Shown in pieces: positions 1 to 42,634 of a stretch of 42,634 bases of DNA. The translations under genes were made by a program, and so were the position numbers. The notes under the pieces are model-generated. The model had not been told where the DNA came from and ran no database searches. It saw nothing but the letters and a program-made list of their open reading frames with translations. This DNA is from Saccharomonospora saliphila YIM 90502 (GTDB lineage Bacteria; Actinomycetota; Actinomycetes; Mycobacteriales; Pseudonocardiaceae). Every line of letters begins with the position of its first letter. Position 1 is the stretch's first letter. The stretch spans positions 5,205 through 47,838 of the forward strand of contig NZ_KB912660.1 of the NCBI RefSeq assembly GCF_000383795.1, in the 5' to 3' direction.

Positions 1-197
1 GGAATCCGCCCTCGACGCGCACCTGCCCGGACAGCTCACCCCGAGGGCGTATCCCGCTGCTGGCTCGCGCGTAGCGGCGGGGCCCGGCCGGAGGGGCGGC
101 GGCGCGCTCCCTCGGCCGGGACGGGGCCACCCCCCGTGCGAGGCGCCAAGTGGGCGCGGTAGGCTATCGCCTGTCACCTTCACACGAGGGTGGCGGC
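1..197. other. Left edge, no assignable gene
   Basis: No complete gene is visible. A plus-strand frame runs from the window edge to a TAG at 72-74 and could be the last ~23 codons of an upstream gene; the peptide is too short to recognise. A strong hairpin follows it directly. The stretch 121-197 would hold the tRNA promoter, but no clear boxes stand out. Confidence 0.3.
83..120 (+). terminator. Hairpin, probable terminator of an upstream gene
   Basis: The arms at 83-95 (CCCGGCCGGAGGG) and 109-120 (CCCTCGGCCGGG) pair over 12 bp with one bulged G, around a 13-nt loop. There is no T-run, which is usual for actinomycete terminators. It starts 9 bp after a possible stop at 72-74. An untranslated structure of another kind cannot be excluded. 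Confidence 0.45.
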
Positions 198-271
<74 letters not shown>

Positions 272-282
272 CGGTCGAAGCG

Positions 283-320
283 GGTCTCCACAGGCCAGAG
301 GCTTGTGGGGACCGCTTTTT
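283..320 (+). terminator. Rho-independent terminator of tRNA-Pro
   Basis: The arms 283-296 and 300-313 (GGTCTCCACAGGCC / GGCTTGTGGGGACC) form a 14-bp stem that allows wobble pairs, with a 3-nt loop. A TTTTT run at 316-320 follows. It begins 11 nt after the tRNA 3' end. The remaining bases up to 555 show no gene; they should hold the promoter of the next gene. Confidence 0.85.
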
Positions 321-555
321 CTCGTGGGTTCGCGTGTGCCGCAGGTCGAACGGGTCTGCAGTGGCACCTTGACTGGGCGCTCGTGGCCATGTCACTCGAC
401 CACGGTGCCCAGCCTCGCGAGCGCCTCGGACCCACCTGCCTATACAACGACGGTCCGCCGGAGCGGCCGCTCGCCGATCACCCGATCGTGTCGGTGGCTC
501 GTGAGACCCGTCGAGGCGGGTAGGCCCTCTGCACTCGGAGTGTGAGGAGGCCACG

Positions 556-1296
556 ATGCTGACGAGGAATGTCGCGGACGGCATTCACCGCGTGGAGGAC
601 TCCTACGTCAACTGGTTCCTCGTCGAGGACGACGACGGGATCACCGTCGTCGACGCGGGGTTGCCGACGTCGTGGGATTCGCTCCAGCAGGCCCTGGGTG
701 AGCTGGGAAAGCGGCTCGGTGACGTCAAGGCTCTCGTGTTGACGCACGGTCATTTCGATCATCTCGGGTTCGCCGAGCGGCTGCGGTCCGAGACGGGCGT
801 CCCGGTCTACATCCACGACAACGACGTTCCGCTGACGCGGCATCCGCGCCAGTACGGCCGTGCCCGTCCGCTCACGTGGTATCTGCTGACCCAGTTCAGG
901 GCGATGCCGATGGTCGCCGGTTTCGTGCGGAATCGCGCCTGGTGGCCGAAGCCGATCAGAGAGGTGCAGCGGCTTCGTGACGCCACGCTCCCGGTGCCGG
1001 GCCGACCACGAGTGCTGTTCACACCCGGCCACACACTGGGCCACTGCGCGTACCACTTCCCCGAGCGCGACACGGTCGTCGTCGGTGATGCCGTGGTGAC
1101 GCTCAACCCGTATCGCGGCACGAGGACGCCCCAGATCGTCTCCGGGGCGGCCACGGTGGACCCCGAGCGTGCGCTGGAATCGTTGGATGTGATCGCCGAG
1201 ACCGGCGCGCGGACGGCGCTGGCCGGTCATGGCGACACCTGGACCGAGGGTGCCGAGCGGCTGGTCGAGCTGGCCCGGCGGCACGGGCCTTCCTAG
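556..1296 (+). CDS. MBL-fold (metallo-beta-lactamase) hydrolase
   Basis: This 246-aa soluble protein has the metallo-beta-lactamase fold. The metal-binding motif HGHFDH is at residues 64-69. A second ligand region, TPGHTLGHC, lies near residue 158, the bridging Asp is in VVGDAV, and a last His is in AGHGDT. Such proteins are zinc or iron hydrolases or oxidoreductases with many substrates, and the sequence does not name the substrate. The ATG at 556 is preceded by TGAGGAGG at a good distance. The TAG stop lies inside the CCTAGG target of the IS element that follows, so the insertion leaves the protein intact. It is probably not part of the arsenic locus. Confidence 0.85.
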   Translation: MLTRNVADGIHRVEDSYVNWFLVEDDDGITVVDAGLPTSWDSLQQALGELGKRLGDVKALVLTHGHFDHLGFAERLRSETGVPVYIHDNDVPLTRHPRQYGRARPLTWYLLTQFRAMPMVAGFVRNRAWWPKPIREVQRLRDATLPVPGRPRVLFTPGHTLGHCAYHFPERDTVVVGDAVVTLNPYRGTRTPQIVSGAATVDPERALESLDVIAETGARTALAGHGDTWTEGAERLVELARRHGPS

Positions 1297-1297
1297 G
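1292..1297. repeat. Left target-site copy CCTAGG
   Basis: This hexamer is repeated at 2415-2420 on the other side of the IS. It contains the TAG stop of the hydrolase on the plus strand (1294-1296) and the TAG stop of the transposase on the minus strand (1295-1293). Confidence 0.7.
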
Positions 1298-2294
1298 TGT
1301 ATGAGGCCTGGACGTTGGTGACGCCGTGGTGGAGGCGTGAGGCCGGTGGGTGGTTTCCGGCGGCAGTGTGGGGACGATGGTAGTTGTAGTGGACGTTCCA
1401 GACCTCGAGGGCGTCGGTGCGTTGCTGTTCTGAGGTCCAGGTGCGGGCGTAGAGGAACTCCTCGGCGAGGATGCGGTTATAGCGTTCCACCTTCCCGTTG
1501 TGCCGTGGGATGTAGGGCGTGATGCGCTGGTGCCGTGCGCCCTGTAGCACGGTGGCGAAGTCGTGGGCGCGGTAGCAGGCGCCGTTGTCGGTGACGATCC
1601 GCTCGAGGTGGGTGATGCCGTGCGCGGCGAAGAACCCGCGGGCTCGGCGCAGGAAGGCGATCGCGGTGGCGGCGGTCTCGTCCGGTAGGGCCTCGGTGTA
1701 GGCCAGTCGGGAGAACCCGTCGACCGCGGAATGCAGGTACGCGTAGCCGGCCTGGACGCCAGCGGTCTTGGCGCGGGCTACGGCTTTGGCGGCGGTGCTG
1801 CCGCGGCCGTGGGCCCGCCAGCCGCCACCATCGGGGATGCGGCCGACCTTCTTGATGTCGAGATGGACCATGTGGCCGGGCCGCTGGGCGATGATGCGGC
1901 GGGGGACGCGGTTGGACGCGCCAGTGGGGTCGAGGAAGCGGCGTCGATTCAGGCCCAGGCGGGCGAGGTGGCGGGTGACGGTCCGGCGGCTGATCGGCAT
2001 GCCCTCGGCGGCCAGTTCGAAGGTGATCCGGGCCGCGGACCACTTGCGCTCGCGGCGCCACCGCTCGATACGGGCCAGCGTCTCGGCGTCGGTGGCGGTG
2101 GGCTGCCGACGCGGGGTGCAGCTGTGGTCCTGCAACCCGAGTGCGCCGAACTTCCAGTAGCGGTTGACCCACTTCGACGCGCACTGGCGGGAGATCCCCA
2201 TCTCCGCGGCGACGTGCGCGATCGGTCGGGTCCGGCAGCGTTCGACGAGCCTGCGGCGGCCTTCCAGGGACAGCGGGGCGTTACGGTGAGGCAC
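1293..2294 (-). CDS. IS481-family DDE transposase
   Basis: This 333-aa protein moves the surrounding IS by cut-and-paste. The N-terminal ~115 residues form two helix-turn-helix segments (EMGISRQCASKW; ISRRTVTRHLARLGL). The rve integrase core follows, with the catalytic triad D146 (HLDIKK), D236 (VTDNGA) and E270 (KVERYN), and the usual C-terminal YNYHRPH. No frameshift or internal stop is seen, so it should be active. Its TAG stop comes from the CTAG of the target site, outside the minimal terminal repeat, so the element seems to rely on the target for termination. The start ATG at 2294 is the first in frame. Confidence 0.93.
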   Translation of the reverse strand: MPHRNAPLSLEGRRRLVERCRTRPIAHVAAEMGISRQCASKWVNRYWKFGALGLQDHSCTPRRQPTATDAETLARIERWRRERKWSAARITFELAAEGMPISRRTVTRHLARLGLNRRRFLDPTGASNRVPRRIIAQRPGHMVHLDIKKVGRIPDGGGWRAHGRGSTAAKAVARAKTAGVQAGYAYLHSAVDGFSRLAYTEALPDETAATAIAFLRRARGFFAAHGITHLERIVTDNGACYRAHDFATVLQGARHQRITPYIPRHNGKVERYNRILAEEFLYARTWTSEQQRTDALEVWNVHYNYHRPHTAAGNHPPASRLHHGVTNVQASYT

Positions 2295-2414
2295 GGACGG
2301 GTCTTTCTGGTCGGCGGACGAGGTACTTGGCGGTTCTCATCCTGCCGCCGGAAGACCCGTCCCCTTCAACCCCTCACGACCACCCCGGCGTCAACAAGGT
2401 CATGGCCCGCAACA
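1298..2414 (-). mobile_element. IS481-family insertion sequence, complete
   Basis: The ends 1298 (TGT...) and 2414 (...ACA) are inverted repeats; comparing the outer 38 bp with the flanking hexamers included, 29 positions match. Both ends are flanked by CCTAGG (1292-1297 and 2415-2420). The element holds one intact DDE transposase read from right to left, and a hairpin region between the transposase start and the right end. Good terminal repeats and an open transposase frame suggest a fairly recent insertion. Because CCTAGG is its own reverse complement, the exact border between terminal repeat and target duplication cannot be fixed. Confidence 0.85.
2296..2361. promoter_or_regulatory. Inverted repeat in the IS leader
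   Basis: GACGGGTCTT at 2296-2305 and AAGACCCGTC at 2352-2361 are perfect 10-bp inverted arms just upstream of the transposase start (2294). In other IS elements such structures limit transposase translation from outside transcripts. That role is inferred here. Confidence 0.5.
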
Positions 2415-2639
2415 CCTAGGTCGCCCGGCAGAGCGGGCACGATCGTGGAGAACCTCCGCGTTCCATTGGGCGAACAAGGCGAGCGTCCCAGGAAAATGAT
2501 GGTGGCGGAAGTCCGCGACTGACCGGTTCGCATGTGGAGAAAGTCCGAAAACGGCCGCGCGCGCGTTGTCCCGAATCTCGGTGGTGACCGGTAGAACGAG
2601 AGGGTGTGATTCGACCGGAACAACCGAGAGGGGTACACG
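2415..2639. other. Intergenic region after the IS
   Basis: It starts with the right target copy CCTAGG (2415-2420) and then reads into the leader of the GH16 gene. No ORF is convincing. The only clear element is the ribosome binding site GAGAGGGG just before 2640. Confidence 0.5.
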
Positions 2640-3473
2640 ATGACGCTCAGTCGGCGACGGATTCTGCTGGCCGGTGCGGCTGGAATGGCAGTCTCGGCAC
2701 TCGGAACGCGGTCGGCGGCCGGAGAGGCCACGCGAGGCGCGGCGGCAGCACCCGCCGCGTGGGAGCACGTCCTGAGCGGAACTTTTTCGAACTATGGGAC
2801 GCTGGAGCAGGCGTGGAACTATCTGTATCCGTGGGGTTCCGATCACAACGGCACGGCCCGCATGTATGCCAGCGGCACCGATCATAATCACGTGTATCTC
2901 GAACGCTCGGGTGTGCTGGCGATTAAGGCCACCCGGATCACGTGGGACGAGGGCAACAGCTCGGCCGACCCCTACCTTCCGATTCGTTACCACTCCGGCG
3001 CCATCCACGCCAAAGAACACGTGACGGTGAACGACACGTTCCCCCAATGGGAGGTGCGTGGCGAATTCCAGGCGCCCTCGGCGAGAGGGACCTGGCCCGC
3101 GTTCTGGCTGACCGGAGCGAACAGTTGGCCCCCGGAAAGTGACATCCTGGAGTACAAGGGGGATGCGCGGAACTGGTTCAACACCTACAAGAATACCGAG
3201 GGGGAATGGTCCAACACCATCGTTCCGGTCTCCGACCCGGGTGGCTGGCACAGCTACCGGGCGTGGATCTCGAAGGCCAACGCGACCGATGTGGACATTC
3301 ACTACTACCTCGATGGCGACTGGGTGGGCGCGCACCGCGGCGCGAACTTCGTCGACCACCCCCTGTGGATCATCATCAATTTGCAGATGGAAGGCTCCTC
3401 CGGCTCACCAGGACCGACCACCGACACGTTCTACCGCGCCCGCAACCTCTACGTCGGCCGCTCCCGGGCGTAG
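2640..3473 (+). CDS. Tat-exported GH16-family glycoside hydrolase
   Basis: This 277-aa secreted enzyme has the GH16 beta-jelly-roll fold, a family that cuts beta-1,3/1,4-glucans and galactans. Residues 1-28 form a twin-arginine signal (SRRRILLAGAAG) ending in small residues. The catalytic ExDxxE motif is ESDILE (E166, D168, E171), with the usual Trp-rich stretch TWPAFWLTG just before it. Later WHSYRAW and the YYLDG strand fit the family. The start ATG at 2640 has GAGAGGGG upstream. The exact polysaccharide cannot be read from the sequence. It lies outside the arsenic locus and is probably ordinary host content. Confidence 0.87.
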   Translation: MTLSRRRILLAGAAGMAVSALGTRSAAGEATRGAAAAPAAWEHVLSGTFSNYGTLEQAWNYLYPWGSDHNGTARMYASGTDHNHVYLERSGVLAIKATRITWDEGNSSADPYLPIRYHSGAIHAKEHVTVNDTFPQWEVRGEFQAPSARGTWPAFWLTGANSWPPESDILEYKGDARNWFNTYKNTEGEWSNTIVPVSDPGGWHSYRAWISKANATDVDIHYYLDGDWVGAHRGANFVDHPLWIIINLQMEGSSGSPGPTTDTFYRARNLYVGRSRA

Positions 3474-3490
3474 CGCCCCGGCCGTGCCCG

Positions 3491-3510
3491 TCGGCGCGAA
3501 GCGGCGCCGA
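3491..3510 (+). terminator. Hairpin after the GH16 gene
   Basis: TCGGCGC and GCGCCGA form a 7-bp stem around GAAGCG, 18 bp after the GH16 stop. It is a modest terminator candidate without a T-run. The rest of 3511-3800 shows no gene or clear signal. Confidence 0.4.
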
Positions 3511-3803
3511 GGCCAGGCGGCGACCAGGGGTACCGGTCGCGGGTCGCCGTGGACCTCGCCTGTTGCGCCCGGACTTCCCCACACCGCTGACGCCGTCATG
3601 GGTCTGCTCACGCCACGCTCGTGCTGTCCGGGAAACGTACCCTCCGACGTTGTCCTCCGCCCTCTCTGTTTCGACGACTGGCCCACCGTCCGGCGGATTG
3701 TGGACACTGCGAACGCCGATCGCTGGGCTCTTTCAAGTATCGCTCGTCCCGATCGCGCGAGGGTGCGAGCCAGCCTGAGCACCATCGATTACTCATCGTT
3801 ACT

Positions 3804-3837
3804 ATTGACAACAGGATTTATTAGTGACAATAGTGTC
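3804..3837 (+). promoter_or_regulatory. arsI promoter with overlapping operator (ArsR-type)
   Basis: This is an AT-rich island in GC-rich DNA. TTGACA at 3805-3810 is a perfect -35 box; -10 candidates are GACAAT (3826-3831) or CAATAG (3828-3833). Inverted arms ACTATTGACA (3801-3810) and TGACAATAGT (3825-3834) match at 9 of 10 positions and straddle the promoter. The 34 bp align with 5459-5492 before arsP at 26 of 34 positions. That conservation between two non-homologous genes argues for a shared regulator, most simply the ArsR encoded at 39898. Confidence 0.7.
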
Positions 3838-3884
3838 TGTGCACGTGATGTCCCGATCGACCAACTCACCTGAGGAGTGCTCCG

Positions 3885-5363
3885 ATGGCGCGTGTCCAGC
3901 TGGCGCTCAAGGTGTCGGACCTTGAGGCGTCGATCGACTTCTACTCGAAGCTGTTCAACACCCCACCGACCAAGCTGCGCCCGGGCTATGCCAACTTCGC
4001 GGTCAGCGAGCCCCCGTTGAAGTTGGTGCTGCTCGAGGGAGAGCCTGACCGGGCGACCGTTTTCGATCACCTCGGCGTGGAGGTCGACTCCACCGAACAG
4101 GTGGATGGCACGACTCAGCGCCTGTCCGATCAAGGGCTGGACACGACGACCGAGGAGGAAGTCGCGTGCTGCTACGCCTCCATGGACCGCGTCTGGGTGT
4201 ATGGCCCCGGCAAGGAACCGTGGGAGGTCTACGTCGTCAAGGGGGAGGCCAACACCACCGGAGACGGCGGTTCACTCAGCATGCGTGAGCTCAACCGGGC
4301 GCTACTCGCCCGTCAGCTCCTGCTCGAACGGCGCAAACTGCGGCTGACGAACGTCCTCGAACACCTGGTCGGGCTGAACGCCGAGAACGAGACTTCGCCG
4401 TACCTCAGCGTGTGGAGCCGCGTCGAGGACTTCCGCTTCGATGCGCTCACCGAGCTGTTCACCGCACGCGAGGCCGGGCACAGTCGGTTGATGCGCGGAA
4501 CGCCGCACGTCACGAGCACGGCCGACATCATGGCTTTGCGCCCGTGGGTCCAGCCGCTGCTCGACGCCAGGCTGCGGGAGGAGCACGGTGAGGCACTGAA
4601 GGACGTCAAGCTTGACGACGTCGTCAGCGCGGCGCGAGAGCACCTCGCCGACACGCCGCTCACCCCGCGGGAGTTGGGGAACGTGCTCGCCGAGCGGTGG
4701 CCGGTGTGCGGTCCGGAGACGCTCGCCGAGGCCGTCGACCATGCACTGCCGTTGGTGTCGGTGCCCCCGGGCGGCACCTGGGGCACGGACGCGCCTGCCG
4801 CGAAGACGACCGTCGAGAGCTGGTTCGGTCGGCCGATCGACGACTACCCCGAACCCGACAAGATCGTTCTTCGGTACCTGTCCGTGTTCGGCCCTGCCGC
4901 CATCCGCGACGCGGAGTACTGGTCCGGTGTCAAGGGCCTCAAAGAGGTGTTCGAGCGCCTCCGGCCACAGCTGAAGACCTTCCGCGACGAGCGCGGCAAG
5001 GAACTGTTCGACCTGCCGAATGCGCCGCGCCCCGGTGCGGACGCGGCGGCTCCGGTGCGCTTTCTGCCGGAGTCGGACAACATTCTGCTCGCGCACGCCG
5101 ACCGGCACCGCATCGTGACCGACGACGACGCGGGCCGTGTATTCACCGCCGAGGGCGGCAGCCGGGCGACCATCCTGGTCGACGGCTACGTGAGCGGCAC
5201 GTGGGAGCTGAACCTCAAGGACGACACCGCTGTCCTGGAGATTCAGCCGTTCAAGCCGTTGCACGACGCGACCGTTGCGGCCCTGCGCGAGGAAGGCGGC
5301 CGCCTGCTGGGTGTGGTCGCGCCCGAGGCTGCGCACGAGATCGAGATCGCACCCGCGCGCTGA
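3885..5363 (+). CDS. arsI: ArsI-type C-As lyase fused to an AlkZ-like winged-helix domain
   Basis: This is a 492-aa fusion. Residues 1-120 are an ArsI/CadI vicinal-oxygen-chelate domain, which cuts the carbon-arsenic bond of trivalent organoarsenicals. Likely metal ligands are Q5, H62 and E114, with the As-binding vicinal pair C95-C96 (ACCYASMD). Residues ~133-490 are an HTH_42 (DUF1006) winged-helix protein of the AlkZ/YcaQ DNA-glycosylase group, but the catalytic QxQ is N165-A-E167. The start has TGAGGAG upstream. The frame is open through the joint, so the fusion is real at sequence level. A second start at Met133 (4281) is possible but its SD is weak. It is driven by the operator-promoter at 3804-3837 and ends in a strong terminator. 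Confidence 0.88.
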   Translation: MARVQLALKVSDLEASIDFYSKLFNTPPTKLRPGYANFAVSEPPLKLVLLEGEPDRATVFDHLGVEVDSTEQVDGTTQRLSDQGLDTTTEEEVACCYASMDRVWVYGPGKEPWEVYVVKGEANTTGDGGSLSMRELNRALLARQLLLERRKLRLTNVLEHLVGLNAENETSPYLSVWSRVEDFRFDALTELFTAREAGHSRLMRGTPHVTSTADIMALRPWVQPLLDARLREEHGEALKDVKLDDVVSAAREHLADTPLTPRELGNVLAERWPVCGPETLAEAVDHALPLVSVPPGGTWGTDAPAAKTTVESWFGRPIDDYPEPDKIVLRYLSVFGPAAIRDAEYWSGVKGLKEVFERLRPQLKTFRDERGKELFDLPNAPRPGADAAAPVRFLPESDNILLAHADRHRIVTDDDAGRVFTAEGGSRATILVDGYVSGTWELNLKDDTAVLEIQPFKPLHDATVAALREEGGRLLGVVAPEAAHEIEIAPAR

Positions 5364-5385
5364 CGAGCCTCTTCCACAGCCAACC

Positions 5386-5421
5386 CTGCGCTGGGCGGAC
5401 CGACGTGCCCGCCCAGCGCAG
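5386..5421 (+). terminator. Terminator of arsI
   Basis: A perfect 13-bp stem, CTGCGCTGGGCGG (5386-5398) with CCGCCCAGCGCAG (5409-5421), has a 10-nt loop and lies 23 bp after the arsI stop. It separates arsI from the arsP promoter at 5459. Confidence 0.85.
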
Positions 5422-5458
5422 CCGCACGTCACCCACAGGTCCAAGCACGAGCCGTGCG

Positions 5459-5492
5459 ATTGACAGCAGTATTTACTGGTGATATGAGTATC
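5459..5492 (+). promoter_or_regulatory. arsP promoter with ArsR-type operator
   Basis: TTGACA (5460-5465), a 17-bp spacer and TATGAG (5483-5488) form a good promoter. The inverted repeat TGATA-TGAG-TATCA covers the -10 box. The octamer TGGTGATA (5477-5484) recurs in the palindrome before arsR (39863-39870). The whole block is 26/34 identical to the arsI promoter. Confidence 0.72.
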
Positions 5493-5589
5493 AGTATGCA
5501 TCAGCCTCCGCGCGTCTCGCTCTCGCCTCCGGTGAAGCGTCCCGGTGACAGTCACTGGCCGACTCGGGCACGGACTCGGGGAGGCGGCG

Positions 5590-6477
5590 ATGGATAGCTG
5601 GAGCGAGATACTGTTCGTCTTCGGCGCGCTCTTCGTCGAGCTCGTCGCCCTGTTCCTGATCGTGGGCTTCCTCGCCACGTTGATCAATCGCCGTGTGGGC
5701 AACGAGCGTCTGCAGAGGTGGCTCGGCGGTGGACGTTTCGCGGCTCCCGTGAAGGGTATTCTGCTCGGATCGATCACTCCGTTCTGCTCGTGCTCCACCA
5801 TTCCCGTCCTCGTCGGACTCGTTCGAGCGGGCACGCCGTTCGCCGCCACCACCGGGTTCCTCATCGCTTCTCCATTGCTGAACCCGATCATTCTGGGCAT
5901 CGTCGCGTTGCTCTTCGGCTGGCAGGTCATGCTGGGGTATGCGGCGGTCACATTCGTCTTCACCATCATCATCGCGTTGGCATGGAGCCGTTTGGGACTG
6001 GAGCGTTACGTCAAGAAGGTCCGCGTTCAAGGTGGCTGGAACGCGGACCAGCCGTGGGCGGGTCTGCGCGCCGAAGCCCGTCCCGCGTGGCAGCAAACGG
6101 TCTCGGCCTTCCGTCCCATGGTCCTGCCCATGCTCATCGGGATCAGCGTCGGCGCGGTCATCTACGGGGCGATACCGCAGAGCTTCTTGACCTCCGTGGC
6201 GGGACCGGGTGTGCTGCTGGCGGTGCCGATCGCCGCTATCATCGGTATTCCGCTCTACATCCGCATGGAGTCGGCGCTTCCCGTCGGCCTGGCGCTTTCC
6301 TCCGCTGGAATGGGCGTCGGACCGATCTTCGCCCTGCTCATCGGTGGTGCCGGAGCGAGTATCCCCGAAGTCAGCATGCTGACCGGAATTTTCAAGCCAC
6401 AGCTCGTCGCGGCGTTCGTGGGCTCCATCCTCGCGGTCGCGATGACCGGTGGCCTCGTCATCCCACTCATCGTCTGA
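5590..6477 (+). CDS. arsP: ArsP-type organoarsenical efflux permease
   Basis: This 295-aa integral membrane protein belongs to the DUF318/UPF0718 permease family. ArsP members export trivalent organoarsenicals such as methylarsenite. The hallmark is the segment TPFCSCSTIPV followed by AGTPFAATTGFLIASP, and a second half repeats the fold (PIFALLIGGAGASIPE). About eight hydrophobic helices can be seen in two blocks split by a hydrophilic loop near residues 125-160. ATG 5590 has GGGGAGGCGG before it; the longer GTG start at 5545 lacks an RBS. It is preceded by its own ArsR-like promoter and followed 33 bp later by a Cys-pair protein. An organoarsenical rather than arsenite exporter fits a locus that makes C-As compounds. 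Confidence 0.87.
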   Translation: MDSWSEILFVFGALFVELVALFLIVGFLATLINRRVGNERLQRWLGGGRFAAPVKGILLGSITPFCSCSTIPVLVGLVRAGTPFAATTGFLIASPLLNPIILGIVALLFGWQVMLGYAAVTFVFTIIIALAWSRLGLERYVKKVRVQGGWNADQPWAGLRAEARPAWQQTVSAFRPMVLPMLIGISVGAVIYGAIPQSFLTSVAGPGVLLAVPIAAIIGIPLYIRMESALPVGLALSSAGMGVGPIFALLIGGAGASIPEVSMLTGIFKPQLVAAFVGSILAVAMTGGLVIPLIV

Positions 6478-6510
6478 CATCAGTGATCACCAGTGACGGA
6501 GGTGCAGATC

Positions 6511-6960
6511 ATGGCAGCGAAAGGTTTTCTCGGGCGTCTCTTCGGCCGCAACGACTCCGGCGGCGGCTGTTGCGGCGGGGGAGTCTCCATCATCCCCGAG
6601 GACGAGAACACGGCGGGCAGCGGCGAGAACAGCACGGGCCATGACGTCGTGGTCGTGACCAACAGCTGTTGCAACCCGGCCGACAAGCCTCTCGAGGACC
6701 GGGCATTCCGAGTGGTCGACCAGGCCATCGCGGACAGCGGTGTCGAGGCGAATGTCCGTGCGGTGTCGGCGACCGACGCCATCGCGGGAGCCATGCCGTC
6801 CGACATCGTCACCGAGATCCAGAACCGGATTGCGCAGGGCACCCTCGAACCACCAGTGGTGCTCGTCGATGGCCGGATCGTCACCGGCAACGGGGTGGAC
6901 CAGAACGACGTGGTCGCCGGCCTGGTCGGCGTCGCGAACGGCCAGAACGTCTCCAGCTGA
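6511..6960 (+). CDS. ArsD-like vicinal-cysteine protein next to ArsP
   Basis: This 149-aa protein has two vicinal Cys pairs, C20-C21 in a Gly-rich segment (GGGCCGGG) and C53-C54 (NSCCNPAD). The C-terminal half resembles the ArsD metallochaperone / thioredoxin-like fold, including VVLVDGRIV and a final short helix. ArsD hands As(III) to an ArsA ATPase, but no arsA is present here. Small Cys-pair proteins are often encoded beside ArsP/YraQ permeases, so it may deliver trivalent arsenicals to ArsP. The N-terminal KGFLGRLFGR could be an amphipathic membrane anchor. ATG 6511 has CGGAGG eight bases upstream, better than GTG 6493. The ArsD kinship is tentative. Confidence 0.65.
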   Translation: MAAKGFLGRLFGRNDSGGGCCGGGVSIIPEDENTAGSGENSTGHDVVVVTNSCCNPADKPLEDRAFRVVDQAIADSGVEANVRAVSATDAIAGAMPSDIVTEIQNRIAQGTLEPPVVLVDGRIVTGNGVDQNDVVAGLVGVANGQNVSS

Positions 6961-7122
6961 CCACACCAACTCGCACGTGGGCTCGATCGTGACGGAAAAC
7001 CCGCGCGGTTGACCCTCCGGCCATGGCGACGAGCTCCGACACCGGAGTACCGTCGTCATGCGAGCCCACGTGCGCGTATTGGCCCTCCACACCGGACGTC
7101 CGAGCTCCCGGGGATTCGAGCC

Positions 7123-8622
7123 ATGTCAGAAGCCAACGCCAGCACGTCGTCCTCCTCGTCCGCGGAGCCGGATTCGGCGGAGAAGTGGCCTGCCCGTCTG
7201 TGGGTGCTCCTCACCGTTCTGTGCCTCGCCTTCTTCCTCGACGGCCTGGACGTCACCCTGATCGGCGTCAGCCTTCCCTCCATCGGGCACGACCTGGGGA
7301 TGACCACCGCCGAACTGCAGTGGATCGTCAACGGATACCTGCTTGGGTCCGGCGGGTTCCTGCTCCTCGGTGGTCGCAGCGCTGACTTGCTGGGGCGTCG
7401 CCGCGTGTTCCTCGCGTCGGTGGCTGTCTTCGGTCTCGCCTCCCTGATGGGCGGACTCGTGAACGATGGTCTGCTGCTGATCGTGTCGCGGCTTGTCAAG
7501 GGTGTCGCCGCGGGCTTCACGGTGCCGACGACGCTGTCGATCGTGACCACCACATTTCCCGAGGGGAAGGCACGCAACCGCGCCGTGGCCATCTACGGCG
7601 CCATCGGCGCGAGCGGGTTCTCCTCAGGGCTGATCGTCGGTGGGCTGGTCACGTCCATCAACTGGCGATGGATCTTCCTGTTTCCCGTTCCGTTGACGCT
7701 GGCCGTGTTGCTCGTCGGCATGCTCGTGATTCCGAAGGACCGTCCGGCGGCCGCGGGACGCTACGACGTGCTGGGAGCCCTGACGCTGACGGCCTCCCTC
7801 CTGCTGCTGGTCTACACGGTGGTCACGGCGCCGGAAGCCGGCTGGTTCAGTGGCCGTACACTCGTGCTCCTCGCCGCCGCGGTCGTGCTTCTCGCGGCGT
7901 TCGTCCTGGTGGAACAGCGCGTCCGCGATCCCCTGATCCGCCTGGGTATTTTTCGCAGTGGAGCACTCGTGCGCGCGAATCTCGCGTTCGTCGCGCTACT
8001 GGGCTCCTACTTCAGCTTCCAGTTCGTCATAACGCTCTACCTCCAGGACACCCTTGGATGGACACCGTTGCAGCTCGCGCTCGCGCTGCTGCCAATCGGC
8101 TTGATCGTGGCGTTCGGGGCCCCGATCGCGGGACGGTGGATCGGACGGGTCGGCACGCCTCCGCTGATGCTCACGGGCTTGCTCTCGGAAGCCCTGGGCT
8201 TCCTTCTGTTGCTCCGGCTCGACACCGATCCTTCGTATCTCACCGCGATTCTGCCGACGACCCTGCTGGTGGGTGTCGGGTTCGCTTTGACCTTCCCGGC
8301 CGCGAACGTGCAAGCGGTCGCGGGTGTCGAGGTGCACGAGCAAGGTCTTGCGGCGGGCATCCTCAATTCGTCCGCCCAGATCGGCGGAGCCGTGGTGTTG
8401 GCGGTGACCACCGCGATCATCGCGGCCGGTCATGGTCCGACCGCACCGGGATCGACTGGACCGACCCCTGCCAGCATGCTCGCTGCTTTCCGCCCGGGCT
8501 TGATCTTCTGTGCTGTGGTCGCGTTCGCTGGACTCGTCGTGATCCTCACCCAGATGCTCCGGCGTCGCGGCCGGGTGCCCGATACGGCGCACGCTCCTGC
8601 CACGGCGCGCGACGGTGACTGA
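7123..8622 (+). CDS. MFS transporter, DHA2 (14-helix) drug-exporter type
   Basis: This 499-aa major facilitator has a hydrophilic Ser-rich start and then 14 predicted helices. Family marks are LDVTLIGVSLPSIG (helix 1), LGRRRVFL after helix 2, and GAIGASGFSSGLIVGG (motif C, antiporter type). DHA2 proteins export drugs and natural products by proton antiport. It lies 162 bp after the ArsD-like gene. The leader contains a small hairpin (CTCCG/CGGAG at 7034-7047) but no clear promoter. Export of the cluster product, or of an arsenical intermediate, is the simplest role. The start ATG at 7123 is chosen to leave a normal N-terminal tail; the RBS is weak. Confidence 0.85.
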   Translation: MSEANASTSSSSSAEPDSAEKWPARLWVLLTVLCLAFFLDGLDVTLIGVSLPSIGHDLGMTTAELQWIVNGYLLGSGGFLLLGGRSADLLGRRRVFLASVAVFGLASLMGGLVNDGLLLIVSRLVKGVAAGFTVPTTLSIVTTTFPEGKARNRAVAIYGAIGASGFSSGLIVGGLVTSINWRWIFLFPVPLTLAVLLVGMLVIPKDRPAAAGRYDVLGALTLTASLLLLVYTVVTAPEAGWFSGRTLVLLAAAVVLLAAFVLVEQRVRDPLIRLGIFRSGALVRANLAFVALLGSYFSFQFVITLYLQDTLGWTPLQLALALLPIGLIVAFGAPIAGRWIGRVGTPPLMLTGLLSEALGFLLLLRLDTDPSYLTAILPTTLLVGVGFALTFPAANVQAVAGVEVHEQGLAAGILNSSAQIGGAVVLAVTTAIIAAGHGPTAPGSTGPTPASMLAAFRPGLIFCAVVAFAGLVVILTQMLRRRGRVPDTAHAPATARDGD

Positions 8623-8684
8623 CGGCCTCGTGCGACAAAATCGTACGTCGTGGACTGGTGGTTCTCTTGGCGGAAGGATAACAC

Positions 8685-10139
8685 GTGGATTTGGACGAAC
8701 TCGCCGCCAGCGTTCGGCGGCATCCCGACATCGAGGACGCTTTCGTCGCCAGCGCCACCAATCCCCACACGGGTGATCACGAATTGCGCGTCTACGGCGT
8801 ACCGAGCGGCTCGGCGAAGCGCTGGGCGCGGACGATCGGGACGGCTACCGAGACACTGGTGACCGAGATGGCCGAGCGCCGTGGCCGACTGAGGAACTGG
8901 CGGAACTTCTGGGACGGCTTGGACGACATCAGCGTGCTGGTCATGGCGCGAACACTCGCTCAACTGGGTGCTTTCCGGACGGACGAGCCGGCAAGCGTCC
9001 GTGATGTGCTGAAGCACTGTTCGGTCGCATCGGACCACGAGCCGTTGTTCCGGCAGTGGCTGCGCGTGCTGGTGGACAAGGGATTCCTCCGCGTGGGCCC
9101 AGGGAAGGACGAGTACGTTCCAGCCGAGGAACTCTCGACGTCGGAACTGGACACGCAGGTCCGGAAGCGGCTCGCGAACCTGGCGGTGGACGGGGTGGAG
9201 CGCGTCTTCGCCGACTATTTCGCCAGTTGCGTGGACGAGCAGGTGAACCTCCTTCGCGGGGAAACCAGCCCGGTCTCCCTGCTCTTCCCCGAAGGGGATT
9301 CCTCGCTCGCCGAGAGCTTCTACGCTCAGAACCCGGTTTCGATCGTTCTCAACCGCGTTCTCGCCGAGACGGTCGCGGCGACCGTTCGCTCTTCCCAGGA
9401 TGAACCCGTACGCGTACTGGAGGTCGGTGCCGGTACCGGAGCGACCACGACCACGGTTCTCCAAAGTCTGCCCGCGGGTCGCACGCGATACTGCTTCACC
9501 GACGTATCGCCGTATTTCACCGACCATGCCAGGCAGCGCTTCGCGGAGTACTCGTTCGTCGATTACGCCGTCCTCGATCTCAATGCCGATCCGGATGGGC
9601 AGGGATTCCTGCCCGGCTCGTTCGACATCATCATCGGCGCCAACGTGATTCATACGGCCAAGCGCATTGATCAGGCGCTGAGCGGGTTGCGTTCGCTACT
9701 GAAACCCGGTGGCACGGTATTCGCCGTGGAGCGGACGGCCAACACGCCGGTGCAGATGGTGACGGTGGGCTTTCTCGAAGGGTTCAGCCACTACGAGGAC
9801 CAACGAAAAGGATCGAATCTGCCGTTGCTCACGGCCGACTCGTGGAGACAGACGCTGCGGGACGAAGGCGGCTTTCACCGCATCGCCGTGGTGCCTCGCG
9901 GTGTGGCCGCGACAGCGGAGCTGGCCGAGCACGTCATCATCGCCGAACGGGCGGCCGAGGACACGCAGGTGGACAGCCCGATCGCCCTCCACGATGACCT
10001 GACGGAACTGTTCGGTGACACGTCGTTCCGCTACGTGCCCGTTGAGCGGCTACCCCGAGACGACAACGGAAGTGTCGACGAGAGCGGCTTGACCGTGCTG
10101 TGTGGTGACGAGGCCCAACTCCCGACGGTGAGGAGCTGA
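8685..10139 (+). CDS. Free-standing PKS-type C-methyltransferase
   Basis: This 484-aa protein resembles the methyltransferase domains normally built into PKS or NRPS. SAM motif I is [15 protein letters not shown] (~245-259), followed by [19 protein letters not shown] and LKPGGTVF. The first ~60 residues (HPDIEDAFV...ELRVYGV) look like the C-terminal end of an adenylation (ANL) domain, suggesting it was cut out of an NRPS A-MT module. It starts at GTG 8685 behind GGAAGGA. Only two bases separate it from the dehydrogenase gene, so the two form an operon. Likely role: methylation in trans of a chain on the type I PKS, which has no MT domain of its own. O- or N-methylation is possible. Confidence 0.8.
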
Positions 10140-10141
10140 CG

Positions 10142-11299
10142 ATGTCCACCCCGATCGTCGACCAGGCCAGGCACTTCGCGGAAACGGAGCTGGTCAACCA
10201 GCAGAAGCTTCTCGACTCGTTCGCGGAAGCACCGCTCCCGCTCTACGGCCGGTTCAAGGACAGCGGACTGATGAACTGGTGGCTGCCGGAAGACGTGGGC
10301 GGCAGCGGGGTGTCGATGGAACAGAGCGTCGACGTCGTGTCCGAGCTCGCCTACGGCGACGCCGGTGCGGCCTTCACCTTGTTCATCTCGGTACTCGGCA
10401 CGAGCATGGTGTCGCTCTATGGGAGTGCCGAACTCCGGAAGCGCTACCTTGGGCCGATGGCGTCGGACGGCGGCTTCTGTGCCACGCTCGGTAGCGAGCA
10501 GGAAGCCGGGAGCGAGCTGGCGAGGATCACGACCACGGCAACCCGAGCCGGTCAGGACCTCGTCCTCGACGGCGACAAGTACTTCTCGACGAACACGGAC
10601 TTCGCCGACTTCCTCGTCGTCCTCGCACGTACCGATCGCGAGGGCACCGACCACGTCGCCGTGGTGGTGCCCCGGGACGCTCACGGGCTGCACATCACGA
10701 AGCGGTGGGAGATGAACGGCCTGCGTTCGTCCGCGACGTACCAGGTCTCCTTCCGCGGTTGCCGAGTGCCGGCGGCGAACGCACTGCACGGACCCGGTCT
10801 CCGGCTGTTGGAGGTCGGCCTCAATGCCAGTCGCATCCTGATCGCGACCACCGCGGTCGGGATCGCGCGCCGCGTGCGAGACGTCTGCATGGATTACGCC
10901 GAGACGAAACCGATGGGCGGGTCCACGCTGGTCGAGAATGCCGTGTTCGCCGGGAAGATCGGGCAGATGGAAATGCTCATCGACGTGATGCGCAACCAGT
11001 GTCTGGCGGCTGCTCGCGAGTTCGACACCCTCATGAAAGGCCCCGATCCCGCGACGGAGTTCCTCCGGCGCGGCACGCTCAAGTCCGCGCTGGCGTCGAA
11101 GATGTTCTGCGGCCAGCAAGGCTGGACGATCGCCAGCGCCGGATCGGAGATGTTCGGCGGACTCGGGTACACCCACGACCACGTCATCGGGAAACTCCTG
11201 CGCGACATGCGGTACGTGTCGATCGTCGAAGGGGGCGACGACGTCCTGCGGGACCTCATGTTCGACCGGTATGTGATCCCGGTTCCGAAACGGACCTGA
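10142..11299 (+). CDS. Acyl-CoA (or acyl-ACP) dehydrogenase
   Basis: This 385-aa FAD flavoprotein has the N-terminal helical domain, the middle beta domain ([27 protein letters not shown]) and the C-terminal helical bundle of the family. The presumed catalytic base is Glu363 in [10 protein letters not shown], preceded by [11 protein letters not shown]. It introduces an alpha,beta double bond into thioesters. It is coupled to the methyltransferase gene and meets the phnE stop only 5 bp downstream, with no terminator between the converging operons. In this locus it could desaturate the polyketide, which would balance the PKS's non-functional ER. The substrate is not evident from sequence. Confidence 0.88.
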
Positions 11300-11304
11300 G
11301 TCCC

Positions 11305-13017
11305 TCAACGCAACAGACGCCGCAGCCCCATCGCTGCCAGTTCCACGACCATGACGACGGCGAAGGTCATGAACAGGATGAGGGTGACGATCTCGTACTC
11401 GCGGGTGCGGGTCGCCTGCAGGAGGAAGTAGCCGATGCCGCCGCCCCCGACGATCCCCAGAAGTGTCGCCGCCCGGATGTTGACATCGAGCTGATAGAGA
11501 CCGTTGCTCACGATCGCCGCCAACGCCTGGGGCAGCGTCGCACCCGTATACACCTGCAGCCGGGAGGCACCGACCGTCCGTAGCGCCTCTCCCGGACCGG
11601 GATCGACTTCCTCGACCGAGTCGGCGACGAGCTTGCCCAGCAGGCCGGCGGAGCCGATGGCCAGCGCCAGCGTACCGGCGACCGGACCGAGCCCTATGCT
11701 GACGACCAGCATGATCGCCAGGACCAGTTCGGGCGTCGCGCGGACAGCGAGGATGACGCCTCGGCAGGCCACGAACACCGCGCGGTTGGGTGCGACGTTG
11801 CGTGCGGCGAGAGACCCGAGGGGGATCGCGATCACTGCGCCGCACAGCGTCGCGGCGAGCCCGATCTGGATCGTCGTGCCCAGCGCTTCGACGAGGTCGT
11901 CGAAAGAACCACCCGAGCCCGGTGGCCAGAAGTGGTCGAGTGTGGCCAGGAATCCACTCAGACCTCCGTGGAGTTCGCCGTCCAGTACGCCACTGCCGAG
12001 AAGCGCCCACAGCACGAATCCCAGAAAGGCGGCGCCGTAAAGGTGTCGGCGGACCCGTCGAGCGGTCCACGGCGGAGAGACCCGACAACGCAGGCCGTCG
12101 CCACGTTCCACGGTGTCTCCGAGCCGGCGGCGGCGCGCCCCAACGATGCGCGAAGGATGGTCCTCGGTGCCCGATGCGTTTCGCAGCAAACCTCGGCGCA
12201 TCGAGGCGGAGAGCCATTCGACCAGGACGCACAGCACGAAAAGGACCAGGGCCCACGCCACACCGAGCGAGAAGTTGAGCCGGCCGAACGCTTCCGACAT
12301 CTTCATACCGACACCCGCGACTCCGACGAAGCCCAGGATCGCGGAGATCCGGAGATTGATGTCGAAACGATGCAAGGCGATCGCCAAGAAGGAGGGAGCG
12401 ACGAGCGGGAACACACTGGTGACGAGCTGCTGCCTCCGTCCGGCCCCTGTGGCGCGAAGCGACTCCTGAGGGCCGGGGTCGACGTGTTCGATCGCGTCCG
12501 CGTAGAGCTTGGCGACCATGCCCACCGAATGCAGCCCCATCGCCAGCACACCAGGCAGCACCCCCAGTCCGAACAAGCGCACGAAGACGATCGCCAACAC
12601 GACGTCGGGCACCACCCGCGACGCTACGATGAGCGATCGTGCGCAGGTCCGGCCCAGCTGGGTACGTTTCGTGTTCGCCGCGGCGGCCACTGCGAGCGGG
12701 ATGCTCAGGATCACGGAAAGCAAGGTAGCCAGGAGCACGATCGACAACGTTGTCCCGACCTCACGTGCTACTTCGGCCGCGGAGGGGAACTCCAGCGGCC
12801 AGATCCGGCGCGCGAACGAGACCGCGTTGGTGTAGCTGTCGACCAGGGTCGCGACGTTGATGTGCAGCGCGATCAACGACCACACCCCCGCGCCACCCAG
12901 CAGGGCCAGTATCGCCGTCACGGCCATCGTTCTCGCGCTTGGTCGCCATGCGGCGGCACCGGCAGGGCGCGGTGCGGAATCCGGCTCCGTCGGGGTGGCC
13001 GGGGCGCTCGTCCTCAT
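11305..13017 (-). CDS. phnE: Fused PhnE-PhnE phosphonate/oxyanion ABC permease
   Basis: This 570-aa membrane protein carries two PhnE-type permease domains. Each half has its own EAA loop: ESLRATGAGRRQQLV near 196 and EALRTVGASRLQVYT near 478, with DINLRISAILGFVG and DVNIRAATLLGIVG matching each other. The usual gene pair phnE1/phnE2 is therefore one gene. The halves are joined by an Arg-rich cytoplasmic linker (~265-320). The start ATG overlaps the phnC stop in ATGA. It ends the six-gene import operon that begins at pstS. In its usual role PhnCDE imports phosphonates; here arsonate, phosphite or arsenate are possible substrates by context. Confidence 0.9.
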   Translation of the reverse strand: MRTSAPATPTEPDSAPRPAGAAAWRPSARTMAVTAILALLGGAGVWSLIALHINVATLVDSYTNAVSFARRIWPLEFPSAAEVAREVGTTLSIVLLATLLSVILSIPLAVAAAANTKRTQLGRTCARSLIVASRVVPDVVLAIVFVRLFGLGVLPGVLAMGLHSVGMVAKLYADAIEHVDPGPQESLRATGAGRRQQLVTSVFPLVAPSFLAIALHRFDINLRISAILGFVGVAGVGMKMSEAFGRLNFSLGVAWALVLFVLCVLVEWLSASMRRGLLRNASGTEDHPSRIVGARRRRLGDTVERGDGLRCRVSPPWTARRVRRHLYGAAFLGFVLWALLGSGVLDGELHGGLSGFLATLDHFWPPGSGGSFDDLVEALGTTIQIGLAATLCGAVIAIPLGSLAARNVAPNRAVFVACRGVILAVRATPELVLAIMLVVSIGLGPVAGTLALAIGSAGLLGKLVADSVEEVDPGPGEALRTVGASRLQVYTGATLPQALAAIVSNGLYQLDVNIRAATLLGIVGGGGIGYFLLQATRTREYEIVTLILFMTFAVVMVVELAAMGLRRLLR

Positions 13018-13859
13018 GAGACCCCGCGTTGGTGCTGTGGCACCGGCCTGGCCTCGAGGGAGTCGTAGACGAGCATCGCGGAGTCGACGTCGAAATCATC
13101 GGCCGGGCCGTGCGCGATGATCTCGCCTTCTCGGAGTCCGACGATACGGTCGGCCCAGGACAGTGCCAGGTCCACCTGGTGGAGGCTGCACAGCACGGTG
13201 AGGCCGTCCTCGACGGCGATGCCGTGGAGGAGACTCATGACGGTTCGCGCTGATTCCGGGTCCAAGGATGCCACGGGCTCATCGGCGAGCAGGATCTCAG
13301 GGCGTTGCATGAGCGCACGGGCCACCGCGACGCGCTGTTGCTGCCCGCCCGACAGGGTGTCCGTCCGTTGGAAGGCCGATTCGGCCAGACCCACCCGGTC
13401 GAGATGGCCGAGAGCTTCCCTGCGCACCGTCCGGGAATAGGTGACAAGGCCCAGCCTCGGGCCGATCAGTCTTCCGAGTGCGCCACTGCACACGTTCTCC
13501 AGCACACTGATCCGCCCGACGAGCTGGAACTGCTGGAAAACGAACCCTATTCTGCGGCGTACAGCACGCAGTCGCCTACCGCTCGCCGAACTGACCTGGG
13601 TGCCGAGCACGGTGACGGTCCCGGAGTCAGGCCGGTGAAGCCCGTTGACGTGCCTGAGCAGTGTCGATTTCCCTGACCCGGAAAGGCCCAACAGTACGAC
13701 GATCTCTCCGTGTGTCACCTCGAGGGTCACCTCGTGCAGTGCCGTGACCGCCGGCGGGAACCGCTTGGTCACGGCGTTGAGTCGCACCACCGGACGTTGG
13801 CTCATGGGCTCTGGTCTGTCTTCCGGACGATCGGAATCAGGTGCGCGGAGCACACTCAT
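13014..13859 (-). CDS. phnC: PhnC-type ABC transporter ATPase
   Basis: This 281-aa ATP-binding subunit is for the PhnD/PhnE transporter. Walker A is GLSGSGKST, the signature is LSGGQQQRVAVARAL, Walker B is ILLADEPVASLD, and the Q-loop is VFQQFQLV, followed by the H-loop CSLHQVDLA. The start ATG at 13859 overlaps the phnD stop (ATGA), which supports it over the internal Met at 13805, although the extra 18 residues look poorly conserved. It is translationally coupled at both ends. The match to PhnC is much closer than to PstB, so the operon carries two different import ATPases. Confidence 0.92.
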   Translation of the reverse strand: MSVLRAPDSDRPEDRPEPMSQRPVVRLNAVTKRFPPAVTALHEVTLEVTHGEIVVLLGLSGSGKSTLLRHVNGLHRPDSGTVTVLGTQVSSASGRRLRAVRRRIGFVFQQFQLVGRISVLENVCSGALGRLIGPRLGLVTYSRTVRREALGHLDRVGLAESAFQRTDTLSGGQQQRVAVARALMQRPEILLADEPVASLDPESARTVMSLLHGIAVEDGLTVLCSLHQVDLALSWADRIVGLREGEIIAHGPADDFDVDSAMLVYDSLEARPVPQHQRGVS

Positions 13860-14755
13860 CCTCCGGTGCAGACCTGTGCGTCGGTGACACGGCACACGTC
13901 CCGGAGCGGGTCGAAGGCGCGATCGTCGATCGGGACGAATCCCCAGAAGCCTGCGATGTCCTCGACGTTCAACGCCTCGGCGTTGCCCTGCTCGGTCACG
14001 GCCGTGGTAATGGTCCGGCGGAGCCCCGGGTCCAGACGTTCGGAGACGGCCAACGGCGGGTTCATGATCGGCTGCGACGTCCACAGCTTCACGAACGAGT
14101 CCGGATCGATCTCGCCGTCTTCGGGGAGTATTTGCTCCAACATGACGTCGTTGACCGCTCCGGCGTCACAGTCCCCGTCCCGGGTCGCCAGGACGGAGGC
14201 GTCGTGGCCCCCGGCGTACCGCGACGTGTAATCGTCCTCGTGCAATCCTGCTTCGATGAGGGCGGCGAGCGGGTAGAGGTAGCCCGACGTCGAGTTCGGA
14301 TCGACGAAGCAGACCCGCTTGCCCTTCAGGTCCGCCACCGTCCGAATCGGTCCTCCCGCTTTGGCTACCAGATACGAACGGTATCCCGCTGGTGCGCCGC
14401 GTCGCAGGACGGGCACCGCGACCGGTTGGATGCCGACCCCCGAATCCTTGGCCAGGACGTAGGAGGTCGGCCCGTAGAATGCGAGGTCGATCGTGCCCGC
14501 GCGTTGACCCTCGATGAGGGCGGCATAGTCGGTGACGGTCTCGACGTGCACCTCCCTCCCGGTCTCCCTCGCGATGAGATCGACGAGCGGCTGGTAGTCC
14601 TGGCTGACGGAGCTGGAGTTCTCGTACGGGATGATGCCGAAGGTGAGGGAATCGGGGTCGCTGTCGGCGGCACTGGGGCCGCACGCGGTCGCCGTGAGCG
14701 ACATGATCGTCGCGCCGACGGCCAGCGCGATTGCCCGGTGCGGTGTTCTCAACAT
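13856..14755 (-). CDS. phnD: PhnD-like substrate-binding lipoprotein
   Basis: This 299-aa extracellular binding protein is for the PhnC/PhnE importer. The signal peptide ends in a lipobox with the lipidated Cys at residue 25 (SLTATAC). The mature protein starts with TFGIIPYENSS and has DLAFYGPTSYVLAK and CFVDPNSTSGYLYP, the conserved anion-binding segments of the PhnD/PtxB group. ATG 14755 has AAAGG upstream; the GTG at 14767 lacks an RBS. The gene lies 15 bp after pstB. PhnD relatives bind phosphonates, phosphite or phosphate. Beside ars genes, an arsenate or arsonate ligand is plausible but unproven. Confidence 0.88.
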   Translation of the reverse strand: MLRTPHRAIALAVGATIMSLTATACGPSAADSDPDSLTFGIIPYENSSSVSQDYQPLVDLIARETGREVHVETVTDYAALIEGQRAGTIDLAFYGPTSYVLAKDSGVGIQPVAVPVLRRGAPAGYRSYLVAKAGGPIRTVADLKGKRVCFVDPNSTSGYLYPLAALIEAGLHEDDYTSRYAGGHDASVLATRDGDCDAGAVNDVMLEQILPEDGEIDPDSFVKLWTSQPIMNPPLAVSERLDPGLRRTITTAVTEQGNAEALNVEDIAGFWGFVPIDDRAFDPLRDVCRVTDAQVCTGG

Positions 14756-14770
14756 TGGTGTCAGCACCTT

Positions 14771-15472
14771 TCAGTCGGTGGCGGACGCGCTTTCCAACGA
14801 ACGAGGGGCGTTGTCCACGGCCAGGGAGACCGTCTCGGCGCACAGCCGGTCCAGTTGTCCCGTGTCGTGTGACACGATCAAAAGCGCTCGTCGTCCGATG
14901 AGGTTCTGAAGCGTTTTCTCGACTTCCGCGACGGAGGCTTCATCGAGAGCGCTCGTGGGTTCGTCCAGGAGGATCACCTGAGGATCGAGCGCCAGGGCCC
15001 GGGCCAGGGCCAGCCGCTGTCGCTGTCCCACGGACAGCTCCGCCGCGGGGGCGTCCAGCCGGTCCGCGACCTCAGCCCACAGGCCCGCCTCGACGAGCGC
15101 GGACTGTGCGCGTTCGCGCAGCCGGCTCCGAGAGTCGCGGACCACGTGCCTGATCCCGAAGAGCGCGTTGCCGAGGATACTGTCGGGGAACACGACGGGA
15201 ACCTGGGGAACGAGCACCGCACGCGCGCGCAGCGCGGCGAGCGTTCCGTGGTTCTGGCCCACCGTCTCGGTTCCCAGAACCGAGGCGCTTCCTTCCGCGC
15301 GGAGGCCGTCCGGCAACAATCCCACGAGGGCCCGGAGAACCGTCGACTTGCCCACGCCCGACGGACCGCAGAGGCCCACCGCACCGTCCGGGCGGATGTC
15401 GAAGGACACCGGCCCCGCCAGGCGCCTGGTGTCCTTGTAGATCGCGAGATCACGAACGGTAATGCTGTTCAC
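14771..15472 (-). CDS. pstB: PstB-like phosphate ABC transporter ATPase
   Basis: This 233-aa ATPase pairs with the fused PstCA permease. Walker A is GPSGVGKST, Walker B is VILLDEPTSALDE and the H-loop is LIVSHDTGQ. The signature is LSVGQRQRLALARALA, with Val replacing the usual second Gly of LSGGQ. It is shorter than typical PstB (about 250-260 aa) and rather divergent. GTG 15472 overlaps the pstCA stop (GTGA), fixing the start. The divergence may reflect a changed role, such as arsenate uptake, but that is only inference from the neighbours. Confidence 0.83.
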   Translation of the reverse strand: MNSITVRDLAIYKDTRRLAGPVSFDIRPDGAVGLCGPSGVGKSTVLRALVGLLPDGLRAEGSASVLGTETVGQNHGTLAALRARAVLVPQVPVVFPDSILGNALFGIRHVVRDSRSRLRERAQSALVEAGLWAEVADRLDAPAAELSVGQRQRLALARALALDPQVILLDEPTSALDEASVAEVEKTLQNLIGRRALLIVSHDTGQLDRLCAETVSLAVDNAPRSLESASATD

Positions 15473-17271
15473 GAGCGCTCCCTTTCCAGTCGGCGACGTG
15501 CCGGGATGACGGCGGTAAGAAGCAGCACGACGATCACGATGAGCACGGTCGCGCCGCCCCAGGCCGCTTCGAGCGCCGCGGGGTCCGCCGCGTCCTGGGC
15601 GAGCGTGAACACATGGGTCGGAAGGCTGGCGACCGGCGAATCGGTCACCCCCGTGGGCAGCGCGCTCGCTCCGGCGAACACGGTCGCGGTGAACAACAGG
15701 GGAGCGGTTTCTCCCGCGGCTCGCGCGAGTCCCAGCAACAGGCCTGTGATCAGTGCGGGCCGTGCGTGTGGAATCAGTACCGACCGGACGACCTGGTTGC
15801 GCCGGAGGCCGAGCGCCTGCGCTGTCTCCCTCCGGCCGACCGGCAGGGCCGCCAGTTGTGTCGCCACCACCAAGGCCACGACCGGAACGGCCACGATCGC
15901 GAGCAGGACCGCGCCGGCGAGCCAGCTCTTCGCCCACCCCAACATCGAACTGAAGAACCAGTACCCCGCGAGACCGAGAACGATGGTGGGAAGGCCGCCG
16001 AGCGTCACGGTCGTGACGCGAAGCCACCGGTCGGCCCGCGGCGTCGCGAACTCGCCGATCAGAAGGCCCAGGACGAGCCCGAGGAACGCCGCGATGACAC
16101 CGGCCGTTCCGACCAGCAGAAGGGTGCCGATGATCTGGTTGCGCACACCACCGCCGCTCGCTCCGACCGCGGAGGTGAGCCAGAACGCGGGATCGAAGGC
16201 GTGGAGGCCCCGGCTCGCGATCGCCGCGCCGATCCCGACCGCGAGCAGGATCGGCACCGCCAGCAGCACGCGCAGCGTCAGGACGCTCCCGCGGTCTCGG
16301 AGGAATCGGAACGACGACGCGCTCGATCGCCGTCGGCGGGTGCCGCCCGGCCGATTCAGGACCCGTGACTGGGCGATCATCGTGAGCCCGGCGACGAGGC
16401 ACAGCAGCAGCGCACCGAGTGCGCACAGCGCCGCCCAGTGGGGTCCAGCGGTGCCGGCGAGCATTGGTTCCGGACCGCCGAGTTTCGTCGTGATCGTCTG
16501 CCCCGGCCGGAGCAGGGAGTCCAGGAAGGACCCCGGGCCTGTGACCTGGCCGTCAGCGCGTCCGATGACGAGGAAGATGGCGATCGTCTCGCCGAGGGCG
16601 CGCGCCAAACCGAGGACGCCGGCGGCCAGCATCCCGCCGCGTGCCAGCGGTAGGACGGCGGACCGGATCACTTCGATCCGGGTGAGTCCCAGTGCCGCCG
16701 CGTTCTCGCGGACATCCCTCGGAACGTCGGCCAGCGCGTCGACCGAGACCGAGACGACCGTGGGGATGACCATCACACCGAGCAGGATTCCCGCGGCCAG
16801 AAGACTGTCGCCTCCCGGAACACCGAACAGATCCTGGATGAACGGCCGGAGCAGGGTGACGCCCAGCAGGCCGTACACGATCGACGGGACGGCGGCCAGC
16901 ACCTCGACACCGGTGCGCAGCACCCGCCGCCATCGGGCGGGTGTCAGTTCGTGCAGCGCCACAGCGGCCGACCAGCCGACCGGCAGTGCCACTGCCAGTG
17001 CGAGTACGCCGACCACCGCCGTGCCCCACACCATCGACAACGCCCCGAACACACCGTGGCGCGGGCTCCACGTCGACTCGGTGATCAAAAGCCACCAGTC
17101 GACCGGGCCGGAGGACACGCCGAGCACGATGAAACCGACGGGCAGGAGCACGGCGGCGCCGAGGGCGGCAGCCCCGACGCCGACGGTCACGGACACCCAC
17201 CGCGCTCGTTTCGGGCGCGAACGGGCACGGCCGGATTCGGCGCGGCCCGTGCCGAGGCTGGTCACCGTCAC
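15469..17271 (-). CDS. pstCA: Fused PstC-PstA phosphate-type ABC permease
   Basis: This 600-aa membrane protein is normally two genes. The N-terminal half is PstC-like (EAA loop ENAAALGLTRIEVIRSAV near 188) and the C-terminal half PstA-like (ETAQALGLRRNQVVRSVL near 476), each with about six helices, joined by an Arg-rich linker near 305-320. It forms the channel for phosphate-type oxyanions. The GTG start overlaps the pstS stop, and its own stop overlaps the pstB start. Fusion of both permease pairs in the same operon (see phnE) is striking and suggests the operon evolved as a compact unit. Confidence 0.9.
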   Translation of the reverse strand: MTVTSLGTGRAESGRARSRPKRARWVSVTVGVGAAALGAAVLLPVGFIVLGVSSGPVDWWLLITESTWSPRHGVFGALSMVWGTAVVGVLALAVALPVGWSAAVALHELTPARWRRVLRTGVEVLAAVPSIVYGLLGVTLLRPFIQDLFGVPGGDSLLAAGILLGVMVIPTVVSVSVDALADVPRDVRENAAALGLTRIEVIRSAVLPLARGGMLAAGVLGLARALGETIAIFLVIGRADGQVTGPGSFLDSLLRPGQTITTKLGGPEPMLAGTAGPHWAALCALGALLLCLVAGLTMIAQSRVLNRPGGTRRRRSSASSFRFLRDRGSVLTLRVLLAVPILLAVGIGAAIASRGLHAFDPAFWLTSAVGASGGGVRNQIIGTLLLVGTAGVIAAFLGLVLGLLIGEFATPRADRWLRVTTVTLGGLPTIVLGLAGYWFFSSMLGWAKSWLAGAVLLAIVAVPVVALVVATQLAALPVGRRETAQALGLRRNQVVRSVLIPHARPALITGLLLGLARAAGETAPLLFTATVFAGASALPTGVTDSPVASLPTHVFTLAQDAADPAALEAAWGGATVLIVIVVLLLTAVIPARRRLERERS

Positions 17272-18185
17272 TGTGCTTCCAGCTTCGCCAACTCGACGTA
17301 GCCGTGCTGGGACACCAGACGCTGCCCCTCCGCCGACCGGGCGAAATCGATGAGGGTGCGGGCGTCTCCTTGCGGGGTACCATCGGTGATGAGAAGGAGC
17401 GGTCGGGACAGGGGATATTCGCCGGAGCGAAGATCCTCCCCTTCGGGAAGCATGCCTTCGACCGCGACGATGGCCAGTTCGGGTTGGTCCTCCGCGAAAG
17501 CGACCGACAAGGGAGCGACCGAACCGGGCGTGGTGGAGAGCTTCGTCCGGGTCTCCTCGTTTCCGCCCACGATCGAGTAATTCCCGCCCACCGGGTCCGG
17601 TGGGGCTTCCTTGTCACTTCCGTACAGGAACTTGTCGAGGACCTCCCGCGTTCCCCGCCCCGGTTCCTTGTTGTAGACGTAAACCGGAAGGTCCGGCCCG
17701 CCCACTTCGCTCCAATTCGCGATCTCGCCCTCGAAGATCCGCCGCGCCTGCTCGCGCGTCAGCGACCGCACACCGGCCTCGTAGACGTCATGCCGTATGA
17801 CGATGGCGACGGCGTCCCGGCCGACCTCCGTTTCGACGAAGTCGATGTTCGAGAAGCGGTCGCGGTCCTCGTCGTCGATGGGTTTGGAACTCATGGCCAC
17901 ATCGATCTGACCGCTGGCGAGTTGGGCGATGCCGCCCGCCGACCCACCTTGGGTGTCCACGGTGATCTCCAAGCCACGTTGCCGCAGGACTTTCGCTGCG
18001 TCCGACACCACCGGATTGACCGTGGTCGAACCGCTGACCCGGAGGGCTTCGTCCTCTGCCGCGCACCCGGCAGAGGAGGCCGCAACGGCCAACGTCGATA
18101 CCACGGCAGCCATGCGCAGCGCCGTCCTGCGAGAACGCGACTGAGAGCGGGCGAGGAAACGTCGGTTCGGGCCAGGTCTGTACAC
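17268..18185 (-). CDS. pstS: PstS-like phosphate-binding lipoprotein
   Basis: This 305-aa binding protein has a long basic N-terminus, a hydrophobic signal and a lipobox (AASSAGC, Cys41). Conserved PstS segments include VSGSTTVNPVVS near the mature start, QGGSAGGIAQLASGQIDVAMSS, and PGRGTREVLDKF. These loops bind tetrahedral oxyanions. It is the first gene of the six-gene import operon. The GTG start has CTGGAG five bases upstream, and its promoter should lie in 18186-18304, although no clear boxes are visible. PstS proteins bind phosphate and, less well, arsenate; which one is preferred here cannot be read from the sequence. Confidence 0.9.
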   Translation of the reverse strand: MYRPGPNRRFLARSQSRSRRTALRMAAVVSTLAVAASSAGCAAEDEALRVSGSTTVNPVVSDAAKVLRQRGLEITVDTQGGSAGGIAQLASGQIDVAMSSKPIDDEDRDRFSNIDFVETEVGRDAVAIVIRHDVYEAGVRSLTREQARRIFEGEIANWSEVGGPDLPVYVYNKEPGRGTREVLDKFLYGSDKEAPPDPVGGNYSIVGGNEETRTKLSTTPGSVAPLSVAFAEDQPELAIVAVEGMLPEGEDLRSGEYPLSRPLLLITDGTPQGDARTLIDFARSAEGQRLVSQHGYVELAKLEAQ

Positions 18186-18250
18186 GGTTACTCCAGAAAC
18201 GTCGGTACTGAGTTGCTGTTATCTCCTGTCGGGTCCAAGTGGGATCTCCC

Positions 18251-18286
18251 GGATCGCGGTCGTCCGCGGCCACGCGGTCCCGATCC
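18251..18286 (-). terminator. Possible hairpin between ppd and pstS
   Basis: Outer arms GGATCG/CGATCC (18251-18256, 18281-18286) enclose a smaller CGCGG-TCGT-CCGCG hairpin, in the 119-bp gap after the decarboxylase stop. It may end the biosynthetic operon so that pstS has its own promoter. Read-through is also possible. Confidence 0.35.
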
Positions 18287-18304
18287 GTCGAGTGGTGGTC
18301 AGAG

Positions 18305-19408
18305 TTACCCCAGTGCTGTGGTGAACCGTTCATTGATGGCTTGAGGGGAATGGGTGTCCGTCGCGCGTGGTGGTATCGACCCGTTGCGCCGCGCCGTCGG
18401 TACCAACAGCAGGTGGGGACCGGGCGAGTTCCGCGCGGCGTCGAACCGTGACCGCAGCCGGCCCATGCTGTCGCACCGGAATGCCGTCCGGTACCCTGTC
18501 GCCAGGGCGACTTCTTCGATTCGGGTGCCGCTCGACGTCGTGCGCTGGCCACCGGTCGACTCGTGAATGCCGTTGTCCAGCACGATGTGCACGAGGTTCT
18601 CCGGTCCGTGGTCCCCGATCGCGGAAAGTGTGCCCATGTGCATCAGCACGGCTCCGTCCCCATCGAGAGCCACGACCGTCTGGGACGGCCGTCCCAGAGC
18701 GACGCCGAGTGCGAGCGCAGCGGCGTGCCCCATTGATCCCTGCATGTAGAAATTGCGGGGGCGGTCGTCGATGCCGAACAGCTCCCGCCCGGTGTAGCCG
18801 GTGGTGGCGATGATCGGGTCACCGGCGGCGAGATCCGACACCAGCCGAACGACGTCGGCACTGTCGAGCCGCAATTGCTCGGTCTCGTCCACGACGGTGT
18901 GTGCCTTTCCGACGGCTCCCTTCTCGACGAGGACGAAGGGTGCCTGGCCGGCCGCGAGTGCTGCTTCGGCGTCCCGGAGGATACCGGTGAAGTGGTCGGC
19001 GTCGGCGTCGGCGCGGAGTATCCAGTGTGGAAGGCCAAGCATGTCCAGCATGGGCTCGGTCACGCGCCCCATCACCTCGTGCTGCGGTTCGTCGTCCTCG
19101 GGATTCGGCCATCCCCGCAGGCTGACGAAGGTCAGCACCGGGATGTGGTAGGTCATCACGAGCGAGGTGAGCGGGTTGACCAGGTTGCCCAGTCCGGAGT
19201 TCTGCAGCATGACGTAGCCACGGCCACCCGACAGCGCAACGCCCGCCGCGGTGGCGAGAGCCGCTCCCTCGTTGGCGGCGGGGACGTACTTGCCCGGCGT
19301 CCGGCTGAGCAACGCGATCGGGCCGCCGAAGAAGGAGCACGGCACCCCGCTGGCGACGGTGAAGCCGCGTTCCTCCAGTTCGTCGCAAAACAACTCCGCT
19401 GAAATCAC
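18305..19408 (-). CDS. Phosphonopyruvate decarboxylase homologue (candidate arsonopyruvate decarboxylase)
   Basis: This 367-aa ThDP enzyme carries the pyrimidine- and diphosphate-binding halves in one chain. The catalytic Glu is E47 (NEGAA). The ThDP/Mg motif runs from GDG (250-252) to N279 (LDNGIHESTGGQ), the latter almost identical to the phosphonopyruvate decarboxylase signature. The family converts phosphonopyruvate to phosphonoacetaldehyde, pulling an unfavourable mutase equilibrium forward. No PEP mutase is encoded in the window, so the arsenic analogue arsonopyruvate is the likelier substrate. GTG 19408 has GGAGG seven bases upstream. It ends the seven-gene biosynthetic operon. Confidence 0.88.
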   Translation of the reverse strand: MISAELFCDELEERGFTVASGVPCSFFGGPIALLSRTPGKYVPAANEGAALATAAGVALSGGRGYVMLQNSGLGNLVNPLTSLVMTYHIPVLTFVSLRGWPNPEDDEPQHEVMGRVTEPMLDMLGLPHWILRADADADHFTGILRDAEAALAAGQAPFVLVEKGAVGKAHTVVDETEQLRLDSADVVRLVSDLAAGDPIIATTGYTGRELFGIDDRPRNFYMQGSMGHAAALALGVALGRPSQTVVALDGDGAVLMHMGTLSAIGDHGPENLVHIVLDNGIHESTGGQRTTSSGTRIEEVALATGYRTAFRCDSMGRLRSRFDAARNSPGPHLLLVPTARRNGSIPPRATDTHSPQAINERFTTALG

Positions 19409-19525
19409 AGACGTGCCTCCGGGTGCGGGAACTCCCGCGTGTGGTGACCTGAAAGAAGAGGTGCCGGTGTGACTGGTGCTGTATGTCCTGATTCGCCCAG
19501 GACCGCGGGCGCCACCGCGCTTACC

Positions 19526-20653
19526 TCAGCGCGAGCGCACGGTGTCAGCGGTAACCCGGACCCTCTGCGGTTCCCGCGCGGAGGACACCGGGTCCGTGCT
19601 GCCGTGTGCTCGATCCTGAGGGTATTCCGCCCAAGCAGGGCAGTGCTCGATCCGGACGACGATGATCGTGATGGTCGTGCCGCCACCGTGCCCGACCATG
19701 AGCACGTGGTCTCCCGGCCCTACCTGTCCGGTCTCCATCAGGTGTTGCACGCCCAAGATCTGGTCGTTGACCGTGAGGTGCCCCCAGCCGTGTCCGAAGT
19801 CGCCCAGCCCCTTGCGCGGGTCGATGCCGATGGGGTCGAGTATCATTTTCAGATAGGCTTCTCTGGCCGTGAACACGTGTGTCACCCGAGTGACGTCCTC
19901 CGGTCCGATTCCGGCTTCGGCGAGCGTGGCCAGCGCCGTCTCGGCACGCAGTTCGCCCTGCCGGTTGACCATCCACTCGACCGCGGCGTCCTCTCCGACC
20001 GACGACATCCGCTCCCGGAAATCGATCTGCGTGCGGTTGTCCACCGAAGTCGGCACCAACGGCTCGTCACCCCGATAGAGGTGTTCGAGGTCCGAGGTGG
20101 ACACCGTCTTGATGGCCAGCAGTCGCGCGAAGCCCTCGTCCTTGGACAGCAGCACGGCCGTGGCACCGTCGCCGAGGACACCGTTCTGCAGGCCGAACGA
20201 CCATCGGTTGAAGTCGGGGGTGCCGAGGTTGTCCGCTCCCGTGAGCAGCGCCTCCGACCGTTCGGGCACGGCCATCAGGTAGGAGGCAGCCAGCTCCATC
20301 CCGCTCATGACCCCGTTGCACGCCTGCCAGACCAGGTACGACGGGATGTCCCGATCGGTGATGTGCCGCAGCACGTACTGGTGCGCCGACCAGCCGACCG
20401 GTCCCTGCTTCCAGCTGCCCGCGTGCATGTGCAGGTCGATATCGTGCGGCGCTCGCCCGGCGCGCTCGATCGCCTGGCGTGCGGCGAGGATCGCCATGTC
20501 GGGGGCCGACAGGTCGCCGGCCACCGTCGCTCCGGTCCACCCGTACCAGTTGTAGTCCTCGGGGTCGTAGAGCCCGAGCTCGACAGCTTGCTCGGCGCTC
20601 ATGACGTCGGGGAGGTACTTTCCCATTCCGGAGATGTAAAGAGGCGTCTTCAC
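19526..20653 (-). CDS. KAS III (FabH-like) ketosynthase or acyltransferase, atypical active site
   Basis: This 375-aa thiolase-fold protein has the active-site Cys112 in VWQACNGVMSG and the GDGATAVLL and GHGGGTT segments of KAS III enzymes. The usual HQAN box is not recognisable (THVFTAREAYLK instead) and GN(T/D) is FGHGWGHL, so Asn is replaced by His. Such altered KAS III proteins include CerJ-type acyltransferases that form esters rather than C-C bonds. It lies just after the PKS gene, so it may start the chain with an arseno-starter, or release/esterify the product. GTG 20653 has AGGAAAGG upstream. The last ~45 residues are Arg-rich and probably disordered. Confidence 0.82.
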   Translation of the reverse strand: MKTPLYISGMGKYLPDVMSAEQAVELGLYDPEDYNWYGWTGATVAGDLSAPDMAILAARQAIERAGRAPHDIDLHMHAGSWKQGPVGWSAHQYVLRHITDRDIPSYLVWQACNGVMSGMELAASYLMAVPERSEALLTGADNLGTPDFNRWSFGLQNGVLGDGATAVLLSKDEGFARLLAIKTVSTSDLEHLYRGDEPLVPTSVDNRTQIDFRERMSSVGEDAAVEWMVNRQGELRAETALATLAEAGIGPEDVTRVTHVFTAREAYLKMILDPIGIDPRKGLGDFGHGWGHLTVNDQILGVQHLMETGQVGPGDHVLMVGHGGGTTITIIVVRIEHCPAWAEYPQDRAHGSTDPVSSAREPQRVRVTADTVRSR

Positions 20654-20690
20654 GTGCTCAGCCCTTTCCTGTCATTCAGCGGCACGTCGT

Positions 20691-23600
20691 TCACGCACTC
20701 GCCACGCCATGGGGAGAGGCTGCCCGGACGTTCTCGGCCACCGTCGTGATCGATCCGTTGTTCAGGAGTTTCACGGTGGGGAGTTTGATTTGGAACTCGT
20801 GCTCGACCCGGTTGCGGAACTCCATGAACATCAGGGAGTCCATGCCCATCTTCTTCAGTGGCAACGCGGTGTTGATTCGCTCCGAGCGCATGCCCAGCAC
20901 CGCCGCCGCCAGCTCGACCAGCCTCCCCTCGACCTGATCGACCGCGGGCGTCGCGGGTGAGGCGGGTTCCGGATCGCGCCGCTCGGTGCCCGGGGGCTCG
21001 GGGGAACCCGGATTCACGGACCCTCCGGTGTCCACGGCTTCGGACTCGGCCCTGCGTGCGGACGCGGACTCGGTGGACAGGGATTCGCGGACGTTCTGGG
21101 CCACCGTCGTGATCGATCCGTTGTTCAGGAGTTTCACGGTGGGGAGTTTGATTTGGAACTCGTGCTCGACCCGGTTGCGGAACTCCATGAACATCAGGGA
21201 GTCCATGCCCATCTTCTTCAGTGGCAACGCCGCGTTGATTCGCTCCGAGCGCATGCCCAGCACCGCCGCCGCCAGCTCGACCACCGTGCGGTCGAGGTCG
21301 TCGGATGTGGAGGTTTCCTGGTGCGCGTCCGTCTCGGCCGGGGCATGGCGCTGCGTCGATCGGGCTTGATCCGGCAGTGGTGGTGTCTGGCTGTGCGAAG
21401 GACTCGCCGGACGTGCGACTCCGTTGGCTTCGGGGGAGTCCGGCCGCAGACGCACGGACTGGACGGCCGGCTCCTGTGCGGTGCTCCGCCGCGGTTCGGG
21501 GTGCCGAGGCGAGGGAGCGTCGTCGACGAGATGCCGCAAGTGCCGTGAGGCCGCGGCCACCGGGTAGGCCTGGGCCCACTTCTGCCAGTCCACGCGCAGG
21601 ACCGCGGTCTGCGTGAGGTCGGCGGCGAGGATCTCGTCGAGCACTGCCAGGCCGTCCTCAGGGCTGAAGTACTCCATGCCGCGGGGGAGGATGCTCTGGC
21701 CCTCGTCCTGTTCCTTGCGCGCCATCATGCCGACCTCGGCCCAGTATCCCCAGTCGATGGCCGTGGCGGGCCGCCCCTGGGCCGTGCGGAGGTGGGCCAA
21801 GGCGTCGAGGAAGGCGTTACCCGCGGCATAACCGCCGAGGAACGGCGAACCCAGCACCGTGGAGGCCGACGAGAACAGCACGAAGAAGTCGAGACGTTCG
21901 TCCTGGACGACTCGGTGCAACGCCCACGATCCAGAAACCTTCGCGTGCAGCAGCTCGTCGAGTCGAGTCTTCTCCAGTTCTCCGACCGGCACGTAGTCGA
22001 TGGCACCGGCCGCGTGCACCACGCCTCGCAGCGGGGGTTCACCCGCATTGTCGCGGTCTCGCAGGACGCCGCGCAGGGCGGCCTCGTCAGCGGCGTCCAT
22101 GGCGACGTACTCGACGTCGACACCGCGTCGCGCCAGATCCCGGAGCAGCTCGATCTTCGGTGCCAACGGATCACTCGCGTTGATCGTGTCCCAGCCGTCG
22201 GGAGTGGGTAGCGCGGCGCGTCCGGTCAGGATCAGATACCGGGCGCCCCTGTCGACGAGCCAGGTCGCGAGCTTTCCGCCGATGCCGCCCAGGCCGCCGG
22301 TGACCAGATACGTCGCGTCGGAGCGGACGGGGTGCTCCGATCCGATCGAGCTGCGGCCCTGTGGTTCGGAGAACGTGAGCACGACACGATCACAGGAGGC
22401 TCGCCGCGCGAGTGACGGTAGCTCCTCCGCCGTTTCCGGTGCCGGCACCTCCTGATAGTCGTGCGGTCGGAGAAGCCCCGAGTCCGCCATCGCACCGATG
22501 TCGGCGATGACCTGACCGACGCGACCGTTGTCCGCGCTGCTCGCGAGGTCCGCGTAAGGCAGGGCGACGGCTTCGGCCGGATCGATCCGCTGTGGCTGAT
22601 GTGCCACCTGGCCCGTCGGCACGGTGAGGTCACGCGTTGTCGGATGCCGTGTAACCGACAGGACCTCGTCGCCGACCGCGAAAGTCTCCACATCGCTTCC
22701 GACGGCCGACACGACCCCGGCGACTTCGTGGCTCCGCGTGTTGTCCACCGGATGGCTCAGGCCGACACGGCTCGCCCGGATCGCGATCTCGTCCGAACCG
22801 ACCTCCGGGACGTCACCGACGTCCCGAGCGCGCCGGACCAGTCTCGCGACATGAAGGCTCCCGCCACGAAGCGCCAGTTGATCTTCTTCGTCGGGATGCG
22901 AGAGCTGGTCGAGCAGGGCCTGCACGCTGGCGGCATCCTGATCGAGGTCGACGAGCACGGGCCGCAGCTCCGGACGTTCCGCCGAGATCGTGCGTCCCAG
23001 CCCCCAGAGGATGGCTTGGAAGGGAGCGGCTACCACGTCACCGGGAACGACGCGCTGGCTCGACCTGCTCACCAACCACAGCCGTGGCTTCCCGGCGATG
23101 TCGGTCTCCTCCAAGGCTTTCACGAGGCTGACCACACTGTGACCGGCGAAGGTCTGCGCGCGGCCGATCTCGGCGGGTGTGGCGTCGAGCGGCGGTTCGG
23201 CGTCGAGAGCCCACAGGTGCACCACGCCTGCCAGCGGGGTTTCGGCGGAAACCTCCGCGAGGATCGCCGCTATGTCCGTCGCCGAGCCGGGGTCGGCCCG
23301 GTAGCGGTCCGTGCTGGTCTTGCCGGATCTGGCCGCGGAGGTGACGACGATGACGCGGTGTCCGCGGTCCCGCATGCCTTGGACGAGGCCGCGTCCCGTG
23401 GGGCCGCTGTCGGTCAGCACGAGCCACGCACCATCGGCGCGGCCCCTGTCGGCCGCTGCGGCATCGGGACTCTCTCGCGGGCTCCAGACGAGCTCGTAGA
23501 ACCAGTCATCGTGCCGTCGCGAAGCGTCGTTCGCCTCGGCGGGACGGGACGCGCCGGCCGTGGAATCCGTGGTCGACTGTGAAAGGGGCGTGGTCGACTG

Positions 23601-26600
23601 TGACAAGGGCATCGGTACCTCCGCGAGCGGTCGGGGAGCGTGTCCGGCCAGGTACTGGAGGCGGAGTCCACGCAGTTCCGCGACGAGTCGGCGTTCCCCG
23701 TCGAACACGCTGATGTCGCCTTGGAAGGAGTCGTCCCGGTGGGAGCGGGTCAGGACGACGTGCGCCCACAGATCCGGGTCGGGTCTGCGGTACATGCGTG
23801 CCTGCTCGATACCGCCGAGGACGAACGCCGCGTCCTGTCCGGGCGCGACCTCGGGACGGGCGGCGGCGAGCGAGTGGGCGACGGCGTCCAGCACAGCCGG
23901 ATGGAAGTGGTGTTGATCGAAGGCCGCTCGAATCTCCGTCCGGCAACGAAGACGCACCAGCGCCTCGCCGTTGACACGGCGTACCTCCTCGATCGCCTGG
24001 AACGCCCCTTCCCACTGATTGCCGAGCTCGGCGTACCACGGGTAGAAGTCAGCCCGGGTCTGGTACTCGGAACACCGGGAGGCGATTTCGGAGAAGGATT
24101 CGTTCAACGAACGCCTGGGATCGTGTATGCCGTGTACCCGGGCATGCGCGTGCAGCGTCCATTCGTCCTCACCGGTGCGGCTGTGCAGGCGGAAGAACAG
24201 TTCCTCGTCGCGCTTTTCCAGCGTGACGCGCACGATCGTGGTTTCGTCGTCGGTGAGGAAGAGCGCCTCACGGTACCGGACGTCGGAGACGGCGATCGGG
24301 ACTTGTCCCACGATCCTGTGCGCCGCCTCGACGGCCATTTCGAGGTAGGCAGCCCCGGGCAGGATAATCGTCTGTTCGACTTTGTGGTCCCGCAAGTAGG
24401 CGTTGCGTTCGAGATCGATCGGCCCTTCCCACGACCAGACCTCCGGACCGGAGGCGGTCGGAGTCCCGAGCAGGGGATGGTCGGGTGATTCCGGCGTTGC
24501 CGGGTGTTCTTCGGTCTCGCCGACCACCGGCGTTGTCTCGATCCAGTAGGAGTCCCGTTGCCAGGGATAGTGCGGTAGGTCGACGAAACGGCCACCGTCG
24601 GCGACCGTCTCCCAGCCGATCGGTACGGCTTCGCAGTAGAGCCGTGCCAGCGAGGCGAGCATCGTCTCCCGCTCCGGTTCCTCCCGGCGAAGCGAGCCGA
24701 TGGCCACACTGTCACCGCCCTCCGCCGCCGTCGCCTCGATCGCGTTGACCAACACCGGATGCGGGCTGATCTCGACGAACACCGTTCTGCCCGAGGCGAG
24801 TTCGCCCTGTACGGCACCGACGAAGTTCACAGGCTCGCGAATATTGCGCGCCCAGTAGTTCGCGTCGACCTGCGAGCCGTCGATCGACTCGTTGAGCAAC
24901 GTCGAGTGGATCGGGATGCCGCCCGGCCGAGGACGAATCCCGGCGAGTGCGCTGATCAGATCCTCGCGAATGTCGTCGATCTGCGGACCATGCGAGGCGA
25001 AGTCCACGTTGATCCAGCGGTTGAAGACGTCTTGCTCGTCCAGCGTGGCGAGGATCTGTGAGAGGGCCCGGGATGCGCCGGAGAGGAGTGTGGAGGTCGG
25101 GCTGTTCGCCGCGGCGATGGACACCTCGTGCTCGTGTCCCCGGATCGCCTCGGCCGCGGCCGAGGCCGAGAGCTCTACCCACGCCATCGTTCCCTGGCCG
25201 CTCAGGCGTTTGGCGATCCTGCTGCGCCGGCAGATCACCGCCCCGGCGTCGGCGAGGCTGAGCGCGCCCGCGACGAAGCTGGCCGCGGCTTCGCCCATGC
25301 TGTGCCCCAGGACGACATCAGGCTCGATGCCCCAGGACCGCCATACGGCGGCGAGGGCGACTTCCATCGCCCAGAGCGTGGGTTGGATGACGTCGAGGTC
25401 GGCGAGTCTGTCGGCCTCCCCGTGCTGGAGCAACTCGAGGACTGACCAGCCGGCCTCCGCTCTGATCACCTCGTCGCACTCGAGTATGGCCGCACGGAAG
25501 ACCGGCTCGGTGTCGAGCAGTTCTCGGCCCATGCCCACCCATTGCGAGCCCTGCCCGGGGAAGACGAACGCGATCCGCGGCCGTTCCTCGTCCACGAAGT
25601 CGGTATGTGCCAGCCCGGGGGTTTCTCCCTCGGCCGCGAAGTCGCTCAACGCGGTCGCGGCGTCCCGCGTCGAGTTCGTCGCGATCGCCAGGCGGCTGGG
25701 GTGATGCTGCCTGCGGACCGCCGCGCTATAGCAAATGTCGCGCCAGATCGCGGGTTCGTCCGGCGTTCGCCGGAGGAAGTCGGCGTAGCGGCCTGCCAGG
25801 TCCCGGAGCGCTTCCGGTGTCGTCGCGGACAGCGGCAGCAACTGGCCCTGATGCGGTATCGCAGTGGGATGGTCTTCCGTGGCCACCGGGGAATCGGCTG
25901 CGGCGAGGACGACGTGCGCGTTCACCCCGGTCAGTCCGAAGCTACTGACACCGGCAAGCCACGGTCGTGTCCGGTCGGGAAGCGTGGTCCGAGTATGGGG
26001 CAGGTGGAACGGAAGTTGGTCCCACGGGATCGCCGTGTTGGGCTCTTCCTGGTGGAGATTGGGCGGAACCTCGCCCTGTTGCAGGCACAGGACGCTCTTG
26101 ATGAGGCCCGCCAGCCCCGCGGCACCTTCGGTGTGGCCGATGTTGGTCTTCACCGAACCGAGGAGGCAACCGTTTCCAGCGGGCCGCCCGGCGCCGAGCA
26201 CCGCGCCCAGAGCCTGGAGCTCCACCGCGTCGCCCACCGCGGTTCCGGTTCCATGGGCTTCGACGTAGTCGACCTCGGCAGGGTCGATCGCGGCCTGCTG
26301 ATAGGCGCGTGCGAGCACGTCCTGCTGCCCCTCTGCGCTGGGGGTGACCAGGTACCCGTTGCTCCGCCCGTCGCTGCCCACGGCGCTGCCCATGATCACC
26401 GCACGGACCCGGTCTCCGTCGGCTCTGGCGCGCGACAGTGGCTTGAGGACGACGGTTCCGATCCCGTCACTGCGGACGAATCCGTCCGCCCTCGCATCAC
26501 CGAACTTGCACCGTCCGTCGTCGGCGAGCATGCCCGCACCCGAGTACACGGTGCCCTCTTCGGGCAACAGGACCATGTTGACCGCACCCGCGATGGCCAT

Positions 26601-27227
26601 CTGGCACTCACCGGCACGAATCGCTTGCGCGGCCAGGTGTACCGCGGTCAACGACGAGGAGCAGGCGGTATCCACTGTGAGTGTCGGACCACGGAGATCG
26701 AAGCTGAACGCCAGCCGTCCCGAGGTCATGGCTCGGGCGGCCGCGCCGATGAGTCCGTAGAACTCCAAGGCCTCCCGGTTCTGGTACTGCAAGTGCCAGT
26801 ACTCGCCGCCCTGCTGACCGACGAACACGCCGGTGTCCGATCCCGCTATGCGATCGATCGGCATGCCCGCGTCTTCGAGGGCCTCGTAGGCGACCTCAAG
26901 GAGCAGGCGCTGCTGTGGGTCGATGCGTCCCGCTTCCCGCGGAGAGATGCCGAAGAACGTAGCGTCGAACTCGTCGACCCTCTCCAGGAAGCCGCCCCAT
27001 CGGCTGCTGGTGCGGCCGGGTGAGGACGGCGCGGGCTCGAAGATCGCGTCGACGTCGTAACGGTCCTTCGGGATCTCGGTGATCGCGTCGGTTCCCGAAC
27101 ACAGCATGCTCCAGAACGATTCGACGTTCGGTGCTCCGGGGAAACGGCCGGCCATCCCGATGATGGCGATGGGCTCGGTGCTGGTCTGGATGTGTGGAGT
27201 CGCCGTGCTTGTCGCGTTCGTCCGCAT
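20691..27227 (-). CDS. Type I polyketide synthase, KS-AT-DH-(ER remnant)-KR-ACP-ACP
   Basis: This 2178-aa single-module PKS is probably iterative. KS (~15-445): C189 (DTACSSS), H325, H365. AT (~553-830): S643 in GHSMGEAAA, with VDFASH at 741-746; extender choice is unclear. DH (~915-1195): H948 (HKVEQTIILP, Gln for the usual Gly), D1114 with H1118. A MDR-like stretch at ~1475-1615 keeps the N-terminal (HEVAGVVSAVG) and C-terminal parts of an enoylreductase but lacks the NADPH-binding core, so ER should be dead. KR (~1635-1885): GGLGGIGG, catalytic SSAS and GGYAAGN, so active. Two ACPs carry Ser2009 and Ser2130 (GMDSLMFMEF). There is no thioesterase. The product should be a reduced, unsaturated chain. 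The ATG at 27227 has AAGGGA upstream. Confidence 0.93.
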   Translation of the reverse strand: MRTNATSTATPHIQTSTEPIAIIGMAGRFPGAPNVESFWSMLCSGTDAITEIPKDRYDVDAIFEPAPSSPGRTSSRWGGFLERVDEFDATFFGISPREAGRIDPQQRLLLEVAYEALEDAGMPIDRIAGSDTGVFVGQQGGEYWHLQYQNREALEFYGLIGAAARAMTSGRLAFSFDLRGPTLTVDTACSSSLTAVHLAAQAIRAGECQMAIAGAVNMVLLPEEGTVYSGAGMLADDGRCKFGDARADGFVRSDGIGTVVLKPLSRARADGDRVRAVIMGSAVGSDGRSNGYLVTPSAEGQQDVLARAYQQAAIDPAEVDYVEAHGTGTAVGDAVELQALGAVLGAGRPAGNGCLLGSVKTNIGHTEGAAGLAGLIKSVLCLQQGEVPPNLHQEEPNTAIPWDQLPFHLPHTRTTLPDRTRPWLAGVSSFGLTGVNAHVVLAAADSPVATEDHPTAIPHQGQLLPLSATTPEALRDLAGRYADFLRRTPDEPAIWRDICYSAAVRRQHHPSRLAIATNSTRDAATALSDFAAEGETPGLAHTDFVDEERPRIAFVFPGQGSQWVGMGRELLDTEPVFRAAILECDEVIRAEAGWSVLELLQHGEADRLADLDVIQPTLWAMEVALAAVWRSWGIEPDVVLGHSMGEAAASFVAGALSLADAGAVICRRSRIAKRLSGQGTMAWVELSASAAAEAIRGHEHEVSIAAANSPTSTLLSGASRALSQILATLDEQDVFNRWINVDFASHGPQIDDIREDLISALAGIRPRPGGIPIHSTLLNESIDGSQVDANYWARNIREPVNFVGAVQGELASGRTVFVEISPHPVLVNAIEATAAEGGDSVAIGSLRREEPERETMLASLARLYCEAVPIGWETVADGGRFVDLPHYPWQRDSYWIETTPVVGETEEHPATPESPDHPLLGTPTASGPEVWSWEGPIDLERNAYLRDHKVEQTIILPGAAYLEMAVEAAHRIVGQVPIAVSDVRYREALFLTDDETTIVRVTLEKRDEELFFRLHSRTGEDEWTLHAHARVHGIHDPRRSLNESFSEIASRCSEYQTRADFYPWYAELGNQWEGAFQAIEEVRRVNGEALVRLRCRTEIRAAFDQHHFHPAVLDAVAHSLAAARPEVAPGQDAAFVLGGIEQARMYRRPDPDLWAHVVLTRSHRDDSFQGDISVFDGERRLVAELRGLRLQYLAGHAPRPLAEVPMPLSQSTTPLSQSTTDSTAGASRPAEANDASRRHDDWFYELVWSPRESPDAAAADRGRADGAWLVLTDSGPTGRGLVQGMRDRGHRVIVVTSAARSGKTSTDRYRADPGSATDIAAILAEVSAETPLAGVVHLWALDAEPPLDATPAEIGRAQTFAGHSVVSLVKALEETDIAGKPRLWLVSRSSQRVVPGDVVAAPFQAILWGLGRTISAERPELRPVLVDLDQDAASVQALLDQLSHPDEEDQLALRGGSLHVARLVRRARDVGDVPEVGSDEIAIRASRVGLSHPVDNTRSHEVAGVVSAVGSDVETFAVGDEVLSVTRHPTTRDLTVPTGQVAHQPQRIDPAEAVALPYADLASSADNGRVGQVIADIGAMADSGLLRPHDYQEVPAPETAEELPSLARRASCDRVVLTFSEPQGRSSIGSEHPVRSDATYLVTGGLGGIGGKLATWLVDRGARYLILTGRAALPTPDGWDTINASDPLAPKIELLRDLARRGVDVEYVAMDAADEAALRGVLRDRDNAGEPPLRGVVHAAGAIDYVPVGELEKTRLDELLHAKVSGSWALHRVVQDERLDFFVLFSSASTVLGSPFLGGYAAGNAFLDALAHLRTAQGRPATAIDWGYWAEVGMMARKEQDEGQSILPRGMEYFSPEDGLAVLDEILAADLTQTAVLRVDWQKWAQAYPVAAASRHLRHLVDDAPSPRHPEPRRSTAQEPAVQSVRLRPDSPEANGVARPASPSHSQTPPLPDQARSTQRHAPAETDAHQETSTSDDLDRTVVELAAAVLGMRSERINAALPLKKMGMDSLMFMEFRNRVEHEFQIKLPTVKLLNNGSITTVAQNVRESLSTESASARRAESEAVDTGGSVNPGSPEPPGTERRDPEPASPATPAVDQVEGRLVELAAAVLGMRSERINTALPLKKMGMDSLMFMEFRNRVEHEFQIKLPTVKLLNNGSITTVAENVRAASPHGVASA
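20725..20920. repeat. ACP2-coding direct repeat (copy A)
   Basis: These 196 bp match 21088-21283 with only three differences (98% identity). The copy encodes the second ACP domain. Confidence 0.93.
21088..21283. repeat. ACP1-coding direct repeat (copy B)
   Basis: This is the partner of 20725-20920, three mismatches in 196 bp. The linker between the copies is not repeated. Even synonymous positions agree, pointing to recent duplication or gene conversion. Confidence 0.93.
23569..23610. repeat. Tandem 21-bp repeat in the DH-KR linker
   Basis: Two adjacent 21-bp units differ at a few bases and encode the doubled heptapeptide PLSQSTT in a flexible Ser/Thr linker of the PKS (~residues 1206-1219). 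It has little functional weight. Confidence 0.8.
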
Positions 27228-27240
27228 GGTTCGAAGTCCC

Positions 27241-28824
27241 TTACTTCCTGGCGGTCACAGACGACGACGTCTGAATGCCGCGCTCGTCGAGAGCGTCGAA
27301 GAGCGAAGGCTCGGACATCGCGTCCGGCCGGGGGAGTCCGAGAAGGTCGAGAATCGTCGGCGCGATCGAGGGCAATCTCGGCCGGCCACCCCGGAGTATC
27401 CGGCGCGGTGTGGTGTCGGATGCCGGGACCAGCACGCACGGGACCTGGTTGGTGGTGTGGCCTCCGTAGGGTTGGCGCGTCCCGTCATCCATGGTCCGGG
27501 ACATCTGCTCACCGTTGCCGTGATCTCCGACGAGCAGGACCCAGCGGCCCGACTCACGAGATTCCGAGCAGATGTGCCGCACCGCACGGTCCACAGCCTC
27601 CGTGGCGCGCACCGTCGCCTCGTGGTCTCCGGTGTGGCCGACGACGTCGATGTTGGCGAGATTGGCGACGACCAACGCCACGTCGTCACGTGCGGCGGCT
27701 TTCCCGACCCGATCCGCGATACCGGCGATGTTCATCTCCGGATGCACCGTGTAGTCGGTGGATACGTTCGGCACGGCCACGTGCTCTTCCACGGTGCGCC
27801 GGCGCGCGTCGCGTCCGTTGAGGAAGAAGGTGACGTGCTCGAACTTCTCGTGCTCGGCGATGCGCACCGAGCGCGCACCGCTGTCCTCCAGCGCGTCCGC
27901 CAAGCCGCCCGATGCGTCGGCCCGGGATACGAGCGCGGGCATGGCCACGCGTGTGTCGTACTGGGTGAGGCCGACAAGCCGAACTCCGCCGCGCCCGCTC
28001 ACCGAGAGACTGTCCGCCACCGTGTCGACCAGCGGTGCGGTCCGGTCGCTGCGGAAGTTCGCGAACAGGATCACGTCGCCGTCGCGCACCCCGGGGTACG
28101 GCCGAGCTTCCCCGTCGATCAGCGTGGGTGGCAGCCAGGCGTCACCGACGTCGGCACCGTCAGCGGCGGCGACCGCATCGGTCGTGGTTCGGTGACCGTG
28201 CGCGTCGACAAGGAGGCGGCATGCGGCCGCCGTCAGTTCGGCGTCGCCGCTCTTGTCCATCGCGTAGTTCCGGCCGATCACGGTGGCGTACCGGCCAACA
28301 CCGACGGAGGCCGCCGCCCGCTCCCAGCGAGTCAGGTAGGTCGCGGCGGTTCCGTCAGCGACATCGCGTCCGTCGGTGATGGCATGGAGCCACACCTGGG
28401 TGAGCCCAGCGTCCGCCGCGGCACGAAGCAGTTCCACGGAGTGATCGAGGTCGGAATGGATCCGTCCGTCCGAGCACAGGCCCACCAGATGCAGCGCACG
28501 ACGGTGCCTACGGAGCTCTTCACAGAGCTCCCGCAACACGGGGTCGGCGCGCAGTTCTCCGGACTCGACGCGCTGCTGGACCAGGAGGCTGTCGTAGGTC
28601 AACGGCCGCCCAGCACCCATCGCCAGGTGACCGATCTCCGAGTTGCCGACCACACCGTCGGGGAGCCCGACCGCTGACCCGGAGGCATCCAGCAGGGTCG
28701 TCGGGCAGCGACGCAGCAGATCGTCGAGGACCGGCGTGTCGGCTTCGGCGATGGCGTTGTCCCGTTCTGGTGGTGCGTGGCCCCAGCCGTCGAGGATCAG
28801 CAGCACCCCACCACGCCGGGTCAT
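27241..28824 (-). CDS. Phosphoglycerate-mutase (iPGM) homologue, candidate arsenopyruvate mutase
   Basis: This 527-aa protein is of the 2,3-bisphosphoglycerate-independent mutase / alkaline phosphatase superfamily. All expected metal and catalytic residues are kept: D12 (LDGWG), nucleophile S62 (GNSEIGH), [11 protein letters not shown]151-[22 protein letters not shown], and [12 protein letters not shown] with GGHTT near the end. It could isomerise phosphoglycerate, yet it sits in an operon with AroA and a phosphonopyruvate-decarboxylase homologue. In the Streptomyces arseno-organic cluster the corresponding protein was proposed to rearrange arsenoenolpyruvate to arsonopyruvate. iPGM-like genes also occur in phosphinothricin clusters. 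ATG 28824 overlaps the aroA-like stop (ATGA). Confidence 0.87.
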
Positions 28825-30143
28825 AGGTTCGTCCCGCGAAGGCCGCTGAGCCGCTGCCAGAAGGTCGGGAAAGATTTGCGGACGCAGCCCGGATCACGGA
28901 TGACGACCCCCGGCGTGCGGAGTCCGGCGATCGCGAATGCCATGGCGATGCGGTGATCGTCGTAGGTGTCGATCACGGCGCCTTGCGGACGTCGCCCTCC
29001 GTGGACGGTGAGGGTGTCCGCCGTCGTTTCGACGTCGACACCCATCTTGGCCAGTTCGGTGCTGACGGCCTCGATTCGGTCGCATTCCTTGAATCGGAGG
29101 TTTCCGATCCCGGTGATGTGGGTGCGGCCCTGAGCATAGGCCGCGACGACCGCGAGCGTCGGAACGACGTCGGGCATGTTGGACATGTCGATGTCGATTC
29201 CGCCGAGTGTGCCGCCGCCGTGCACCGTGATGCTGTCGTCGTCGATATCGGCTCGACATCCCATCGAGACCAGCGCATCGACCAGCCCGATGTCGCCCTG
29301 TGCGGAATCGCCGCTGATACCGGGAATGCGCACGCGACCTTCTGTGATCGCTGCCGCGGCGAGGAAGTACGACATCCCGGACGCGTCCGGCTCGATGGTG
29401 ATGTCGCCGCCACGGTAGCCCTGCCCGGACTTCACGGAGAAGTGCTCGTATCCGCGACGCGTGACTTCGACGCCCGCGCGGTCCATCGCGGCGATGGTCA
29501 TGTCGACGTACGGTTTCGACAGCAGGTCGTCGAGCAGGGTGATGTCGACATCCTGCTTGGCATAGGGAGCGCTGAGCAGCAGGCTCGTGGTGAACTGGCT
29601 GCTGACGTTGCCGTGGATCGCCGTGGTGCCGCCGACGAGGTGAGGCCCTTCGACCTTCACGGGCGGAGATCCGTTGTCGCGGAGCGCGACCGCTCGAACC
29701 CCGAGTGGCGCCAACGCTTCCAGGAGATGGCCCATGGGACGCTCCCGCATGCGTTCGTTGCCCGTCAGGATCGTCGTCCCCTTGGCGAGTCCCGCCATGG
29801 TGATGAGGAGCCGGATCGGCGTTCCGGCGTTTCCCATGTCGATCTCGCTCTGGGGCGCGCACATCTCGTTCCCGTTGGGCGTGACCACGATGGTGTTCTT
29901 CTGCTCGTCGAGCTCGACCTCGACGTGTCCGAACATCCGCAGCGCTTTCGCGAGGAGCACGGTGTCCTGCGAGTGCAGCGCGTTGCGTAGGGTCGTCGGT
30001 TCACCGCACAGGCCGGCGATGGCCAGGAATCTGTTGGTGTAGCTCTTCGAGCCGAGGACCTCGACCGTGGCGTCGACGGTGTCCAGCGGGGTGATGGCCA
30101 CCTCGGACATGCTGAGGACCTGCTGTTCGTCGGCAGTCGTCAT
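28821..30143 (-). CDS. EPSP-synthase (AroA) homologue, candidate arsenoenolpyruvate synthase
   Basis: This 440-aa enolpyruvyl transferase has GSKSYTNR (31-38), [23 protein letters not shown] (181-184), [26 protein letters not shown] (348-356) and [17 protein letters not shown]-binding Lys/Arg/Glu residues are all present. So are the positions that in AroA hold shikimate-3-phosphate (Ser/Arg of GSKSxTNR, SSQ, Asp325, Asn348, Lys352), so normal AroA activity cannot be excluded. Cys354 replaces the usual Ser/Thr of KE(S/T)DR, and Leu precedes GSKS instead of Pro. ATG 30143 has AAGGGA upstream; the open frame extends further but without an RBS. Context suggests transfer of enolpyruvate to arsenate. 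A second chromosomal aroA would be expected. Confidence 0.88.
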
Positions 30144-30225
30144 CGTCCCAATCCCTTGAGTCGCGTCGTCGGACGTCGGTTCTGTGTCGCGGCCGGGTTG
30201 CTCCTGCTCCACGGTCGCCGCAGGA

Positions 30226-30690
30226 TCAGTCCTGCCTCGCTTCGTCGACCTGGGCTCCCAGCCACACCTCCCGGAACGCCCGCAGCGAGCACATGAGGTA
30301 GTGCTCACTCGTGGAGTAGGTTTCGACTTCGCCGCTGAGGAACCGAAGTCGCGAGGGCGAGCTCAGTTCCAGGTGGTCCAGTGGTGCGAAGCTTCGTGTC
30401 GTGTCCTTTCGATTGGCGACGCACAGCACGTGCACGTCTCCACGTTCGCTGGTGCGTTTGACCGCCGACAGTCCCTCGCCGATGTCGAACGCGACAGCCG
30501 TCGAACCCGGACCGAACGCGGTGGCGAACACGAGATTCGTTCCCCGGCAGGGCTCGTCCGAGGCCGAGCCGGACATCGGGAACTCGCTTTTGAGAGCGCG
30601 TTCCAGGCGCGCTGTGACCCGTGTGGTAGGGGAATTCCCGGCGTCGGTAAGGACGCGATCGTCATCGTCTCGCGGACGACTGTCCTTCAT
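30226..30690 (-). CDS. Unknown 154-aa protein in the biosynthetic operon
   Basis: I do not recognise this protein. The first ~45 residues are charged and probably disordered (PRDDDDRV). The rest looks like a compact alpha/beta domain: strands around [29 protein letters not shown] and RLRFLSG, ending in a helix ([16 protein letters not shown]). There are three Cys, none in a metal-binding pair. No signal peptide or membrane segment is seen. Its ATG overlaps the stop of the GATase-like gene (ATGA) and the aroA-like gene follows 82 bp later, so it is co-expressed with the C-As enzymes. A role as partner or missing catalyst of that pathway is inference. Confidence 0.72.
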
Positions 30691-31439
30691 CGCAGCTCCT
30701 CGCGTTTCGTCGATGTGGGGTGGTTCTCGACGCGCGGGGTGTTCGCAGCGCTGCTGACCACGTCGAGAAACGCCTGGAGAACCGGATGTAGGGAGTCCGG
30801 TGTGCTGGACAATTCGGGTTGGAAGAGACAGCCGACGAAAAACGGGTGGTCGTCGATCTCGGCAGCGCGGGGGGAGCCGGTGGGCTCCCAGGCGGAGAAG
30901 CGAACGTCGCCCCGTGCCGCGGCGTTCATGAACTCTTCGACGATGCCGTTCTGGCACTGCAGGAGCTCGTCGACCTCGACCGCGCCGCCGTAGATTCCGG
31001 ACAGGTGCGAACCTGGCCGCAGCCTGAGGCGTACCCGGTGCTCGGTGTTGGTCGAGCACGTGCTGGGCAGGATCAGGTGCTCGATCGGGGTGAGGTCGTC
31101 CGCGAGTTCGGCGACCTCGGGCAGCCGCAGCACGTTCTGCGCATACTCGAGGACCGCGCTGAAGAATCCACCGCACGTGCCGAGGAACGGAATGTGTGCC
31201 GTCCGGGCGAACCGGATCGCTCGGTGCACTCCTTGTTGTGCGCGGTACGGCCCTCCGGGCACGACCCAGATCCCGTGGAAGGGTGTGAAGTCAGTGTGGT
31301 CGGTGATCTCGGTCGTCGGTACCCACTCAGCGTCGAATCCCAGCTCGGGCATGAGCCTTTCGATGTGGGGGTGCGCAGGCTCGTCGTGGTTGTACTGGTC
31401 GCCGACCAGTGCCACCCGGGGTCTCGCCGGAGTAGACAC
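30687..31439 (-). CDS. CTP-synthase C-terminal (class I GATase)-like protein, stand-alone
   Basis: This 250-aa protein matches only the glutamine-amidotransferase half of CTP synthase. PGGPYRAQQG and the nucleophile elbow with C89 (FLGTCGGFFSAV) are kept. The site normally holding catalytic His-Pro-Glu reads LFQPEL: Gln207 replaces the His while Glu209 remains. The classical glutaminase triad is therefore broken, and the synthetase half is absent. A CTP-synthase-related gene is also part of the Streptomyces arseno-organic cluster. GTG 31439 is chosen because GGGAGGA lies five bases upstream; the longer frame to 31544 starts in leader DNA. It is the first gene of the seven-gene operon. Function is unknown; a thiol-dependent step on an activated arsenical is one guess. 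Confidence 0.83.
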   Translation of the reverse strand: MSTPARPRVALVGDQYNHDEPAHPHIERLMPELGFDAEWVPTTEITDHTDFTPFHGIWVVPGGPYRAQQGVHRAIRFARTAHIPFLGTCGGFFSAVLEYAQNVLRLPEVAELADDLTPIEHLILPSTCSTNTEHRVRLRLRPGSHLSGIYGGAVEVDELLQCQNGIVEEFMNAAARGDVRFSAWEPTGSPRAAEIDDHPFFVGCLFQPELSSTPDSLHPVLQAFLDVVSSAANTPRVENHPTSTKREELR

Positions 31440-32144
31440 GAAATCCTCCCACAGTAGAATGTCCCCAGCAGAGTTGTGCGCGAGCGTCGAGGAAACTGTC
31501 AATGCCGACAGGGTCGAACGGGACCGACCGAAGGTCTCGTTCATGGCCGCCGCCGGGTCTGCTCGAGTCTGGGGACCACATTAGGGGCGAGTGCGGGCGC
31601 GGCAACCCCTATCATCACCCCTACGCCGAGGTCGACGGACCCCGATCATGGCTCAAGGGGAGGACGGGGCACGTGCCGGTCCGGAACTCGCACGGACGTA
31701 ATGCACATGGTGGAATCGGGCGGCGCCTCGACGGCGTATTCACCCTGATCGGCGGGCGGTGAAGGTACGCGACGAGCCGACCCCATTACTCCGCCCGGAG
31801 TAGCCGTCGCTGCGAATCACGAAAGCGAACCCGCGTGTGAGCTTTCGTCCGGTCCTCTACTGTCGTGTGGTATAGATCACAGACGATGTGATGTGGGCTC
31901 GGCACGATGACGCGCTGTCATCATAGCGTCCCCAAAGGGCCGATTGTGCGACGCAGTTTGAGTGTCATTCAATAGGGTGATGGCTTGAGCACGCTGCGTG
32001 AACACACGGAGGTGGTTGCGTGGCTGGGGCGAACGCCGTACACGGGCGGTGCCGTGCGCCGCTACACGGCGAAAAGGGCATCGGACCTATTCGTGGCCAA
32101 GAGCGAGAAAACGGATTGACAGCTCTGCCTTTTGGGGGAATTTC
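31440..32144. promoter_or_regulatory. Divergent control region between biosynthetic operon and LAL regulator
   Basis: No gene is seen in these 705 bp. On the minus strand TTGACA at 31502-31497 could be the -35 box of the biosynthetic operon (with a weak CACAAC 18 bp on). Three copies of TAGGGG/CCCCTA lie within 31579-31625 (CATTAGGGG, ACCCCTAT, ACCCCTAC). A TATAGAT is at ~31872. Together these look like a regulator-controlled divergent promoter. Binding of the LAL protein here is inference. Confidence 0.5.
31958..31972. promoter_or_regulatory. Near-palindrome TTGAGTG-T-CATTCAA
   Basis: Six of seven arm positions pair around a central T, in AT-richer DNA ~170 bp before the LAL gene. TTGA/TCAA arms are seen in some ArsR-family operators. 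This is a weak candidate operator. Confidence 0.3.
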
Positions 32145-35075
32145 GTGCTTTTCAGGGACGGTCCCGAGACCAGAGAGCGACAGATCCGCCCGCCTCACAT
32201 CGGCATCTCGGCCGGTGACCAAAGGAGTCACAAAAGGCGGCAGGAGCCTGCCGCGACCCTGGTCGACCGCGAACGAGAGGTTTCCGCTCTGGAAGAATTG
32301 TTCCTCGACGCGCAGCATTCCAGGTCTCGGATAGCGGTGATCTATGGCGAAGCCGGCAGTGGAAAGACGGCCCTGCTCCACGCGGTCGCCCACAACGCGG
32401 CCAACGCCGGCGCCTTGTGGCTGAACGCGACGGCGTCGCCGGCCGAGCAGGCCATCCCCCTCGCCGTGTTCGACCAGATCTTCCGTCGGCCGGAACTCGA
32501 CACCGAGCAGGTCAGGAACGCGATCGCCGTGCTCGACGAGCTGGCGTCGGGCGCTGAGCGGGCCGGTACCCGGCGCGAGGGGATCAGCGCCTCGCTCGCG
32601 CCCGCTCTGCGGGAGCTGTGGAGCCTGCTGCATGGACTGACGAGGGAACAGACCGTCATCGTCAGTGTCGACGACGTGCACTACGCGGACGAGTACTCGT
32701 TGAAGTTCCTTCTTTACCTGGTCGGCCGACTCCGCTCGGCTCCTCTGCTGATGATCTTCACCGAACGTCTTCACGTTCCCCAGTTCGAGTCCGTGTTACC
32801 AGCCGATCTTCCTGAGCAACCCTGCGCACACGTCGTCCGGCTGAAGCCCCTGTCGGTCTGTGGAGTGAAACGTCTCCTGCACGAGCGCCTGGGGCCGCGA
32901 GCGGCGAGGGACCTGGTGGTGCCCATCCACCAACTCAGTGCCGGGTGTCCGACGTTGGTGCAGGCCCTCGTCGAGGATGCGTGCGGCCACGGACAGGCTC
33001 CCGGTCACCCTGTCCCGGGCGCCGCGTTCGGCCAAGCCGTGCTGCGGTGTGTCGAACGCAGCGGCGGCCTCGTCAAGAGCCTCGCCCGGGCGGTGGCGAT
33101 CCTCGGCGAGTCGGCTTCACCGTCCTTGCTCGGCAAGGTGATCGACGTGGACACCGAGTTCGCGGCCCATGCGCTCGCTGTCTTCAGCGACAAGGGCACC
33201 GTGGACGAGAGGGGGTTCCGTCAAGCCGCTGTGCGCTCGGCGATCATCGACAGTATTCCACCGAAAGAGCGCATGGCGATGCACCGCAGGGTGGCCGAGC
33301 TCTTGCACGATGAGGGAGCCGAGGCGTCTCTTGTCGCCCGTCACATCATCGCCGCCGGAAGTCCGCACGAGCGGTGGATGATCAGCACGTTGAAGGACGC
33401 GTCGGAGGAAGCGCTGGCGGAAGGCGACGTGGGCCAAGCTGTATGCTACCTCCGGCTTGCCCACCAGATCTGCGCCGGTATGTCGTGTGATCCGGCCGAC
33501 CGAGCCGCTCTGACATCCCTGTTGGTCCGAGCCGAGTGGCGATGCGATCCCGCTGCCACGCTGCGCCATCTTCCGCTGCTCGAATCCGCGGCACGGGAAG
33601 GAAGACTCGAAGGACGCCATGCCGTGATGCTGCTGACCCAGCTTCTGTGGCACGGACGCATCCACACAGCCGTCGACGTGCTCGAGGGCATACTGCACCG
33701 CTTCTACGGCTCGATGACCTTCGAGAAGGCGACTCCCTCGGCCGCGGACACGTGCCTGTTATGGCTGCTCGGGCTCTATCCCGACTACCTTCGCGGCATC
33801 GCGAGCAGAGACCGCGACGACGTCGCTCCGACTTTCGAACCGCTCGCCGTGACCTCGCAATTCCAGGAAGCGGCGGTCCTGTGCAGAGAGATGGCCGAGC
33901 ACAACGACGAGAATGTTGTCGAGTCGGCGGAGCGGATTCTGCAGAACGGTCGTCCGAACGACAAGGTGGCTCCACTGGTGACGGCGCTGATGTGCCTGAT
34001 CTGCGTCGAGCGGATCGACGCCGCCGCCAAGTGGTGCGATTCCTTGTTGCGGGAGGTCACAGAACCGGGTGCCGCGACGTGGCAGGCCGTCTTCACCGCG
34101 TTACGCGGCATCATCGACCTCCGTCGCGGAGATCTCGTGGACACGCAACGTCACGCGGATGCGGCGCTCGGGTCGATGTCCCACAAGAGCTGGGGCGTCG
34201 GTATCGGTGTGCCGCTGGCCGCCTCGGTCTCCGCCTGTGTCGCGCGAGGAGACCTCGTCAAGGCGGAGGAACTGCTGAAGACCCCGGTGCCCGAGGAGAT
34301 GTTTCTGACGCCGGTCGGTCTGCTGTACTTGCACGCCCGAGGTCATTATCACCTGGAATCCGGTCGGGCCCATGCCGCGCTCAGTGACTTCCGATTGTGC
34401 GGCAAACTCATGGTCCGCTGGGACATGGACTTGCCATCGTTCGTCCCCTGGCGTGTCGACACAGCGCAGGCGTGTCTTCGGGCAGGAGACGAGGTCACCG
34501 CGAAGCGGATCGTCGAAGAGCAGCTCGAACTCGTCTCCCCGGACCACCATCGTGCTCGTGGCCTGACCCTTCGGGTGCTGGCCGCGGTGAACCCGGTGCG
34601 AGCACGGCCCCGCATCCTCCGGGAAGCGCTCGGGGAACTACAGCTGGCCGGTGATCGCCTCGAATCGGCGCGGGTGCTGGCGGATTCGAGTCGCGTCCAG
34701 CATCTACTCGGAAATCTCGACAGAGCCAGGAAGTTCGCCAAACGGGCGCGCCTGCTCGCCGAGCAGTGCGGTGCCGACTCACTGTCCCGTTCGATACTTC
34801 CGGACGTCCCCGCGAGCATGCCGGCGACAGTGGCCGACGGCGCGATGGTGGCCAAGGCCGGTGAGTTGAGCGAGGCGGAAAGACGGGTTGCCTCCCTCGC
34901 CGCCGCAGGGCACACCAATGTCGAGATCGCGAGGAGGCTCTACGTCACGGTGAGCACGGTCGAACAACACCTGACCCGGGTCTACCGCAAGCTCGCGGTC
35001 GACCGCAGCGAACTGCCGTCGGTGCTCCCACCGTGTCACACCGATCTCACAGTCGAAGGCTCCGCGGCGGTGTGA
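32145..35075 (+). CDS. LAL-family (large LuxR-type) transcriptional activator
   Basis: This 976-aa pathway regulator has an N-terminal ATPase with Walker A GEAGSGKT (68-75) and Walker B VIVSVDDVHYAD (~171-182), a long helical-repeat middle, and a C-terminal LuxR helix-turn-helix (LSEAERRVASLAAAGHT, then TVSTVEQHLTRVYRKL). LAL proteins typically switch on neighbouring polyketide clusters in an ATP-dependent way. GTG 32145 follows TGGGGGAA; the frame extends upstream without an RBS. Three in-frame TTA codons (32796, 33759, 34101) are very rare in such DNA and would place translation under bldA-type leucyl-tRNA control. It is transcribed away from the biosynthetic operon. Confidence 0.9.
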   Translation: MLFRDGPETRERQIRPPHIGISAGDQRSHKRRQEPAATLVDREREVSALEELFLDAQHSRSRIAVIYGEAGSGKTALLHAVAHNAANAGALWLNATASPAEQAIPLAVFDQIFRRPELDTEQVRNAIAVLDELASGAERAGTRREGISASLAPALRELWSLLHGLTREQTVIVSVDDVHYADEYSLKFLLYLVGRLRSAPLLMIFTERLHVPQFESVLPADLPEQPCAHVVRLKPLSVCGVKRLLHERLGPRAARDLVVPIHQLSAGCPTLVQALVEDACGHGQAPGHPVPGAAFGQAVLRCVERSGGLVKSLARAVAILGESASPSLLGKVIDVDTEFAAHALAVFSDKGTVDERGFRQAAVRSAIIDSIPPKERMAMHRRVAELLHDEGAEASLVARHIIAAGSPHERWMISTLKDASEEALAEGDVGQAVCYLRLAHQICAGMSCDPADRAALTSLLVRAEWRCDPAATLRHLPLLESAAREGRLEGRHAVMLLTQLLWHGRIHTAVDVLEGILHRFYGSMTFEKATPSAADTCLLWLLGLYPDYLRGIASRDRDDVAPTFEPLAVTSQFQEAAVLCREMAEHNDENVVESAERILQNGRPNDKVAPLVTALMCLICVERIDAAAKWCDSLLREVTEPGAATWQAVFTALRGIIDLRRGDLVDTQRHADAALGSMSHKSWGVGIGVPLAASVSACVARGDLVKAEELLKTPVPEEMFLTPVGLLYLHARGHYHLESGRAHAALSDFRLCGKLMVRWDMDLPSFVPWRVDTAQACLRAGDEVTAKRIVEEQLELVSPDHHRARGLTLRVLAAVNPVRARPRILREALGELQLAGDRLESARVLADSSRVQHLLGNLDRARKFAKRARLLAEQCGADSLSRSILPDVPASMPATVADGAMVAKAGELSEAERRVASLAAAGHTNVEIARRLYVTVSTVEQHLTRVYRKLAVDRSELPSVLPPCHTDLTVEGSAAV

Positions 35076-35110
35076 CACCGCATGCGCCTCGGCAGGCACC
35101 GAAGTGGGGT

Positions 35111-35200
35111 CATTAGGGGGTCTTCTACGGGTACCGTACCGACACGCCGGCCGCTAGCTTCTGAACGGTCCAGCAACGGCACGGTTCCCGTCCGGTACGG
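35111..35200. promoter_or_regulatory. Candidate regulator sites before the DinB-aminotransferase genes
   Basis: CATTAGGGG recurs here (35111-35119) as in 31579-31587. A perfect 5-bp-arm palindrome GGTAC-C-GTACC lies at 35130-35140, and TCCGGTACGG (35191-35200) is near-inverted to CCGTACCGA. The shared nonamer suggests that both divergent units answer to the same regulator. Confidence 0.4.
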
Positions 35201-35277
35201 GGACGTCGATGCGGGTGTGTCGGTGCCTGGCTCCTTCCTGACGGACCACACGAACCAAGATCGGCAGGGTAGCTGTC

Positions 35278-36090
35278 ATGAGCTGGAATTTCATGGAAGC
35301 CGCGAGTCGACAGAACATCGACAGAGTCTGGCGCCGTGAAGCGGCAGAGGCCCTCGACCTCGTCTCCGATCCGTCGATCTGGGACGAGCCGACCGCGGCC
35401 GGACACTGGAAAGTACGGGATGTCGTCGGCCATCTCGTGCACAACACCGAGGGTTACCTCCGCGCGTTCGAGGCGGCGCGCGGTGGCGCGGAGGCGAAGG
35501 ACCCGATCGATCTGCACGACATGGCCAAGGTCATGGATTCCGGTGCGCTCGCGATGCGCTCCACCGACCGCGTCGAACTTCTCGATCGCCTCCGTGCGGA
35601 CCTGGACCGGATGCTGGCGGTGGTCGCCGACCTCGACGACGAGGAATGGGCAGGGCTACAGGTCCCGCACGACTACCTCGGGCCGGTTCCTGCCTGCTTC
35701 TACCCGATCTGCCAAGTCCTCGACTACGTTGTCCACTCCTGGGACATCCGCCAGGGGCTCGGAGGCAACCACGCGCTCGACGGCGACGCGGCGGACCTGC
35801 TCGTTCCCGCCTGCTTCCTGTTGTGGAGCAACACCAACGACACGGTCGGTGTCGAACCCTTCAGCATCGGCATCAGCGTGACCTCGGGCCGGAACGCGGG
35901 CAGCACCCTGGCCTCGGTCACCGATGAGGGGATCACGTTCACCACGGGCGACCTCGGCGGCGTCGCCAACACGATCGAGTTCGATCCGGCCAGCTTCGTC
36001 CTCACCGCGTGCGGGCGTCTCAATGCCGGTACCTACCGCGGTGATCGCCAGGTCCTCGACCGCTTCCGCAGTCTCTTCTTCAGCGTCTGA
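35278..36090 (+). CDS. DinB / mycothiol-dependent (maleylpyruvate-isomerase-like) protein
   Basis: This 270-aa protein has an N-terminal DinB four-helix domain with the metal ligand candidates H52 (VGHLVHN) and H153/D156 (DYVVHSWDIRQG), the pattern of mycothiol-dependent maleylpyruvate isomerases and thiol transferases. A smaller C-terminal alpha/beta domain follows (~190-270). Mycothiol is the actinobacterial thiol used by arsenate:mycothiol transferases, so a mycothiol step on an arsenical is conceivable. It could also be a general detoxification enzyme. The ATG at 35278 has CAGGG upstream, and the aminotransferase starts 17 bp after its stop, so the two are co-transcribed. Confidence 0.8.
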   Translation: MSWNFMEAASRQNIDRVWRREAAEALDLVSDPSIWDEPTAAGHWKVRDVVGHLVHNTEGYLRAFEAARGGAEAKDPIDLHDMAKVMDSGALAMRSTDRVELLDRLRADLDRMLAVVADLDDEEWAGLQVPHDYLGPVPACFYPICQVLDYVVHSWDIRQGLGGNHALDGDAADLLVPACFLLWSNTNDTVGVEPFSIGISVTSGRNAGSTLASVTDEGITFTTGDLGGVANTIEFDPASFVLTACGRLNAGTYRGDRQVLDRFRSLFFSV

Positions 36091-36106
36091 TCGAGGGGAC
36101 CCCACG

Positions 36107-37228
36107 TTGATCGACGATGAGCTGGTCTTGTTGAATCCCGGCCCTGCCGGTACCTCACCGGCCGTCCGGAACGCACTGACGCGCGGGGATCTCTGTCATC
36201 GGGAACCCGAGTTCACCGACCTGTTGCTGTCCCTGCGATCGGCGATTCCACAGGCGCTCGGCGTGCACCATACCCACGAAAGTATCCTGCTCACGGGTTC
36301 GGGAACCGCCGCCATGGAGCTCGCGGTCACCAATTCCGTCCGCGGTGGTCGATCTGTTCTCGTCGTCGTCAACGGTGTCTACGGCGACCGCCTTGCCCAG
36401 ATCGCCCGGGCGGGCGGCATCACCGTGCACGAGGTGTCACCGCCGGGGGCGGGACTCACCTCGTGGGTGACGCCCGTCGATCCGGAGATGGTTCGAGAGG
36501 CACTCGTGGCACATCCGGACGTCGATGCGGTCGCCTGCGTCCATCATGAGACCACGACCGGTCTGATCAATCCCGTCAAGGAAATCGGCGAGATCGTCGC
36601 CGGGACCGGTGCCGTCTTCGTGGTCGATGCGATCAGTAGCACGGCCAACGAGGACCAGCAGCTCTCCGAAATCCACGCGGACTTCATCTGCGGCAGCGCG
36701 AACAAGGGTTTGCACGGGCTACCCGGGCTCGCGTTCGTGCTCTGTTCCGACAAGGGCGTGAACCGGCTTTTCGAAGTCCCCGCGCGGAGCTTCTACCTCA
36801 ACGCCGCCACCCACCTCAACGCCCAGCGGAAGGGCGAGGTTCCGTTCACGCCCGCTGTCCAGGTCTGTTACGCCTTGGACGAGGCGATCAGGGAGTACCA
36901 CGAGGCTGGGGGGTTCGCCGCGCGCACGCGGTTGTACCGAGACCGCGCCTCGCTCGTCCGTCGTGCTTTCGACCGGCTCGGGTTGCGAATCCTCGTCGAT
37001 GAGCGCTACCGCGGGAACTCGGTCACCACGTTACGGCTACCGGACGGTGTAGCGTACCGAGGGCTGCACGACGAGCTCAAGAAGCGCGGCTACGTCATCT
37101 ACGCGGGGCAGGGCGGGCTTTCGGCGGACTACTTCCGCATCTGCACGATGGGCGAGATTCCCTGGTACCGCCTGGAAATGCTGGAGGACGCGCTCGAACA
37201 GTCCATCGAGGCCGTCAGGAAGCTCTGA
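36107..37228 (+). CDS. PhnW-type (2-aminoethylphosphonate:pyruvate) aminotransferase homologue
   Basis: This 373-aa fold-type I PLP enzyme begins with LLNPGPAGTSPAVR, typical of the PhnW / serine-glyoxylate aminotransferase group. It has ILLTGSGTAAMELA, D174 (VVDAISS) and the PLP Lys200 in CGSANKGLHGLPG. PhnW interconverts 2-aminoethylphosphonate and phosphonoacetaldehyde. With a phosphonopyruvate-decarboxylase homologue nearby, the likely substrate is phosphono- or arsonoacetaldehyde, giving a 2-aminoethyl-arsonate. The start is TTG 36107 after GAGGGGA; the ATG at 36117 is out of frame. One TTA codon occurs at 37031. Direction in the cell, making or breaking the amine, is unknown. Confidence 0.87.
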   Translation: MIDDELVLLNPGPAGTSPAVRNALTRGDLCHREPEFTDLLLSLRSAIPQALGVHHTHESILLTGSGTAAMELAVTNSVRGGRSVLVVVNGVYGDRLAQIARAGGITVHEVSPPGAGLTSWVTPVDPEMVREALVAHPDVDAVACVHHETTTGLINPVKEIGEIVAGTGAVFVVDAISSTANEDQQLSEIHADFICGSANKGLHGLPGLAFVLCSDKGVNRLFEVPARSFYLNAATHLNAQRKGEVPFTPAVQVCYALDEAIREYHEAGGFAARTRLYRDRASLVRRAFDRLGLRILVDERYRGNSVTTLRLPDGVAYRGLHDELKKRGYVIYAGQGGLSADYFRICTMGEIPWYRLEMLEDALEQSIEAVRKL

Positions 37229-37281
37229 CGGCGGCGGAGCACCGAACCGAATTCACAGGATCGCGGGAGAGCGGAGCGCTT

Positions 37282-39822
37282 ATGGGGAAAAACACGGACG
37301 AGTCACGACGTCTGTTTCTTCAGAAGTCGGTCCTCGGCAGCGCGGGTCTCGCACTGTGGGGTGTGGCGGCTGAAGCCGGGACACCGAACGCGGCCGCGGC
37401 GACCGCGCCCGGCGCTGCCGATCGGCCACGTCGCTCTGCCTCTTTCGGGTCTGCCGTGTCCGCGGCCGGGCGGGACTTCACCCAGGGGGCCGCGGCGCTC
37501 GAACCGGATCACGTCGTCGCGACGGCCTGCCAGTTCTGCAACGCGAACTGTCGCATGCACGTCAGCCTGAAATCGGAACGGATCCTCGGCGTCCGAGGCG
37601 AGCCGGAAGACTCGGTGCAACAGGGCAACCTCTGCGTCAAGGCGACGATGATGCCCGAACTCGTCTACAACCGGTCGCGCCTGACCAGGCCACTGCGTCG
37701 AGTGTCGGGGGAGAAGGGTTCCCCTGACAGTGAGTTCGAGCCGGTTTCCTGGGACGAGGCACTCGACATCATCGCACGGCGCCTCATCGAGCTGCGCGAT
37801 GCCGGCGAGGCTCGTGCGATCGCCAACCGCACCACCGGCCGCCTTCCGCGTGGTGTCGATTCCCTCGTCGCCAGGCTCTTCGCCATGCTGGGCAGCCCCA
37901 ACAACACCGATGTCGGCCCCGTGTGCAACGACGCCGGTGCCGACGCCCTCAAGGCGACGTTCGGGTTGGGGAATTTCACCAACGGCTACGGAAGGGATGA
38001 GGCCACCGGCGCCGAGGATCTCGGTGCGGCGCGCTACCTGCTCTTCTTCGGTACCAATCAGGCCGAGACACATCCCGTCACGTTCGAGTACCTACTGCGT
38101 GGCAGGGAGCGGACGAAGGCGACGTTGGTCGTCGTGGACCCGCGGCGCACGGCCACCGGCGAGCTCGCCGACGAGTGGATCGCTGTCAAGCCCCATACCG
38201 ATCTCGCGTTGGGCCTCGCGATGCTGCATCACATCGTGTCCAACGGGTTGCACGATCGTGGTTTCGTCGAGCGTTGGGTGCTCGGTTTCGACGAGTTGCG
38301 AGCGCACCTGTCCGACAACGGCTATACGGCCGAGTGGGCCGCGGATGTCACCGGCGTGCCCGCGGCGACGATCCGGAGGATCGCCGAGGAGTACGCGACC
38401 ACGAAGCCCGCCGCCATCTTCTGCAACGCGGGCATCTCCCATCAGCTCGGTGCCTTCGATACTTACCGGGTTCTGGCGTTCCTCGCGGCGGTGACCGGCA
38501 ACATCGGCGTACCGGGCGGCGGATGCAACTTCATGCACAACACCTGGCCCGGGGCTCTGGAGCTGCCTGCTCTGGACGTTCCCACGCCCGACCTCGATCA
38601 CGCTCTGCCGGTGGGGCCGGACTACTTCGCCGAGTCGATCCTCACGGGAAAGCCGTACCGCCTGAAGGCGGTGATCACCGAAGGGAATCCGCTGGTCTCC
38701 TCGGCCAACACCACCAAGGTCAGGGAAGCCTTCCGCGAGCTCGACTTCTTTGTCTACACCGGGCTTTTCATGGAAGAAGCAGCGTACTACGCGGACGTGG
38801 TCCTGCCCGTGTGCAGCGCGTTGGAGTTCGAAGGGGTCTACATGCGCCGCGACGACCGAGCGGTCCGGTGGCAGCAGCCCGCGGTGCTTCCGGTAGGGGA
38901 ATCCAGACCTGACTGGCAGATCTGGATCGGCCTTGCCCAGGCTCTCGCTCGAAACGACCGGAGGAACCCGCCATCATACTGGACCCGGGCGTTCCCCGAG
39001 GAATGGAACGACTACCGCACGCTGTGGTCGCGGTTCGTCGAGAACACGCCGGGCATGCGAGGTATGAGCGCGGAACGCCTCGAGTCGCGCGCGGAACCGC
39101 TGCGCTGGCCATGCCCGTCACCGGAACACCCCGGCGTCAGCACACTCTTCCTCGATCACCCGTCGTGGTATGAAGCCGCGGAATCCCTGGGGTACGAGCG
39201 AAAACGGTTCCTGACGGCCAGTGGAAAGATCGAGATTCACACGCCGGAACTGGAACGGTCCTTGGCCACCGCGGGTCACTCGGCATTGCCGATGTTCTAC
39301 ACGCACCCGGAGGTCACCGGCGACAACCCGACGATCGGATACACCGACCGCCTCGTGACCAACCCGGTCAACCCGCATGCGCTCACTCCGGTCGTGCGGC
39401 TCGGGATCCGCGGCACCGGGGACGTCCACCGGCGGTACCCCCTGATGGGGATGACCGGGCGCCCGAGCGTGGTCCACTTCGCTTCCGTCACGCACTGGAC
39501 CCACACCGGCAAGCAACTCAACGGCCTGCGATTCATCCAGGTCCATCCGAGGACCGCGCAGCGCTACGGGATCGCCGAGGGCATACCCGTGGTGGTCGAG
39601 AGCCCGCGCGGCGCTGTCACCGGAACCGCGTTGCTGTGGGACGGCATTCGGGAGGACACCGTCTTCGTCCCGAACGGGTTCGGTCCGCTTCAACGCGCCG
39701 GTGACCTGTTCAGGGCCCCGCGGTACGGTGCCGCCAACACGCTTGTCGACGACCGCTACTTCGACAACCTCTCCGGCCAGCAGGCGTACAAGTGTTTCGC
39801 GTGCCGGGTCCGGCCAGCCTGA
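37282..39822 (+). CDS. Tat-exported molybdopterin oxidoreductase (formate dehydrogenase/nitrate/arsenate reductase superfamily)
   Basis: This 846-aa catalytic subunit binds a bis-MGD Mo/W cofactor. The Tat signal is SRRLFLQK (8-15). A [4Fe-4S] site has C83, C86, C90 and C118, with K120 close by as in Nap/Fdh. Cys215 in GPVCNDAGADAL is at the place of the Cys that ligates Mo in Nap, Fdh and ArrA, unlike arsenite oxidase AioA, which has no such ligand. The C-terminus has a CFAC pair. No Fe-S or haem partner subunit is encoded nearby, which is unusual. Next to arsR it may oxidise or reduce an arsenic species outside the cell, but nitrate, formate or other substrates cannot be excluded. A GGAG lies before ATG 37282. 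Confidence 0.88.
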   Translation: MGKNTDESRRLFLQKSVLGSAGLALWGVAAEAGTPNAAAATAPGAADRPRRSASFGSAVSAAGRDFTQGAAALEPDHVVATACQFCNANCRMHVSLKSERILGVRGEPEDSVQQGNLCVKATMMPELVYNRSRLTRPLRRVSGEKGSPDSEFEPVSWDEALDIIARRLIELRDAGEARAIANRTTGRLPRGVDSLVARLFAMLGSPNNTDVGPVCNDAGADALKATFGLGNFTNGYGRDEATGAEDLGAARYLLFFGTNQAETHPVTFEYLLRGRERTKATLVVVDPRRTATGELADEWIAVKPHTDLALGLAMLHHIVSNGLHDRGFVERWVLGFDELRAHLSDNGYTAEWAADVTGVPAATIRRIAEEYATTKPAAIFCNAGISHQLGAFDTYRVLAFLAAVTGNIGVPGGGCNFMHNTWPGALELPALDVPTPDLDHALPVGPDYFAESILTGKPYRLKAVITEGNPLVSSANTTKVREAFRELDFFVYTGLFMEEAAYYADVVLPVCSALEFEGVYMRRDDRAVRWQQPAVLPVGESRPDWQIWIGLAQALARNDRRNPPSYWTRAFPEEWNDYRTLWSRFVENTPGMRGMSAERLESRAEPLRWPCPSPEHPGVSTLFLDHPSWYEAAESLGYERKRFLTASGKIEIHTPELERSLATAGHSALPMFYTHPEVTGDNPTIGYTDRLVTNPVNPHALTPVVRLGIRGTGDVHRRYPLMGMTGRPSVVHFASVTHWTHTGKQLNGLRFIQVHPRTAQRYGIAEGIPVVVESPRGAVTGTALLWDGIREDTVFVPNGFGPLQRAGDLFRAPRYGAANTLVDDRYFDNLSGQQAYKCFACRVRPA

Positions 39823-39846
39823 CGTCAATCTAACAGTAACCGACTC

Positions 39847-39870
39847 TATCACCAGTCATAGTTGGTGATA
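39847..39870. promoter_or_regulatory. arsR operator palindrome
   Basis: TATCACCA (39847-39854) and TGGTGATA (39863-39870) are perfect 8-bp inverted arms with an 8-bp spacer, 27 bp before the arsR start, in an AT-rich gap. TGGTGATA also occurs in the arsP promoter. It is very probably the autoregulatory site. Confidence 0.78.
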
Positions 39871-39897
39871 AGGCGTGGCTTGTGGTTCAATGAGAGC

Positions 39898-40284
39898 ATG
39901 GCACGCGAGCTGGACATCACGCTGTGGGACGTGAGCGCGCCGACGGCCGCGGAACGCGCGCGCCGACTCGCGCCCATGCTCAAGGCGGTGGCCGACGAGA
40001 CCCGGCTGACCCTCATGCTGCTCCTGGCCGAACGACCCCGCACGGTCCGCGAGCTCACCGACGCGACGGGCATGAGCCAGACGCTCGTCAGCCACCATCT
40101 CACACCGCTGCGCGAGCAACAGCTCATCACCGCCACTCCGAAGGGGCGCAGCAACGTGTATTCGTTGTGTTGCGACGGACTCGTCGAACCGGTACGGCTC
40201 CTTGCCTCACTCGCTGCCACAGGGCCGACACAGGAATGCTCCACCGGCGTGCCGTCGACCACCTCGACCGACAGCACCGCGTGA
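39898..40284 (+). CDS. arsR: ArsR-family transcriptional repressor
   Basis: This 128-aa winged-helix repressor has the ArsR core: LKAVADETRLTLMLLLAE, recognition helix SQTLVSHHLTPLREQQLI and wing GRSNVYSL. The classical ELCVCD metal site in the recognition region is missing; candidate As(III) ligands are C91-C92 (YSLCCDG) and C114 (QECS), which would make a C-terminal trivalent-arsenic site. ATG 39898 follows GAGAGC. The earlier frame start at 39862 lies inside the operator. The palindrome at 39847-39870 is likely its own operator, and related sites before arsI and arsP are likely further targets. It closes the locus on the right. Confidence 0.9.
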   Translation: MARELDITLWDVSAPTAAERARRLAPMLKAVADETRLTLMLLLAERPRTVRELTDATGMSQTLVSHHLTPLREQQLITATPKGRSNVYSLCCDGLVEPVRLLASLAATGPTQECSTGVPSTTSTDSTA

Positions 40285-40381
40285 AGCCAGGTGCGACGGC
40301 GAGGAAGACCGCCGCGACGAGGTCGATCCTTCCCGGCTGAGCGACGATCCCGTCCGCGTGCTCGTGCCGCCGCGGGCGGTC
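40285..40381. other. Convergent gap at the right edge of the arsenic locus
   Basis: These 97 bp lie between the arsR stop and the stop of the minus-strand ATPase gene. I see no gene and no convincing terminator hairpin. Confidence 0.4.
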
Positions 40382-42088
40382 TCAGGTCTGCGAGACGATG
40401 CTCAGTCCCCGGTACCGGTTGAGCGCGGCGTGGACCTCGTGGCGGCGGGGGAGCGCGAGGTGGCCCGGGTGTCCGCTGTGCGGGGAGAGCGCGTCGAGGC
40501 CGTCCCGCTCGATACGCTCGTAGATCTCGTCCACCGCCTCGTGGAGGGTGCGGCGTCCGTCGAGCAGGTCGGCGAGCCGGTCGAGGATGTGGGCGATGGC
40601 GGTCGTCTGGGCCGGATCGACGAGCTGGGCGACGGCGCTGAGGTCGATGGTCTGCGTACCGTACTGGACGGCGGTACGCCCGCGTGCCTTCGCGGGCTTG
40701 GTCTTGCCCCGGGGACGCAGTGATCCCGCGGTGGGAACGCGGCGTGCGGCGTGGGCGAACACCCGTGCCGACCGGTCGGCCCGGTGCTGTTCAGGGGTCT
40801 CGCGCGGGCCGTCGGTGATGGCGTGCGCGGCGTCGGTGACGTCGTGCGGCGTGTAGGCGTCGAGGGCGACGACCTGGTCGGCCACGGCGAAGAACGCGCC
40901 GGAACCGCCCGCGACCAGAACCGTCGAGACACCCAGCTCCTCGTACAGCGGCCGGATGCGGTCGACGAACGGAGTGATCGGCTCCCGGTCGGCGGGAATG
41001 AGCTCACGCATCAGCTCGTCGCGGATCATGAAGTTGGTCGCCGAGGTGTCCTCGTCGATCAGCAGCAGCGAGGTCCCGGCCTCCGGGGCCTCGACGAGGT
41101 TGGCCGCCTGCGAGGTCGACCCGCTGGCGTTGGTCGTGGTGAAGCGCGTGGTGTCGGTGCCCGAGGGCAGGTCGGTGATGAACGGGGAAATGTTCACCCC
41201 GGTCACGGCGCGGCCGTCCTCGGCGCGGATGGTCACGGCGTCGTGCCGGGTGACGACCCACTCGCGCCCGTCCCCGGACACGTGCGGATAGACGCCCCGT
41301 TCGAGGGCCCGCAGCAGGGTCGACTTGCCGTGGTACCCGCCGCCGACGACGACCGTGACCCCCTCGGGCACGCCCATGCCGGTGATCGTGCGCCCGCTGG
41401 GCAGGTCGAAGGACACCCGCAGGGAATCCGGGCCGGCGAACGGGGTCGCGCCGTCGGACATCGGCAGGTCGGAGTCGCCCGAGCGGCGTGGCAGGATCGC
41501 GCCGTCACCCACGAACGCCACCAGGCCCCGTTCGGCGAGCCGGGACCGCAGGTGCTCCTGGTCGAGGTGGAGCTCGACGTGGGCGCGCAGCGCCTCGGCG
41601 TCGAGGCGGGCGTAGCGCAGCGACGACTCGACGATCCGGGGCACCGTGCCGGTGAGGATGTCCGCAGCGACCCGCCCGAGCACCCGCCGGCCCTTCGCGG
41701 GCAGGGCGACCTCGAAGCGCGCCTCGACGCGGTCGTCGGCGATGAGGACGCTGGTGCGCGGCAGGACCTCCTGCCCGGGCGCGCCGAAGGACACGGCCCG
41801 GTCGTCGCCCGCGCCCTTCCGGGCCGCCTCGTGGCAGCGCCGGGTGAGGAAGTCGCTGACGGCGACCCGCTTGCGCGCGGTGTCGATCAGGTCGGCGGGC
41901 AGCCCGGTGGTGTCCAGGTCGAGGATGGCCCGCGCCTTCGACGGCGGCGCGTACGGGTCGACCTGCACGTGGTCGACGGCCAGCCGGAACAGGCCGAGGT
42001 CGTAGGTGCCGTGCAGTTGCTTGTACGAGCCGTACCCGCGCCCGTCGATCGAGGCGAGCGTGCGCTCCAATGCTTGCCGTGTCCGCAT
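40382..42088 (-). CDS. Predicted ATPase of the ABC class (ABC_ATPase family)
   Basis: This 568-aa soluble protein begins with LERTLASIDGRGYGSYKQLHGTY-type sequence, the hallmark of the conserved ABC-class ATPase family. Walker A is VVGGGYHGKSTLL (~250) and Walker B SLLLIDEDTSATNFM (~340). A basic linker (~475) and a helical C-terminal end follow. It lacks membrane segments and partners, so it is not a transporter subunit as such; the cellular role of the family is not known to me. The ATG at 42088 is selected because the conserved N-terminus starts there; the open frame continues to 42205 without support. Its GC content and style look like core genome. Confidence 0.87.
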   Translation of the reverse strand: MRTRQALERTLASIDGRGYGSYKQLHGTYDLGLFRLAVDHVQVDPYAPPSKARAILDLDTTGLPADLIDTARKRVAVSDFLTRRCHEAARKGAGDDRAVSFGAPGQEVLPRTSVLIADDRVEARFEVALPAKGRRVLGRVAADILTGTVPRIVESSLRYARLDAEALRAHVELHLDQEHLRSRLAERGLVAFVGDGAILPRRSGDSDLPMSDGATPFAGPDSLRVSFDLPSGRTITGMGVPEGVTVVVGGGYHGKSTLLRALERGVYPHVSGDGREWVVTRHDAVTIRAEDGRAVTGVNISPFITDLPSGTDTTRFTTTNASGSTSQAANLVEAPEAGTSLLLIDEDTSATNFMIRDELMRELIPADREPITPFVDRIRPLYEELGVSTVLVAGGSGAFFAVADQVVALDAYTPHDVTDAAHAITDGPRETPEQHRADRSARVFAHAARRVPTAGSLRPRGKTKPAKARGRTAVQYGTQTIDLSAVAQLVDPAQTTAIAHILDRLADLLDGRRTLHEAVDEIYERIERDGLDALSPHSGHPGHLALPRRHEVHAALNRYRGLSIVSQT

Positions 42089-42375
42089 ACCGGTCAGCTC
42101 CCAGGACCGTCGGGGAACGCGACGGACGGCCGGGGCCCGGCCGTGGCGACGGGCGAGGGCACGAGAGGTGAAACGAACGCAACCATGCTCGCCCCAGTCT
42201 GCCACACGGGGCGGTCGGCGGAGCGCGTCAGGCCGGTAGGTCGTCGTCGCGTCAGCCGGACAGCGGACGCCCGCGCCGGGCGAGTTCTGCTCTACTCAGT
42301 CGTGGGACGCCTGGGGGTCGGCCCGACGCACCGGGCGCCACCGTGCCCCCGACCGGACGAGGAAAGGGGACGAGC
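42089..42375. other. Divergent intergenic region
   Basis: These 287 very GC-rich bases lie between the ATPase and amidase genes. They must hold both promoters, but I see no clear boxes. GAGGAAAGGGG just before 42376 is the amidase RBS. Confidence 0.4.
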
Positions 42376-42634
42376 GTGCGCCGAGCGAGTGTGGTGGCCA
42401 CTGCGGTCCTGATGGCCTGCACGATGATGCCCGCGCAGGCGGTGGCCGGGCCCGTCCCGCCCCGCGTCGTCGGGCTCGGCGTGTCCGAGTTGCGCGCGCT
42501 GCTCGACGACGGCGCGGTGACCTCGCGCGAGCTGGTCGAGCGCTACCTGCGGCGCATCGACGCCTACGACGGTGCCGACCCGCCCGGCCTCAGCGCCGTG
42601 CTCACCGTCAACCCGAGGGCCCGCGCGCGGGCCG
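42376..42634 (+). CDS. Secreted amidase, N-terminal part (cut by the window end)
   Basis: The first 86 codons of a longer gene are present. GTG 42376 follows GAGGAAAGGGG. Residues 1-25 form a signal peptide (VVATAVLMACTMMPAQAVA). The mature part reads GLGVSELRALLDDGAVTSRE, then VERYLRRIDAYD and SAVLTVNP, which is the typical start of amidase-signature (GatA-like) enzymes. The catalytic Ser-Ser-Lys region is beyond the window. The substrate cannot be given. It is unrelated to the arsenic locus. Confidence 0.8.
   Translation, partial: MRRASVVATAVLMACTMMPAQAVAGPVPPRVVGLGVSELRALLDDGAVTSRELVERYLRRIDAYDGADPPGLSAVLTVNPRARARA

Follow-up and report, generated by a model that had tools for sequence, protein, structure and literature searches.

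A probable bsn-type arsenic natural-product cluster with altered tailoring in Saccharomonospora saliphila YIM 90502

Gene content of the locus

The window analysed here, which is the whole stretch of 42,634 nucleotides from Saccharomonospora saliphila YIM 90502, carries on its minus strand a run of five genes in the order EPSP synthase (EPSPS)-like, mutase, polyketide synthase (PKS), KS-III-like, and decarboxylase, with a 4-nt overlap between the first two and successive gaps of 13, 37, and 117 nt. The BsnM-type EPSP-synthase homologue (28821..30143) scores 431.9 bits against TIGR01356 (cut-off 287.25); its reading frame is open to 30308, and the ATG at 30143 within the ORF 28821-30308, which gives a protein of 440 residues, agrees with the start chosen in an earlier, sequence-only reading of this DNA. 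The BsnN-type iPGM homologue (27241..28824) reaches 408.4 bits against TIGR01307 (cut-off 330.65), and the BsnJ-type phosphonopyruvate decarboxylase (PPD) homologue (18305..19408) reaches 368.8 bits against TIGR03297 (cut-off 312.5). The three genes claimed in that reading are all present, in one same-strand run and above their TIGR cut-offs, but the trio is non-contiguous, as the mutase is separated from the decarboxylase by a reducing PKS of 2178 residues (20691..27227; KS-AT-DH-(ER remnant)-KR-ACP-ACP from Pfam domains) and a KS-III-like gene (19526..20653; PF08541/PF08545), which occurs in 9 of 23 loci. The window combines several features of a bsnMN cluster, namely neighbouring EPSPS-like and iPGM-like genes that belong to the bsn clade, a PPD homologue, and a PKS with a KS-III-like partner.

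On the plus strand, an ArsI/CadI-type C-As lyase domain is fused to an AlkZ-like DNA glycosylase domain (3885..5363; PF06224, 237.9 bits; NF041414, 172.4 bits, cut-off 116), and an ArsP-type permease lies at 5545..6477 (PF03773, 161.3 bits, cut-off 32.3), which confirms the presence of both ArsI and ArsP, as had been claimed. The same strand carries an MFS exporter (7009..8622; PF07690), a SAM-dependent methyltransferase (8685..10139; PF08242), and an acyl-CoA-dehydrogenase-like flavoprotein (10142..11299; PF00441/PF02771/PF02770). The methyltransferase resembles, by eye, the methylation domains of PKS/NRPS, and the ArsM model is absent among its 10 NCBIfam matches.

The transport genes are found on the minus strand. 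They comprise a fused double PhnE permease (11305..13017; TIGR01097, 431.1 bits, cut-off 216.7), a PhnC ATPase (13014..13790, its start estimated from homology; TIGR02315, 282.8 bits, cut-off 266.1), and a PhnD-like phosphonate-type binding protein (13856..14767; TIGR01098, 208.0 bits, cut-off 112.05), followed by a PstB-like ATPase (14771..15472), which is the end of the ORF 14771-16426 with a start estimated from homology, and which falls below its cut-off (TIGR00972, 157.3 bits against 343.2). A fused PstC-PstA permease (15469..17271) is above both of its cut-offs (TIGR02138, 286.2 bits; TIGR00974, 266.5 bits), and a PstS-like binding protein (17268..18185; TIGR02136, 157.1 bits, below the cut-off of 206.6), found in 14 of the 23 loci, is a candidate for arsenate/phosphate uptake.

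A CTP-synthase C-terminal-like glutaminase-domain protein (minus strand, 30687..31544; PF00117; NF004836, 193.9 bits, below the cut-off of 260) is present in 16 of the 23 loci. The remaining genes are on the plus strand, beginning with an LAL-type LuxR regulator (31998..35075; AAA_16 and GerE) and a mycothiol-dependent isomerase/DinB-family protein (35278..36090; TIGR03083, 75.6 bits, cut-off 50). These are followed by a PhnW/AepZ-like class V aminotransferase (36107..37228), whose frame is open to 35924 and whose TTG start lies 16 nt past the stop of the preceding gene, by a molybdopterin oxidoreductase (37282..39822; PF00384/PF01568/PF04879), found in 12 of the 23 loci, and by an ArsR-family regulator (39862..40284; PF01022, 51.6 bits). 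The oxidoreductase has, by eye, a twin-arginine-like leader and a CxxCxxxC motif; all of the 25 NCBIfam models listed for it stay below their cut-offs, and the substrate is perhaps arsenite. ArsP, the MFS protein, and ArsI would provide export and self-protection, while the ArsR and LAL proteins would act in regulation. The sequence-only account had omitted the genes on which the identity of the product depends, namely those for the PKS, the KS-III protein, the transporters, and the PhnW-like aminotransferase.

The BsnM and BsnN homologues

The BsnM of the window is 56-68% identical to its counterparts in 23 actinobacterial loci. In a quick tree, the BsnM proteins form a single branch of 35 rows (SH-aLRT 100), apart from the additional AroA copies that five of these genomes carry. 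The set was built with one row per locus and a minimum of 330 residues, with none reported dropped, and a row first placed among the other EPSPS (L153), which is a second BsnM of genome G376, was transferred before the final count. The residues K22, S23, R27, R124, S169-Q171, S197, Y200, D313, K340, E341, R344, R386, and K411 are retained in 35/35 rows, including those which we take to be the shikimate-3-phosphate contacts. The diagnostic change of the branch is A98 to P, found in 34 of the 35 rows and in none of 63 other EPSPS, E. coli included.

The BsnN proteins retain D12, S62, H123, R153, D154, R185, R261, and R264, together with K336, D403, H407, D444, H445, and H462, in all 43 distinct rows, and among these are the residues that presumably form the Ser nucleophile and the two metal sites of iPGM. 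The MDRDxRWxR motif of the canonical enzymes, by contrast, in which R191, R194, W195, and R197 are present in 8/8 enzymes, is altered throughout, with R191 replaced by K, K193 by G, and W195 lost in 43/43 rows, and with R194 lost in 37 and R197 in 42 of the 43. This count leaves out two distant Streptomyces iPGM homologues (L123 and L124; 36-40% identity), which retain R191 and lack a BsnM match in the 20-kb stretches that surround them. The window protein has the Ser nucleophile and both metal sites, and lacks the motif. The catalytic residues, described earlier as intact, are so in the EPSPS-like protein; in the mutase this is true of the Ser and the metal ligands, but R191, R194, W195, and R197 are missing.

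BsnM adjoins BsnN in all 23 actinobacterial loci, and also in the 10/10 genomes with fetched regions, which were chosen for having BsnN. A Streptomyces plasmid carries the pair in a single 41-kb stretch, together with genes annotated as ArsC, ACR3, ArsO, ArsR/SmtB (six), Pst-type, and molybdoenzyme. A further AroA above the cut-off accompanies BsnM in 6/6 genomes, and a dPGM accompanies BsnN in 7/7, the own genome included. In the own genome (83.7% complete), BsnM alone reaches the AroA cut-off; the housekeeping copy may be represented by a 61-bit AroA fragment at the edge of a contig.

The pair might also be shikimate and glycolysis genes of a housekeeping or redundant kind that by chance came to lie inside a PKS cluster, given that both proteins exceed housekeeping equivalog cut-offs and that no second full AroA was found in the incomplete own genome. 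This explanation is very improbable in view of the separate branch, the changed MDRDxRWxR motif, the further AroA and dPGM of the relatives, and the dPGM of the own genome; a housekeeping duplicate was rejected on the constant (23/23) pairing, the branch, and these further copies.

The proposed carbon-arsenic route

Taken as a whole, the window is probably a bsn-type arsenic natural-product cluster with altered tailoring, and the core genes very probably convert inorganic arsenate into a carbon-arsenic compound. Arsenate would be taken up by the Pst-type system of the cluster, or arsenite would first be oxidised extracellularly by the molybdoenzyme. With EPSP as the donor, the BsnM-like enzyme would then enolpyruvylate arsenate, yielding arsenoenolpyruvate and shikimate-3-phosphate. 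The BsnN-like enzyme would be a re-purposed mutase that uses one Ser and two metals to move the arsenic from oxygen to carbon, and the arsonopyruvate so formed would be decarboxylated to arsonoacetaldehyde by the BsnJ-like ThDP enzyme.

A three-gene route to a C-As bond had been put forward in the sequence-only reading as an independently evolved one. It agrees with the route proposed for bisenarsan, without the PEP-mutase fold, and is not new, since the excerpted text of a review (PMC12159101) already gives this proposal for the EPSPS-, PGM-, and PPD-like homologues of Streptomyces lividans. According to the same excerpts, disruptions show that bsnM, bsnN, and bsnJ are each required in S. lividans, and synthetic 2-hydroxyethylarsonic acid (2-HEA) rescues disruption; the three-step route rests on these disruptions, and the enzymology is still a proposal (PMC12159101). 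PEP, named as the donor in the sequence-only reading, is less likely than EPSP, because the presumed shikimate-3-phosphate contacts are kept in 35/35 homologues and because the review, in the part concerned, proposes EPSP as the enolpyruvyl donor for bisenarsan (PMC12159101).

The same genes could be read as a phosphonate (C-P) pathway with an iPGM-like enzyme in place of PEP mutase, leading through phosphonopyruvate and phosphonoacetaldehyde to a lipidated 2-aminoethylphosphonate, as PPD, PhnW, and PhnCDE are phosphonate families and PEP plus phosphate is normal EPSPS chemistry. This is improbable, as ArsI, ArsP, and ArsR lie within the cluster, the BsnM-BsnN pair stands near ArsC, ACR3, and ArsO on the plasmid, and the product of the homologous cluster is described in the review excerpts as an arsenical (PMC12159101). 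The PhnCDE genes, named for phosphonates, count against the arsenic reading.

A PEP mutase elsewhere in the own genome was also considered and set aside: no PEP mutase (TIGR02320) is over the cut-off in either of the two genomes searched (the own genome, 83.7% complete, and G786), nor in any of 14 control genomes, a search with no positive control.

The polyketide chain and a possible amine branch

The AT domain of the window PKS carries the same FASH segment as that of the Streptomyces cluster G849. The complete ER expected for a mostly saturated chain is lacking, as the NADPH-binding half is absent from the PKS of the window and of G786, a genome of one other genus, and is present in G849 and G870. 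An enoylreductase without its NADPH half appears to be new in a bsn-type PKS, and loss of the cofactor half predicts a chain with more unsaturation than that of bisenarsan. The KS-III-like protein is a candidate for the acyl transferase that would release the chain.

The PhnW-like aminotransferase appears to be new in a bsn-type cluster. Its gene is embedded among cluster genes of the same orientation, and the cluster of G786 has kept it as well, with 73% identity and the same gene order. The best models for the protein are PhnW/AepZ, although it scores 311.7 bits against TIGR03301 (331.8 bits in G786), below the cut-off of 360.8, so that its substrate may differ. The nearest solved structures are 9kk8 and 6pd1, and alignment to 9kk8 places the PLP lysine of class V aminotransferases in a SANK motif; the Met found in place of this lysine in 9kka is taken to be a made mutant.

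In this lineage, the aminotransferase would trap arsonoacetaldehyde as 2-aminoethylarsonate, which the PKS and KS-III protein would N-acylate with a more unsaturated chain. This sequence of transamination and N-acylation is put forward tentatively, at somewhat less than even confidence, and the same caution applies to the product, which may be a 2-aminoethylarsonate with an N-acyl chain, an arsenic counterpart of the phosphonate ciliatine. Literature searching, confined to open-licence papers, recovered no example of natural aminoethylarsonate conjugates.

The product might instead be an ordinary bisenarsan congener, in which an unlinked reductase would give 2-hydroxyethylarsonate, to be esterified, and the PhnW-like protein would have a side role, catabolic or on another substrate. 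The two readings share the core route and differ in the branch alone. A congener is favoured by the core genes, KS-III, and PKS, which match those of bsn, by the missed PhnW model cut-off, and by the absence of a PhnW match from the other clusters examined, including the sister clusters G890, G483, and G983. The embedded position of the PhnW-like gene and its conservation with the cluster order in G786, the class V Lys, the PhnW/AepZ models, and the failure to find, in the window proteins that were scanned, a dedicated dehydrogenase for aldehydes or alcohols speak against it, and the congener is considered possible, though doubtful.

The seven scanned stretches of G890 (five) and G983 (two) contain no obvious aldehyde reductase; they hold an FAD/NAD-type flavoprotein, two beta-lactamase-fold hydrolases, a cutinase-like gene, and an MFS gene, the remaining stretches being a CTP-synthase-like gene and one ORF without a family. 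With no such reductase in the scanned ORFs of these sisters, which also lack PhnW, the idea that PhnW replaces an in-cluster reductase is neither supported nor contradicted.

Comparison with known systems

The closest comparison is with the bsn cluster and bisenarsan of S. lividans and S. coelicolor (Cruz-Morales 2016; Hoshino 2023; both through the excerpted PMC12159101). Two Streptomyces clusters with the same core genes (G849 and G870) stand in here for the S. lividans sequence, their equality with bsn being assumed. Both systems share the EPSPS-like, PGM-like, and PPD-like genes, a PKS accompanied by a second PKS gene (BsnFB), and genes of arsenic regulation and resistance. The window differs in its PhnW-like aminotransferase, PhnCDE transporter, methyltransferase, acyl-CoA-dehydrogenase-like gene, and ArsI-AlkZ fusion, and in a PKS without the cofactor half of the ER. 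In the excerpted text, the bsn cluster is described as having no SAM-dependent enzyme (PMC12159101), whereas the window has the methyltransferase at 8685-10139.

The arsinothricin and arsenosugar pathways also form C-As bonds in bacteria, using SAM-dependent or radical-SAM enzymes, as stated in the review excerpts (PMC12159101); the scanned window proteins matched no radical-SAM family. The formation of C-As bonds independently of SAM is one of the few ways proposed for bacterial organoarsenicals.

The PEP mutase phosphonate pathways (PepM-Ppd-PhnW/AepZ) follow the same logic, in which a mutase, a decarboxylase, and a transaminase lead to an aminoethyl pnictogen acid, whereas in the window the C-pnictogen step would involve arsenic and an enzyme of unrelated fold, and PepM is over the cut-off in neither the own genome nor G786. 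If the amine branch is correct, the whole aminophosphonate pathway would have been rebuilt for arsenic from an alkaline-phosphatase-superfamily mutase, as the different enzyme that opens it with the C-pnictogen step, a PPD, and a PhnW-like transaminase. The locus provides an independent, divergent set of sequences, with diagnostic residues (the changed MDRDxRWxR in BsnN and A98P in BsnM), for testing the route, and points to aminoethylarsonate conjugates.

Organization of the gene cluster

The window is located on contig 73 of the draft genome of Saccharomonospora saliphila YIM 90502 (4.03 Mb, 83.7% complete). Its minus strand carries, in the order of transcription, a CTP-synthase-C-terminal-like gene, homologues of EPSPS (BsnM, 28821-30143) and iPGM (BsnN, 27241-28824), a 2178-residue polyketide synthase (20691-27227), a KS-III-like gene (19526-20653), a phosphonopyruvate decarboxylase (PPD) homologous to BsnJ (18305-19408), and PstS-, PstCA-, and PstB-like genes, with PhnD, PhnC, and PhnEE in the last positions. 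The right side of the plus strand contains a LAL regulator, a mycothiol-isomerase-family gene, a PhnW-like class V aminotransferase (36107-37228), a molybdopterin oxidoreductase (37282-39822), and ArsR, while ArsI fused to an AlkZ-like domain, ArsP, MFS, a methyltransferase, and an acyl-CoA-dehydrogenase-like gene are found on its left side. The Pst- and Phn-type genes would be responsible for uptake, and the molybdoenzyme for the oxidation of arsenite.

The ArsI gene (3885-5363, plus strand) is a single frame that encodes both an ArsI/CadI-type C-As lyase domain and an AlkZ-like DNA glycosylase domain; for the ArsI matches of other clusters, the alignment covers only the first 124-130 residues. 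A transposase gene (1293-2294, minus strand) that matches an integrase core and an IS481-type zipper lies close to the left boundary of the cluster, and a small ORF with a CCGGG stretch, assigned to no Pfam family, follows ArsP (6493-6960, plus strand).

Residue patterns and the housekeeping enzymes

In BsnM, residues K22, S23, R27, G96, T97, R124, S169, S170, Q171, S197, Y200, D313, K340, E341, R344, R386, and K411 (E. coli numbering) are retained in all 35 rows. The conservation of these positions, which bind S3P and PEP in EPSPS, favours EPSP or S3P as the partner of the enzyme. Positions 94 and 336 are variable (Asn in 11 and 12 of the 35 rows, respectively), and the family is distinguished by A98P (34/35 versus 0/63 others), L173T (35/35 versus 0/63), and Met at position 82 (35/35 versus 1/63).

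The BsnN set comprised 43 distinct rows, with no pair more than 98.5% identical, and all of them retain the metal ligands, Ser62, H123, R153, D154, R185, R261, R264, and K336 (Bacillus iPGM numbering). In every row, R191 is replaced by Lys, K193 by Gly, and W195 by other residues, while R194 is left in six rows and R197 in one; all members of the family share P262S, T442V, A443G, T460G, and A461G. The residues R191, R194, W195, R197, A443, and T460 are present in 8/8 canonical iPGMs, whereas K193, P262, and T442 are less diagnostic, being variable among these eight, one of which has Ser at 262. Judging from these patterns, the phosphoryl-transfer machinery of BsnN is intact, and the nearby loop has been rebuilt. 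The sequence-only reading, which considered the catalytic residues to be intact, is correct for the BsnM sites and for Ser62 and the metal ligands of BsnN, but the BsnN of the window has lost R191, R194, W195, and R197 of the canonical MDRDxRWxR motif.

A housekeeping role for the pair was rejected. In a quick tree, for which the program warned of long branches among the non-BsnM rows, a branch (SH-aLRT 100) unites 34 BsnM rows with a second copy from genome G376 and sets them apart from the additional AroA copies carried by G786, which belongs to a different genus of the same family, and by G483, G849, G890, and G983. Further AroA sequences exceeded the cut-off in 6/6 genomes searched, and dPGM in 7/7, including that of S. 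saliphila. In this 83.7% complete genome, only BsnM reached the AroA cut-off, and contig 115 ends in a 61-bit AroA piece that may be the truncated housekeeping gene.

Distribution of the pair

Named genomes scanned with the EPSPS homologue contain at least 80 matching loci, of which the best 80 were taken. Among these, 23 actinobacterial loci (L004-L026; 56-68% identity) are set apart from the other 57 (≤49%), and the iPGM homologue adjoins the EPSPS homologue in 23/23. The flanks of these 23 loci (up to 10 kb, E ≤ 1e-10) contain matches to the CTP-synthase-like gene (16 loci), PPD (15), PstS (14), the molybdoenzyme (12), KS-III and ArsP (nine each), ArsI (five), and PhnD (four), and none to the PhnW-like gene.

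Homologues of BsnN (E ≤ 1e-30) were found in 4/394 genomes of the class and 6/390 of the family, the S. saliphila genome being counted in both; judged by equal BsnN coordinates, the family sample includes Kutzneria sp. 744 (L010) and Pseudonocardiaceae bacterium YIM PH 21723 (L011). Of the 11 other genomes of the genus that are listed in the family sample, none has a homologue, so the distribution of the cluster is patchy. In the Streptomyces sample, 22/295 genomes have a homologue; in two of these, it is a distant iPGM that lacks a neighbouring BsnM match. The distant Streptomyces homologues in L159 and L160 (around L123 and L124; G1012:C5 and G1071:C1) retain R191, have R264 replaced by Gly, and lack a BsnM match across the 20 kb examined at each locus. 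The second BsnM of G376 (69%) lies with PstS and PstCA homologues at approximately 10036-14417 of L165 (G376:C1:6038000-6057999), about 67 kb away from the first bsnMN pair, with no BsnN match alongside.

Arsenic or phosphorus

The PPD, PhnW, and PhnCDE families are phosphonate families, and would fit a cluster dedicated to C-P compounds, but this interpretation is very improbable given the presence of ArsI, ArsP, and ArsR in the window, the arsenic genes that accompany the pair on plasmid NZ_CP109189.1 of Streptomyces sp. NBC_01708 (L166), and the arsenic results published for the homologues (review PMC12159101). All three speak for arsenic as the element handled. The 41-kb plasmid stretch around bsnMN contains ArsC, ACR3, ArsO, and six ArsR/SmtB genes. 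No PEP mutase exceeded the cut-off in S. saliphila or G786, a negative to be read with caution, as none of the control genomes passed it either.

The plasmid is linear, and its arsenic island also includes a thioredoxin system and a PLP aminotransferase that differs from the one in the window. Searches of this 41-kb stretch at 1e-3 matched neither PPD nor KS-III, PKS, or PhnW, which suggests that arsonopyruvate may be put to a different use in other bsnMN loci. A 4.8-Mb Escherichia coli record entered as a plasmid (NZ_OL790696.1) is probably a chromosome.

The PhnW-like gene and the polyketide synthase

The PhnW-like gene has a TTG start at 36107, 16 nt past the preceding gene, and the molybdoenzyme begins 53 nt downstream. 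Its product matches the PhnW/AepZ models best, with scores below their cut-offs. Apart from G786, none of the clusters examined has it. In the complete genome G786, the cluster has the same order from the molybdoenzyme through the methyltransferase, with identities to the window of 73% (PhnW-like), 84% (KS-III), 80% (molybdoenzyme), and 78% (mycothiol-isomerase-family protein). Across 22 genomes of the loci searched (L016 being outside this search), the best PhnW-like homologue reached 36% identity, and in a set of 13 genomes only G786 exceeded 34%. No match was found at 1e-8 in the 40-kb regions of G890, G983, G905, G849, G870, and G876.

The enoylreductase segment of the polyketide synthase is complete in the Streptomyces genomes G849 and G870, looks degenerate by eye in G890, G483, and G983, and lacks its NADPH-binding half in the window and G786. 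A transamination branch may yield 2-aminoethylarsonate, whose N-acyl chain would be less saturated. PhnW-type enzymes are reportedly able to act on 2-aminoethylarsonate, as is said of the work of Lacoste et al. in 1992.

Comparison with the bisenarsan pathway

Among the titles and abstract openings listed from open-access papers, none describes an aminoethylarsonate natural product; subscription papers may contain an account of this kind of variant. Besides the review PMC12159101, the papers listed comprise one on arsinothricin, several on phosphonates, some that mention the 2016 study or bisenarsan only briefly, and others.

The sequence-only reading had proposed that the AroA, iPGM, and decarboxylase homologues form a C-As bond from PEP and arsenate. 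Apart from PEP as the donor, this agrees with the proposal for the bsn cluster of Streptomyces lividans, and is a rediscovery rather than a new route, given that the latter is already in print (PMC12159101). According to that review, BsnM is proposed to transfer the pyruvate moiety from EPSP onto arsenate, BsnN to form arsonopyruvate, including the C-As bond, and BsnJ to yield arsonoacetaldehyde, which is converted to 2-hydroxyethylarsonic acid and then to the polyketide ester, bisenarsan. Disruptions showed that bsnM, bsnN, and bsnJ are all needed, and production was rescued by synthetic 2-hydroxyethylarsonic acid. The genetic need and the arsenic product are established for the homologues. 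The present analysis establishes gene content, family matches, the BsnM branch, residue patterns, and synteny, and from these we infer each enzymatic step in S. saliphila. The same review describes bsnMN as widespread, in differing surroundings (PMC12159101).
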